Source of the DNA: Lunularia cruciata
Lineage: Eukaryota > Streptophyta > Marchantiopsida > Lunulariales > Lunulariaceae
DNA: 64,000 bases
Assembly: GCA_948567375.1 (NCBI GenBank)
Contig: OX419761.1
Coordinates: 59,929,089-59,993,088, forward strand
Direction of reading: 5' to 3'
Below the pieces are notes generated by a model. It did not search any database. It saw nothing but the letters and a program-made list of their open reading frames with translations, and was not told the DNA's origin. The translations under genes were made by a program, and so were the position numbers. Shown in pieces: positions 1 to 64,000 of this stretch; position 1 is the stretch's first letter; each line of letters starts with the position of its first letter.

Positions 1-2379
1 TTTGTCGGGTTGTCACCAGGAGAATCTGAATCATCACAATCAAGAGTTGTTTGGACAGAATTTGCTATGTTATGATTATGTGTGTGTGTATTTGTGACAA
101 GTTGTCAAGATTGTGAGCCTGTTACTCTCTTCTGGGTGTAGTTTCTACCTGAGAGATTAAAAAATAAATCAAGAAGAACTACATGTTACTATTTGACTTC
201 GTATTTGACCAATTCTGAATTGTATCTCTGCGAGATCAAACTTTACTAACCCGATTACCGCAAAAGTGATATTTGCCGGGTTGTCATACTTGGAGATGGC
301 TCAAGGGTCTATCCCCCCTATGAGCCCTTTGGCCTTTGTGGTAGATCATTGAGTACTTAAGTAACATGTCTAATGCAACCTCCTACTTACCCGACCAGTG
401 CAACAAGTAATTAAAAAGCATTGATTCACAACACAAAGCACCTAACTCTCCAGAAAATGCACTTAGTCATTCACATCATACATAAAATTGGGTTAGGACT
501 TTGGTGACTTTTATATCAAGTCTAGCCATAACAACCTTGAGACATAGAGTAACTTTGCATTCCCATTGGAAAAGAGGGTGGCAGATTCCCATAGTTATAC
601 TAGTCAACCCTTCCTACAAGTAGAAAGATCACAACTCCTTACGTCTCTGTTCTTCTCAAGGAAATCTTCCCATATCACTTGTTTAGACTATCTCAAGGAA
701 ATCCTCCAATATCACTTATTCAAACTAAATGATTCTCTCATGGGAATAGCCTCATCCTCCCTAAATAAATTGCTCTAACCTTTAAAAGAATTTCTCATCT
801 ACCTTAAGCACTACATTGAATTATAGCCATTGCCTCCTTTGCAGCTTGTGCCATAAATGTCAATTTGGCTCTCCTCCCTTGGATGCTCTTCCTCTAGATA
901 TATGCAACCTACCTTGTCAATATGCCACTAAATTTTTCCTAGCTATTATAAATTCACTTAATTCTTCTTTTCTTGCATCAATCTATGTTATTGTACTTGG
1001 TCCTCACCCACAAATATTTCTTTCCCACACCTATTACATGCCCTAGTAGACCTTCTTCACCTTGCAACAACTATCACTAAATTCCAAGGTGAGCATAATG
1101 TGTTGCAATTTACTAAATTTGTACCTATGACAATCCAACAAGTATTACTTTTGCAATAATGTGTGAGTAATCATTCATTCCTACAAAATACAAGTTAAAA
1201 ATGGTCAAATATGAAGTAAAATGTAACAATGTAGTTTCTCTTGTTTACATCTTTAATCTCTTGGGCATAAACCACACCAAGAAGAGAGTAGCAAATACTC
1301 AATAGCAGTTTTGCCACAATTAAGTGTCACCAAATATCACAATTCTTCAATGACTTCCCAAGTTGGTCTTGATTATGATGATTTAGTTAATGTAAAGAAG
1401 GCTACTTTTCCATGAAGTGACTTCACCTTGGAATTGCATTCCATCCCTCCATTGAAGGTGCAAATTCCTAGTCCAAAATGACTTTGCATCAATCTCTTGC
1501 CTACAGTCACAAATGACAAATACTACTTATACTACAGCTCTCATAGATATGTCAAGGCATGAATCACAGAGTTGCAAAATCCAATACTAACACACTCTCA
1601 GTACAATCCAAACTTCTCCATTCACTCACAAATGAAAAGTTGACTAATACTCAAAAAAAAGTAAAATAACAATGTTGGTGCAACACTTTGCTTTACTTGT
1701 TCTTCTATTTAAATACTGAACATATAATGTTGTGGATGGCTGCTTTTAATAGGCAGACCACTTGGAAATTATAAAAACTATCTAAATTGCTTGACTACTT
1801 CCTAAAAATCTCCAGATATGAAGCATCATTCTACCACTTTGGATCTATAACTACAATTACTCGAATCCGATCCAAGTACTACCTCAACTTTGGCTTCTTC
1901 ACCCAAGTCCACTATAAGTGTCTCTTGCAATTTGGTTCATCTACTAATTCTACTACTATTTCTTCTTCATCAGTTTGTACTGAGATTGAATTCATAAGTG
2001 TTATATCTATCTTTTCCATCTCCATCTTAACTAGTTCAATCAACTTAAGTAACTCATCCAAAGTCACCTACACTTTGGTATGGACTACTTAGGTTCAGAT
2101 TACTATACTTTCACTCAAAGTAAGAATGAGATTGTCTACATCAATTTTATTTAAATCTAATCTGAGGTACATGTTATCTCCTACTCAGTCATCTTCCTAT
2201 CTACTCTATCTCTAAGGCAAATAAATAAACTATTCAAATCTACATCCTTTATCTTTCTCCTCCAGGTTTCTTGCACAAGCAACTTGAGCTTGTATAGCTA
2301 GGATTCTTCTAACTTCACTTTGGCTCCATCGTTGAGTATCACCTTCAACTAGGTAGTGACCTCACTAATTGAACCCAAA
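1..2379. other. AT-rich stretch without recognisable gene
   Basis: I see no convincing coding sequence, RNA gene or LTR end here. The open frames are short and low in complexity and start on non-ATG codons. The phrase GTCGGGTTGTCA near position 3 returns as GCCGGGTTGTCA near 274, hinting at a decayed repeat. The stretch is probably old transposon debris flanking the retrotransposon island. Confidence 0.5.
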
Positions 2380-3018
2380 CCCTTATTTGTTGAGTGACTT
2401 GCCTTGAGTCACCTCCTCTTCCAACTTTGTGCAAAGTAACTACAACTCCTTAGCAAGCTTTTCCTCCATCTTCTTTCTCTCCACATCTTCCTAAACAATT
2501 AGGGCTTTAGTATGCTTCACTAGATTATATAAAATTTTCTCTTCTCTCATTCTACTAGCAAGCTCTCTTTGCTAAGCTCAATCTTTCTCCAATGCAACTT
2601 GTCTTAGCTCCTCCATTGCATGTTCCTCCATTTAGATCTATGTTTGTTGATGGCTTAAGTTGGTTTGAGCATCTTTTAGCTCCTCCTTTAGTTTCTTGAG
2701 CATTTCCTTTTGTTCCTTCAACTCTTCTCTTTGGTGCTCAAAGTATCCACAACATTGCTCAAAACTTCTCTACAAGTCATTGAGGCTTTGTTATCAAATT
2801 GCAACATCAACCCAAAGAACCTTGACGTCATCCACACTCTGAGCCAACATGGCCTTTAATTGCATGATCTCTCCACCAAATGCCTTCACTAATTGAAGCT
2901 TGTTCTTTACTTTAGGATGATCCTTCTTTGACTCTTGCATCCTTTCCTGCAAATACATTGACAAAGGACAAACCACACTTGATAGGTATTTCACTCCTTG
3001 ATATCTATCTTTGTCCGG
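2380..3018 (-). pseudogene. decayed coiled-coil protein, reading frame broken by stops only
   Basis: Read on the minus strand from 3018 down to about 2380, one frame stays aligned for some 210 codons. It is very rich in Glu, Lys, Leu and Gln in a heptad-like pattern (for example EELKEQKEMLKKLKEEL around 2690), typical of a long coiled coil. It is broken by about a dozen stop codons (TGA, TAA, TAG) but no frameshift is needed to follow it. I do not recognise the family. It could be a retrotransposon accessory or gag-type protein, or a relic of a host coiled-coil gene. The neighbour at 3292 is a chromovirus LTR whose end does not overlap this frame. Confidence 0.45.
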
Positions 3019-3291
3019 TCATCCTTCATCTTTCAAGACTGCTATCTATGCCGTAACCCAAAGTTTACATCACCTAACCTATAGACTTAAATCCTTCAAG
3101 CTCTCCTCCTCCACTTGGTCTGGCTTGCACAATTTTGGCAAGACATTGAGATCGTGCTCCTCTTTGGAATACCATCTTGAACTAATCCTCCTCCTTCATC
3201 AGATCATCTTTTGGCAAGTCAATACAAGTAGCATTTCCTCCCTCCATTCTCTCAATCTCATTATAGAAGTCCCAATTTTTTCCTTCCTTGG

Positions 3292-4028
3292 TGTAATATT
3301 CTGAGGATAGCAAAGAAACACAAAAGAGAAAACATAGGTTTCACACTCAAATTCCGGTGCCCCAAGGGGGCACCTTCTCTTTATTATATAGCCAAACAAG
3401 ATCTCCTCCAAGGATGCTCCACCATAGGATTAGGTACATGGATATATGACCTATCAGCAAGCTCCACCCTTAGATTACTTGCTTGGATGGGTGACATGTC
3501 AATCTTGGTCCCATTTGGTTGGTCAAATAGGCTTTGACCAAAAGGAATCTTTTAGGGAATCTTTCTATAGGAATCTCAGAATCACACGAGTAAGGTAACA
3601 TTGGAAAGCCCTTGGCAAGAAAACCCAAGGAGGAAGGCTAGCCTTTACTTTCTTGGGGGGAATCTGCATATTTTTAAGGCCTAATTCATCCGTTTAGGCC
3701 TTTGAAATTGCCTCAAAGTTTTCATGCCTATTTGGTTTCTACCCTATTAGTAGAAGTGCTCTTTTGGTGATATCTCTACCTGATCTACTTTTTCCATCAT
3801 GTGTACCATCTTTCTAGATGTAACCAACCCAAATTCTACCTTTAGGTCATATGTCTAGCTATTGATTTTAAAGTCTTCAAGCATGTTTCAATTTCTGGCC
3901 TATTAGTAGAAGTACTCTTTTGGTGATATCTTTGTCTGATCAACTTAGTCCATCATGTATAACATCCTTCTAGATGTTACCAAACCAAATTTCATATGTA
4001 GATCATATGTCTAGCTATTTGTATTACA
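3292..4028 (-). repeat. chromovirus LTR (3' LTR of an older minus-strand element)
   Basis: It starts TGTAATATTCTGAGGA and ends GGTATTACA-like (TTGTATTACA), matching in reverse the LTRs of the element at 21130-27702 (TGTAATACC...GTATTACA). Length is about 737 bp, as in that family. It is joined at 4029 to the complement of a polypurine tract (CCTCCCTCCTTTTAAG), so it is the 3' LTR of a minus-strand element. The internal duplicated TAGTAGAAGT...CATATGTCTAGCTA unit of the family is present. Divergence from the 21-27 kb copy is clearly higher, so this is an older insertion. Confidence 0.85.
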
Positions 4029-4257
4029 AACCTCCCTCCTTTTAAGATGCAACATCCTCGTTGCAAAGCTATTTCTCAAAATATTTCACTAACATTGGTG
4101 TGTGTGTCAAGTTGGCTACTGGCTCCCATGTTGCCTCATACAATGGGTAACCTTTCCATTGTATGAGATATTCCACACGCGGGTGATGAGTACCATGGAT
4201 GCATTTTCAGAAATAAGTTCAACTTTGTATTCCTCCATGCCATCAATGAGTGTTGGG
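4029..4257 (-). pseudogene. chromodomain end of a Ty3/gypsy pol, truncated
   Basis: On the minus strand this matches the 3' end of the pol of the chromovirus at 26700-26950: the LIDG-MEEY start of the chromodomain, the YNGKVT segment, and the polypurine tract next to the LTR. Only the last 230 bases of the internal region remain. At 4257/4258 the sequence passes directly into the terminal TGTCATGC of copy A, so copy A inserted here and the rest of this element is lost or lies elsewhere. Stops are present and no protein can be made. Confidence 0.75.
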
Positions 4258-4493
4258 TGTCATGCGTATATACATTGCTACACAACATACATCGCTGTCA
4301 ACATCATACACTATAGACACATAACTCACACATAAGTCATACATAGAATCTAAAGTGCCACAATCCTCCTCCCCCCTTTGCTGGTGGTTAGGTCCCTCTA
4401 ACTCCAAATAGCCATCTACTCCAAGCATATGGTATACCCTATGATGGGAAAAGATCAAGAGTTCAGGTGCTATCGAGCCCCATCATTAGTCAC

Positions 4494-5030
4494 CTATCTG
4501 CAATCTATACCATATAAAGCCCATGGCCAACCAAGGTAATTGGATATCCCAATCTCCCAAGTGGCCTCTCTACAAACCATACTTTTGAATCCTCTCTTCA
4601 CCGTCTGAACCACTCTCTCTGCTAAGCCATCTACCTTGGGGTGATCTAGGGAGGTAGTACAATTATCAATCAAAGCCTTGTCATACAAGACCTGAAGCTC
4701 TCCCAAGAACTCTGTACCCTTGTCAGTCAAAACCTCAGCTAATGCACCAAAATGACTAAGAACCCAATCCAAGAACAAGTAAGCCGTCCCTTCATTGGAC
4801 TTGTTAGGAAGTGCCACCAACTAAATCCACTTGGAGTGCTCTACCATCACCAAAACGTACCAACGATGTCTCACAATCAATGGTAAAGGTCTAGCAAAGT
4901 CCAAACTCCAATGGTAACCCAATCCCATAATAGGTAATGGGTGTAAATGTGGCATAGGAGCATTGAATGATGCTCTAACTTGGTCACAAACCACACATCT
5001 GGCAACAAATTGTTGTACCTTGGTTTGCAT
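4494..5030 (-). pseudogene. integrase of copy A (broken)
   Basis: Two adjoining minus-strand frames give an integrase: the end of the zinc-binding region with CVVCDQVRASFNAP (4821-5030), then the catalytic core with a TDKGTEFLGEL block carrying the second Asp and a DHPKVDGLAERVVQTVKRG block carrying the Glu region (4494-4820). A TAG stop separates them at the W-to-stop position after HSKWI. Integrase inserts the cDNA into the host genome. Order and spacing match copies B and E. Because of the stops the protein is not expected to be made. Confidence 0.8.
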
Positions 5031-5499
5031 ACCGTGTCACCATTAATGACTTTGGAGCAAGCTATAGGTACACTTTACTCCAAAATGTCCTAGCTCCTTG
5101 TGAGCATGATGGACCAACTATGGTCTCTAAGATAGAAGTGGTACTACTTGCATTTTACCATTCTCCCATACCCAAAGAAGGTGTTTGCCTTCCAATCTGA
5201 ATTGCTTGGCTTGCTGAAGGACACGGTCTCTCTCCTTGGCCCCAACTCTACCACCCAAAACACCAATGTGAAGATAGTCCATCATTAAGACATAATCATG
5301 AATGTTTCACTGAATTGTACTAATGTCTTCACTCTTTGGATTTGTGACCTCAATAACTCCTCCTATATGCGTGAGAGAGAAACCATCAAAGCCTCAAAAA
5401 CTTTACATAGAAATGCAGATGCATGCCAACTTGGCACCATCTCCTCATTTGTCTTTCCATGCCAACATGCTCCAATTTGATCCTACTGGCTAGGGCATG

Positions 5500-6398
5500 G
5501 GTTTCTTATTAACCCATCTGCATCACGGTTCACCACTCCAAGTCTATGAATAATAGTGAAATCAAACTCTTGTAAAATCAGAGCCCATTGGCAAGCTTCC
5601 CTAAAGCTTGTCGGACTCCATCAACACTTGAGTGGCTAATGATCAGTGATGAGAGTAAAGGGGTTACCAAATAGGTAACACCGGAAATGTGCTATTGCCT
5701 ATATTGTTGCCAAGCACTTTCCCTAAAATGAACTATACTTCACCTCCGCTGAATTTTTGGAGCAACTAGCAAAGGCCACCACAAAATCCTTCCCCTCATC
5801 ATCATGTAGGGTGAGCACTGCTCCAAGCCCCAACTTACTTAAATCAATGTGAACCTAAAATAGTCGTCCTCTAATTGGCCTCATCAAAATAAGAGCAGAT
5901 GTCAACCTTTTCTTGAACTCTACAAAAGCTCTCTCTTGCTCATCTCCCCAACACCACTCATGTATAAGCTTGGTCAGCTTTGTCAAAGCCTTGGTAATGG
6001 GAATAAATCCTCTTACATAGCAGCGATAGAAGTTTGCCAACCCAAGGAATGCTCGCACTCTGCTCACATCTGTAGGCCAAGGAATATGCACAATAGCCTC
6101 CACCTTGGGCTATTGAACACCAAGTCCTCCGGTGTAGATAGTGTGACCCAAATAGTCAACTTGCTTGTGGAAGAATCTACATTTCCCAAGATGTAATTTG
6201 AGTCCATGAGATCTCAACCTCTCAAACACCTCCAACAAATGTCTCTCATGCTCCTCCACTATAGTGTTATAGACCAAAATGTCATCAATATAGCACCGAG
6301 CAAAATCTAGTCCAGCTAGGATCTTATCCATGACTCTCTAGAACTTAGTAAGAGCATTCTTTAACCCAAATGGTAAGATCTTCCATTGATATAACACA
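5500..6398 (-). pseudogene. reverse transcriptase (C-terminal half) and RNase H of copy A
   Basis: The minus frame at 6110-6331 carries the RT catalytic block YIDDILVYN and the following HLGKCRFFHKQVDYLGHTI stretch. At 5855-6103 comes the connection to RNase H (RAFLGLANFYRCYVRGF). Further RNase H and tether sequence, with decayed frames, reaches about 5500. The fragment begins in mid-domain at 6398, where copy B interrupts it; the upstream half is at 16446-17040. Stops and at least one frame change make it nonfunctional. Confidence 0.8.
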
Positions 6399-6850
6399 TG
6401 TCACGCCATTTGTAGTGCTGCATCTAGATTGCCCCGGACATTGGAGTTGTAGTGATAGTAGTTAGAGATATTTTAGCAATTTCCCATAGACTATTTTCCG
6501 ACGATCAAATTTTGTATTTGGGGTACTGACTTCACGGTAGAGCCCACCGTCACTTTGCACCATTCACACCGTTGAGTGTGCCATCAGTGGGACCATTAGG
6601 GTTCTAGACCTAGCTTGAGTTTAGGGGTATACTTTTGAATTGCAGCTCCAGAGAGCTCACTTCTTTGATGTTGAGCCTTCAAGTTCTTGGCTATTGTGGA
6701 CAGAGGGTGATGAGCGTCACCTGGATTCTCTCAGCTAGAGTGAGTTTTGTTTGATTGTAATCAATACCCAATTGTTGGCAGTTTATAGAGTGATAGATCA
6801 AGTATTGATCTAAGTTGAGTTGAGTCAAGAGTTGTAAAGAATATGATCAT
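6399..6850 (+). repeat. 5' LTR part of copy B
   Basis: About 450 bp align by eye with 15891-16340 (shared landmarks: TTTGTAGTG, GACTTCACGGT, GAGCCCACC, GAGAGCTCACTTCTTTGATGTTGAGCC, ATAGATCAAGTA). Past about 6850 similarity to the 3' LTR stops: the R1 block that closes the 3' LTR (16341-16445) is not found here. The true 5' LTR end is therefore uncertain; a weak initiator-Met-like primer site (CGGTATCAGC) lies at about 8332. Confidence 0.7.
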
Positions 6851-7195
6851 ATCAAAGAAGTGAAGTTAGGGGGAAATTAGGTGCAAAAATTGCGAGTGTT
6901 GGTGGTATCTCTGAGCTTGGTGGATTGTTGGTACCTTGATCAAAGTTCAATTTTTCCTTGGTGTGCAGAAGCTCATTGCTTGATCCAAATTTGGCAATAA
7001 AGCAAATGGTGTGCAAAAGCATTGGCCAATTTTGAGCAAAGAGAAACAATTTTCAATTAGTGGTTGTGATTTTGAGCTCATGAGGTGAAAGCAAGACCAA
7101 TTTGTTACGAGTTAGGCTCAAAAGTGGAATTGAAGGTGGAGTTGGGAACCCCTTGGTGAATTTGTGATTTGGAGAAACCCATTTTTTCAATTTGG

Positions 7196-7475
7196 TGGTC
7201 AGTCAACTTTAGGGTTTATGTCAAATTTTATGTCAAATTTTTGCTAGAGTTTACGTTAGATTTTGGCCAGATTTGGATGATTTTTGCTAGTTGGCCAGAT
7301 TTAGATGAGTTTTGCAAGTTTGGAGGAGTTCATAGATATGAAGAAGTGAAGAGTTAGCGGAGGTTTTGGCAGTCAACTTAAGGGTTTACATCAAATTTTT
7401 GTTGGAGTTTACGTCAGATTTTGGCCAAATTTGGAGGAGTTTTGCAGGTTGGCCAGATTTAGAGGCATCGAGGAA
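7196..7475 (+). repeat. imperfect tandem duplication in the copy B leader
   Basis: Two copies of a roughly 100-150 bp unit follow each other: CAGTCAACTT(T)AGGGTTTA, then TCAAATTTTTG, GAGTTTACGT, AGATTTTGGCCA and GTTGGCCAGATTTAGA. The first copy starts near 7199 and the second near 7372. The stretch has no coding appearance and lies between the LTR and gag. Confidence 0.7.
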
Positions 7476-8099
7476 TAGGATTGTGGGCTATGAGAGGCTA
7501 AGAAGGCCTAGAAGGGCCAGCAAGCTAGCTTGTTGCCGTGAGGCTAGCTAGTTTAGAGTAGATCTTGGTCATTGTTTGGCAAATCTACACATCTTGCTAG
7601 ATTTTGTGCAACAGGGTTTGACCCCTAGATCTATAGTTCCTAGATTGGTGCCCTAGCCAACAGGTCCACCCTCACTTGTTCTTCTAGTGATTGTGCCACT
7701 ATTATCTATACACTTGTAGCTTTGGCTAGGAGAGGCAATTTGATCCCAAGTTTGATCTTGGTGATCCCAATAGCTTAGGACATAGATACAAACTTCTCTT
7801 ATGTCAAATGCCAAATGGTGGCAAAGTCAATCTTGTGTTGCTTTATGAGATGGAGGGTTTTTGTTTAGATTTCTTGTGATTGGACCTCTTCTATTCTCTA
7901 CTTCTTGTTTGTGCACCATGTTTGTGTGAGGTGCTTTGAATTTAGAGCGTTGGTGTTCTAGTGTGCTCTCGGTAGTAAGGCTGGAGTGATGACCATTCAG
8001 ACTACCTTTGTTTCTCCCCAGTGAGGTAGGAAGTGACGACCTACAGACCGTAAGAGTGTGTGTTGTGATGGTAGGTTATAGGTCACCTTTTCTTCTAGT

Positions 8100-8255
8100 G
8101 TAGTCATCTCAATTAGAGTTACATTAGTGGGTGGTGTTCCATGGGTATTGGCACTTGGTGGTGCTCAGTTGGTGTTGGCACTTGGTGGAGTACTTGTGGT
8201 TGCGGTTTGTGGTTGCATTTGGTGGTTCCAGTTTGCAGTTGCAGTTGCGGTTCTT
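8100..8255 (+). repeat. short G/T-rich repeats before gag
   Basis: A run of 27-bp-like units built on TTGGCACTTGGTGG (two clear copies near 8148 and 8175) passes into degenerate GTGGTTGCGGTT and GCAGTTGCAGTTGCGG units. It lies just upstream of the gag-like region. I see no function for it; slippage is the likely origin. Confidence 0.6.
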
Positions 8256-8379
8256 TGTCACAACGGAGTTTTTTAGGGATTCTAAAGGAGTTAGCCCTAT
8301 AGTACACAATGGGTTAACTTGGAGTGGCGCTCGGTATCAGCTTATATCTTAGGCCCTAGTGAGGGAGGAGATTGACTCT

Positions 8380-9520
8380 GAGTTGGAGTTTGACACAAGA
8401 GATGATTCAATTGAGAGTGCACTTGGCATGTCCGCACCATTATTGTGGGACATGGATGAGATTTAAAGGGCCTCCAAAAGCCCTAAGCATTACTTTGGTA
8501 CAATGGGTACCATTGATTTGGATGACTTCAACCAAGAGTTTGAAAGTTGGTGTGATCTATAGGAGATGCAGAACCCAACTTTGTTTACACCCTTCATGGC
8601 ATGGAAGGAGTTGTTTCAACATTAGGAGGGTCCACCAATGGATGACTACCTTGAGTTTAAGAGAGCTCATTTGGAGTAGATTGAGTTGTGGAGACAATAT
8701 TGGTCTCCAAACTATATTTTTATTACTTCAAGCTCGGTTGCTAGGAGTAGATTTGTTGTTCCCACGAGTTCTAGCTCGAGTAGTGTTGGTAGAGCTAGTT
8801 AGATATAGTGCTACCATAAGTGGAGGTACCATTGTAGGAGGTGGTGTGGTATCGGGATTTAACCCCATGGTGGATTTCTTCTAGTGTTTGAGGCAAAACT
8901 ACCAAGGAGTATGGATTGAGAAGTTGAGGAGCTTGCAAGAATTCCAGTGGAAGGCTAGAGAGAGCCTACGCAAGGCAAACACTTGCATGAGGCGGTTGAT
9001 CAGTTTCACTTAGGGAGTTATTGAGGTCCAAGCAATCCAGTTTTGGTATGGGATACTTGACAAGAATTTACAATATGGAGTTTGTGATGCTACCTTGTTA
9101 CAAGCTACTTTGCCTACTTTGGCATTGGTCTTTGGTTTGGCTGAGCGTATTGAGCTCAACATGGTGGAGGAGAGGGTAGTCACATCAAGATTTGGTAGGG
9201 AGACCTCATCTATAGTCGTTACTTCTTCTAGTGTGCAGCAAAGTACACCACACCCAATTGGTTTTTGAGGATAGAGTGGACAGCCCGATCCTATGGAGAA
9301 AGTGGAGGGCCTAGTGGAGCTAGACCCTTACCTTCCTTTTCAAGTCAGCAGCAGCCAGTGAGTAGCAGTGTTGCTTGTTAGACTTGTGATAGACCTCACC
9401 ATAAGAGAGAGTGTACTCAAGGCAACAGACTTGATACCTATGTTGCATCGCAACTAGCACAGAGGCAGTGTAAGCATTGCCACAAATTTGGTCATAACTA
9501 GTGACCAATACTTTGACCTA
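8380..9520 (+). pseudogene. gag of copy B with two zinc-knuckle-like motifs
   Basis: The region is followed through several frames. Its end shows two Cys/His clusters: C-x2-C-x4-H-x3-C around 9378-9420 (a TAG interrupts the first spacer) and CKHCHKFGH around 9472-9500. These zinc knuckles bind RNA in gag proteins of LTR retrotransposons. The upstream 900 bases have gag-like composition and position but no motif I can name with certainty. Many TAG and TGA codons break the frame, several of which would be CAG or TGG before a transition. Confidence 0.6.
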
Positions 9521-9550
9521 CACCCAAAGTTATAGAGTGGTAGGGCTGCT

Positions 9551-9802
9551 ATGGCAGGTAGTAGAGGAACTCCAGTTCATGGAGGACAAGGTGGTAGAGG
9601 TGGTGGTAGAGGATCTACACCTAGTAGAGGTGCAATACCTGCCCTTACTTCTGATACAACTATGGCTACTTGGATTGAGCAATTGGAGCAAAGATTGGCT
9701 AGTATGGCCATTGCTCAAAGGAGATCAGATTTGGGTGCTGAGGCTTCCACCTCATATGCTAGTGATAGAGATGCTTTGGACTTCATGTGCAGAGCAGCAT
9801 AG
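9551..9802 (+). pseudogene. Gly/Arg-rich linker after gag of copy B
   Basis: An open frame of 83 codons (ATG at 9551) starts with a Gly-rich, Arg-rich tract (GGQGGRGGGRGSTPSRG) and ends with a short predicted helix (WIEQLEQRLASMAIAQRRSD). RGG-type tracts next to zinc knuckles are common in nucleic-acid-binding gag proteins. It is probably the gag-pol linker and not a separate gene. It ends at a TAG that may have been CAG. Confidence 0.45.
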
Positions 9803-10279
9803 GTAGATGCATCCGTATTAGTGACTAGGAGTGCAATACATGCTCCATAGCCTAGAGGAGCCTCAATGGAGTTGGACCCATAGAGGTGAAAGGTTGGTCA
9901 GACTTCCCTAGTTTTTCACACTATCTGAGGCATTGCAGACAACATCCATGGCTCCTAGACATCCCAATGTAGGTGTGGTAGGTGGTGATGGGGTGCATGA
10001 TGGACTACCTACTAGTCAGCCACTTGCTACTACATAGATTGAGTCAAGCATGATGTTGAGGATGACTCAGCTGATTATGGGGTGCACTTTGTTTTTAGCT
10101 AGTGATATGTTTACATTGGGAGTCAACCCAGCTCTAGTGTTCTGGTTGGCTACCATGCTTTGTGAAAGTAGGGATGATGCGGTTGCTACTACCAGAGCAA
10201 AGGTGGTTGATAGTGGAGCTGACTTGGTTAAGGAGCATGGGATCCATTCAACGACCATGGTTTATGGTAGGCAATAGCG

Positions 10280-10800
10280 GCTAGACTAGAGGAGTTGCTA
10301 GCTAGAGCGGCCTTTGAGAGAGCGTGGTTCACACCCGGTGTTGTCCTATTGGATAACCAGAGGGGGATTTTCTGTTTGGTGGGACCTTCATGGAAGGTCT
10401 ATACACCACAGAGAGTCTTGTTAGACTCTTTGTGGTGCACAACTTCTTATGTTAGACTCTTTGTTGTTAGACTCTTTGGTGTTAGACTCTCTGGAGCACA
10501 ACCCCTTATGTTGGGGAAGGTTTTAGTAGTCGGTCTAGAGTAACAGAAGATCGATGTGGAGAGGTGTCCATTTTAGATCCAAAAATCTCTTGGTAGTGGT
10601 TTGACACAGTACATCACATGTAGAGAGCTTGTTGTTTGGTTCAGCCCGGTCATCTGACTGATAGCTTGGTGGTAAGAGCTTAGGCTATTGAAACAATAGT
10701 TGAGTCATACAATGTGCTAGTTGGGGGAGCAGTGTTGTATACCATGGGTTTCCGTATTGACTATTGGGAGGAGGCATCCTCATATAGGCCAAGTTGGCAG
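10280..10800 (+). pseudogene. aspartic protease-like region of copy B
   Basis: A retropepsin-like core can be recognised near 10470-10510. The stretch GAQPLMLGKVLVVGLE is preceded by a Leu-Asp-Ser that has slipped out of frame by a small duplication (CTCT), so the catalytic D-S-G triad is present only across a frameshift. Such proteases cut the gag-pol polyprotein. Just downstream is a Tyr/Trp-rich segment (GFRIDYWEEA in a shifted frame, about 10750-10780) linking to the methyltransferase domain. Confidence is moderate because the frame is damaged. Confidence 0.5.
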
Positions 10801-11189
10801 TCTGGTGAGGGACGGGTATGTCGCCTACTAGTATGCTTTAGTAGTGGCAGCCTTTGCTCACTATAGTCCAAGACCATGGCAGCATCAATTTCAGCTTTCA
10901 GTGGTGTAGTCACTTGGCTTGGTAAGTTATCAAAGTGGAACGCCCATGCAAAGGATAATCTAGTACCAAAGGAGATCACTTGGATTTGGAGTATGAGTGG
11001 GATTTTTCCATCCACCTTGGATGGAACAATCACACTCGTACTCCAAACCCACAATTGTGGAGTTTAAAGGAGGTAGTGCAGCAGCATGCAGATTGATTGG
11101 TGCAATAGGCTTGGAGTGGAGCCTTTGTACCACCCAAAGATGAGTGTGAGGATGAGCTTCTAGAGTCAATTATCTTGACACCTTTGGAT

Positions 11190-12210
11190 ACCACACTCAT
11201 TGTTTGGCAATATCCAATAGAGGGAGTATGTCTATTGAAGTTGTTTGGTGGGATTAGCACAGTCTAGTTGTGGTTTTACATACGGGTATACGAGTACAAA
11301 AGTACTTGTATGTGGAGAGAGATGAGACTACTAGGCGAGTCTTTCTACATCATGTGGCACAATTGGCCTATCTGTATCCGGAGTTATTACCAATGTCGGT
11401 AGTCAGGGGTTACCAGAAGGCCCTACCATCAGATATTTACTTGTTGGAGGTGCATGATTTGGAAAGACATGGTCCCATTCACTTGGTGATTGCTGGATGG
11501 CCATGTTAGGGACATACTTGTGCTTGTTGAGATTTGGGTCTTCAGGATCCCCATTCTAGTGTGTTTTGGGAGATGTTACGGATACTACAACATCTCTAGG
11601 TCCATCAATCCATTTCTCTAGCTTACCTTTTTAGAGAACATTCCCTTGATGGATGATTCTTGCACCAGAGTGGTAGTGAGTACACATCAAGTCCATTCTT
11701 GGAGAAGATTTGTTGTATTGTTAGATGCATCTAGAGTAGGATCACAGGCTCATCATCTTTGTCTTTGGTGGACAAACCTCTTAACCAGAGAGGTTCTACA
11801 ATGTGCATATGATGGGATTCGGCCACTAGATCACATCCTTGTTGATGATATTTTGGATGTTGGGCGTCAGTCTTAGATATTGGTAGTAGTTGATAGGTCA
11901 CCGGTGGCAGTGGTGCACCTAGTTGGATAGCCTAGAGCCGCATTTCCCACACTCATGAGTTTCCCAAACTCTCATGATTTTTGAGAAGGAGGTCTTGGAC
12001 TTGTTTGGGACTCCTAATTATAGCAATTGGTGGAGCCCAATGTTGATGAGGGAGAGCAGATGATGAGTTTTTGCACCGGTATTACCAATGTTCCAGTAGT
12101 GTCAAAGGCATCCATGAGTCAGGTGTTAGGTCAGGCTATGGACCTGAACTATTTGACCTAGATTGTGAGCCTTGGCTTGGTAGAATAGCGTAAGATGTGC
12201 TTGATAGGCA
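11190..12210 (+). pseudogene. C5-cytosine DNA methyltransferase domain in the pol of copy B (decayed)
   Basis: Motifs of C5-cytosine methyltransferases occur in the right order. Motif I, the SAM-binding site, is seen as LLKLFGGIS at about 11232, with one base lost just after it. Then comes YLYVERDETTRR (11300). Motif IV follows as HLVIAGWPC, ending at 11507, its next codon TAG where a Gln is expected. Motif VI is FLENIPLM at about 11630 after a frame change. A motif-VIII-like segment is LLDASRVGSQAHHLCLWW (11720-11770). Motifs IX/X match GQAMDLNYLT (about 12130-12160). No target-recognition domain typical of bacterial enzymes is evident; the layout is closest to eukaryotic de novo type enzymes, which is inference. 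The domain lies between protease and RT and appears fused into the polyprotein. It would transfer methyl groups from SAM to cytosine. Confidence 0.85.
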
Positions 12211-12499
12211 TCACCACTCTGACATTTGTGAGCCCTACGCCTATGGAGACAATTTAGGCACATGTTGGGGATGATGGACCAAGTGGACATGGTATTCTTG
12301 GGACATGGCCATTAGCTACTAGGGAGAGTGGTCTACTTAGAGTCCATCCAAGTGAGCGTGGGCTACTCGGATTACACCCTTGGTCCACTTGGGATGTAGC
12401 TAGAGGACGTGTGGAGCTCGCAGTCAGAGTGGAGGGAATTTTTCACACAGAGGTTGGAACCTCTAGTGGTCGGAGGCATGACACTATTGCTCCCAAGGG

Positions 12500-13350
12500 C
12501 CCAATGTAGCAGCCAATGAATACGTCTTCCACTCTTGCAACAATTATAAAGGATACTTGGGAGCCAGATCTTGGACCCAAGCTTACAGGAGAAGAAAGAC
12601 AAAGAGTTTGGAGGTTCTTGAGGAGCTACACGAGTTGTTTTGCCTGTAGTATGCAGGATTTGGGTGCTCTGAAGGGACCTGGCATACAAATTGAGTTGAC
12701 TAGCAATAGACCAATTTTCTAACATCCTTATTAATATAGTAATATGGAGAGGACATTGATTTAGAGCTAGAGTAGTGACCTTTTTGAGGGTGGTTTGGTA
12801 GAGATTTCACATAGATAGTATGCATCAGCGACAATGATGCCAACCAAGAAGGATATGCATGACAACTACACAGATAGGCGGATGTGTGAAGATTATCATC
12901 CTATCAACCAATAGACTAGGGCTTATCGTTATGCCATGCCTAGACTAGAGGAGATTTTTTATGCAATTGGGCATGAAAAGGTCTTCAATACTTTGGATCT
13001 TCAAGCAAGATATCATCAATTGCCTATCAAGGAGGAGGATAAGTGCAAGACAACATTTTGGGTTGTTGATCCTCACGGCAAGGATGTGTTATATCAGTGG
13101 AGGTTCTTACCATTTGGGTTAAAGAACACTCTTGTTGAGTTCTAGAGGATCATGGGTGAGATCCTAGCTAGATTGAATTTTCTTGGTGTTATATTGATGA
13201 CATTTTGGTCTATAGCACTATTATGGAGGAGCATGAGAGACAGTTGTTGGAGATGTTTGAGAGGTTGAGATCTCATGGACTCAAATTACATCTTGGGAAG
13301 TGTAGGTTCTTCCATGAGCAAGTTAAGTATTTGGGTCACACTATCTACTC
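12500..13350 (+). pseudogene. reverse transcriptase of copy B
   Basis: The connector with TWEPDLGPKLTGEERQRVWRFL (12555-12620) leads to RT: MPTKKD and MCEDYHPIN (primer-grip side), FNTLDLQARYHQLPI with the first catalytic Asp (12980-13025), WRFLPFGLKNT (13100-13130) and the YIDDILVYS catalytic box (about 13190-13217). At least one frameshift and several TAG codons separate these blocks. RT copies the genomic RNA into cDNA. The same blocks, less one half each, are found in copies A and E. Confidence 0.85.
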
Positions 13351-14023
13351 CGGAGGACTTGGTGTTCAACCAACCAAGGTGGAGGCTATTGCACATATTT
13401 CTTGGCCTACGGATGTGAGCAAAGTGCAAGCATTCCTTGGGTTGGCAAACTTCTATCGCCATTATGCTAGAGGATTTAGTGTCATTGCCAAGGCTTTGAC
13501 GAAGCTGACCAAGCTTACATAGAAGTGGTGTTGGGGAGATGAGTAAGAGAGAGCTCTTGTAGAGCTCAAGGAGAAGTTGACATCTACTCCTATTTTGAGG
13601 AGACCAATTAGAGGATGACCATTTCAGGTTCATACTGATTGGAGTATGTTGGGGCTTGGAGTGGTGCTCATCCAACATGATGATGAGGAGAAGGAGTTTG
13701 TGGTGGCCTATGCTAGTCGCTCTAACAATTCAGCGGAGGTGAAGTATAGTTCATATGAGGGAGAATGCTTGGCAGCAGCTTGGGCAGTAGCACATTTCCA
13801 CTCTTACCTATTTAGTAGCCCCTTCACTCTCATCACTGATCATCAGCCGTTGAAGTGGTTGATGGAGTCCAACAAGCTTTCAAGAAAGCTTGCACGATGG
13901 GTTTTGATTTTACATGAGTATGATTTCATGGTTGTTCACAGACCTAGAGTGGTGAACCGTGATGCAGATGGGTTGAGTAGAAACCTATGTCCCAACCAGC
14001 AGGATCAGACCAAAGCACGTTAG
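13351..14023 (+). pseudogene. connection and RNase H domain of copy B
   Basis: RAFLGLANFY-like tether (13425-13460) is followed by RNase H: LGVVLIQHDDE, FVVAYASRSNN, YEGECLAAAWAVAHF and LITDHQPLKWLM in the long open frame 13646-14023, closing with VVNRDADGLSRN. The Asp and Glu residues of the RNase H active site can be followed. RNase H degrades the RNA strand during cDNA synthesis. This is the longest intact stretch of copy B, about 125 codons. Confidence 0.85.
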
Positions 14024-14359
14024 CATGGTGAGATAGATGAGGAGATGGTGCCAAGTTGGCATGCATCGGTCTTTCTCTGTATATTTTTTGAGGCTTTGGT
14101 GGTATCTCTCTCAGCACATACAGGAGAAGTTATTGAGGTCATAGATCCAAAGAGTGAAGATATTGGTACAAATCAGCAAGATATTCATGATGATGTCTTA
14201 GTGATGGACTATCTTTGCACTGGTATTGTGGGTGGCATATTTGGGACCAAGGAGAGAGACCGTGTCCTTCAGTGAACCAGGCGGTTCAGATTGGAGGGTA
14301 GACACCTTCTTTGGGTATGGAAGGATGGTAGAGTTGAGTAGTACCACTTCCACCTTAGA

Positions 14360-15140
14360 GACCTGAGTTGGTCCATCATGCTCATGAGGAGCTAGGACAT
14401 CTTGGAGTAAAGCATACATATAGCTTACTCCACAGCCATTATTGTTGGCACGGTATGCAAACTAAGGTACATCAATTTGTTACCAGATGTGTGGTTTGTG
14501 ACCAAGTTAGAGCATCATTCAATGCTCCTACACCACAGTTACACCCATTACCTATCATGGGATTAGGTTACTGTTAGATTTTGGACTTTGCTTGACCTTT
14601 ACCAGTGATTGTGAGACATCATTGATATGTTTTGGTGATGGTGGAGCACTTCTCAAAGTGGATTGAGTTGGTGGTACTTCCTGACAAGTCTAGTGAAGGG
14701 ACATCTTACTCTTCTTGGATCGAGTTCTTAGTCATTTTGGCACACCAACTGAGGTTTTGATTGATCAAGGTACAAAGTTCTTGGGGGAGTTTTAGGTCTT
14801 GTGTGACAAAGCTTTGATTGATCATCATACTACATCCCGAGATCACCCTAAGGCAAATGGCTTAGCAAAAAGAGTGGTTCAGACGGTGAAGAGAGGATTG
14901 CAAAAGTATGGTTTGCAGAGATGCCACTTGGGAGATTGAGATCTCCAGTTACCTTGGTTGGCCATGGGCTATCGGTTCAACCGGCAAGCCTCCTTAGCAT
15001 CCTTCTCTCCTTACTTTCTACTCTATGGACAAGATCCAAATTTACCTACAGCCATTTGTCAAGATACTACTATAGTCTTGGACTTGGATGATCCAAATGT
15101 ATGGGTGAGTGCATGTTTTCAATGGGCAGAGATCTTTTAG
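14360..15140 (+). pseudogene. integrase of copy B
   Basis: The zinc-binding HHCC module is intact in the open frame from 14368 (H-A-H-E-E-L-G-H ... C-V-V-C, up to 14510). The catalytic core is followed across stops: a TGG-to-TAG change at about 14575, LVMVEHFSKWIELV (14630-14670, partly frameshifted), a DQGT-like block (14760) and a WEIEISSYLGWP block (14930-14960). The end retains FSPYFLLYGQDPNLP at 15003-15047. Nonfunctional. Confidence 0.8.
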
Positions 15141-15788
15141 AGAGTGATGCCGATGGCCTTTGAGAAGTTGGCAATTGCTCAACATAGGGATACCTTATGT
15201 TATGCTACTATTTGAGGAGGAGGTTATAGACCCTCAATCCGTTGATTTTATCCAAGTGACTATGTATATCTACAACATGTAATACAGACGACACTTGATG
15301 TTTTGATAGGCCACACTATCTTGAGAGTGCACAAGGTTTTGCCATCTAGAGTCCTTGTGTTAAAAGGACGTGATAGTGTTGTTTGGAAGGATCATGTGTG
15401 CAAATATGCGCCATGCTACCTCCCAAACATTGATGGTACTGTGGAATCAAGCTTGGCACTTGTATGAGTAGGCTTGAGGTCTATGTTATGTGGCTCTTCT
15501 AGTAGAGCTGCTACTATGTTAGTGTGAGATAGTTGTTTGAAAGGATGACATATGGCATATATGACTCCTCCCCTCATGGTGGTTCCTCAAGGACAGTAGT
15601 TATGTCCTAGATGTACTTGACTTATAGCTAGTTCATTCTTTATATGGTATAGATTGCAGACAAGCAACTAACATGGGGCTCCATAGTACCAGGCCTTCTG
15701 ATCTTTGCCCATCATAGGGTATACCATATACTTGGAATAGATGGCTATTTGGAGTTAAAGGGACCTAACCGCTAGCTAGGGGAGCGAT

Positions 15789-15890
15789 TGTGGCACTTTA
15801 GAGTCTATGTACTACTTATGTGTGAGTTGTGTTTCTATAGTGTAGCAATGTATATGCGCAAAAGGTAGTGATGTCTATACGCATGATAGT
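15789..15890 (+). repeat. R1 repeat before the 3' LTR of copy B
   Basis: About 100 bp starting TGTGGCACTTTAGAGTC, preceded by a purine-rich tract (AGGGGAGCGAT). A second copy closes the following LTR at 16341-16445. The same R1-U-R1 arrangement exists in copy E, and only R1 is left in copy A, so the duplication is a family trait. See the findings for possible meaning. Confidence 0.7.
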
Positions 15891-16445
15891 TGTCATGCCA
15901 TTTGTAGTGTTGCATCTAGATTGCTCGGACATTGGAGTTGTAGTGATAGTAGTTAGAGGTATTTCAACAGTTTCTCATAGACTACTTTCCAACGGTCAGA
16001 TTTCATGTTCAGAGTACTGACTTCACGGTGGAGCCCACCATCACTTTGCACCATTTATACCATTGAGTGTGCCGTCAATGGGACCGTTAGGTTCTAGACC
16101 TAGCTTGAGTCCAGGGGTATACTTTTGAAGTGCAGCCCTAGAGAGCTCACTTCTTTGATGTTGAGCCTTTGAGTTCCTTGCTATGGTGGAGAGAGGCTAG
16201 CAAGTGTCGCCTAGATTTTCTTAGCTAGAGTGGATGGGGCTTGACTATAATCAGTGCCTAGTTGTTAGCACTTTATAGAATGATAGATCAAGTACTGATC
16301 TGAGTTGAGTTGAGTTGAGAGTTATAAACAATTTGATTATTGTGTCACTTTAGAATCTATGTATGACTTATGTGTGAGTTGTGCTTCTATAGTGTATGAT
16401 GTTGATAGTGATGTATGTTGTGTAGGGATGTAAATGCGCACAACA
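15891..16445 (+). repeat. 3' LTR of copy B
   Basis: It starts TGTCATGCCATTTGTAG and ends with a degraded form of the GCATGACA terminus seen intact in copy A, so the family ends were inverted TGTCATGC/GCATGACA. Length is 555 bp. It is followed directly by the CACA(T) duplication and then the reverse transcriptase of copy A. Confidence 0.75.
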
Positions 16446-17040
16446 CACATCCTTGCCATGACAATCAATAGCCCAAAATGCTATCTTGGACTTATCATCT
16501 TCCTTGATCGGCAACTAATGATATCCTACTCAAAGATCCAAAGTACCAAAGACCTTTGCATGCCCAATTGCATCAAAGATCTCCTCTAGTGTAAGCGTAG
16601 CATACCAATCAGCCCTAGTCTATCAATTGATAGGACGGTAATCTCCACACGTCTACCTATTTGTGTAATTGCTATGCCTATCCTTCTAGGTTGGCATCAT
16701 TGTGGTTGATGCATACTCTTTATATGAAATCTCCACCAAACCAACCTCAAAAAGGTCACTACTCTGGCTCTAAATCAATGCTCGCTCCATGTCACTATAT
16801 TGATAGAGATGTTAAAAAACTTGTGTATTGCTAGTAAGCTCAATCCAAATACTAGATCCTTTTAGAGCACTCAAATCCTTCATATTGAAGGCAAAACAAC
16901 TTGTGTAGCACCTCAAGAACCTCCAAGCTCTCCATCTTTCATCTCCTGTAAGCTTGGGTCCAAGATCTGACTAGTTTCCTCTATAACTACCATAGATCTA
17001 TAGTATCCTCTATAACTACCATAGGAGTGGAAGACGTAAT
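16446..17040 (-). pseudogene. reverse transcriptase, N-terminal half, of copy A
   Basis: The minus-strand translation in broken frames matches copy B at 12720-13090 (YASATMMPTKKD-like segment, Y-R-tract, IFDAIGHAKVFGTLDL-like block, KIAFWAIDCHGKDV). It ends at the GGCAAGGATGTG bases that continue, in the intact element, at 6398. Stops are frequent. It provides the right-hand proof of the copy B insertion. Confidence 0.75.
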
Positions 17041-17049
17041 GATTGGTTG

Positions 17050-17322
17050 CTACACTAGACCCTTGGGAGCAATAGTGTCATGCTCCCAACCACTAGAGGT
17101 CCCAACCTCAATGTAGAAAGCTCCCTCCACTCTAGCTACAAGCTCCATACATCCTCTAGCTACATCCCAAGTAGACCAAGGGTGTAATCCAAGTAGACCA
17201 TGCTCACCTAGATGGACTCCAAGTAGGCCACTCTTCCTAGTAGCCACTGGTTGTGTCCCAAGAATACCTTGTCCACTCGGTCCATCACCCCCAGCATATG
17301 CCCAAATTGTCTCAATAGGCAC
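17050..17322 (-). pseudogene. connector between methyltransferase and RT of copy A
   Basis: A 90-codon open frame with GPSGQGILGTQP, SGLLGVHLGEHGLLGLH and WSTWDVARG. Copies B (12230-12500) and E (37190-37420) carry the same segment, so it is a conserved part of the polyprotein of this family. I recognise no domain. It contains a twofold internal repeat (GLLGVH-GLLGLH). Confidence 0.6.
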
Positions 17323-17339
17323 ATGGCTTACAAGTGCCT

Positions 17340-17515
17340 AGTGGTGATGCCTATCAAGTGCATCATATGCTGCTTTGCCAAGCTAAGCCTCACAATCCAT
17401 GTCAAACAATTCAAATCCATAACATGACCTAACAGTTGATGCTTGGATGCCTCTAACACTGTTGGAATAGCGGCAATACTCGTGTGAAACCCAATAGCCC
17501 GCTCTCTCTCATTGG
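17340..17515 (-). pseudogene. C5-methyltransferase motifs IX-X of copy A
   Basis: Read from 17515 downward the frame gives NERERAIGFHTS (motif IX-like region) and LLGHVMDLNCLTWIV (motif X-like, where family members show GQAMDL). It aligns with copy B at 12050-12180. The N-terminal part of the same domain is displaced to 20118-21129 by the insert. Confidence 0.75.
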
Positions 17516-20117
17516 CGTTGTTGTGGGGATTGATTGGTCTTGGGAGTGCATCGGGCACCTGGCTTCTTGTGCTCAAATTTCTCGACTTGTCACCGGTTTG
17601 AAGCCTTTTGGAATCAGACCTTGCCTCTACTTTTCCTTGGACGGCAGTCCTTCTTGCTGGAACAGCTTGCAACTGATGCAACTGAATGTAAGCTCCTCTG
17701 TAATCGTTTCTTGAGTTGGGTTTTGTTGAAGCAAGCTTCATCTTCATGCTTCATTGCTAATGTTAAAGTTTTGTTCAGATTATATGTGTGTTTAATGGCT
17801 ATGATGTATTTTCTCTAACGAGTCGCAGTCCCATGGCCATGTTCAGATAATTGTAACCAGGTCCAGGACCTAACAATGCAGCCAGACTGAGAGAGCTCTG
17901 AGAATGGAGTCCTCTCATTGATACTATTCATGGAATATTCACAGTCATCAAGGAAGTATATATTCATCATAATTCCAAGCCTTGCAATTATAACTTTCAG
18001 GGAAAACCCAAGCAGCTTCAAACAATACAGTGCCACCTAAAGTTTTCAACTGCCAAGCATGTAAATGAAGGGAAATGAGCAAGTTCTAGATCCTAACTCT
18101 TACAATTCTTAGACCCCCGTTCTATCGTGACTCCAACTGAGATCTCCATATCTTTTCTCTGATTGACAGGTTCTCTTTTGTGATTGCTTCCTTCTGTCTA
18201 AACTCAAATCTTTTGCACAGCCACGACTCTCTTCCGGAAGTCTCCCTCACTTTTCTTCAGCACTTCTCACTCATTACTGAATTTGTTCCAAGACTCTCCT
18301 TCAAAAGTCTTTCCTCTCACATTTTCTTGAATTCTCTCCTAAACCCTTCACGTTCTCACTTGAAAGCATCACTACCATTGCCATTCTTCCAAAAGCTTCA
18401 CATTCATTCTCTGAAGCATAACACATTCTCCCAAAAATATCACATTCTTGTCATTTTCTTGGAAGCATAATTGATCTTCACTTTCTCTCCCAAAAAATAT
18501 CACTTCTCTGGCATTATTTTGCTCTCCAACTCTGTTCTTCTCCCAAAAGTTTATCACATTCTCTCAAAAAGCATAACTTCTCTCAAAAGCATTACTGCCA
18601 TTACCATTCTTCTGAAAGCTTCACATTCACTCTCTAAAGCATAACACATTCTCCCAAAAAGCTTCCCGTTCTTGTTCTCTCCTAACAGCTTCACATTCTC
18701 TCTTGAAATTATCACATTCTTGTCATTCTCTCAAAGCATAACAGGTCTTCACTTTCTATTCCAAAAAATATCACTTCTCTGCCCTTCTTCTACTCTCCAA
18801 CTCTATTCTTCTCCCAAAATCTTGTCAATCCCTAAACCCCTACTTGTTCTTCACAACCTTCAGATCTCTAGAAAAGTGTAACGTCTCTTGAAAGCATCAC
18901 TGCCACTGCCATTCTTCCAAAAGCTTCACATTCACTCTCTAAAGCATAACATATTCTCCTGAAAGCTTCTAGTTCTCATTCTCTTCTAACATCTTCACAT
19001 TCTCTCCCAAAATTATCACATTCATGTCATTCTCTCAAGCATAATAGGTCTGCACTTTCTATTCCAAAAAACATCACTTCTCTGTCCTTCTTCTGCTCTC
19101 CAACTCTATTCTTTTCCCAAAATCTTGTCAATCTCTAAACCCCTACTCGTTCTTCACAACCTTCAGATCTCTAGAAAAGCATAACTTCTCTCAAAAGCAT
19201 CACTCCCACTGCCATTCTTCTAAAAGCTTCACATTCACTCTCTAAAGCATAACACATTCTCCTAAAAATTTCTTTGCCATTCTCCCAAAGACAATCACTT
19301 CTTGGTCTTCTCCCAAAATCCTCACACTCTTTTCCAACACCACTCACTTCTTGTTCTTCTCCCAAAACCCTCACATTCAATTCCAATGCCACTCACTTCC
19401 TGTTCTTCTCCCAAAACCCTCACATTCTTCTCCAAATGCATTATTGGTCTTCACATTCTTTCCTCTAAACAATAACACAATCTCTTGAAAACTTCTCTAT
19501 CATTCTCCAAAAAAACTTCTCTGTCATTCTCCCAAAAACAAATCACTTCTTGGTCTTCTCCCAAAATCCTTATACTCTTTTCCAATGCTACTCACTTCCT
19601 GTTCTTCTCCCGAAACACTCACATTCTTCTCCAAACACATTACTAGTCTTCACCTTCTTTCCTTTGAATGATAACTCAATCTCCTAAAAACTTCTCTATC
19701 ATTCTTCCTTGAAGCAACCCACTTCTTGTTCTTCTCAAAAACCCCTTAAGCCCCCCTCATCACTTGAAGCTTTCTCCTTTTTTCTTGCTCTTCCACTAAA
19801 ATGGAAAAATACTCCTAAGACCCCAATAACATAAAACAAAAGTCCTGAGCTTGTGTGACATAAATATAAGCCTCAAATCTGTGTAACTCAAAAGAACTCC
19901 TAATTTCATGCAAACTAATAGATACTCCTAAGTTTATGCATCATTTCTAAACCTTCAAGCTTATGAAGTATAAAAGAACTTCCGACTTCACAACAGCATG
20001 AAAGTTATTCCAAAGACACAATACCTAAAAAAAACCCAAAGTCATTGCAACATAAGAAAACAAATCCTTCACACCAAATGGCATCAATAGTATAAGTGTG
20101 CTATTTTCTCAATGACA
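17516..20117. mobile_element. unidentified insert splitting the copy A methyltransferase
   Basis: Copy B shows that the sequences at 17515 and 20118 should be contiguous, so about 2.6 kb is inserted here. CTCAT at the left edge and CTCAAT at the right edge may be the target duplication. The left 400 bases are richer in GC and unlike the surroundings; the rest is CT-rich on the plus strand with tandem repeats. I see no transposase, RT or clear terminal repeats, so it may be a non-autonomous element. Confidence 0.55.
18290..19750. repeat. tandem repeats of about 300 bp, passing into shorter units
   Basis: Units begin near 18362, 18590, 18891 and 19190 with GAAAGCATCACTGCCATTGCCATTCTTCC-like text and contain AAAAGCTTCACATTCACTCTC, TATCACTTCTCTG and CTCTCCAACTCTATTCTTCTCCC. 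The full unit is close to 300 bp (18590 to 18891 to 19190). From about 19290 the array continues as 60-100 bp units around CACTTCTTGTTCTTCTCCCAAAA. It is strongly strand-asymmetric (C/T versus A/G). Confidence 0.8.
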
Positions 20118-21129
20118 ATGTTGGGCTCCACCAACTATTGTAATTGTGAGTCCCAAACTAGTCCAAGACCTCCCTCTCAAAAAGCATGAGAGCCAAGCAA
20201 ACTCATGAGTATGGGAAAATTGGCTCTAGGCTATCCAAGTAGGTTCAACATTGCCATAGGTGACCTATCAACCACTACCACCATTTGAGACTCATGCCTA
20301 ACATCCAAGATATCATCAACAATGATGTGGTCTAGTCATTGAATCCCATCATAAGCGCATTGTAGAACCTCTCAAGGTAAGAGGTTCATCCTCCAAAGAC
20401 AAAGATGATGAGCCCATGATCCTACTCTGGTTGCATCTAACAATACGGTAGGTCTCATCCAAGAATAGACCTCATGTGTACTCACCACTACTCTGGTGCA
20501 AGAATCACCCATCAAAGGAACATTCTCCAAAAGTTAAGTTGGAGAAATAGATTGATGGACCTAAAGATGTCAAAGTATGCGTAACATCTCCCAAAACACA
20601 TCAAAACAGGCATCTTGAAGAGCAAACCCCGGCTAGCATATGTATGTTCTTGATATGGCCATCTAGTAATCACCAAATGAATAGGCCCATGTTGCTCTAG
20701 ATCGTGCGCCCCCAACAAAGAAACTCTATTGGTAGGGCCTTCTGGTAACCCTTAACTATTGACATCGGTAATAACTCAAGATATTGATAAGCCAAGTGTG
20801 CCACATGATAGAGAGAGACTCACCTAGCAATCTCATCTCTCTCCACATACAAGTACCTCTATACTTGTATACCTACCTATAATATTGCAGCTAGTCCAAT
20901 GATAATCCCACCGAGCAACTCCAATAGACATACTCCCTCTACTAGATACTGCCAAGCAATGAGTGTGATATCTAAAGGTGTCAAGGTAATCAACATTGGA
21001 GGCTCATACTCACACAAGTCTCCTGGTGGTACAAAGGCTCCACTCAAGCCTGCTACACCAACTGATCTACATGCTACTACAATGCCTTCTTTGAACTCCA
21101 CAAAGGAATATCCAAGGTGGATGGAACAA
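20118..21129 (-). pseudogene. C5-methyltransferase domain (motifs I-VIII) of copy A
   Basis: Minus strand from 21129 downward. Motif I is seen as GVCLLELLGGIIIGLAAIL (around 20880-20935). Motif IV is HLVITRWPYQEH (about 20655-20690), where the catalytic Cys of the PCQ triplet is replaced by Tyr. Motif VI is ENVPLMGDSCTRV (about 20495-20530). The motif-VIII-like segment is LLDATRVGSWAHHLCLW (about 20400-20450). These align with copy B at 11200-12000. The lost Cys alone would abolish methyl transfer. Frameshifts are also needed to read it through. The 5' end is cut by chromovirus C. Confidence 0.85.
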
Positions 21130-21867
21130 TGTAATACCAAGAGCTAGCCATATGATCTAGATGTGAAATTTGGTTTGGTAACATCTAGAATGATGTATAC
21201 ATGATGGTCAAAAAAGATAAGATAGAAGTATCACCAAAAGAGTACTTCTACTAATAGGGCAGAAACCAAAATAGACTTGAGAACCTTAGAACCAATAGCT
21301 AGACATATGATTTAAAGGTGAGAATTGGGTTGGTAACATCTAGAAGGATGTTACACATGATGTAATAAACAGATCAAAAAGAGGTATCACCAAAAGGAGA
21401 CTTCTACTAATAGAGTAGGAACCAAAATATGCCTGAAATCTTTGAAGGTAATTTCGGAGGCCTAAATGGATGAATTAGGCCTCAAAAATGTGCAAACCCC
21501 CCCCCCAAATGGGGCAATGGCTGACCTCCCCACCCCCTGCTTTGTCTTGTTGAGAGCTCTCCAATGGTACCTTACTCACGTGATTCTAAGATTCCTACAA
21601 GAAGATTCCCTAAAAGATTCCCTCCGGTCAAAGCTTGTTTGACCAACCAGATAGGACCTAGACCAGACATGTCACCCATTCAAGTAAGTAATCCAAGGGT
21701 GGAGCTTGCTAACATGTCACCTATCTGTGTTCCTAATCCTATGGTGGAGCTTCCTTGGAGGAGATCCTCTTTGTCTATATAATAAAGAGAATGTGCTCCT
21801 TTGGGGCATCGAATGTTTGAGTGTGCAATTTGTGTTTTTTTTCTTCTCTTGTCCTCGGAGTATTACA
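21130..21867 (+). repeat. 5' LTR of element C
   Basis: It starts TGTAATACCAAGAGC and ends GGAGTATTACA with TGTAAT/ATTACA terminal inversion. Inside, two related units of about 150 bp lie in tandem (21140-21285 and 21290-21450), each with CATATGAT, GGTTTGGTAACATCT, TATCACCAAAAG and CTTCTACTAATAG. A poly-C tract lies near 21496. TATATAATAAAG near 21775 is the likely TATA box of the element. Confidence 0.92.
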
Positions 21868-21868
21868 A

Positions 21869-21880
21869 TGGTATCAGAGC
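21869..21880 (+). promoter_or_regulatory. primer binding site, initiator tRNA-Met
   Basis: TGGTATCAGAGC follows the 5' LTR after one base (A). This is the usual plant retrotransposon primer site complementary to the 3' end of initiator tRNA-Met. Confidence 0.92.
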
Positions 21881-22485
21881 AAGTGTTCTAGTCCAAGAGA
21901 GTGGATCACCCCTCTTGGAATAACACAAACTACTTAAATTGAGTAATTTGAGGTGGAGAACATAGAGTAATCGCTAGACTTAGGAAGGACTTTAGAGAGT
22001 GGATGGGATGGATGCACCGGGAGGACAATTTCCTGCACCTAGCTTTCCATTCTCGAACCCATTCCACATCAAGGTTATGTACATCCAGCATGAGCAGATG
22101 AGGGTATCACTAGTTTATCACTATGTTGCAGAATTCATGGACAGAGTGATGAACTCGCTAAACCCGGTAATTCTACTTGTGGTGATATATGACAGAGAGT
22201 AGGATTTGACAATCTACATTCTATTATGATAATATGGATATGAATGTTCCAAATCCTCTCCCTTTCAACACTCAAGTAGAAATCCGTTATGTAGTGAGGC
22301 CGAAAGTGATGTTTAGAGATTTTGAGGTTAGGAATTTTGGTGAGGAGTATTATCAACGAGACATGACGTTGACTCTGTATTGAAGTAGACATTAGCAAGT
22401 GAGTGTTGCAGTAACCATGGATCCACAATTGCAAGAGTTGGTGCAAGGAATGCAAGGGATGTTGAATGAATTTTGAGAGATTAAG

Positions 22486-23505
22486 ATGACCATGGAGACA
22501 TTACAAAGTCAAGTGCAGATCCTCATGAATGATCAAGCCATGCAAGAAGAAGAGCCGTCTCAAAACCCAGTACCTATGACTGAAGTACTTGGAGAGGTAC
22601 CCGTGCCTACGAACCTTATCAACAATGAAGCCACATTGCTACTCCGGATGAAGAAGACCTGCAACATCGAGCCTTACAAGGGGTAGCGCATGATGGGAGT
22701 AGTGGAAAATTGGATCTTGAGAATGAATCAATATTTCCGATTGTTCTCAATAGAGATCATAGAGCATGCTGCAAGCATGTTTGCATGTGGGCACTTGACC
22801 GATAAAGCCCTCACATGGTATGATGCTTGGGAACGATCCATGCTGGCAAAGAGAAGGGAAGTCACATGGACATCAATGCAAGAAGGACTGCTGAAGAATT
22901 TCCAATTGGTGGATTCTGTGCAGATGGCTCGAACCTGACTATGGGGATTGAGACATAAGAATAGCATACAAGAGTATGTGGAGGCATTTCTGAATCTACA
23001 AGTCGTAATTACCGACATGAGTCCAGTAGAGGCTCTTGACAATTTCAAACGAGGGTTGAAAGAGTGGATTTGCCAAGAAGTCATGGTGCAAAATCCTTGC
23101 ACGGTATTTGAAGCCATTGCTTGTGCGCAAAGAGTAGCAAAAGCATTAGGTAGAGGTGAAGGAGAAGTTCCACCTCAACATTATTGGGCAGAAATGCCAC
23201 ACATGGGTGGACCAATACCGATGGAATTGGGCAACCTTTGATTCCGGGATTGAGGAGCACAACCGCTTCAAGGGGAGCAGGGACGGGTAGAAGAACAAAG
23301 AGATGGAGTCCCACAAGGAGAAGGGACTCAAGGAGAACAACACCATTGTTACAATTGTGGCCATATTGGGCACATATCTACCAACTGTCACACTCGTTTC
23401 CCTAGAGGCCCTCGGCCTTTGTACGGGTGATCTTTGAACAACATGGAGAGGCACATTGAAGAGGAGGAGGTGGAAATCACTTTGGAAAATAAAGATCACC
23501 AGTAA
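22486..23505 (+). pseudogene. gag of element C
   Basis: The frames 22486-22686, 22690-22938 and 22948-23241 are nearly continuous, separated by single stops (TAG, TGA). They carry the retrotransposon gag core with LTDKALTWYDAWE, GLLKNFQL, SIQEYVEAFLNLQ and ALDNFKRGLKEWI. A perfect CX2CX4HX4C zinc knuckle, CYNCGHIGHISTNC, lies at about 23349-23390. Gag forms the particle and binds the RNA. The stops show the protein cannot be made whole. Confidence 0.85.
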
Positions 23506-23589
23506 ATGTACCTTGCGGCCTTACTGGCTCAATAAGGAAGCAGAGAAGCAAGGGAAGGAAGAAGAATAATGCGCAAAGATCCTGAAAGG

Positions 23590-24737
23590 CAACCTCACAA
23601 TTGGTTGTCGTGAATGGAATCCTAGAAGATAATCAAGTGAGAGTATAAATAGATTCGGGAGCAAGAGAGAATTTCTTATCTCACTCTGTTGCAATAAGAT
23701 TGGGAATGGATCTAGAGAGAGATTGCAGTGAAGAAGTAGAGTTACCAAATGAGCAAACAGAGAAGATTGAATCATTACCTAGACGGGTAACCCTCTCTAT
23801 AGGAGAATATCAAGAAGTAATTGAGTGGCAAGTGATACAATTAGCTTGTTATGATGCAATTTTAGGCATGCCACGGATGGAGCAGTACAACCCTATGGTG
23901 GATTGGAGGAAGAAAGTAGTGAGAACCCACCAATGGTTAATCATTGGGGTTAAAGAAAAATCACACAAGCAGAAATTGCCTCTATATGTCGTAGGGACGG
24001 CAACTGTCTGTAAGACCAATAGATGTTTTATGGGTCTAATAAGAGAAGTCCAAAGTGCACAACTTGATGGACAAATTCCTAAGAAGTTGAAGGATGTGGT
24101 GGATGAGTTTCAAGATGTCTTTCCCGATGATCTACCCTCAGGATTACCACCAAAAAGGCGAGTAGATCACAAAATTGAGACACTCCCGGGGAAGACACCT
24201 CCTTGTAAGGCCCCATATTGCCTATCACCTCATGAGTTGGAGGAGTGTAAGACTCAAATTAAGGAGATGTTGCATAAAGGGTTCATCCAACCTAGCGTAT
24301 CACCATATGGGGCCCATGTCTTGTTTGTGAAGAAGAAGGATGGTACAATGCGCATCTGCATTGACTATCACGCTCTCAATCAGCAAACAGTGAAGAACAA
24401 ATACCCCTTACCTTGCATGGATGACCAGTTTGATCAACTCCATGGAGCGAGATACTTCACCAAACTGGACTTGCGGAGCAGTTACAATCAAATCCAAATT
24501 GCAAAAGAGGATGTGTACAAAACTGCCTTTCAAACCAAGTATGGCCACTTTGAGTATCTTGTGATGCCTTTTGGCCTAACCAATGCACCTGCCACTTTCA
24601 TGAGTTTAATGAATGATATATTTCGTCCATACTTGGATAAGTTTGTTATTGTCTTCTTGGATGATATCTTAGTATATAGTAGCACGATGATAGAACACAA
24701 ACAATATCTACGAGAGGTCCTCCAGATTCTAAGATAG
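23590..24737 (+). pseudogene. protease and reverse transcriptase of element C
   Basis: The protease active site IDSGA lies at about 23651 just after a TAG. The open frame 23700-24737 then covers the rest of the protease ([13 protein letters not shown]) and most of [67 protein letters not shown] and the catalytic [13 protein letters not shown] at 24735 ends the frame in the thumb region, after LQILR. The RT sequence is of the chromovirus type. Confidence 0.9.
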
Positions 24738-26690
24738 AATCAGTTGTATGCCAAAATCTCAAAGTGTGAGTTTGGCAAGTCTGAAGTAGACTACTTGGGG
24801 CATAGAGTAAGTGCAGAGGGCATTCAAATATTGATGGATAAAATAGAGGTCATTCAAAAATGGAGTGCCCTAGAAGATCAGACTCAACTTGAGAGCTTCT
24901 TGAGGTTGACGGGATTCTATCGTAGATTTGTCAAGGACTTCTCCAAGGTTGCACAGCCTTTAATGGCACTACTTGGTAAGGGGAAGAAGTGGGCATGGGG
25001 AACTGTACAAGAGTTGGCCTTTCAAGAATTGAAGGCCACCTTGCTACATGCACCAATCTTGAAGTGGTATGACCCAAAACATCCAATCAAGTTGGCTATA
25101 GATGCATCAAGCGTAGCAATAGGAGCAGTCCTACAACAAGAGTGGCATGACGGATGGCATCCAATTGCATATTTCTCTCGAAAGTTGTTACCGGTAGAGC
25201 ACAACTACCACACCACCGAACGAGAAGAGTTGGCCATCATTCTAGCAACCAAGCATTGGAAGCACTACTTGGGCAAGAAGGCATTTGTAGTAGAGACAGA
25301 CCACAAACCTCTAGTCTACCTCAAGACACAGAAGGATCTATCTCGTCGCCAAATTTGGTGGGCAGAGTGCCGACAACGCTTCAACATGACAATCACCTAC
25401 GTGGAAGGTAAGAAGCAACTTGCAAATGCCTTCACCGACATGCCAATGGCAAACAACTTGGTGGCAGAGGTTAAGATTAACCCTGAATTTTGGCAAGAGA
25501 TTCTGGCTACTACAAAAACTGATCCACAGATTGTAGAAGCACAATCATCCAAAGGTGTCACCAACACCCAAGGACTCACCTTTCGGGATGGCATATTATG
25601 GATCCCAAATGTCCCAGAATTATGCACCACCATTTTAGCGGAATGTCATGATTCAGCCATTGCAGCTCATGTCGGAGTGTACAAGACCTTGGATGCAATC
25701 AAGCGCCATTACTATTGGCCCAAGATGAGCAACAACGTGATGGACTATGTGCGTAGCTGCCTACTTTATCAACAGAACAAAGCTTATAATCAAGCTCTTG
25801 CAGGGTTCCTTCAACCTCTCCTCACTCCTACCCAACATTGGGAACAAGTGAGTATGGATCTCGTCTGTGAATTACCCAAGACCACCTTAGGGTTTGATTC
25901 CATTGTGGTCTTTGTGGACCGGCTCAGCAAAATGATTCATGTACGCCCTACCACCAAGGAGGTGACCGCTCCACAACTAGCTCAACTATACTTAGATGCA
26001 ATCTTTGCTCACCATGGCTTGTCTAGAGTACTCATCACCAATAGAGGCACCCAATTCACCAATTTGTTTTGGCAAACACTCTTTGGTTTCTTCAAAACCA
26101 AGTTGGCCATGTCCACAACTTACCACCCACAAACATATGGCCAAACAGAGCGGGCTAATCGCATGATTGAAGACATGTTACGTGGCTTCACCTTAGAAGA
26201 GCAAGAGAGGTGGGACACCTCTCTTGCTCTTCTAAGTTGGTGGAATTCACTTACAACAATTCAGTGAATGCATCCACCCATGTCACTCCGTTCTTCCTCA
26301 TGTATGGTGAACATCCCTTCACACCTTCTAGCTTCATGAAGATCTGTCCAGTGGCTATCGAGGTCGATGCAATCAACACATTTGTTTCTAGAATCCAACA
26401 AGGTGTGGAGAGTACCAAGCACAAATTATAGATTGTGTAAAATTGACAAAAGTAGTATGCTGATGCACACCATAGGCACATGGAGTTCAATGTTGGGGAT
26501 CAAGTGTGGCTATCGACAACCAACCTCATATTAATTGGACCTCGTAAGCTCAGACCTCATTTTATTAGGTCTTTCTTGATTCTTTGTCGTATTGGCGCGG
26601 TGGCCTATCACCTTGAGCTACCACCACACATGAAGATCCATCCAGTGTTCCATGTCTCCCTACTACGCAGATATGCTCCCTGATCAGGCC
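24738..26690 (+). pseudogene. RNase H and integrase of element C
   Basis: The frame 24738-26267 continues RT (CEFGKSEVDYLGHRVS), then RNase H (AIDASSVAIGAVLQQE, ETDHKPLVYL) and integrase. The zinc module reads AECHDSAIAAHVG...RSCLLYQQNK, so the second Cys of the CX2C pair is Tyr. In the catalytic core the second Asp is Asn (LITNRGTQF) and the QTDGQ motif reads QTYGQTERANR. A frameshift at about 26240 moves the C-terminal part to the frame 26210-26431 and then 26480-26683. These lesions rule out an active integrase. Confidence 0.9.
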
Positions 26691-26956
26691 AGGGTCATTC
26701 CACACAAGATATTTGACCTTGTCCAACACTCATTGATGGCATAGAGGAATATGAAGTGAAGCGGATTCTCCAAAAATGCATGAGTGGTACTCGCCATCCG
26801 CGGGTGGACTATTTGGGAGCATACAATGGAAAGGTTACCTCCTCTATGAAGCAACCTGGGAGCCTGCTGCCAATTTGGCACATGCACCAGTGTTGGTGCA
26901 AGCATTTGAGCAACAATTGCACAACAAGGACGTTGCGTCTTAAAAGGAGGGAGGTC
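26691..26956 (+). pseudogene. chromodomain and polypurine tract of element C
   Basis: After the HVSLLRRYAP end of integrase, frame changes lead to LIDGIEEYEVKRILQ, the first strand of a chromodomain, and TSSMKQPGSLLP in place of the usual W-E-P segment. Chromodomains direct insertion of chromoviruses to histone-marked chromatin. The polypurine tract AAAAGGAGGGAGG (26943-26955) precedes the 3' LTR. Confidence 0.8.
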
Positions 26957-27702
26957 TGTAATACCAAGAGCTAGCCATATGATCTAGATGTGAAATTTGG
27001 TTTGGTAACATCTTGAATGATGTATACATGATGGTCAAAAAAGATAAGATAGAAGTATCACCAAAAGAGTACTTCTACTAATAGGGCAGAAACCAAAATA
27101 GACTTGAGAACCTTAGAACCAATAGCTAGACATATGATTTAAAGGTGAGAATTGGGTTGGTAACATCTGGAAGGATGTTACACATGATGTAATAAACAGA
27201 TCAAAAAGTGGTATCACCAAAAGGAGACTTCTACTAATAGAGTAGGAACCGAAATATGCTTGAAATCTTTGAAGGTAATTTCGGAGGCCTAAACGGATGA
27301 AATAGGCCTTGAAAATGTGCAAATTCCCCCCCCCCCCCAAATGGAGGAATGGCTGGCCTTTCCTTCACCCTGCTTTGTGTCGTCGAGAGCTTTCCAATGG
27401 TACCTTACTCATGTGATTCTAAGATTCCTACAAGAAGATTCCCTAAAAGATTCCCTCCGGTCAAAGCTTGTTTGACCAACCAGATAGGACCTAGACCAGA
27501 CATGTCACCCATTCAAGTAAGTAATCCAAGGGTGGAGCTTGCTGACATGTCACCTATCTATGTCCTCAATCCTATGGTGGAGCTTCCTTGGAGGAGATCC
27601 TCTTTGTCTATATAATAAAGAGAAGGTGCTCCCTTGGGGCATCAAATGTTTGAGTGTGCAATCTGTGTTTTTTCTCTCCTTTCTTGTCCTCGGAGTATTA
27701 CA
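26957..27702 (+). repeat. 3' LTR of element C
   Basis: It starts TGTAATACCAAGAGC and ends CGGAGTATTACA. It matches the 5' LTR closely; visible differences are scattered single bases (for example TCTAGAATG versus TCTTGAATG, and AAATGGATGAATTAGGCCTC versus AAACGGATGAAATAGGCCTT) and the length of the poly-C tract. Confidence 0.92.
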
Positions 27703-28019
27703 AGCTTCTTGTAATCCATACATACCCAAAGCTAACCATTCTTTTTTCTTCATAATGACACTCATTCTGAATTCTCCACCTCAAAGATAAATCCGGCCTC
27801 CTAGAGCTTATCAATCTCCTCCTTCACAACCAAAGTTATTGGTGTGCTAATATGACGTTGCTTTTGGCGGATTGGTCTTGCATGTGACTCCACCTCTATC
27901 TTGTACTCCTCCGAGGTGACTTCCTTCAAAACCTTGTAACTCAAAGCAAACACATGGATGAACTTGCGGAAAATCTCCTCAAATCTCATATTTTCCTCCT
28001 TGGTAACATTTTGGGCCAT
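27703..28019 (-). pseudogene. start of RT of fragment D
   Basis: The open frame 27801-28019 gives FEEIFRKFIHVFALSYKVLK and ARPIRQKQR, then VKEEIDKL, the usual lead-in to gypsy RT. After a TAG the text goes on with EAGFIFEVENSE and the sequence is cut by element C. Confidence 0.8.
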
Positions 28020-28420
28020 ACTTGAGGGTAGCTAACCTTCTCTCTACTTCCTCAAATGTCAATGGTGATTTATTTGGGTCCTTCAAAACCTTTGGTTTAG
28101 ATGCAAAATCCATAGCACACAAGATATACACATCTGAATCTGATTCAAATTCATCCTCCTCCGTGGAAATCTCTTCCTCCATGCTTGTGTCCACACTTGA
28201 AGCTCCTTCTTCAGAATCTGATTCCTAATAATCAGAAGATGGTGTATTTGAATTTGAAGTGTTGGTGGTGTTAGTCAAGAATTGTGACTCTATGGTTTGA
28301 TGGCCCAATCCTCAAGTACTCTTTGTGTCATCTATTAGTTGTGTGTGTTGCTCTCAACCATGGCCTCCCAAGAAGTAAGTCATAGCTTGAATCCTTCAAG
28401 ACTTGGAAAGTCATGAGATT

Positions 28421-29358
28421 TCAAACTCCCATAACTGAAACTACCACTTTATCCATCACCCCTATTGGTCTAACTTGTTGCTTGTTTGCCATGCTTACCA
28501 CAAATGTTGAAGGTCTTGAGGGTATCATACCCAACTTCTTCATCAACCTTTCTGACATGGCATTCATTGTTGATCCTCCATCAACAAGTGCATCCTTGAT
28601 GTTGTGACCATTCACTCTTACATCAATCTTGGAAGCATATTCATAAGCTTCCCATGGTGCTGGCTTGGCATCCACCACCTCCATTGATACTTGAGATTTT
28701 GCCTTCTTCTTCCTTTTGCTCCTTGTAGAACTCAAATGACCTTTGAGCTCCTTTCTCAAGGTAAGGTTCAAAGCAATCAATTGGTCCACTGTGATGTTAG
28801 CCTTGTGACTACCAACATCCTCCAACACATTGTAGTTCCATTGTTGCTTTGAAATCAAGAAATCCTCCATCCCCAACTTCTTCCTTGGAGTCTTTGTTGT
28901 TGATAGTGTTGATGTACGAGTGCTCCTAGTAGACATAGGAGTACCCTTGCTTGGAGTAAATCTTTGAGAAGAGTGAACATCCTCTACAAAACAAGCTCTC
29001 TTCTTCTCTTGTGCCAAAAGCTCCAAATTAAGACCCTTGGAGTTTGAGCACTCTCTTGTCTCATACTTGCTAGTAACCACATCTATGGATGCTATCCTCT
29101 TACCTTTGTTTGGATTAGGAGCCACTTGGGTTTCACTACCTCCTTCTTTCCCTCTATTGCTCTCTCATAACCCCTTCCTCCATGGTAAGTGGAATTTGGG
29201 CAATTCCTTTGGATATGGCCTCTTCCTCCACAACCAAAAAAATTTCTATCATTAAAATTGTTGGCTGGTTGGCCTCCTCTATACGAATAGTTTCCATAAC
29301 TCCAAGGCCCTCTCCCTACATTCTGATCCACCTCTCTCTTCTCTTGTAGATGCACCAC
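28421..29358 (-). pseudogene. zinc knuckle and protease of fragment D
   Basis: At 29092-29358 a knuckle GCGGRGHIQRNC lacks its first Cys (Phe in its place). The 234-codon frame 28421-29125 holds a retropepsin-like domain with ALVDGGSTMNAMSERL, in which the usual D-S/T-G triad reads D-G-G, followed by a beta-strand-rich tail. The upstream half is Lys/Ser-rich. Confidence 0.75.
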
Positions 29359-29384
29359 ATTGATCTTGAGATTTGCAAGTTGTT

Positions 29385-30083
29385 CTATGATGGTTTGAAG
29401 TGGTCCTCTGGTGGAGGTGCAAGAACTGGAGCAACTACTACTTGTGGTGCAACCCTTACCTCCAAAGCATCAGAAGTTCTACCATGCTTGTAGCCTTGAG
29501 GAGGATGCACAACCTCCTTCACCACCAAATCACTCTCATCCCCTTCCAAACTCTCCTCCATATGAATTGCAATCTTGATAGCTTTAACCTTGGAAGAAGG
29601 TTTCTCATATCTCACCTTGCTTCTAATTTGTGGTCTCAACCCTCTCACAAAATTCTTGGTGAGCATGAACCCTATGCCAATCATAGTAGTCTCCACACCA
29701 TCCCCACCCTTCTTCATCACTATGCAAAATTTGGACTCTAACTTTTCCACTCTTTCCACATAGACTCTCACTTTCTCCCCATCTCCTTGTTTGAGAAAGG
29801 TAATCTCACTCATCAATCTCTCATAACTCTCATCTGGAAGAAATTTCTCAATGAGTGCTAAAGTCAAACTCTCCCAAGACTCTTCTTCTCCATCTCTCCT
29901 CTCTCTTTTTTGGTATTTTGACTCATACCATGTAAGTGATGCATCCTCAAAGAAATCCATTAATAATGAGGCCCACTCATTCTTCCTCCTCTCATTGTTT
30001 CCTATGCAAGTTCTCTTGAAGTCTCTCACAAAGGCCTCCACATCTTCTCCATCTTTGCCAAAGAAAATTGGAAGTTTCCTCAT
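29385..30083 (-). CDS. gag core of fragment D (open, but element truncated)
   Basis: A 232-codon uninterrupted frame with the retrotransposon gag core: KLPIFFGKDGEDVEAFVRDF at the start, then ASLTWYESKYQK, ALIEKFLPDESYERLM, YVERVEKLESKF and MLTKNFVRGLRPQIRSKV. It ends in a Pro-rich tail. The ATG is at 30081-30083. Gag packages element RNA. The frame is intact, which contrasts with its decayed neighbours, but the element behind it is cut, so any product would act alone or in trans. Confidence 0.75.
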   Translation of the reverse strand: MRKLPIFFGKDGEDVEAFVRDFKRTCIGNNERRKNEWASLLMDFFEDASLTWYESKYQKRERRDGEEESWESLTLALIEKFLPDESYERLMSEITFLKQGDGEKVRVYVERVEKLESKFCIVMKKGGDGVETTMIGIGFMLTKNFVRGLRPQIRSKVRYEKPSSKVKAIKIAIHMEESLEGDESDLVVKEVVHPPQGYKHGRTSDALEVRVAPQVVVAPVLAPPPEDHFKPS

Positions 30084-30269
30084 CTCAACTCCTCATTATC
30101 TTTCTTTTCTCTCAATTTTTTTTCTTTTCTTTTCTCTCACTCTATAACTAGTAGAGCATATACATGACTAACACCATTTGAGAACACCAATCCACAAACC
30201 TCACACAACTCCTTTGTCCAACATGCAAACCCAAGTCAAGTAGCTTCTACTTTCCATCAATCTCTTGAT

Positions 30270-30491
30270 CTAAAAGGTCAATGGACATGAACTTGCCTTA
30301 TGTCTCTGCTCTCTATATAGAAAGCACTTAGACTCACTCTTTCCTCCAAGTGGTGTAGGTTTTTGGATCCTCTCAATGCTTTCTTCAAATTCTATTGTAA
30401 ACTCCCTTTTTCTCAAATCCACCCCTACAATCACCTCAAACCCTTGGAGAACCTTGCATAGTCTCAATTTCCACTCTTGAGGACTCTCCAT
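30270..30491 (-). pseudogene. small gag-like frame with degraded zinc knuckle
   Basis: 73-codon frame starting WKLRLCKVLQGFEVIVGVDL-like text after ATG-E-S-P and ending CFLYREQRHKASSCP, which looks like a CX2CX4HX4C knuckle whose second Cys became Tyr. It is probably the end of a gag of a different element joined to fragment F. Confidence 0.45.
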
Positions 30492-30650
30492 GTTCCCAAG
30501 ATGAATCTAAACACTCAAACTACTTTTTGTTGTTCTCAAACTCCTTATGCATGAGATCTCAACTTTGTAGAATTGACCTTTCCTCATAATTTCACTCAAA
30601 TTTCTTGTGCAATCTGCTTGATCCACATCGTGAATACAAACTTATCTTCC

Positions 30651-30826
30651 TCCAAAGCTTGCTCTATGGTTACTTTACTAACAAACTTCCCTTCTAGGGA
30701 CTCATCTCTCTTCCAAGCTTGCTCCTAAGTTGCCTTCTTGGCAAACTTCCCATCTTGGGACTCATCTCCCTTACAATTTCACTCTATGGCTACCTTCTCA
30801 AAAAACTTCCCATCATAGGATTGACG
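30651..30826 (-). repeat. three tandem 60-bp units
   Basis: Units start at 30651, 30711 and about 30771, each with AAGCTTGCTC (third degraded), a CTTCTTGGCAAACTTCCC-like core and GGGACTCATCTC. The 60-bp period is a multiple of three and would encode 20-residue repeats on the minus strand downstream of the protease. Confidence 0.7.
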
Positions 30827-30838
30827 ATTCTTAGGTGT

Positions 30839-31258
30839 CTAACTCAGAGGTGCTAGACAACCTAATCGGAAATTCCTACCATGGTGTTGTACTTGAATTT
30901 GGTGTCGGGTCCAATCAAATTGAACCTTATGATATTCAAGCCAAGGTAGACCCTGAATGATATCATAGTGTAGAGGTGCCACTACAAATCTCATACACTC
31001 CAAATACTCCTTCCCAATCTTGAAGGTAACAGGATACGAGGTGCAGAATGCAAAACCCTTTCTACCATCCGCCATCATCAAACTACTTCCAATCACTGGC
31101 TTGATAGGAATACCCAATTTCTTTGCTACTTTCATAGACATGCAATTCTCTGAACTTCCAGAATCAACCAAAATCCTACAACCCCGACTAGATATCGTAC
31201 CTTGCAAGTGAAGCAAACTTGCATAGATTGAGCCTTCAATCCCATTGGAACTAATCAA
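30839..31258 (-). CDS. aspartic protease of fragment F (open frame)
   Basis: 139-codon frame with GCRILVDSGSSENCMS, the D-S-G active site of a retropepsin, then AKKLGIPIKP, SYPVTFKIGKEYLECMRFVV and IIQGLPWLEYHKVQFDW, a classic Ty3/gypsy protease fold and its linker. It cleaves the gag-pol polyprotein in an intact element. The frame is open, yet the element lacks RT and integrase. Confidence 0.75.
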   Translation of the reverse strand: MISSNGIEGSIYASLLHLQGTISSRGCRILVDSGSSENCMSMKVAKKLGIPIKPVIGSSLMMADGRKGFAFCTSYPVTFKIGKEYLECMRFVVAPLHYDIIQGLPWLEYHKVQFDWTRHQIQVQHHGRNFRLGCLAPLS

Positions 31259-31369
31259 GCTCCTAGTAGATGGCTCAAAATCTCCTATTGGGATTCTTCG
31301 TTTCCTTGATCATTCTGCTCCACAACCTCCACTTGGGCAATTTGTTGAGGTCGTCCATTCTTGAGTGGA

Positions 31370-32040
31370 CATTTAGCAATGCAATGCCCCAATTGGCGAC
31401 AATAAAAACAACCACCATTTCATCATAGTTTCTCTCTATCTACCGTGCCAAGTAGTCTTTGTTGAATTGCATCAATCTCCATTGGTGCTAGCTCCTCCAC
31501 TTGTGTGTAGTGTATTGGTAGGCTCTGTGGAGGTCAAGGTCAAGGCCAAGTTGTTGCCACCAAGGAATCAAAATGTTTGGCCAACGGCATGGCTTCCTCC
31601 AAGTGTTGTGGCTCTTGCATGGTTACATCTAATTTGGTTCTTGCCTTCAAGCCCCTCATGAATCTATCCAAAGCTTCACCTTCCAATATATCTGGAATTT
31701 GCATGATGGTGTTTTGGAACTGCATGATGTAACTTCTTACAAAGCCAATCTATTTCAACTCTGCCAACTTATTCCGTGCAGCTCGTGTGGCATTTATAGC
31801 TTGGAATTGACTAATTATTGTGTTCTTGAATTCTGCTCATGTCAAGATTGGTGCAACCATTTGATGTTCAGCTTGCTCCACTCAGAATCTCCACCATAGC
31901 TTTGCTCCTCCATCCAATTGGCTAGAAGCCAAGAGAATCTGTTTTTGCTCGTCTTGTAGATTGGTAGCTTCAAAATAACGTTCACAATCAACCACAAAAT
32001 TCTCCATTGCACTCGGAAGATTCTTGCCTTCAAATACCTT
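31370..32040 (-). pseudogene. gag of fragment F
   Basis: The frame 31540-31725 has MQIPDILEGEALDRFMRGLK and LDVTMQEPQHLEEAM, typical of retrotransposon gag, followed (about 31370-31420) by the complete knuckle CFYCRQLGHCIAKC. The upstream part (31740-32040) is readable in changing frames. Stops make it nonfunctional. Confidence 0.75.
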
Positions 32041-32057
32041 GGATCTTTTCTTTTGTT

Positions 32058-32427
32058 GGTGGGGAATCTACACCTTTTTTAGGACTAATTCATCAGTTTA
32101 GGCCTCCAAAATTGCCTTTGAAGTTTTCTAGCCTATTTTGGTTTTCTGCACTATTAGTAGAAGTGCTCTTTTGTTGATACCTCTACTTGATCTACATTGT
32201 TCATAATGTGTACCATCCTTCTAGATATTACCAACCCAAATTCTATTGTTAGATCATATGTCTAGATATTGATTTCTTCAAGCATGTTTTAATTTTTGGC
32301 CGATTAGTAGAATACTCTTTTGGTGTACCTCTATCTAATCTACTCATTCCATCATGTGTAACATCCTCCCATATGTTACCAACCCAAGTTTCATCTCTAG
32401 ATCACATTTCTAGCTATTGGTATTACA
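32058..32427 (-). repeat. truncated chromovirus LTR
   Basis: It holds the U3-side half of a C-family LTR in minus orientation: from GGAATCTACACCTTTTTTAGG at the poly-C/AGGCCT region to the terminal TTGGTATTACA at 32420-32427, with both internal tandem units. The other half of the LTR is missing. Confidence 0.8.
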
Positions 32428-33267
32428 CTTGGCTACTTCCTCCATTGGTTGTTGGATTTTGGGTTCTCCCTTGCTCTTGCTATGTGACTCCTTACACTTC
32501 AAAGTCAGCTCCTTGTCAGATTCCTCATCATTAGACTTTGCTTCTTCCTCTTCCTTTCCTTTTAATGATAGGTCAAATACTGCTACCACCCAACTTGGAT
32601 TCAATCGCCAAATTGTTCTCCTCTTGGTTGGAGAAATTGTGTCTTTTGGTCAGCTCCTCTTCTTTGGTTGAGGTACCAAAATTGACAGGTCTTCTCTCAT
32701 CTATTTCTTGAAAAGTGTTAGTCACTCTCCTTGACCTCCACCATGTATTGTTTCTCCTCCTTGTCCATATCTTGATGCAAGTCTGGATAGAAATATAATA
32801 TCATCTATCTACTCTCCTCAAGGCTAAGATAAATTCAATCCTACATAGTAATGGGCTGCAAAAGATATGAAGTAGTGGGGTGGTAGGTCCATCCTCCATT
32901 GCATTATCATCTGCCTCATCCTAAGGTAGAAACACCTCGCCCAATTTACAATATCTCTTGCAAGCATGAGATGGAAGAACATTGCTTGTTGTTTTGTGAT
33001 ATAGGTAGTTTGCTCTAGCTTCATCATTGCTATTACTACCCTAATGATACTTTGCCTCATTGGGTCAACCTAAGTGTATACCTTATATCCATTTTTCTTG
33101 CAAGATTCATTGAAGGACTCCTTTAGCTCCTTGGATTCTTTTGTAGGATTACACTTTTGATCAAAAGTGATCCTTGTAGGCTCTCTTGCATCCCATCCTG
33201 AAACTAACCTCCAATTGGATTCAGTCCAATGACTCGGGTTTCTTATCCTTGTTTGGACCATCCTCAC
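32428..33267 (-). pseudogene. transposon-derived frames of unknown type
   Basis: Three short minus frames: a Lys/Glu/Ser-rich acidic stretch (32410-32604), a hydrophobic/aromatic segment with LARDIVNWARCFYLRMRQM (32824-33060) and WTESNWRLVSGWDAREPTR (33070-33267). They look like parts of one decayed coding sequence of a retroelement but I do not recognise the family. Confidence 0.35.
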
Positions 33268-34019
33268 AATTACTAGCCATAATCTTTGTCATGAAACTTG
33301 GAAAACTACGATTCCAATTCCATGCCAAGAAAGTAATCCAAAGTCAATTCAAAACTTCAAATTTGGCTACCACATAAACTCATCTAATCATAGGATTTTA
33401 GACCAAGATAGCTAGAATCTATCTTCCTTCCTTAAATGGCATTTTGCTTCTCTCTTCGGTTGGCTTTGCATGCAAAAATCCCACGACTCAGTTTGTGATT
33501 TTAACATGATCAAGATAACTACTCAAAGGCACAAGATAGTGTTTCAACATTGTAGACTCTCCTTGAAAAAGTCTTGATTTTATACTCTTTTAATTCACAA
33601 TCATTCTTCAATCAAACCTCAATCAAGAATCACCTCTTATGCATGCATTCCTCTTATCACTTTTGAATTTATTGTCACACAAAGTAACCATTCTCAATTG
33701 TTCCTTCTTGGTTGGTATGGCCCAAGTCAAGGTTGTTAAGGATCCTTGGATTGGGTTCTTCATTTCAATGTGAAGTGTCCTTACTTTGGGTCGTCCATCC
33801 TTCCAAGTCCGATTTGAGTCTTTATCTCCTCCAAGCCAAAGTCAACTTCCTCGGGTTGGATTGGATCTCCTTTTTGGATCCAAACACACTAATTCTCTTC
33901 ATCTAACCTCCTTTCTACTTAAAAATACAATTTTTATCCTAAAAACTATCAAAAACAAAAAAAATGTGGTACTACATACTCTCTCCTTCCAATTTGTGTC
34001 CTTGCAAACATTGGTTTAG
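33268..34019. other. no gene seen between transposon fragments
   Basis: AT-rich with short chance frames. A purine/pyrimidine-asymmetric stretch surrounds 33640-33920. It probably contains the 3' untranslated region of fragment G, which ends nearby. Confidence 0.4.
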
Positions 34020-35168
34020 TTTCTTCCTTCAAAGTCCACTATCCAATAACAACATACCATCCAACCATTTACTCTGGTGGAAAAAGGGTTTCCTTCCAAG
34101 TCTACTAATTGAATAAGACCATTCTCAAATATGTGCATCACTTAATATGGCCCCATCCACCTTAAGTGCAGCTTTCTTGGAAAGAATATTTGGCAATTTT
34201 CATATAATAACACTAAATTGCCTTTATGAATCTTAACAAGCTATAACCTCTTATCATGCCTATCTTTCCTCTGAGCTTGTATTTCTTTGGTAGTTTGTGG
34301 TGCATCTGCTTACTTTTCTTCCAACCACATCAGCTATTGAATCTGAAGATCCTAACTTTCTTCTTCCAACAATTTTTCCTCAAATAGGATATGGTATGAC
34401 TACACTTCAAACTCAATTAGTAATATGGGATGCAACCCATATGTTAAGAAATATAGACTTTGCTTAGTGGTAATCTTTTAAGTCGTCTTATATGCCCAAA
34501 AAGCTATAGGTACCTTTGTGTCCTAGTTGTAAGCATAATTGATTGTCACCTCATTCAAAATTTTACAAAGTAACCCATTAGCTTTTTCCATTAACACATT
34601 TTCTTTTGGTTGTAGGGAGTTATCTTTTGATATTTAGTTTGCAAGTACTTTGTTAAAGCTTCCACAACTGAGTTCAAAAAATGAGTACCCCAATCATTGA
34701 CTTATTCCAAAGGACATCCATATATGGGGACAATGTTTAGAAGAAAAATTCCACTACCATTTTTGCATCATCTTTCCAAGTTGCCTTGGCCTCCACCACT
34801 TTAGTAGCATAATCAATCCATACTAGAATACACCTCTTTTTGGTAAATTGGATGATTGGTTGAGTCAGACACACAAAATTGATACTCCATTTCTCAAGTA
34901 GAGCCAATAGCAAAATTGGTGTCAAGGGCCATTGGGTAGTAGACATTGGTTTCCCTATTTGTTGACAAGCATCACAACTTCTTATATGGGCTTGTGTATC
35001 CTTATACATTGTAAGCAACCAATATCCTACCAAAAGGATTTTCTTAACAATGTTCTTCAGTGCATAATGACCTCTCAGTGCTTCCAAGTGTAGGGATTCT
35101 ATCACTCCTTCTATCTTGTAGGCTTTCAAGCACCTACAAAGCATCTTTTCTTTGCCTATCGTAAACAA
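34020..35168 (-). pseudogene. integrase of fragment G
   Basis: The open frame 34737-35168 covers the zinc module (HLEALRGHYALKN...CDACQQIGK) and the first catalytic Asp region (KWSINFVCLTQP, with Asp replaced by Asn or Val in the usual W-x-x-D-F block). Downstream, with stops, come a DWGTHFLNSVVEAL block (second Asp region, about 34660-34690) and the C-terminal RWMGPY and NGLIQLVDLEGNPF segments (34020-34180). Confidence 0.75.
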
Positions 35169-35578
35169 AATATTATGCTTGAGCTAATATAATCCTATTT
35201 TCTTGAGAAAGACTGCCCTTTTTTTTGGATCCAATCCTTTAGGATGTTGACATGTATGCAGATAATGATATTTTTCTACATATCTTGTACTTTGCATCAC
35301 CATCAAATGGTATAGCTCTTCATCAAAGAAATGGTCATCTATCTTCAGGTCCTATTTTGAGTTTCTAACCTAGACAGGAAGTCTGCATGCAAAGCTCTCT
35401 TCCTCACTTTACAATATATGTGAATTCTTGTAGTAATAAAATCCAACATGCAATTTTCCTAACAAGTCAGCCTTCTTCACTAAGTGTTGCAGCACATAAT
35501 GATTCACATAGAACACAAACTTGTATCCCAATAACTAGTGTTGAAATTCTTGTAGGCATACACCATTTTAAGTGCTTC

Positions 35579-36640
35579 TTACTTCCTAATGGTATAGTTC
35601 TTCTCTACAATAGACAATTGCTTATTGCCATAATAAATAGGATAATATTTCCTCTTTTCATCCTTTGGTTGAGGACTAATTCTATTGCCATGGATGAAGT
35701 ATCCACATATACATGAAAAGGGACACCCCAATTTGGAGCCCTCGTAATTGGTGCTTCCACCAATTTCTTGTTCAATACCTAGAAGGCCTCTTCTTGCTCT
35801 ATCTCCCACATATAGTCTTTGGATTTCCTTAACAACTTTGTTAAGGGCTAGCCAACATTGCATAATTGGCCATAGAGCATTGTAATATCTACCATGACCC
35901 AAGAAGTCTCTTAGCTCCCAAATATTTTTGGGAGATTCTAAGGCTGTTATAAACTTCACCTTCTCAGCATCCAATTTTATTCCTTGGCTTGATACCCAAT
36001 GTCCCAACAGAATTCCTTTTGCCATTGCAAAAAAAAACACTTTTTTGGATCTAAGGACAGGCTAGCAACATAACATGTATCAAATATTTGACAAAGATAC
36101 TCCAAATGTGCTTCTCTTTGTCCAAACACACAAAAGCAATCAAATAAAGACTTCTACAAATTTCCAAAGGAAGTTCCTAAAATTTTCATTCATTATTTGT
36201 TAGAATGTAGTAGGAGCATTACACAACCCAAAGGGCACCTGATTATATATATAGGTACCCCAATCAGTAGTGAATGTGGTTTTGTCCTTTTCTTATTCCA
36301 AAATGGACACTTGATTATAGCTTGAAAATCCATTGAGAAAACTATAGCAAAGATTACTTGCTACTTGATCTAAAATTGTGTCTATAAATGGTAAAGGATG
36401 ATGATCCTTTCTTGTGACTACATTTAGTTTGCAAAATCCTTGCACACCCAAATATTTCATGTCTTCTTCTTTGGAACAATGATAATTGGGGAGACCCAAT
36501 TACTACTCAAGACTATAAAGACAATTCCTGCTCCCAATTACTCATCAATCTCATCCTTCACCAAGAGTGAGTACTTTGGGTTCAACCAGTATTGGCGTTC
36601 CCAAACCAAGACCGCACCTTCCACCAAATCAATATGATAC
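35579..36640 (-). pseudogene. reverse transcriptase and RNase H of fragment G
   Basis: RT blocks: GFCKLNVVTRKDHHPLPFID and SFLNGFSSYNQV in 36293-36499, the first catalytic Asp being Asn (FLNG for FLDG). The frame 35579-36040 carries GILLGHWVSSQGIKLDAEKV, the RNase H tether, then ISPQPKDEKRKYYPIYYGNK. Frames and stops show decay. Confidence 0.75.
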
Positions 36641-37739
36641 TCCCCAAATTATTTAGGAATTCTTGGCATCTGATCAATAGACCAGGTAAATACATCCTAG
36701 TATTCTATAAACAAGGTATTGTAATTTTCCAACTCTTTGGAAGTGGTTGTCTTGAATATCTTAAGTACTTTCCTTTGTCTATGATAACATCTTGACAATC
36801 ATCAGGTTGGATGACTCCTTCTACATGGTTTACTCAACTTAGTCTAAGTCAAGTGGAGTTATAATCTCCTTCTTCTAAATCATTGCTACTCTAGGCTACA
36901 TCATATAGGTTTTCATCTTTGATATCCACCTCATAGCATTCCAAATAGTTTACCTAGATTTCTTGATTCAAGTCTTCCAAAGACAAGGAAGATGAATCAT
37001 CAGATTGATCTTTGTATTCAAACAAAGTAGTTTCCCCAAGGTGGGAAATCTTCATCCAACTTATTGTCACCAACCAATAACCTTCAGACTTAATAATCCT
37101 TAACCCTCATCTTTTGTTGATGCCAATCCATAACAACACTTGATAGGCATCAATACTCAAACACTTGTGAGCTTTGTGCCCATCGAGACAATTCAAGCAC
37201 ATGCTGGGGGTGATGGACCAAGTGGATAGGGTATTCTTGGGATACAACAAGTGACTACTAGGGAGAGTGGTCTACTTGGAGTCTATCCAGGTGAGTATGG
37301 TCTACTTGGATTACAACGTTGGTCTACTTGGGATGCAGCTAGAGGACATATGGAGCTTGCAGCTAGATCAGATGGAGTTTTTCACATTGAGGTTGGGGGC
37401 ATGACACTACTGCTCCAAAGGGCCCAATGTAGTAGCCAATCAATACATCTTCCCCTCCTACAATAGTTACAAAGGATACTTAGGAGCCGGATCTTGGACC
37501 CAAGCTTACAAGAGAAGAAAGACGAAGAGTTTGGAGGTTCTTGAGGAGCTACACAAGTTGTTTTGTCTTTAGTATGAAGGATTTGGATGCTATGAAGGAC
37601 TTGGTATTTGGATTGAGCTGACTAGCAATAGACCTGTTTTTTGACCTCCTTATCAATATAGTGACAAAGAGAGAGCCCTAATTCAGAGCCAAAGTAGAGA
37701 CCTTTTTTAAGGCAAGTTTGGTGAAGATTTCACATAAAG

Positions 37740-38250
37740 AGTATGCATCAGCTACAATGTTGCCAACCAAGAAGGATATGCATGGCAAATACACAAATAA
37801 GCAGATGTGTGAAGATTACCGTCTTATCAACTGACAGACTAGGGCTGATCGGTATACCATGCCTACACCAAAGGAGATCTTTGATGCAATTGGGCATGCA
37901 AAGGTCTTTAATACTTTGGATCTTTGAGCAGGATATCATTAGTTGCCAATCAAGGAGGAGGATAAGTCAAAGACAACATTTTGGGCTATTGATCCTCACA
38001 ACAAGGATGTGTTATATTAGTGGAAATTCTTACCATTTGGGTTAAAGAATGCTCTTCCCAAGTTCTAGAGGGTCATGGACAAGATCCTAGCTAGATTGGC
38101 TTTTACTTGGTACTATATTGATGACATTTTAGTCTATAGCATTCATGTGGAGGAGCATGAGAGACATTTTTTGGAGGTGTTTGAGAGGTTAAAATCTCAT
38201 GGACTCAAATTACATCTTGTGAAGTGTAGGTTCTTCCATGAGCAGGTTTA
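37740..38250 (+). pseudogene. reverse transcriptase of copy E
   Basis: In broken frames: MLPTKKDMHGKY, MCEDYRLIN, FNTLDL, FWAIDPHNKDV and the YYIDDILVYS catalytic box at about 38112-38140. TAG and TGA codons replace CAG, TGG and CGA codons of copy B in several places. Confidence 0.8.
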
Positions 38251-39049
38251 GTATTTGGGTCACATTATCTACCTTGGAGGACTTGAAGTTCAGCAGACCA
38301 AGGTGGAGGCTATTGTGCATATTCTCCAACCTACAAATGTGAGCAGAGTGCAAGCATTTCTTAGGTTGGCAAACTTCTATTGCCAATATGTTAGAGGATT
38401 TAGTGCCATTGCCAAGGCCTTGACAAAGTTGACCAAGCTTACACAAGAGTGGTGTTGGAGAGATGAGAAGGAGAGAGTATTTGTAGAGCTCAAGGAGAGG
38501 TTGACATCTGCTCCTATTTTGAGGAGACCGATAAGAGGATGACCAGTTAAGGTTCACACTAATTGGAGTATGTTGGGGCTTGAAGCAACACTCACCCAAC
38601 ATGACGATGAGGGGAAGGATTTTGTGGTGGCCTATGTTAGTCACTCCAACAATTCAATGGAGGCAAAGTATAATTTATATGAGGGAGAGTGCTTGGCAAC
38701 AGTATGGACGATAGAACATTTCCAATGTTACCTATTTGTTAACCTCTTTACTCTCATCATTGATCATCAATTACTAAAGTGGTTGATGGATTCAAACAAG
38801 CTTTTAGGGAAGCTTGCACAATGGGCTCTGATTTTACAAGAGTATGATTTCACGGTTATTCACAAACCTAGAGTGGTGAATTGTGATGCAGATGGGTTGA
38901 GTAGAAACCTATGTCCTAGCCATCAAGATCAGACCAGAGCACATTGGCATGGTGAGACAAATGAGGAGATGGTGCTAGGTTGGCACACATCTACCTTTCT
39001 TTGTAGATTTTTTGAGGCTTTGGTGGTATCTCTCTCAATGCATACATGA
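38251..39049 (+). pseudogene. connection and RNase H of copy E
   Basis: Open frame 38255-38542 (ANFYCQYVRGFSAIAKAL, WCWRDEKERVFVELKERL) and, after a TGA, 38570-39049 with YEGECLATVWTIEHF, LIIDHQLLKWLM and VVNCDADGLSRNL. The usual TDH motif reads IDH. Both frames are nearly continuous. Confidence 0.8.
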
Positions 39050-39289
39050 AGAGTTATTGAGGTCATAGATCCAAAGAGTAGAGAGAGTGGTACAATTCAG
39101 CAAGACATTCATGATGATGTCTTAGTGATGGACTATCTTTGCACTAGTGTTGTGGGTGGCACAGTTGGGGCCAAGGAGAGAGACCATGTCCTTCAGCAAG
39201 CCAGATAGTTCAGATTGGAGAGTAGACACTTTCTTTGTGTATGAGAGGATGGTAGAGTGAGATTAGTACCACTTCCATCTCAAAGACCA

Positions 39290-40020
39290 CAGTTGGTCTA
39301 TCATGCTCATGAGGAGCTAGGACATTTTGGAGTAGAGCGTACATATAGCTTACTCTAGAGTCATTATTGGTGGCATGATATGCAAACCAATGTATAGTAG
39401 TTTATTGCAAGATGTGTGGTTTGTGACCAATTTAGAGCATCATTTAATGCTCCTATGCCACAATTACACCCATTACCCATCATGGGGTTAGGTTACTATT
39501 GGAGTCTGGGCTTTGCTGGACCTTTACCATTGACTGTGAGGCATCATTGGTACATTTTGGTGATGGTGGAGCACTTCTTTAAGTGGATTGAGTTGGTGGC
39601 ACTTCTTGAGAAGTCCAGTGAAGGGACGGCTTACTTGTTCTTGGATCGGGTTCTCAATCATTTTGGTGTACCAACTAAGGTTTTGATTGATCAAGGCATA
39701 CAATTCTTGGAAGAATTTCACATCTTGTATGACAAGGCTTTGATTGATCATCATACTACCTCCTAAGATCACCCTATGGCAGATGGTTTAGCAAAGAGAG
39801 TGGTTCAGATAGTGAAGAGAGGATTGTGAAAGTATGGTTTGCAAAGAGGCCACTTAGGAGATTAGGATCTCTAGTTACCTTGGTTGGCCTTGGGCTATCG
39901 ATTCAGCCGGCAAGCCTCCTTAGCATCCTTCTCTCCTTACTTTCTACTCTATGGATGAGATCCAGATTTACCTATAGCCATTTGTCAAGATGCTACTATA
40001 GTGTTGGACTTGGATGATCC
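39290..40020 (+). pseudogene. integrase of copy E
   Basis: Zinc module with HAHEELGHFG and CVVCDQFRASFNAP; catalytic core LGFAGPLPLTVRHHWYILVMV and VLIDQGIQFLEEF in the open frame 39416-39766. After a TAA the C-terminal part is readable in shifted frames to about 40020. The core has a Gly where integrases usually have the first catalytic Asp (SLGFAGPL versus SLDFAGPL). Confidence 0.8.
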
Positions 40021-40705
40021 AAATGTATAGATGACCACATGTTCTCAACGGGTAGAGATCTTTTGGAAAGTGATGCCAATGGCCTTTGAGAACTTGGCGG
40101 TTGCTCAACATAAGGATACCTTATGCTATGCTACCATTCAAGGAGGAAGTTATAGACCCTTGATCCGTTGATTTCATCCAGGTGACTATGTATATCTACA
40201 ACATACAGCACCAACAACACACTTGATGTTTCTATCTTGAGAGTATGCAAGGTTTTTCCATCTGGAGTCCTTGTGTTGGAAGGACGTGATGGTGTTGTTT
40301 GGAAGGATCATGTGTGCAATTGTGCACCATGCCACCTCCCAAATATTGATAGTACTATGGACCCAAGCTTGGCACTTGTATGTGTAGGCTTGTGGTGTTT
40401 GTTTTGCGGCTCTTATGGTGGAGCTGCTACTATATTAGTGTGTAATAGTTGTTAGAGAGGATGCCATATGGCATGTATGACTCCTCCCCTCATGATGGTT
40501 CCTCAAGGACAATAGTTATGTCCTAGATGTACCTAACATATAGCTAGTTCATCTTTTATATAGTATAGATTGTAGATATGCAACTAGTGATGGGGCTTGA
40601 TAGCTCCCAGCCTCCTGATCTTTTGCCCACCATAGGGTATACCATATACTTGGAGTAGATGGCTATTTGGAGTTAGAGGGACCTAACCGCCAACTAGAGA
40701 GTGAT

Positions 40706-40812
40706 TGTGACACTTTAGAGTCCATGTATGGCTTATGTGTGAGTTATGCTTCTATAGTGGGTGGTATTGATAATGATGTATGTTATGTAGCAACGTATAT
40801 ATGCACAATAGC
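40706..40812 (+). repeat. R1 repeat before the 3' LTR of copy E
   Basis: It starts TGTGACACTTTAGAGTCC after a purine-rich stretch (ACTAGAGAGTGAT) and ends at GCACAATAGC. It is the counterpart of 15789-15890 in copy B and repeats at 41253-41357. Confidence 0.65.
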
Positions 40813-41357
40813 TATCACGCCATTTGTAGCTTTTCACCTAGATTGCTCGGAATTTGGAGTAATAGTGTTGGTAGTCATGAGTATTTTGGTAGTTACTCAT
40901 AGACTACTTGTTGACGGTCAGATTTTATGTTCAAAATATTGACTACATGGTGGAGCCCACCATCACTTAGCACTATTTGCACCGTCAAATGTACCTTCAA
41001 CAGAATCATTGGGATTGGAGACCAAGGGGTATACTTTTGAAGTGCAACTCCAGAGAGCTCACTTCTTTGATGTTGAGACTTTGAGTTCTTGGCTATGGTG
41101 GATAGAGGCCCACGAGCGCCACCTGGATTCTCTTAGCTAGAGTAAGTGGGGCTTGACTATAATCAATACCCAATTGTTGGTAGATTATGGAATGATAGAT
41201 CAAGTACTGATCTAATTGAGTGCAATTTGAGTTGTGTAAACAAATTGATTATTGTGGCACTTTAGAGTTCATGTATGACTTATGTGTAAGTTGTGCTTCT
41301 ATATTGGGTGATGTTTACATCGATGTATGTTGTGTAGTGATGTATATACGCATGCCA
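40813..41357 (+). repeat. 3' LTR of copy E
   Basis: About 545 bp from TATCACGCCATTTGTAG to the terminal ATACGCATGCCA, homologous to 15891-16445. The second R1 copy closes it (41253-41357). Confidence 0.75.
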
Positions 41358-41563
41358 TTGCAAAAAAGTGACTAACAATAGGGCATGATAGCACCTGGCC
41401 TCTTGATCTTTACACACTAGAGGGCATACCACATACTTGGAGTAAATGGCTATTTGAAGTTAAAGGGACCTAACCACCAACTAGAGTTAGAGTTTGTGTG
41501 TGACTTCTTATATGCATTGTGCTTTTTTGGAGTATGATATTGATTATGATGTATGTTGAGCAG

Positions 41564-41619
<56 letters not shown>

Positions 41620-42074
41620 CAATTGTCATGACATTTGTAGTGCCAAAGCTAGGACATTGGAGTGATTATCTTAGCAGTCATAGTTATATTAGTAGTAACT
41701 CAAGTGCTACTCAATGGTTGCAACTATTACATTAAGGTTTTTGATTAAACCATTAGAGCTACCATTTTTGCCATCAGTATTGTCAAATGTGCCATTAAGA
41801 TGGGATGACTTGGCTTTCCAAGGTCCTCCTTGGAAAGCTCCTTGGAAAGCTTGGTATACCTTGAAGTGGAGCTTTAGAGTGCTCACTTCTTTTATATTGA
41901 ACTTTGAGCTCTTGGCTATGGTGGACAAAGCTAGCAAGTGCAACATGGATTCTATGTGCTAGAGTGGGTGTGTTTGGCTTGATGAGTGTAATCAATACCC
42001 ATTGGCAAAATAGATAGAATTTAAGATTTGAGTTCTTATACTTGATTTCTTGACTTCTTCTATGTAATCAAGAA
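41358..42074 (+). repeat. second, diverged 3' end of an A/B/E-type element
   Basis: After the LTR of copy E the 3' UTR text returns (AGGGCATGATAGCACCTGGCC...GGGACCTAACCACC), then a degraded R1, a TA microsatellite, and a diverged U block starting TTGTCATGACATTTGTAG at 41623. It is a tandem, older copy of the element end. It also forms the left arm of an inverted repeat with 42672-43040. Confidence 0.65.
41566..41618. repeat. (TA)n microsatellite
   Basis: About 26 uninterrupted TA units, lying in the R1 block of the second element end. The length may vary between individuals. Confidence 0.97.
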
Positions 42075-42075
42075 T

Positions 42076-42670
42076 GTATAATGTTTTGAGGACAGGAGAA
42101 ACCCCAAGAGAAACACAAGAGAAACATGAGGTTTCATCCCTCAATACTTTGATGTCCCAAAAGAACACTTTGTCTTTACTATATAGCAAAGAGGATCTCT
42201 CAAATGGAACCACACCCTTGGATCAAATATATGGATTGATGATATGTCAGCAAGCTCCACGCTTACATTAGTTGTATGGATTGGCGATGTGTTGAACTTT
42301 GTCCTATTTGGTTGGTCAAATAAGTTTGACCAAAAGGAATCTTTGGAGAATCTTCCTATAGGAAGCTCACAACAACATAGGTAAGGTACCATTGGAAAGA
42401 TCTTGATGAGGAAAACAAGGGGGAGAACACAACAACGTTTCTCTCAAAAGAGAAGTGAATGCTCCATTTTTTTAGGCCTAATTCATTTGTTTAGGCCTAC
42501 AAAATTAACTTTGAAGTTTTCAAGGTGTTTTTGGCCTCTACTTTATAAGTGGAAGTACTCTTTTGGTGAAACCTCTATCTGATCTACTTAGACCATCATA
42601 TATAACATCACTAAAGATATTACTAAACCAATTTACATCTCTAGATAATCTGTCTAGCTAATGGTATTAT
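42076..42670 (-). repeat. solo chromovirus LTR
   Basis: C-family LTR in minus orientation (starts GTATAATGTTTTGAGGAC, ends AATGGTATTAT) without any internal region next to it. AGAAT lies on both sides (42071-42075 and 42671-42675), a plausible 5-bp target duplication. Some internal parts are shorter than in the intact LTRs. Confidence 0.75.
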
Positions 42671-42671
42671 A

Positions 42672-43040
42672 GAATCAAAAATCAAAACTTATATCTCAAA
42701 GTGTATACACTCTCTACCAACAGACATTGATCTCCCACTCATCAAGCAAAACCCATTCTAGCATAGAGGATCTAGGTTGCACTTGCCAACTTTATCCACC
42801 ATAACTAGGAGCTTGAAGGCTCAATACAAAAGAAATGAGCTCTTTGGAGCTCCACTTTGAGGTATACTATCCCTTGTGAAGCCATGGAATCTAGCTCTAA
42901 TAGCACATCTGATTGTATTGATGATGCAAATGGTAGCTTTGATGGTGTAACAAAAAAATCTAATGCAATAGATGGTTGTCATTAAGTATAGTCTCTAAGT
43001 TGCTACAAATATAACTATGACCACCAAGGTAATCACTCTA
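42672..43040 (-). repeat. inverted copy of the U block of the A/B/E LTR
   Basis: The reverse complement matches the left arm at about 41660-42000: GTATACCT(C/T)AAGTGGAGCT, GCTCAT/ACTTCTTTT, TTGGCAAGTGCAACCT and CATAGTTATATT. Together they make an inverted repeat whose spacer holds the solo LTR. Confidence 0.65.
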
Positions 43041-46000
43041 GCTTCTTAACAAACTAGCTTCAACATTGAAAAGCATAACAAACTTCTTCTCTATTAATCT
43101 TTCTCAACCAAGCTATTGATGAATTACCGTTTTATTGCATTGTAATTTACACTTTTTATTACATTTTAATTTAAAAGTCAACTTAGAGATATTAGTTTAT
43201 AATGAATAAGAGTCTATAGTTACTTATATTTTTGTAACTTAACTAAGATCTATCTTGCATTAACCCACTTCTTCCATGTCCTTTTGTCAATGTAAATGAA
43301 CTCCTTGTCACCCTTACAAATTAATTTTGCTTTAAAAAATTTCAATTTGATTATGGAATCTATGATCAGTGTTTAATATTTGGTCTACTTCTTTTAGCTT
43401 GGTTTTCTTAGCATAATCCATAAATTACTTCCAAGTGAACTAGTTGAGTCTTCATCAATTTTACTAGGGGTAGTAAGCATATTCAGTTGTAAAGTTATAC
43501 CAAAGAATAGATTAAAAGAGGTTACTTGCTAAAGAAATGTCAAAAATTAAAGAACTGACTTTGGATTTGAAGTTTGTAGAAACTCATGAGGGAATGTGCA
43601 AGTCTTAAAAGGCATTGCTTATCATCTAAGAAATTCAAGTGAACTATCAATAGATAAGCTTATTTGCTACCATAAATGAGCTTATTTATATGGCAGAAAA
43701 AGTTGAAAAGAACAAAGGCTAATTCAAAATTAAGTAATCTTGTATATACAATAATCAAATGACAAGCTCCACGTTGCCAAAAAAAATTTACATTCAATGT
43801 TTCATAACACACTTTGAGATACCTAGATTGGTTAATATCTCTCTTAAATATATCTTGTTAAACATGGAAAATTAGTTAGAGATTTAGACATTGGGTCCTG
43901 GATAGCTTTTTAGGTTTTTATTATATGAATTATGGAGAGTAAGAAATTATTTGTACTTGGTAATTTAGGTCTATATATTTTTTGTTTTTTGAGCAACCTT
44001 GATAATTTTTCATGCAACATATAGCTTCTAATTTAGGTTTCTGTTGTCTTTCTTGAATTCAAATTATTAACTTCTTCAGATATTAATGTATTAAATAACT
44101 ATTTATAGGTAATTTATCTTTTTATACATGATTCTATTTGCTCTAGTAGCACCTAGAATCTGTCAAAATTATTTTCCTTATAAATAAAAGGAGTAGAATG
44201 AGTATGACTCTTAAGTATGTTAACCTTTCAGACATTTGGTTTGGGTGGTCATGTTCTTAGTATCTATGCAAAGCATACTAACTATTCAATCTAAAGAGAC
44301 TAAGGAGAACCTTAGTTTGAGCATCTTATAGGTTGTTCATCTTTATTTCTATTGCATAAAAATTTATCCTTTCAATATAAATTAGATAGCACAAAAAATA
44401 CCTTTTAAAAACTTGGAATAAAATTGATGGAAACGGCAACAAAGCATATCTTAAAATTACTTGCAAGGATATTCTAGATTTATTTTGACAGTTCTTGGTT
44501 TAATTTGCCCACAAAATTAATTAGAAATATTAAAGAATGAGGTAGAGAAATGAGGCAATATTATAATATTTAATTCCTTATTTCATATTTTTGTAACTTA
44601 ACTCCAAACTACATGTTCTTAATTCGAGCTTATTAAATTCTTCTTGATACTTGTGAGGTGTGTTGGATCATTAGCATGCTACCAATATAAATGATTTTTG
44701 GAACCATGTTAACGTATGATTGCATTTCACAGTCTACTTACGCACCATTATTACAGAATTTTTTTTTCCTAATCAAGTGAAAAGGTAGAAATCTCATTAG
44801 TCAGTCCAATCATGATTTTGATTTTAAATATAACTAAGCGTTTGTTGAATGTTACCTCTCATGAAGCTTATACAACGTTGGTTTCAAAACTGATTAAAAG
44901 TATTAACTCTTTTGTAAAACGGATGAATATATAACTATGATCCCTGCATAAAAGGTTGGAATACAAACAAATTCATGTTTAGAGACTCGATGACAAAATA
45001 TTCAACATCACGAATAACGAGTCATCTGTTCATATTTGTTATTTAAAAAGGCATAATTAGTTACTTCTGAATCAGTTAGGTGTTGCTAATCTCTCTTTGT
45101 TGCCCTCTTCTCCTAATTCTCTTCACGGAAGTGCTCTAGAAGCAATCTACGATGCAGAACATGTGTATTACCAAGATATTGTGCAGAAATGAATTGAAGG
45201 AATCCACTGTTTTAATTACTCATGGGTACAAATGTCGACACAACATTAAATTAATGAAGTGTTTAATTTATGCCTACCCGAGTGATCATCAATGCGTAAG
45301 GCCCCCTAATTTAAAAAAGCCTCCGAACGGAAAACAGAAAGTCAATACCAAACAAGAGAAGCTTCGAGGGGAAATTTGATGATTATGTCCAACTAACTTT
45401 GACAATGAAACATGGAAGCTTCATTTCTCTATGAGAAAACGCAAACAAAGAGTAGTGCAGTCCCGTGTGCTAATAAAACTGTCATGGGAAGCGGCACTGT
45501 CCAAATCCGAGGAGGGGCATTGTGTAGTTGTGCAGAGTTGAAGAAGAGGCTGTGTTGATTAGTGGAGAATTCGGTGGAGGGCATTAAGTGGCAACGAGGC
45601 CCTCGGCTACGAGAAGCACATGTGGGGAGGGTGGAGTTCGTATAGTAGTTACTTTACAAGTTGATTACCATCAGCTCCGTGGCAACTCAACCCCTTGCTG
45701 TAAATTCCTCTCTTCTCACTACTTTTTCGCCTCACTCAATTTGTCAAGCGTTTTAGTTGCTGGAGTCGATTGAATGTCTGCAGAGAGTGCAGCTGGTTTC
45801 CAAAATATTTTTTTTAGGTACATTGCGTCTATCGCTTTTGTTGCTATACTAGATTTTTGAGTCCAATTCCACCCAAGCTGCAGTTGGCAACTGGATTGTC
45901 TGTATCTTACTGGCATTCTCCTCAGCCATTCGTTTCTTTGTGCTGCGTGAACTTGCTTTGGCGAATCTGAACTTTTGATTGGATGTGTATAATTCTGTAG

Positions 46001-46265
46001 ATTTTGAAGTCTGTGCCCTCGTCTATTACAATTTGTTATCTCCGAGCCACGATGTTAATTTCGAGTCAACACAAACCCGTAACAATTTTCACCTGATCTG
46101 GAAGGCTTAAAACAACTCCGAGAGAAAAACGACAATGCATACTGACCGACCTTCTCTAAAAATATGCGTGTGTAGAAGCTGAGTAGCCGTTTACGGAAAG
46201 AGTGGATTATTAGTGCTAGGAAGAGCGTTAGGTGATCCGTGATCCGTTTATTCAAATCAGCCAAA
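43041..46265. other. AT-rich intergenic DNA and ELP6 promoter region
   Basis: 43.0-45.0 kb is very AT-rich with no frame, LTR end or RNA gene that I can support. From about 45.1 kb the base composition rises in GC to that of the gene region. The last few hundred bases before 46266 should hold the ELP6 promoter and 5' UTR; I see no clear TATA box at the expected distance. Confidence 0.5.
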
Positions 46266-47314
46266 ATGGTGGAGGAATTGGCGGAAAGGATTGGCGTCAA
46301 AGGAGGATCCATGGTATTGATAAAGGACTGTGTTGCGTGCAAAGGAGGGTTCATGCTGCACTATCTGCTTACGAAGCTTCTCACAGATACCAACGCTAGA
46401 GTCGTAATGCTGGGTCTCTCCGAACCCTTCTCTCACTACGCACGAATCGCCCGGAAACAGGTGAATTGAGAAATGTGGACCATCTTAGGGTGGCAACGAC
46501 GTCCTGGTAATTAAGGTTTAGGGTTTTGGTGTTTCACACAACGAAGACAGACCACCCTTGTACCGAAGTTTAGAAAGTCCAGTTCATAATAACGACAAGT
46601 TGAATGATATCACAACTATTCTTTCCGTTTTGGTATCATCAGGGTTGCAATCTGCAAACCATGCGGGACAGTGGCCGCTTTGGTTTCGTTGATCAACAAC
46701 AGGTGCTGAATCCAGAAGGTAGTCCAGGTAAATGGACGTGTATTTTAGTCTTATGAATTTTTCGTGTTCTTTCTCTTTGTTGCAAATGGTTCTTCATGGT
46801 GAATAAACGAGTAACCTCTCGCAGATCCTGGTGCAAATCTGACCTCCAATTCAGAAAACCCACTATCCGGGCTGTACCTGAAAGTAAGAGAGGCAGCCAA
46901 AGTGAAGGCCTCAGATATTCATAATGAAATCGGGGAGCAGACGTGCATAATGGTCGATGATGCTTCCATACTGGATGTAATTGCTGGAGGCTCTCAAAAT
47001 TTTGTTCTCGACTTTCTGCATTATTGCAGAGCACTCAAATGTGGACAACAGGTTCGTCTGTTGTCACATTCCTGAATTTGCAGATTCCTAGGCATCTGAG
47101 TCCTGTTTCTCTCTGACTTGACATAGCTGGAGTGTCCTGGTTTAAAATAAAAGACCTTTGCTCACAGAGGTGTTCTGTAATCCTGCTTACGCATCAAGAC
47201 GTCTACGAGGAGCCTCCTGATTCATACATGAACTTGGAGCTGGAGTATGCTGCCGATACCATTCTTACGGTGGAACCTTTAACTACTGGACTGGCAGCTG
47301 ACGTTCATGGCCAG
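46266..47314 (+). CDS. ELP6: Elongator complex subunit 6 (exons 1-4; C-terminal end unresolved)
   Basis: Exons by eye: 46266-46460, 46643-46727, 46825-47051, 47168-47314, all with GT-AG ends and consistent phase. They give 218 codons. Landmarks: MVEELAERIGVKGGSMVLIK (N-terminus), FMLHYLLTKLL, ARVVMLGLSEPFSHYARIA, GCNLQTMRDSGRFGF, a Walker-B-like IMVDDASILDVIAGG (exon 3) and VEPLTTGLAADVHGQ (exon 4), all typical of Elp6. Elp6 is a RecA-fold protein lacking a P-loop that joins Elp4 and Elp5 in a ring needed for wobble-uridine modification of tRNAs by Elongator. The ATG context (CCAAAATGG) is good. Plant Elp6 is somewhat longer, so one or two exons remain to be found downstream. Exon 4 also stays open well beyond its donor site (next entry). 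Confidence 0.85.
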
Positions 47315-47743
47315 GTAACTCGATTCCGGAACAGGTCACTATTCGTACCTACGATAAGGCAGTTTGACCAATACTTGCATGAGATTAGATTTTTAAACGC
47401 AAATCTCGTAATATGTGGCAGCTCACGGTACTCCACAGAACGGGGCAACTGCAGAATCTCCATTCTGATGGGAGAACGAGATCTAGGCTTCAGAAGCATC
47501 AGTTTAGAATCATGGAGGGTACCGTTCAATTTTTCTTGCCAGGGCAACTATGAGAACGTGAGACAACATTTCTTAGTTGTGTCTAATGGTGAGTCATGTA
47601 AGCATTCAATCGTTGTCAAACCAGTTGAAAGCGTCTCCAATGCCTTCGAAAAGAAGATTTTTGCAGATTCATCTGTTTGTATGGGATTCCCGCTGCTGAT
47701 TTCTTTTGCAAGATATTGGGTGCATACTGGGGTACACTTCTGA
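47315..47743 (+). other. open read-through extension of ELP6 exon 4
   Basis: The exon 4 frame continues without a stop for 142 codons past the GTAACT donor and ends at 47741-47743. A second donor-like site, GTGAGT, lies at 47588. The added text does not resemble the Elp6 C-terminus I know. It could be chance, an intron-retention product or a lineage-specific tail. Confidence 0.3.
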
Positions 47744-47751
47744 TTGCTGTG

Positions 47752-50450
47752 TGATCCGAGGGCTATTGTAAGTTTTATTTGAACAGTGTATTATGAAATC
47801 ATACTAAAGTCTAGCACGAGTCTGCAGTCTTACAAATTACAGTATTACCAGTATTGCTCAGTGTATCTATGCTTTTCATCTTTTCATAAGTCCAAAGTAT
47901 GCTCAAACTTAGCTGACGTATCATGTCATACTGTGTGACAATTACAGACATGTGCAGGTATTGTACGAACTTCCAGGTTAGGAGGTTTTTCCACAGAATT
48001 GCAACAAGTTAATCAAGGTATACCAACCTGGTAGAATCATCTCCTTTAACGTTGTTTCTTATAGTGTGCCCCAGGTGTTTCGCAATTGATTTGAATCAGT
48101 AACGTCATGCACCTGAGTAACATCTCTATTCTCTGCATTGATTATGATGCAGATTATGTGGAGTTATGGAGTATATGAGTTCGAGTGTAACATCATGGGA
48201 GAGTTTCTGTCCTCGTTTGGTCAATCATTCGCCTCATGTACTAATCCTGAAGTGTTATAAGGTACTATGTGAGCATTCGATATCCTTAAAGGTAGAGTTC
48301 GTCCTCTCTCAATATTTTACTCTGGTGTTACTCCATGACACTTGCTTTGAAAGGTGGTAATGGGTCCAAATATTTTATCAAGCTGCTCTTATCAACCCAG
48401 AAGTTTCATATCCATTTTGAGCCGGTTTGGTAGTATCAGTGATGCTGAGCGTGAGACGGAATGAATGAGTGCTAGTGCGAATGCAAGAAATTTTCAAGTC
48501 AAAGCATTTGTAATGGTCGAACATTCGTCAGGTCTAGCTTTTCACAAGTTTATTCAAACAACGGTACTTATTCTAAGCTAGGGATAACTAGATAACCAGT
48601 CAATACACATCTAGTGCTTGGCTTCATACTTCATTGTTCATTCTTCGGGCTCACAAGGCGTACATCAAGTGCTGGCCAACTATTGTCTTCAGCCGAAGCT
48701 GTTTGAAGTTGAAGAGCTTTTCTTCGCTTGTTGGCATATGTTCGCTCTGGCATTGAGCAGGGGTTTCGTCTAAGCGTTAATCATTACAGTCAGTGCGTGA
48801 AGTCCTTGTGGAACGCACAGTAACTCGAGCTAGTGCTATCAACAGCATGGATTGTTGCAAGCGCCAACCTACGTCCACATCCACACTGAAGTGAGGGTTC
48901 TGTTGCTCTAACCTTTTGACCTTTATTTCTGTATGCGCATCATAGTCAAATAAACCTGCAAGTAGTAGCTCCACAACAGGGTGCTTCATCCATTTGAAGA
49001 TGTTTGGATGAGAGATCTGCTGATAACGCAAGGCTTTGTTTAAAGTGACAACTGGGCATGCGCAGTGTCTATTGTTATGATGTGGGGAATGTAACTACCG
49101 TTCATGGCCGAATTTTCTGTTATTACAATATATGTAAAAAATAGCCATTGCATCGTTGCATTGGAGGCACGCCCTATCTTTAATAAACGATAATTTGCTT
49201 TTCCTGTTCCTGTCCTCCAGATGATTTGACTCACCCTCATTTCGGCACGACCATGCTACAAAAGTGCGCAGTGTTAACTACGTAATTTAATCCGTTCCCT
49301 AATGAGCCATGGTCATCTGCATGGATGCTAAAGCCGCAGTGATGTCGCGGAAACAAAACTGTGTATTGTACAAGATATTACACCAGATCGACACGCTGTT
49401 CACCTTCATATAACTAGCTGTCCGTTACACGGCAGGTTACACAACTCGGAGTATTGCTGATTGAAACTTTGGGACCAACACAGTAGGAACTTATAGGATA
49501 ACAAACAAAGTCTTATGTTCCATCGTAGACTTAAGCGAGAGTCGATTGCATTTGAGCAAAGCCGGACAGTATATTTCACCAAAACCTTTCAGAGTTCTGA
49601 CACCACCTATCTCAGTCAACAGAAAATTACAAAACATTCTCAAGAGAAATCTACCGTGTACGGAAGAAGCAGGCTTTTACCTCAATTCCCAGATTCAACT
49701 ATGTGGTAGGCAAGTTTACACTTTATAACCGCGTATGGATCTCATCCACAATACACAGAAATCTCAAAAGTCCATCGTGAAATGAGAGTTCGATACTGTA
49801 CTTCACTGGTGTCTAAGCTTTATTACCACAACTAGAGAATATGGCTATAGCAAAACGTAGCGATGATCTTGCACAATCGTAGCTATGATTCTGGAGTCAA
49901 CATAAGATGCAAGTCCATCCATATAAGTTGGGAAGTCACATTCATTCGTAATGCCCACGCCCTATTTCAAACATCTTTCCTTTAACGATCTCTTACTGAG
50001 CCTGTACGCCCATCGTGTGAGTCCTTTCATTGTTCACTCGTCGCCAAAGAAAGTAGAAAATTCAACTTTATTCCAAATATTTATTTGGATATGAAGGTGT
50101 TCTCAAAGATTGCTTCTCTGATAGCTTGGCCCAATTGTCGAATCATCGGAGTAAAGAGAAATTGTTTGAAATTTTTATCTCGGAAGGTCGCGGGCTGTCC
50201 ATCCTTAGGTATGGTGCCTGAGGATGCACCATTTCCTGTATTTCTTAGGAAGACAGAAGTTTTCACTGAGGCTGCCTGCGTATACTTACAGTACTGTATT
50301 GATGGACTCTTGACAACGAGTATCGAGCGAGCACACAGATCGCACAGGCCGACCGTCAGATCCTTGATCGCGAACATGTTTGAGTTTGAAAAACACCCGC
50401 TCAGGTTTCGCCTTGCCGCGAATCTCATTTACGAGTTCTCACTGCTGAGT
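47752..50450. other. intergenic, no supported gene
   Basis: It probably holds the last ELP6 exon(s) and 3' UTR in the first kilobase. A minus-strand frame at 48777-49031 (with FDYDAHTEIKVKRLEQQ) has coding-like composition but no ATG and no match I can name. The overlapping frames of 115 and 133 codons at 50081-50486 lie on opposite strands in the H3 promoter area and are probably chance. Confidence 0.4.
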
Positions 50451-50458
50451 GGGGAAAC

Positions 50459-50468
50459 TTATATAATC
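50459..50468 (+). promoter_or_regulatory. candidate TATA box of the histone H3 gene
   Basis: TTATATAATC lies about 350 bases before the H3 ATG, with a GATCGCGA motif about 90 bases upstream (near 50366) that resembles the histone octamer core (GATCCGCG). The spacing is only reasonable if the 5' UTR carries the intron described next. Confidence 0.45.
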
Positions 50469-50545
50469 GTTCTCGCTGATCTATGATACTATCTGCCTGC
50501 CATTCAATCCCTCTGCGCTTACTCTTCTGAAGTTTGGAGTCTTCC

Positions 50546-51220
<675 letters not shown>

Positions 51221-52229
51221 GCTTACCTCTATGTAGACTCTATTACCAGCTCTTACTCGTAACACAGGACGTTCAAAGCAGTAGGGAATTAGATGTTTGA
51301 AATGTTACCCGAAATGAGTGGCACATCTCGTACCACTAATATCAGTGAAATATAGGCTCCCAGCAACAGTTTTGTGTACTTGGTCTGGATGGCTCCAAGC
51401 TAATTGTCTATGCTAATCATGACATTATCACCGGTCGAAACATTGTAAATAAAGCCAATTCTCAAGCTACACGCTGCAGAGTCCCGTTGAACGTTGTGTA
51501 CTTATGGTTGTATCTATCATCTAGCTGAGGTGGAAGTATCGATGACGCTGAAGTAGTGTCATCAATACTTTAGTATGCCATTCTAACATAAAGCTTTTCT
51601 TCACTGTAACATGCCTTCACGTTGATGTTCTAAGGAAGATGGAGTCTGAACGAAAGGGTTGAAACACTGAATCTGAGATCAATTAATGCAATTCTAAACT
51701 AGTTCTATTTCCTCAATGCAACGAACTATAACCTCAATCAAACCCACACCCCGGTGAGAAGATTGGCACTCGTTTTGAAAATTAACAACTGTATCGTTTA
51801 TATTCAATGAAGATTAACAACTGTATCGTCTTTGATGTTCATTGTAAATTAACCACTGTATCGTCTGTGATGTTCAATAGATGATAGCACGTGAATGAAA
51901 AGATTAGACTTGAAACGAAAAAATCGATTACCAGTCGCAGATTACCAACCATGAAATAATGCTTCCTCTGTTTTGTTTTGCAAAGTATTACTTGTACGAA
52001 CACTTAGATGGCTGAAAATTCTCATCATAGATGAGAAGACGGGTGACATTGAAAATGCCAAGAAGCCGCAACGTCAAACCCAATTAGGAATAAAGCTGAC
52101 CGTCAAGTAGCTAGTTAGCGAAAAATATTCCCATTGATCAATGAAAATTTGATGTAACAATAAAATCAAGAGCAGGGTGAAAATAAATGAGATGCGGATC
52201 TTCAATCAGGGGCGGAGATGAACGCCCAA
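51221..52229. other. H3 3' UTR and intergenic DNA
   Basis: No gene is seen. I did not find an animal-type histone stem-loop just after the stop. Around 51780-51880 the phrase TTAACAACTGTATCGT(T/C)T recurs three times at spacings of about 40 bases (51784, 51817, 51850), a small tandem repeat. Confidence 0.5.
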
Positions 52230-52301
52230 GGGGCATTGCGAGAATCGAACTCGCGGCCTCTTGCACCCAAAGCAAGAATCATACCACTAGACCAAATGCC
52301 C
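52230..52301 (-). tRNA. tRNA-Pro (anticodon UGG)
   Basis: The reverse complement folds into a standard cloverleaf. The acceptor stem GGGCATT pairs with AATGCCC. The D arm contains TGGTCTAGTGGTA (A box). The anticodon stem CTTGC/GCAAG encloses the loop TTTGGGT, giving anticodon TGG. The T arm is GCGAG-TTCGATT-CTCGC (B box). Length is 72 nt with discriminator C and no intron. Downstream on the minus strand the first T-run (ATTTT) lies about 50 bases away, which is far for a Pol III terminator. Confidence 0.96.
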
Positions 52302-53850
52302 ACATATCGCTTTGCTCATCATACACTTCTATCAATAAAATCTAAGCAAAGAATAAGTGCTGTTCAAAAGATTAAAACATGCTCAAGTTATTGGTGTGGA
52401 CTCAGCATCTATTCTAGCTATTTATCTCTCATGTTACTTGGAGCCGTAGAGTCGGCTCTTCACAACTCAAAAATGTCAACTGGACCAGTTTAGGGTCACT
52501 GAACTTAAAAAGAAGGGATGAGTTGACACGATCAAATTAGACAAGAAAGTGCTGGAAACTGTAGACGTGGTGCACTTATGCCGGTAAATATGCCCCACTG
52601 ATATTGCTACTCACTTTCAGAAAATGAAGTTTGAAGATCCTGCTAATGAAATCTGTTGCTACCAAGTCCCCGTTGAGGAACCTTAGACCCTCGAAATGAG
52701 TCAGACCCCATTCCCATTCGTTGTCCGTTAGCAGCCCTTATCTGGTTGTCCATCGCTCGTTTGGAAAGGGAAGCTCACAAGCATCTGTAGTGCAGTGGCC
52801 ATGGCTTCAGCATGACATGTACTCTGGACCGGAACATAAGGTAAGAAGCGGAGTTGGTTAAGGCTTCTGTCGTTACGGGAATGGCCACTGTGGCCCATTT
52901 CGTGTGCAGCAGCAGCTAGCTAGCCAGGAAAGAGAGGAAACATTGCAGCAGAGGTGAGGATAGACCTGGGCAGAGGACGCTAGCTGAAGTCTTTCGAGGT
53001 AATTTGAATGTACGAGAGTTGTGGAGAATTTGTTCTCTGTAGCCTGTGAGTGCAGCAAGGGAACAAAAGATGCTTGTTGATCCGGATAGTATCCCCGATT
53101 TTGCTGGAATTGCATAAGAGATTAGAATGGACCGAGTATGCGTTGTTGACGATTGGGAATGTGGTCTGAGCTGTAAAGTCCAGGAGAAAATTGAAGCTAT
53201 TCATGCTTATATGCCAATCGCTGGTGGCTGTTTGGAGAACGTAATTAAGCAAATAAGTACCTACTGATGCTTTTACCGTTGGTAGTCATTATCCTTTTGT
53301 CCGAAGCTGACCGAGTGAGTTGTACTCTTCACTCAGATTTGTCCATCAGTGCCAGATTCTGCAATTAGTAAGATGATAAGACGGGAGAAACAGCACAGCA
53401 CGTTATGGGTTCCTGCCTAGTTGATATGTTTGCGCAGTATCACTGTAAAACTTGGGTGTGACTCTGCGTCTGTCGAAGGATGTGGGGAGGGTTGTTGGTG
53501 AATGTAGAATTACAAGGTGATAGACTTGGCGTCTCTTCATCTGCTCTTATGCAACTGATGCTTATGTGTTTTAGGAGATGGAGGTCGTTGGTGAATAGAT
53601 ATTGGGCTCTGTTTTAATATGACATTACGGTCTAGTGCTGAGTGAAAGACAAGCCATAGAATTTATTGGTGAAAATTTAAATTCACTCAGTTTTGCCGCA
53701 GTCGGCAACGGAATTGGTTCAAGCATTGGAGCACTGCAGCCCTAACAATTGATTAGCGTGATTTGCAATTGGGAGGTGATGTGTATGCTGATAGGCAATA
53801 TTCCAGTTGCTCATTATTTGTTCCTGTAGGAGCGTCGCCGAGAGACAGTC
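52302..53850. other. intergenic, nothing supported
   Basis: Mixed composition, short frames on both strands, no splice-consistent exons that I can join. It may include the 5' part of the candidate gene that follows. Confidence 0.4.
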
Positions 53851-53993
53851 ATTAACTTGGATTTCAGGGAGGAAGTGATCTTGCTTTTGCGATCCTGGAT
53901 GTTTCTTTTTTATCTTATTTTCGCTTTTCTGTTTATTTACTTTAATTCAAAAGTCAGTTTATTGATATTGGTTGTTCATCCATATACTTGTAG

Positions 53994-55870
53994 GCTAGAC
54001 GAGAGTGTCGCCCACTTGAAAGGATCCTGGTTGATAGGCCTGGAGAGGATTATGACTACCATGATTGCTGCCCCAATCGGGCTGGGAAAGTTCACTTCAG
54101 GCGCTATTTCAAATGTGAAGCAAACTGTGAGAACCCGTCAAGCGTTCTCCATTCTTGTAAGGGGGTCATGCTGTTCCACTGGAGACAAACATTCTGCCGT
54201 TGCGCTGCGGCTAACCCAGGTATGTGCCCTCTCTCCTGCACTTTCTGTCATGAAAAATCAAGACATTAGAGCAGTTTAAGTACAGACACGTCTCAAGGGT
54301 TCAGTCAAGGGGTGCAGTATAAGTTGCATACGAGAACGGTGAATGCTTTCTGCTAATCTCTCCTACAGGCAGTTCAATGATCCATCCCATCTGCACATAA
54401 ATGTTGGCAAGGGAACAGAAATGTTTCATTTACATCTAAAAGAGCTTATCACAACTCACCAAGAATGTCTTTCTCGCTCGGATTTGACCTTCTCCTCTGC
54501 AAGTAGATGAAAATTAACCAAGCTTGGAATGACTGGGGTCAGTCATGTGCAAAGTCTCGTTTGTTGCCTGATATGGAGAGTGTTGCACGGAGGGTGAAAG
54601 GTGGACCTATGCTCTTGCAGGCCTGTGATGTGGCCTGAAGTCGGCATGATGGGCCAATTTTTTGCCAGGATGCTCCTAGGCACTTCATATCAGGAGCGGA
54701 AACTTCGAAGGGCTCAGAAGTAGGGAAAGCACTGGGACCAATGGCGGCATCCGCAGCATTTTTCCTGCAGGTCATACCTATTTCACTCCGTCTCTTTGTG
54801 AGACTCTGGATGTCGCTGATGGTCACAGCAACAGAAATTAAGACCTACGCGTAGATGTCAAATGCATTACTTTTACCCATCATTCGAGGTGGAGATGATT
54901 AGTCCATCTAAAAGCTGCAGTGGTCAGGAGGATGGAGAAAGTTGTGAAGTTTTAATGTGATCTGACTTTCTTCTTTACTCTTGACGAGATCAGACTGCCG
55001 GCCCTTCACTTGCCGAGGTGGTTCCGGGGACGATGTTGGATGACGGTCAATATTGGTTGGAGGTTGCGCTAACAAGTGGAGCTGTTGCCTTTGTATACTT
55101 GTTGGTCGTTCCGGTAATTGTCTCTCACTTGAAATTGTCCATCTATAGATAGCAGAATCTTATCGACTTACCACGTCCCTTGGTCTATCCTAGCCGACGG
55201 TGAAAGGTCCGGGCTGTGGAATACAACCATGAATTCTTCTTTGTTCTCACTGTGTGACCGGGGAGTTCTCTAAGATCTTTATTTGGCCTTTTCTAGCGAT
55301 TTAACCATCTGATAATGCATGAGATACGGTTCTTGCGTTGGCTTGCACCGTCCAAGATTCCTTTGTACATGTATGGTGGAAACATGAACTCCATCAACAC
55401 CATTTCCTTGTACCGTAGTACTGTGCTTTATAAGAGAGCGGTTACCCCTACGTAGTGATACCCAGATAAGTGTCTGGATCGACGTGGACTTTGCTGAGCA
55501 GACAATGAAACGTTTTGAGAATCTTTCTCTTATTTTGTTCGTCATGTCCTAGCACCTTCAATACCTGCTACTGTCTACGATATTTTGAGGACAAAGGCTT
55601 TCAAGCTCAATTGCCAATTCTAGTCTCGTTCCCTCTATCCAGGCTATTATCTATAACTATCTACGCCTCCGATGGTACAAGAGGAGCGCGCTGGAGACTT
55701 ACTTCCAGTTCCTGTTGGTGTTCATTTTCTTCCCGGGGTAATTACTTACAGCCTATCCATCTCAATTATGGACGTAATGCGCTTCGGATGTCCAAGTGGT
55801 GTGAAGGTCTCTGACCAGTCCTTGACTAACCTAAATTTTATCCCTCATACTCGTGTGAAGCTTCTGTAAA
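53994..55870 (+). CDS. candidate gene of unknown function (exons uncertain)
   Basis: Several exon-like blocks lie in line. One is 53994-54219 (acceptor CTTGTAG, donor CAG|GTATGT), open in two frames; one of these is Cys-rich with nine Cys (DYDYHDCCPNRAGKVHFR). About 54660-54840 is open with VGKALGPMAASAAFFLQVIP. About 54990-55110 has DDGQYWLEVALTSGAVAFVY, a likely membrane segment, before donor G|GTAATT. About 55670-55800 has VHFLPGVITYSLSISIMD. I cannot join them with certainty and recognise no domain. A membrane or secreted protein is possible. Treat this as a place to look, not as a firm gene. Confidence 0.25.
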
Positions 55871-57087
55871 CAGGCATGCATGCACATTTTTCTTCAAAAT
55901 ATTTCTATGAGCAATTTTTTGTTCGCACAGTGCATTTTCTTAGCTAGTAAAGGTATGGAAGAGGCTCAATAGTTGCTGAGAGTTACAAGATGGGAGTCCC
56001 GTTATATCTATCATGGCATCTTCCTCGCTCAGAATAATTAACTTCATCTCTGTCCTCCAGATTGCTGCTTTTGGCACCATTCATCAACTTCAGGCGTCTT
56101 CCCAAGGAGGGAACTGAGGCTCCTTGAAAGGAGATGACCCGATAGTACACTCTTTGTTGAGGAAGAACGAGTCAGGGAAAGCAGATATGCAAAAGTGGCA
56201 GCGTTATGAGGCTAACATTTATGTTGTAACACGTGACTTCTGTTTTCTGGTAGAGGATGAATTTGTAAAATTTGTATCATGTGAAAGATTCACACTATTT
56301 GTCAATTAGTATCCAAATTCTACGACGCTCCGTAGCAGTGTATTGTGCCCGTATTCGCACTTTCAAAAACTATCCACGACATCTCTGTTGCGTAAAATGA
56401 GCTCATACTGACGGTATTGTGTCTCAGCTTACAGTGTTTGTTGAGAAATTCGGTCCCAGTATGATGCTTGGTTAGGCAACAGCCCTCATGGCCGTTTCAT
56501 TCTTGCACTGTGTTCTAAACCAATTACACAAATTTCACTGTCTGTCTTCAAGTTGCTAATTTACATTGTGATACGTTTATAGACAGATCGACCCATACTG
56601 GTGTCGCTAGTCAGATCATCAATTCATCAAGTTATCTTTCGAGGTTTGGACGGAGTTGTGATGGGGAGAGAGGACGGCATCAAGTGTGCCATCGGCTGTT
56701 GAGCACATCTGATGTCCTGATCGCTTCCAAGCTATATCTGAGGTCAAAGAAGTCCCGGGACAATATTGGAAGCAATACTTAAGCTAGAACCACTGTCAAA
56801 ACGAGAGACAACTTGATCATGTCCCAACTCATCACGTAAATAAATTTCTAGTGTAAGGGTCTCCACTGCCCACATCAAAGAATCGCCTCTAGGGATTTGG
56901 TTCAGGTAGTACAGTCTCCAAGAGATAACGCGCTAACAGCCCGTTTGACGCTAGTGTAGATCGACGTAACAAAAGACCTACTGTTCAATAAACACATATT
57001 AGAAACTTCTGTAGACCTATCGAGGTCGAACTCAATCTGGAGAATGAATGGATCAGCTCGACCCATAAAAAATGTGAACACACTTAC

Positions 57088-58337
57088 CATTCTTTCTTAG
57101 AGTGATTACCGCGATCATCTACAATCCGAATCACTTCGAGTTCGTCAACAGCGGCAAACATCCAAGGAGGAAGTGTCGGTTGCAAATTCTTTTGTAGAGC
57201 CCTGACCATTTCAACCTTGGGTACATGTATGGAGCGAGGTCCACCCAGGACTATCTGAATTTCCTTAAGCATCCCCTTTAGCAAATGCCTAGCTTTCGTC
57301 TTACTAGGGGTGAAACCCCTAAATTCTTCTCGTAAGAGGATCAATCCACTGGTAAGTTGGATAACAAAAGACTTTATCTCCACTATAGTCATGAAGCCAC
57401 GTGTATACGCAGCTCTCTTGAGCTCCTCGACTAGAATTTGTCCATGAGGAAACGTATGTCGTTGACACAGCCAGTCTGACTTTAGATCATAGTAAAAGCT
57501 CATCCCAATGACCTGCACATAGCTCAATCAGCTGAAGTTAAAATAAGGAACACCGAACTAGGGAATAGGTGACATTGATGCCATCGTAGGGCATACGAGG
57601 ACAAAGGAGCACTGCCGATTAAGCGAAAGGTAAGCTACAAGGACAAGGTTCATTATCGGTTCTTTCTTACTACGGACGAGGTCAAATACAATGTGAGTTA
57701 TACCTCTGTAAACGCAACACTTGATGACGAGAGAACTGGGATATCTGAAGCTGGGTGGCCAGCAAATCTGAAAAGTAAATCTAGCCTGAACTGTATAGGC
57801 AATGATACAATCATCCCCGCTATCATGTAACCCAACGTTAAGTACTTTCCATCCAGAACTATGGGATGTCCACTGCCTCCTGGTTGGCGAACCGGTGCAC
57901 TGCTCGAATTAGTTATAAGCCCAGCGATTGCTGTTGAAATTCCAGAGTAGATATCGGGAGCTTCTAGCAACGTCATGAGTGGAGAACGAGCGAGTAGATC
58001 TACACCAGCTGGATCCTCATACATCTTAAGAGGTATGGAGTTCGTGTTAAAAAGAGCAGGTAAAGTTTCTCGGTAAAGCACAAGTGGTACTGTCTTGCTA
58101 CCGTCTCTCTTCATGGGAGCCACGACAAGTCTGTACTCCTGTAACTGATCATGCGCCCTGAGCTGTTTCTGTAGCTTAGAAGCTTTGAGAACGGCTTGTT
58201 TGAGAGCTTCCTCGTCAGTTGTGCCATAGCATGATGTCATCCAGTTCGCAGTTGTAACGTCCTTTAGTCTCTCTCCGTTATTCCAGTCCACCATCTCCCT
58301 GGCAACTTCTTTATATGTAGGTCCAATAAATATAGCT
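57088..58337 (-). CDS. C-terminal module of the collagen-like protein gene, or a separate gene
   Basis: Two exons join in phase 0: about 58337-57704 (acceptor CTTGCCAG, with IGPTYKEVAREMVDWNNG, TTANWMTSCYGTTDEEAL, PLVLYRETLPALFNTNSIPL, a likely helix or membrane segment YMIAGMIVSLPIQFRLDLL; donor GAG|GTATAA) and 57512-57088 (acceptor TATGTGCAG, with ILVEELKRAAYTRGFMTIVE, TSGLILLREEFRGFTPSKTK, LPPWMFAAVDELEVIRIVDD; donor ATG|GTAAGT). After the last donor the next acceptor (CTCCAG at about 57048) would complete a TGA, so the protein may end there with its stop codon split by an intron. Linking to the upstream exon at 58381-58508 is unresolved because that frame meets TGA at 58383-58381. I recognise no family. 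Confidence 0.55.
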
Positions 58338-58380
58338 GGCAAGACCACACAAAAAAGACTCAAAAAGGTAAACCATATTA

Positions 58381-58508
58381 TCAAAGGATCGCTCGCAGCT
58401 GACTATCTGAACAAGCATATGTCGAGAAGTACTTCAAGTCCAAGTTGAAAACTCGAGCTTTGCTTTTGACATAATCTGCAAGCGAGTACTGGTGAAGGAC
58501 TTGACCTC
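58381..58508 (-). other. probable exon 3' of the collagen-like gene, ends in TGA
   Basis: After acceptor GGAGGAG or CTTGCAG, either of which keeps phase with the preceding exon, the frame reads YVKSKARVFNLDLKYFSTYA and CSDSQLRAIL and then TGA at 58383-58381. Either the gene stops here or a weak donor inside this stretch leads to the exon at 58337. The sequence does not decide between them. Confidence 0.4.
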
Positions 58509-58551
58509 CTCCACATATGGTTTCAACAGCAAAATTATGAGAAGTTGTTAC

Positions 58552-61500
58552 CTGCAGCGTTGTCCACACCTCGAGCACCGCCCAGGGCACTTATATGCGG
58601 GGGTAACACACTGCGTATCCAGTATGCGAGAGAATTGAAATTGTCCTCCTGCAAATGCGTGAAAATAACAAGCCGGTGTTTTCCTAGCCAGGGTAAATCT
58701 CCCATCGAATATGTGCGATACCAACCGATGTCCCAAAACACACATTTTAGACCCAGAAAGGCAAGTATACCCTTCCAAAGCTTGTAAGCTCCGGGCCTAA
58801 AATCTGTGTCTGTTAGGAGGACTGCATCGATGTCTGCACCTCCATAAACAGGAATAACACGAGATTCAACGTGCCTACAGTCCGCATGAGAATTGAGACG
58901 TTAGCTCCTCAGTTCGGGTTTGTCATCAAGGCTGCATGGTTGCGACCATGTTAAGAACAGTCCCAATTTAGAATAAAGAACAAACTCTGGGTGATCCATG
59001 AGATAAACATAATAATTTGAGTTTATTTGCGATACGTGCTTGCTATAAGTGCGTACCTAAATTCGATACTTTGGTTATTGAGAAGTAGATGTGTTTGTAG
59101 AGAAAGTAATGAGTACGGCTGAGCATTTGTATCTATCCGGCAGTCCACTTCGACTTTGTGATCTAGCCCTGCGCCAATTTCAGGGACTTCACGTCTCCAA
59201 GTATAATCTATTCTCTCTCCTCCCTCCAGTTCAAGAAAGAGTATCACCAATATCGTTACAGTCCCAAGTGAGCTGTCCATCCATAAACGATCACATTAAT
59301 CAGTTCCAAAACGATAATTCCCAAGTTTTCTTCTCCTTCAAGTCTTTCTTGAATTTAACTAGGCATTTATTTAGCAATTGGACTAGTTAATCCAATACTG
59401 TTTCAACAGGTTTAACGGAGAGAATCCGGAAAGAAAGGCAGAAATAGGTTTGCTCTATGTAACCAGCATTCACCATAATCCAGTATGAGTAAGAACTCTG
59501 AGAGCGGAAGAAAGTTTTACTTTTTGCTTCGTCCACCACCATATGTCCGAGAAGAAATATTCTGCAGATTAACTTTTAAGGAAACTATGGCTCCTTGATG
59601 CACGGTATGGGGGAACTGCACATCATCCGCAATCCGAACTGGATACTGCACTGGAATCTGCAGATTTTGACATTTTGTTCAGTATAAATTCAGATCAGAT
59701 CTAGTCCTGAAGAATCTGTTTGGATCAAAAAGTTCCAGAACAAAACAGAGTCGTGCATGAAAACCTAGAAGGACTATAATTGAGTACAGCTTTCCGCAAG
59801 TTCCTTGATAACTGCAATTGTCAAACGTGACAGAACGCTTACCTCCATAACTTGATCAGCAACAGGAAAAGTTCTCCCACCTAGTTCAAGGTATGGAGCT
59901 ACCGAGATCAATGCCTGGAATGGAGCTCCACCTGCTGGACCCTCAAGTTTTTCCAGCGCTATTGAGAAAGTGGTGTTACATTTGTGACGCTTATTCTTGG
60001 AAAGTGATGGCAAAATCTCCACTTTATTATTTCCTTTGCTCCTGATTAAAACACCCCCTGTCGCTCCGAACGAGATAAGAGTACCCGCTGGCAATGTCAT
60101 ACCCCCATTATTGCAGACAGTGACCTGGAAACGCTTAAAAATCAGGAAAGCTGGTAAAGGATTGCTGACGATGCATGCCATTTGCAACTCTTTACTTCAA
60201 TAACAATATATTCTACATCACCGCGATTACAGAGTCCGAATTAAATTAAATTAAATTAATAAATAGTGACATACTGACATGATCGATTAAATAAGTGGAC
60301 CAAACCTTATCAATCACGACAATGCCTCCAGGAGAGATTATTCCATTGCTTGAGGTCGATCTGACTCTATACTGGTAGAGAGCACAATTGTAGCGGTTTT
60401 TCGCTTTCTCTATGACCTCACCTTCCGGTGACTTAAGGATCCAAGTGACCTGCAAATTGCCAGAACAGAACTCAGCAACCTGTGGCGTTGGCTCGTGTCT
60501 ATCTTCCTCCTGGATTATTTCAGTAACTTAGTAAGCAAGAAGATAAGCACCAACTGACAGTACTGAGCTCACCTTCCCGTCTTTTCCATCCTTCCCATTA
60601 GGTGCAGTAGACCCCTGGATGCCTGCAGTGGCTATTTTAGGACCAATCAAACCTCCAGGACGACCTGATGTTCCATCCCGACCTTTCACACAACCAGAGT
60701 AATACTTCGTTTTGTGATGCTTCGGCAAATACAGTTTATCCCAAGGTGGCCCTCCTGTCCCTCCACGTCCAGGACGACCTCCAATTCCTGCTTTGCCACC
60801 TTCCCCGCCATTCCCTGGATAGAAACTGAGAGACATGAGCAACAACACTACGCGAAGTGCGAAAACACCTTTGGACTCTGGGCTCGGTTCATGCGTTCGA
60901 ATACCCGTTAACGTGTAACTCTCACGTTAGCACTTTCAACCGTCTCAGTTCTACCTGCAAATGATGTGAATGATCATCTGCTATTGGCCTGATGCCGGAG
61001 GATCGGTACGTAGCATCCTACTCCTACAAAAGCCACATAAGGTAAGGGGAGTATCATAAGGAGGGCTAGGGCTTAAGGGTCTGGTACTTCATAGATTAAA
61101 AAAGAGGTGCAGGAGCTGCTCCGTGGTATTCAAAATCACCTGAAGCAAGCAGATCCTGGTTGGCGAGAAAGGTTCTGCTTGAGCTCCCACCTCACAAGGC
61201 ACTTGTGCATTTAACTTGTCCTTAAAAGTAGCCTGGTACACACATAAAAGGTAAGGGTGGCTGTACACCAACTAGCCAAAACTTCAATCACTGGAGTTTC
61301 TTACTTCCTCTGGAAGCTAAGGGCTCAAGCATCTCTAGACTTATCTAATTTGTCGCTTAGGTGCAGGCTAGGCAAGAGGCCATCTCTGAGTTCATCCGTC
61401 CAATATCCCCTACTCTTTTCATTTTCTGGACATTGCGTAGAATGAAGAGAGATATGCATTACCAGGCTTGCCTGCAAGTCCCTGCTTGCCAGCTCGTGTA

Positions 61501-63691
61501 TCGGCCTCCACTAGCATAAGTAACTCGGGCTTCGTGGTTTCAATTGTGACTTGACCTCCTGATCCTGCATTTCCACCTTTCCCTGCAGGTGCTCCATCAC
61601 CTCCGGGGGCTCCTGCCATTCCAGCCCCTCCATCACCGCCCCTTCCTCCATTCTCTCCACTGAGTCCAGGCTTCATACCTTTTCTTCCATCACCACCTTT
61701 CCCTCCATTACCTCCATCACCACCGTCACCTCCCTTGCCTCCCTTGCCTCCGTTACCACCATTACCTCCGCGGCCACCATGTGCATCAATGAATATCACG
61801 CCTGTCGTAGTACGAAAACCAAGTTTTGAACCGTCCTGACTGTCGACTGTCACCATTGAACGGTTCCTGTAACAAGAGGGTGTGCTTATATATATCAGCA
61901 GTTTCAAGGTCTTCAAATTAAATATTTTCTCCTCGACACATCACTACAGAGTTACGATATTTGCTCTATATGTTATACATTTCATTCTTCAGATGAAATG
62001 AAGCTTAATGAAGCTTATTCTTCAGATGTAGTCGTACTTTGCTTCAGATTCAACGACACAATCCCCAAGTAAGGACATGCAACATCAAAGCTGGCTTGGT
62101 GAATAGACAGGCGCTTACTTCGCAGTAGAAGTTCCTGACTCTGACAGAGAGGGTTGAAACCAATAAGCGTCAAAACGGTTAGAGAGTAACAGGGGTTCTT
62201 TGACGAAGAGGGGAGCAGGAGCTTCAGTCTCGCACGACGTGGACTCAGATGGCTCAATTTGTTTCACTACTCGTTCCAGATGCCCAGTAATATCGACGAG
62301 TTCAGGGCCCTCGCCAGAAAGACTCAAGAATACATTTAATCCACGTCCACCGGCCATGCCATTTGTACCCTTTTTCCCTTTCTTGCCCGCTGTTCCCTGC
62401 TTACCATCTTTCCCTGATCGCCCTGGCTTCCCCGGTCTTCCTGGCCCATAACCGTCCTGGGGATTGGATGTCCACACTCACAAGTAAAGTGTTACAAGCG
62501 GGGCAACAAACTCCATGTGTAAAGCCCATTTGCAGTGTCAATCGGAGAACGTCACATCAGCTTAATAGCAAAGCCATATCAACTCAAAGAGTGGAATCGC
62601 TTCGGACAAGCCCGTTCAGAACCAGATCTATAGTCAACGTAATATTTCCATTTCTGATGGAACCTACAGCTTGGACTTGGAGACATGCAATTAATTAAAT
62701 CTCGACATTCTGCAGAACAATGAGCACTAAAAAGGTTGTCGATAGTATATGGTAAGGATGTTTGGTGACTCAATTGAAGTTGAAAGAGGGTGTACACGGA
62801 GTTTACCTTGCCGTCTTGCCCATTGGCACCTAGGTTACCATGCATTCCGTGTTCACCATCTGACCCATCTACACCTTGCCCGCCTGCCGCATCCACCACA
62901 AATTCTGGCAAGGTTGCCATTCCAAGAGTTCCTTGGGATGGCTCCGTAACAAGTTCTTGAACTCCATCTCGTGACTCGTGTAATCTAAATGTGTATCCTT
63001 GCAATGCAGGAACACCAAATTCACCTCCTCCTGCAGGTTGGACATTAACAAAGACGAATAAGCTCCTCGCGATCTACCAGTTTATTGGGGTTCTGATGAT
63101 GAGTGAGGTCCAGGTCAGAACTCCTCCGTCATCACCAGTTAATGAAGCCATGAGTATCACAAACCCCGGATCAGGCAACAAGCATCATATTTCTCAATCC
63201 AATCAGCTCATTACTGTGTTTTCCAGCGGTGACATCTTTACTTGATCCCCGTTGTTCGTGCTAGTCTCCGATCTCAGAGACCACTCATGATCCTCTGCGG
63301 AACTTCGGCTTCTAATGTACTAAGCTAATCGAGGGTTGACTTTATCACCACTTCCAATGCAAATCTTGAGGACCGTTGTCCCCCAAGGAACACTAGTTCC
63401 TTCATTTATATCAAGTATACGGAAGGAATATGCACCGGATGAGCTGGAAGGGTCAAAGTTGATGGCAGTGGTCTCCTGCTGCTGGTCTCCACCACCTTTC
63501 CGAGCTGGAAGCATCGTCCAACCTCACGGTCCTTTTGCAATGTGCCAATCTTTTAGATCACCAAAACTCTGTCTGAGTCCTTCACAGTATTGACCAGAGT
63601 CGATTTTAATTATTACTGTGCCAAAATTCTTCTCCTCAATTGAATAATTTCCTGTCGTCCATATTTTCGCTCGAACTGATAACGCATCAAC
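58552..63691 (-). CDS. large collagen-like (Gly-repeat) protein, ten phase-consistent exons
   Basis: Exons on the minus strand: 63691-63349, 63030-62807, 62456-62119, 61866-61463, 60814-60573, 60449-60306, 60124-59843, 59657-59521, 59272-59057, 58874-58552. Each has GT-AG ends, and the reading phase carries over at every junction. The order is: an N-terminal domain ([20 protein letters not shown]); a beta-rich exon ([19 protein letters not shown]); then Gly-X-Y and GG-x repeats over four exons ([18 protein letters not shown]; the GGxGGK run at 61660-61790; [11 protein letters not shown]). Beta-sandwich-like exons follow ([50 protein letters not shown]), then a mixed domain ([34 protein letters not shown]). 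I do not know a function; the Gly-repeat text suggests an extended or assembling structural part, as inference. The first exon contains an in-frame TGA at 63526-63524. The gene continues upstream, possibly beyond the window. Confidence 0.75.
61463..61866 (-). other. Gly-rich repeat exon of the collagen-like gene
   Basis: This exon encodes about 134 residues, of which the middle (61600-61790) is an almost unbroken GGxGG(K/D/N) tract followed by [20 protein letters not shown]. The DNA is a matching CCTCC(A/C)-type trinucleotide repeat on the plus strand. It is flanked by non-repeat text: [20 protein letters not shown] before, [20 protein letters not shown] after. Short acidic and basic residues alternate, as in collagen-like ion-pair patterns. 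Confidence 0.85.
62119..62456 (-). other. collagen-like Gly-X-Y exon
   Basis: It opens with about twelve Gly-X-Y triplets in register with the end of the preceding exon (NGQDGK | [12 protein letters not shown]), then leaves the repeat at [20 protein letters not shown] for an ordinary domain of some 70 residues. The continued Gly register across the splice is strong support for the gene model. Confidence 0.85.
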
Positions 63692-64000
63692 CTACTAAAG
63701 ATCAGAAGCTTGCTCTCTATTCTGACTTCTCCAGAGCCTCCTCCCTCAGAAGTCTCCCGTTTTTCATTTATCTTTTTCAGCTCTAAGACCACAGATATCC
63801 AGTCTAGAAACACATCAATTTGCCGTCGGTCGTTCCTTCTCGGCCCTTCAATTCGAATGTTGCAAAGTGCTCAAGGGGGCATGATTCATTCGGAATTCGG
63901 GCTTCGAATCGATAACTAGCTCAAAGTCGTTCCTCACACAAGTTGTTCAACCTCCATCTGCATCGCCGCAAAGTCTTCGTTCGCACGACTTTCTCCTCTC
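63692..64000 (-). other. upstream region of the collagen-like gene; possible first exon
   Basis: An ATG at 63963-63961 opens a very short frame (MQMEVEQLV) before a GTGTGAGG donor-like site at about 63939. The CTTTAGTAG acceptor at 63700-63692 begins the first firm exon. A 66-codon frame at 63613-63813 overlaps in another frame and is probably chance. Upstream exons may lie outside the window. Confidence 0.3.

What the first reader, a model, noticed from the sequence alone, without database searches (positions are those of the whole stretch)
11190..12210. Ty3/gypsy retrotransposon carrying a C5-cytosine DNA methyltransferase between protease and RT
Seen in sequence: C5-methyltransferase motifs I (LFGGI), IV (GWPC), VI (LENIP), VIII-like and IX/X (GQAMDL) in correct order, directly followed by a conserved connector and the RT of the same element. 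Established: plant Ty3/gypsy elements normally have gag-PR-RT-RH-INT with at most a chromodomain as extra; retrotransposons with their own DNMT have been reported from a charophyte alga and from dinoflagellates (independent acquisitions). Inference: an element could methylate its own cDNA or new copies, perhaps to hide from or exploit host methylation. Finding this in a genome with land-plant-like genes would widen the known range.
Basis: partly seen in the sequence, partly recalled or inferred. Interest (0 to 1): 0.95.

Follow-up and report, generated by a model that had tools for sequence, protein, structure and literature searches.

The report
Plant retrotransposon carrying DNA methyltransferase
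A jumping gene family in a plant genome carries its own DNA-methylating enzyme and a histone-reading finger, and relatives occur in liverworts, peat mosses and a green alga, so it offers a way to study how a genomic parasite uses its host's silencing marks.

Summary
Window 11055-12254 is a decayed C5-cytosine methyltransferase between protease and RT of a Ty3-type element (copy 1, 6399-16445). A second decayed copy lies on the minus strand. Of the host genome's copies, 20 of 20 fetched loci carry the domain between protease and RT. By profile it is Dnmt3-type, motifs unpermuted. Relatives occur in liverworts, Sphagnum, the alga Closterium and metagenomes.

(1) Integrase ends in a PHD finger. 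(2) An in-frame TAG CAR YYA, a tobamovirus-type leaky stop (20 of 20 loci; 2 of 3 window copies), separates Gag-PR-DNMT from RT-RH-IN-PHD, so the methyltransferase probably accumulates with Gag. (3) Repeats are split (A1...B1-A2-B2), yet 7 of 9 copies with both ends have 4-bp target duplications. (4) Relatives exist in two domain orders, DNMT-RT and RT-DNMT-IN; their methyltransferases form one clade apart from host DNMT3.

Closest known: the Klebsormidium Gypsy-Dnmt3 element (2018). My ten literature searches showed no land-plant members, PHD finger or leaky stop. Best mechanism (inferred): the element methylates its own cDNA or fresh insertion while the PHD steers integration. Enzyme activity is untested.

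The parts
6395..6398 (.). left target-site duplication CACA of copy 1
   Evidence: matches 16446-16449; the empty site is the RT of copy 2. 4 bp if the element is read as TG...CA; up to 6 bp possible
6399..6850 (+). A1, left repeat of copy 1
   Evidence: 6400-6850 is 84% identical to 15892-16340 over 451 columns
8452..9250 (+). gag region
   Evidence: tblastn with Marchantia P0044, 61% and 63% identity in two stretches
9373..9709 (+). zinc-knuckle (CCHC) region
   Evidence: tblastn with Marchantia P0024
10265..10986 (+). aspartic protease region and what follows it, disrupted by a 15-nt tandem repeat at 10450-10494
11055..12254 (+). Dnmt3-type C5-cytosine methyltransferase domain and its N-terminal lead, decayed
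   Evidence: E 9.8e-106 with P0001; P0002 match starts at 11055; P0026 match ends at 12254; 84-86% DNA identity to 20 of 20 genome copies
12507..12515 (+). leaky-stop motif TAG CAG CCA between DNMT and RT
   Evidence: TAG CAR YYA in the same place in 20 of 20 genome loci
12648..14089 (+). start of the RT connector, reverse transcriptase and RNase H
   Evidence: (RVT_1, RT_RNaseH)
14368..15404 (+). integrase (H2C2 zinc finger, core, C-terminal part)
   Evidence: (PF17921 E 1e-12); the right edge is set by eye
15468..15617 (+). PHD finger at the integrase C-terminus, decayed here
   Evidence: one 274-residue tblastn stretch 14796-15617, 67.5% identity, from integrase through PHD; PF00628 E 0.0065, below cut-off, on the broken piece
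15787..15886 (+). B1, inner repeat
15892..16340 (+). A2, inner repeat
16339..16445 (+). B2, right end of copy 1
16446..16449 (.). right target-site duplication CACA
20116..21145 (-). copy 2: DNMT domain, first part (cut by an insertion at 17513-20115)
17340..17512 (-). copy 2: DNMT C-terminal part (motif X)
17044..17052 (-). copy 2: leaky-stop motif TAG CAA CCA
16445..16883 (-). copy 2: start of RT, interrupted by copy 1
4254..6399 (-). copy 2: rest of RT, RNase H, integrase and 3' part after the nested copy 1
37139..41354 (+). copy 3: 5'-truncated; starts at the equivalent of 12200, so at most the last codons of the DNMT; connector (stop region reads TAG TAG CCA), RT, RNase H, integrase, PHD, then B1 (40704-40808), A2 (40815-41252), B2 (41251-41354)

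Best explanation
A Ty3-type retrotransposon lineage that encodes Gag, protease, a Dnmt3-type cytosine methyltransferase, RT-RNase H, integrase and a C-terminal PHD finger. Shown by sequence: the domain order, the in-frame UAG with CAR YYA context after the methyltransferase, the split direct repeats A1...B1-A2-B2, and 4-bp target duplications. Inferred: most ribosomes stop at the UAG and make Gag-PR-DNMT, so the methyltransferase enters the particle at Gag amounts; a minority read through and make the RT-RH-IN-PHD extension. The methyltransferase then methylates the element's own double-stranded cDNA before or at insertion. The PHD finger on integrase holds the integration complex to histone H3 tails, probably those without H3K4 methylation, so that pre-methylated copies land in silent chromatin, where they do little harm and are tolerated. 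The internal B1-A2 junction, which is both ends of the element joined with 2 bp between, is the template from which both ends are rebuilt.
For: DNMT between PR and RT in 20 of 20 fetched genome copies, integrase and PHD in 19 of 20, and the same parts in named relatives. Leaky-stop motif in 20 of 20 loci and 2 of 3 window copies; CAR YYA after UAG is described as essential for tobamovirus readthrough in plants (PMC2754532, passages). Seven named proteins of Marchantia, Calypogeia and Sphagnum end 73-77 residues after the DNMT. Dnmt3 identity: profile best hits DNMT3A/3B at E 1.3e-17, then a plant DNA methyltransferase (4onj) 1.4e-10 and DRM2 3e-8; the 50 Foldseek rows shown are all DNMT3 entries. 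Motif IV GWPCQG in 16 and motif VI LENV in 17 of 17 scored copies. Changes shared by two or more copies give pN/pS 0.38 in the DNMT (29 N, 25 S). PHD nearest in the PDB to CHD4, PHF12, DPF, ATXR5, KDM5B and PHF21A fingers. The Symbiodinium retrotransposon Dnmt3 methylates CG in yeast (PMC5890265 section 10).
Against: I saw no measurement of enzyme activity, readthrough, histone binding or cDNA methylation for this lineage. The Klebsormidium domain, closest in kind, gave no methylation in yeast, called inconclusive by its authors. Purifying selection on the DNMT looks weaker than on RT (0.38 against 0.13) or gag (0.10). Window copy 3 has lost the motif (TAG TAG CCA). Several annotated proteins run on from DNMT into RT (P0026 Riccia; P0037, P0130, P0133, P0134, P0136 Marchantia; P0143 Sphagnum fallax; P0164 Closterium); these are gene models that may splice round a stop, or lack it. 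Old copies are CG-poor and 49 of 55 stops in genome copies fit C-to-T change, but host enzymes explain that as well as the element's own. The histone mark read by the PHD is judged from its neighbours and from recall.
Confidence: 0.5

Rival explanations
1. The methyltransferase acts in trans on host chromatin or competes with host silencing, for example by methylating CG in a way that blocks or dilutes the host's own marks, rather than on the element's own cDNA.
For: The genome has its own DNMT3, DRM and CMT/MET1-like genes, so the parasite faces an active methylation system; copies are many (123 scored PF00145 matches, host genes among them, out of 2161 first-look candidates), so dosage could be high.
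Against: Placement at the C-terminus of a Gag-PR frame suggests packaging into particles. [quoted passage not shown]
Confidence: 0.2
2. The domain is kept for binding nucleic acid, for RNA methylation or for a structural role in the particle, and is no longer a DNA methyltransferase.
For: No activity seen for the Klebsormidium domain in yeast; pN/pS of 0.38 is relaxed against RT; the part after residue 216 is poorly modelled (pLDDT under 50 in 217-314).
Against: GWPCQG and LENV are kept in 16 and 17 of 17 scored copies (3 of the 20 loci were not scored). In the family alignment WPC stands in all 15 rows of 17 that cover it, and the motif VI Glu-Asn is listed as nearly invariant.
Confidence: 0.2
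3. The element is an ordinary Ty3 element and the methyltransferase-like match is chance or an artefact of a few rearranged copies.
For: The window copy alone gives only a weak Pfam match (E 0.012).
Against: 20 of 20 genome loci, with open frames of up to 1428 codons spanning Gag-PR-DNMT; relatives in named liverworts, Sphagnum species and Closterium.
Confidence: 0.01
4. The UAG is a fixed terminator and RT is made from a separate start or a separate (for example spliced) RNA, so DNMT and RT are independent products.
For: Some relatives have no stop and a single long frame (P0145, P0156, P0163), and some annotated Marchantia, Riccia and Sphagnum gene models run from DNMT into RT, so other ways of expression may exist.
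Against: Same reading frame on both sides in L013 and L014, and the six following bases are CAR YYA in 20 of 20 loci, which free drift would not be expected to keep; but the copies are closely related, so this is partly shared descent.
Confidence: 0.1

Closest known systems
KnitGypsy-Dnmt3 of Klebsormidium nitens (de Mendoza et al. 2018, PMC5890265; abstract, sections 9, 10, 11 and passages read)
   Same: Gypsy-type element with an unpermuted Dnmt3 in its coding region, intronless, and repeats described as arranged like those of DIRS elements
   Different: Reported from one charophyte. The main text has no hit for PHD or readthrough. No Klebsormidium protein was among the hits of my three protein searches, so direct homology is not tested; its supplement was not available.
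SymbioDIRS-Dnmt3 and SymbioLINE-Dnmt (same paper)
   Same: Retrotransposons with a methyltransferase; two domain orders coexist in SymbioDIRS; the Dnmt3 domain methylates CG in yeast
   Different: DIRS (tyrosine recombinase) or LINE backbone, not an integrase-bearing Ty3 element
Chromoviruses and Tcn1-like Ty3 elements of non-seed plants (PMC2864245, PMC3350952: search listing with start of abstract; PMC6317226: passages)
   Same: Ty3 core with a histone-reading module at the integrase C-terminus; 4 or 5 bp duplications
   Different: They carry a chromodomain, not a PHD finger, and no methyltransferase is named; the 2019 survey text has no hit for methyltransferase or PHD
Ginger1 DNA transposons (PMC2836005, passages)
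   Same: Gypsy-like integrase with a C-terminal PHD finger in at least one family
   Different: DNA transposons with terminal inverted repeats and no RT
Host DNMT3 and animal DNMT3A/3B
   Same: Same enzyme fold and motif order; DNMT3A also pairs a methyltransferase with a PHD-like finger (recalled)
   Different: Host genes are intron-split and lie with DNMT3A on the other side of the branch (SH-aLRT 99.9) that holds all 35 retroelement rows

Membership tests
Ty3/gypsy LTR retrotransposons | RT, RNase H, then integrase with H2C2 zinc finger, in that order | tested here: met
   (in the RT-DNMT-IN relatives the DNMT lies between RNase H and integrase)
Ty3/gypsy LTR retrotransposons | identical direct long terminal repeats at both ends | tested here: not met
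   left end A1 alone in 8 of 10 loci (the other 2 show no A1 in the fetched piece), right end B1-A2-B2 in 10 of 10
Ty3/gypsy LTR retrotransposons | short target-site duplication made by a DDE integrase | tested here: met
   4-bp duplications in 7 of 9 copies with both ends (6 of 8 loci plus window copy 1); L013 and L021 have none
Chromovirus branch of Ty3 | chromodomain at the integrase C-terminus | tested here: not met
   a PHD finger is there instead; no chromodomain in the Pfam tables of the proteins scanned
DIRS (tyrosine-recombinase) elements | tyrosine recombinase instead of integrase | tested here: not met
   integrase domains found, no tyrosine recombinase in the Pfam tables of the proteins scanned
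DIRS (tyrosine-recombinase) elements | split direct repeats A1...B1-A2-B2 | tested here: met
Dnmt3 methyltransferases | C5-methylase motifs I, IV, VI, X in unpermuted order, nearest to DNMT3 | tested here: met
Dnmt3 methyltransferases | de novo methylation of DNA | not testable with these tools
   no assay possible
DRM methyltransferases | permuted motif order | tested here: not met
   I-IV-VI-X order; the host DRM (L002) shows the permuted order for contrast
KnitGypsy-Dnmt3 | sequence descent from the Klebsormidium element | not tested
   no Klebsormidium sequence was available or named among the hits

The most novel reading that the evidence does not exclude
One ancient Ty3 lineage, older than the split of liverworts and mosses and shared with zygnematophyte algae, has kept a DNA-methylation writer and an H3-tail reader together ever since. 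Each new copy would thus be methylated by its own enzyme and placed in H3K4-unmethylated chromatin: a parasite that writes its own silencing mark. The enzyme moved once inside the polyprotein (PR-DNMT-RT against RH-DNMT-IN), and a DDE integrase works with split, DIRS-like repeats.
Probability: 0.35. Interest if true: 0.95.

Novelty: new variant of a known kind. Interest (0 to 1): 0.88.

Why it matters
DNA methylation is a main brake on plant transposons, so an abundant transposon that carries its own de novo type methyltransferase plus a histone reader asks directly whether silencing can serve the parasite. The integrase-bearing case that I found in print is one alga. Finding the family in liverworts, including the laboratory plant Marchantia polymorpha, in Sphagnum and in many young copies of the window's genome makes the question testable in a genetic model. 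The leaky stop gives a concrete, quick test of how the enzyme is dosed, and split repeats with an integrase challenge the usual line between LTR and DIRS replication.

Full report
Observation. The four motifs lie at 11241, 11495, 11631 and 12129 on the + strand, in the right order, over two frames and with stops. Pfam alone is weak on the broken pieces (1 of 3 pieces, E 0.012). A protein search with the read-through found 28 proteins, the best at 60% identity over 96% of the query, among them proteins of Calypogeia fissa, Sphagnum troendelagicum, Marchantia polymorpha, M. paleacea and Riccia sorocarpa. Of nine hits scanned, eight have PF00145 over the cut-off (P0026 has none). Six of them were laid on the window and match colinearly: zinc knuckle, protease, methyltransferase, RT, each covering the part it has.

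Window anatomy. Copy 1 runs from 6399 to 16445 on +, nested in the RT of copy 2, which lies on the minus strand from 21145 down to 4254 and carries a further insertion at 17513-20115. The nesting fixes both ends of copy 1 and shows a duplicated CACA. A third copy, 37139-41354, has lost its 5' part and the methyltransferase. The copies are old: the A repeats of copy 1 differ at 16% of sites, and DNMT or RT stretches of the copies are 83-91% identical to the 20 fetched copies.

The genome. The window is C11:59929089-59993088 of a 566-Mb assembly of 74 contigs; eight contigs of 60-85 Mb make up about 558 Mb. The PF00145 search had 2161 first-look candidates, of which 123 were scored and listed. 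I fetched 20 of the 123, chosen mostly for long open frames, so they are biased to young copies. In 20 of 20 a protease match lies upstream and RT downstream of the methyltransferase (in L028 only a 45-residue scrap of protease); integrase and PHD are present in 19 of 20 (not in L024's stretch); gag matches are absent at the usual place in L017 and L027 and a scrap in L028. L009 and L010 have 1428 open codons over Gag-PR-DNMT; L013 and L014 have 1037 open codons over RT-RH-IN-PHD, in the frame of the DNMT and separated from it by one stop.

Leaky stop. In 20 of 20 loci the stop is TAG followed by CAG CCA (18), CAG CTA (1) or CAG TCA (1); window copy 1 has TAG CAG CCA and copy 2 TAG CAA CCA. 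Window copy 3 keeps the TAG but reads TAG TAG CCA. UAG CAR YYA is the context reported as essential for tobacco mosaic virus readthrough (PMC2754532, passages). Proteins of Marchantia (P0128, P0129, P0132, P0135), Calypogeia (P0029) and Sphagnum (P0075, P0113) end 73-77 residues after the domain, so the stop position looks conserved.

PHD finger. Marchantia P0064 ends in integrase then PHD (PF00628, E 4.4e-9). One tblastn stretch of 274 residues, 67.5% identical, runs from integrase through PHD in window copy 1 (14796-15617); copy 3 has it too. The Cys4-His-Cys3 pattern is intact in 19 of 20 loci. The nearest solved fingers include CHD4, PHF12, DPF2/3, ATXR5, KDM5B and PHF21A; from recall several of these read H3 tails without K4 methylation.

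Repeats and integration. In 10 of 10 loci with fetched ends the right end is B1-A2-B2; A1 without B marks the left end in 8 of 10 (L010 and L016 show no A1 in the piece). A1 and A2 are 97.3-99.8% identical in 7 of these 8 and 88% in L013. The ends read TGTCACGCC...CGCACGACA in most, with 4-bp duplications in 6 of 8 loci and in window copy 1; L013 and L021 show none. The internal B1-A2 junction reads CGCACGACA-GC-TGTCACGCC, that is both ends joined, in 5 of 8 loci and differs by a few bases in L012, L013 and L025. The repeat plan is the kind described for the Klebsormidium element (PMC5890265 Fig. 4 legend).

Decay. Of 55 stops in the domain alignments of genome copies, 27 are CAG to TAG, 17 CGA to TGA and 5 TGG to TAG. 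CpG o/e is 0.32-0.50 in the 20 fetched stretches, 0.17-0.24 in the window copies and 0.69 in the genic part. This fits heavy CG and CHG methylation of the copies, by whichever enzyme.

Relatives and history. The second search gave 125 hits, 120 listed, with named hosts only in Marchantia, Calypogeia and Sphagnum. The third, with the natural 1428-codon frame of L009 and its DNMT part, gave 46, adding Sphagnum fallax and the zygnematophyte Closterium sp. NIES-53, and metagenome polyproteins, five of which have DNMT, RT, integrase and PHD by precomputed Pfam. Of 29 proteins with two or more of the domains, 11 read RT-DNMT-IN-PHD, 6 RT-DNMT, 4 DNMT-IN-PHD, 6 DNMT-RT and 2 DNMT-RT-IN; Pfam order agrees in the three long ones I scanned. 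On the tree with two host DNMT3 genes and DNMT3A outside, 35 retroelement rows lie on one side of a branch (SH-aLRT 99.9). Inside, 15 of 16 RT-DNMT rows group (95), and the DNMT-RT rows with Closterium and several partial proteins group at 91. On RT the RT-DNMT rows group at 99.7. So one capture followed by one move inside the polyprotein is the simplest reading; these are quick trees with some long branches, and without host rows the DNMT tree was less clear (53.8).

Literature. In ten searches the 2018 paper is the only report that I saw of an integrase-bearing element with a methyltransferase; a 2025 paper cites it and writes of Copia and DIRS elements (PMC12344493, passages). I saw no paper that names land-plant members, the PHD finger or the leaky stop in such elements; I read passages of nine papers, and most subscription journals and bioRxiv are outside the library.

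Verdict. Identity is near certain; the mechanism is an inference.

Noticed in passing
window 23649-26267 (+): A different Ty3-type element with RT and integrase in two long frames split by a stop; 35% identical in RT to the Marchantia relative P0037.
   Followed up: partly
window 17513-20115: An insertion in copy 2 made largely of pyrimidine-rich tandem arrays (303-nt and 199-nt units at 18560-19705).
   Followed up: no
window 21136-21429 and 26963-27263: Two arrays of nearly the same 156-nt unit, one next to copy 2.
   Followed up: no
window 50750-51220 (+): Open frame that reads like histone H3 (named from recall).
   Followed up: no
window 52230-52301 (-): tRNA-Pro (TGG), the only tRNA and the only Rfam match above threshold in the window.
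   Followed up: no
window 60528-63073 (-): Several exon-like frames rich in Gly-Gly repeats, perhaps one long glycine-rich host protein.
   Followed up: no
L001, L004 (host genome): Two intron-split DNMT3-like genes; L002 reads as a DRM with permuted order and L003 as a CMT/MET1-like piece (named by eye). DNMT3 is reported not detected in angiosperms (PMC6453930, passages).
   Followed up: partly
P0144-P0163 (metagenome proteins): Relatives with the methyltransferase between RNase H and integrase, in one long frame; hosts unknown.
   Followed up: partly
after A1 in L009, L012, L014, L018, L025: CATCAGAG follows A1, sharing ATCAGAG with the recalled initiator-tRNA complement; a possible primer site.
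   Followed up: no
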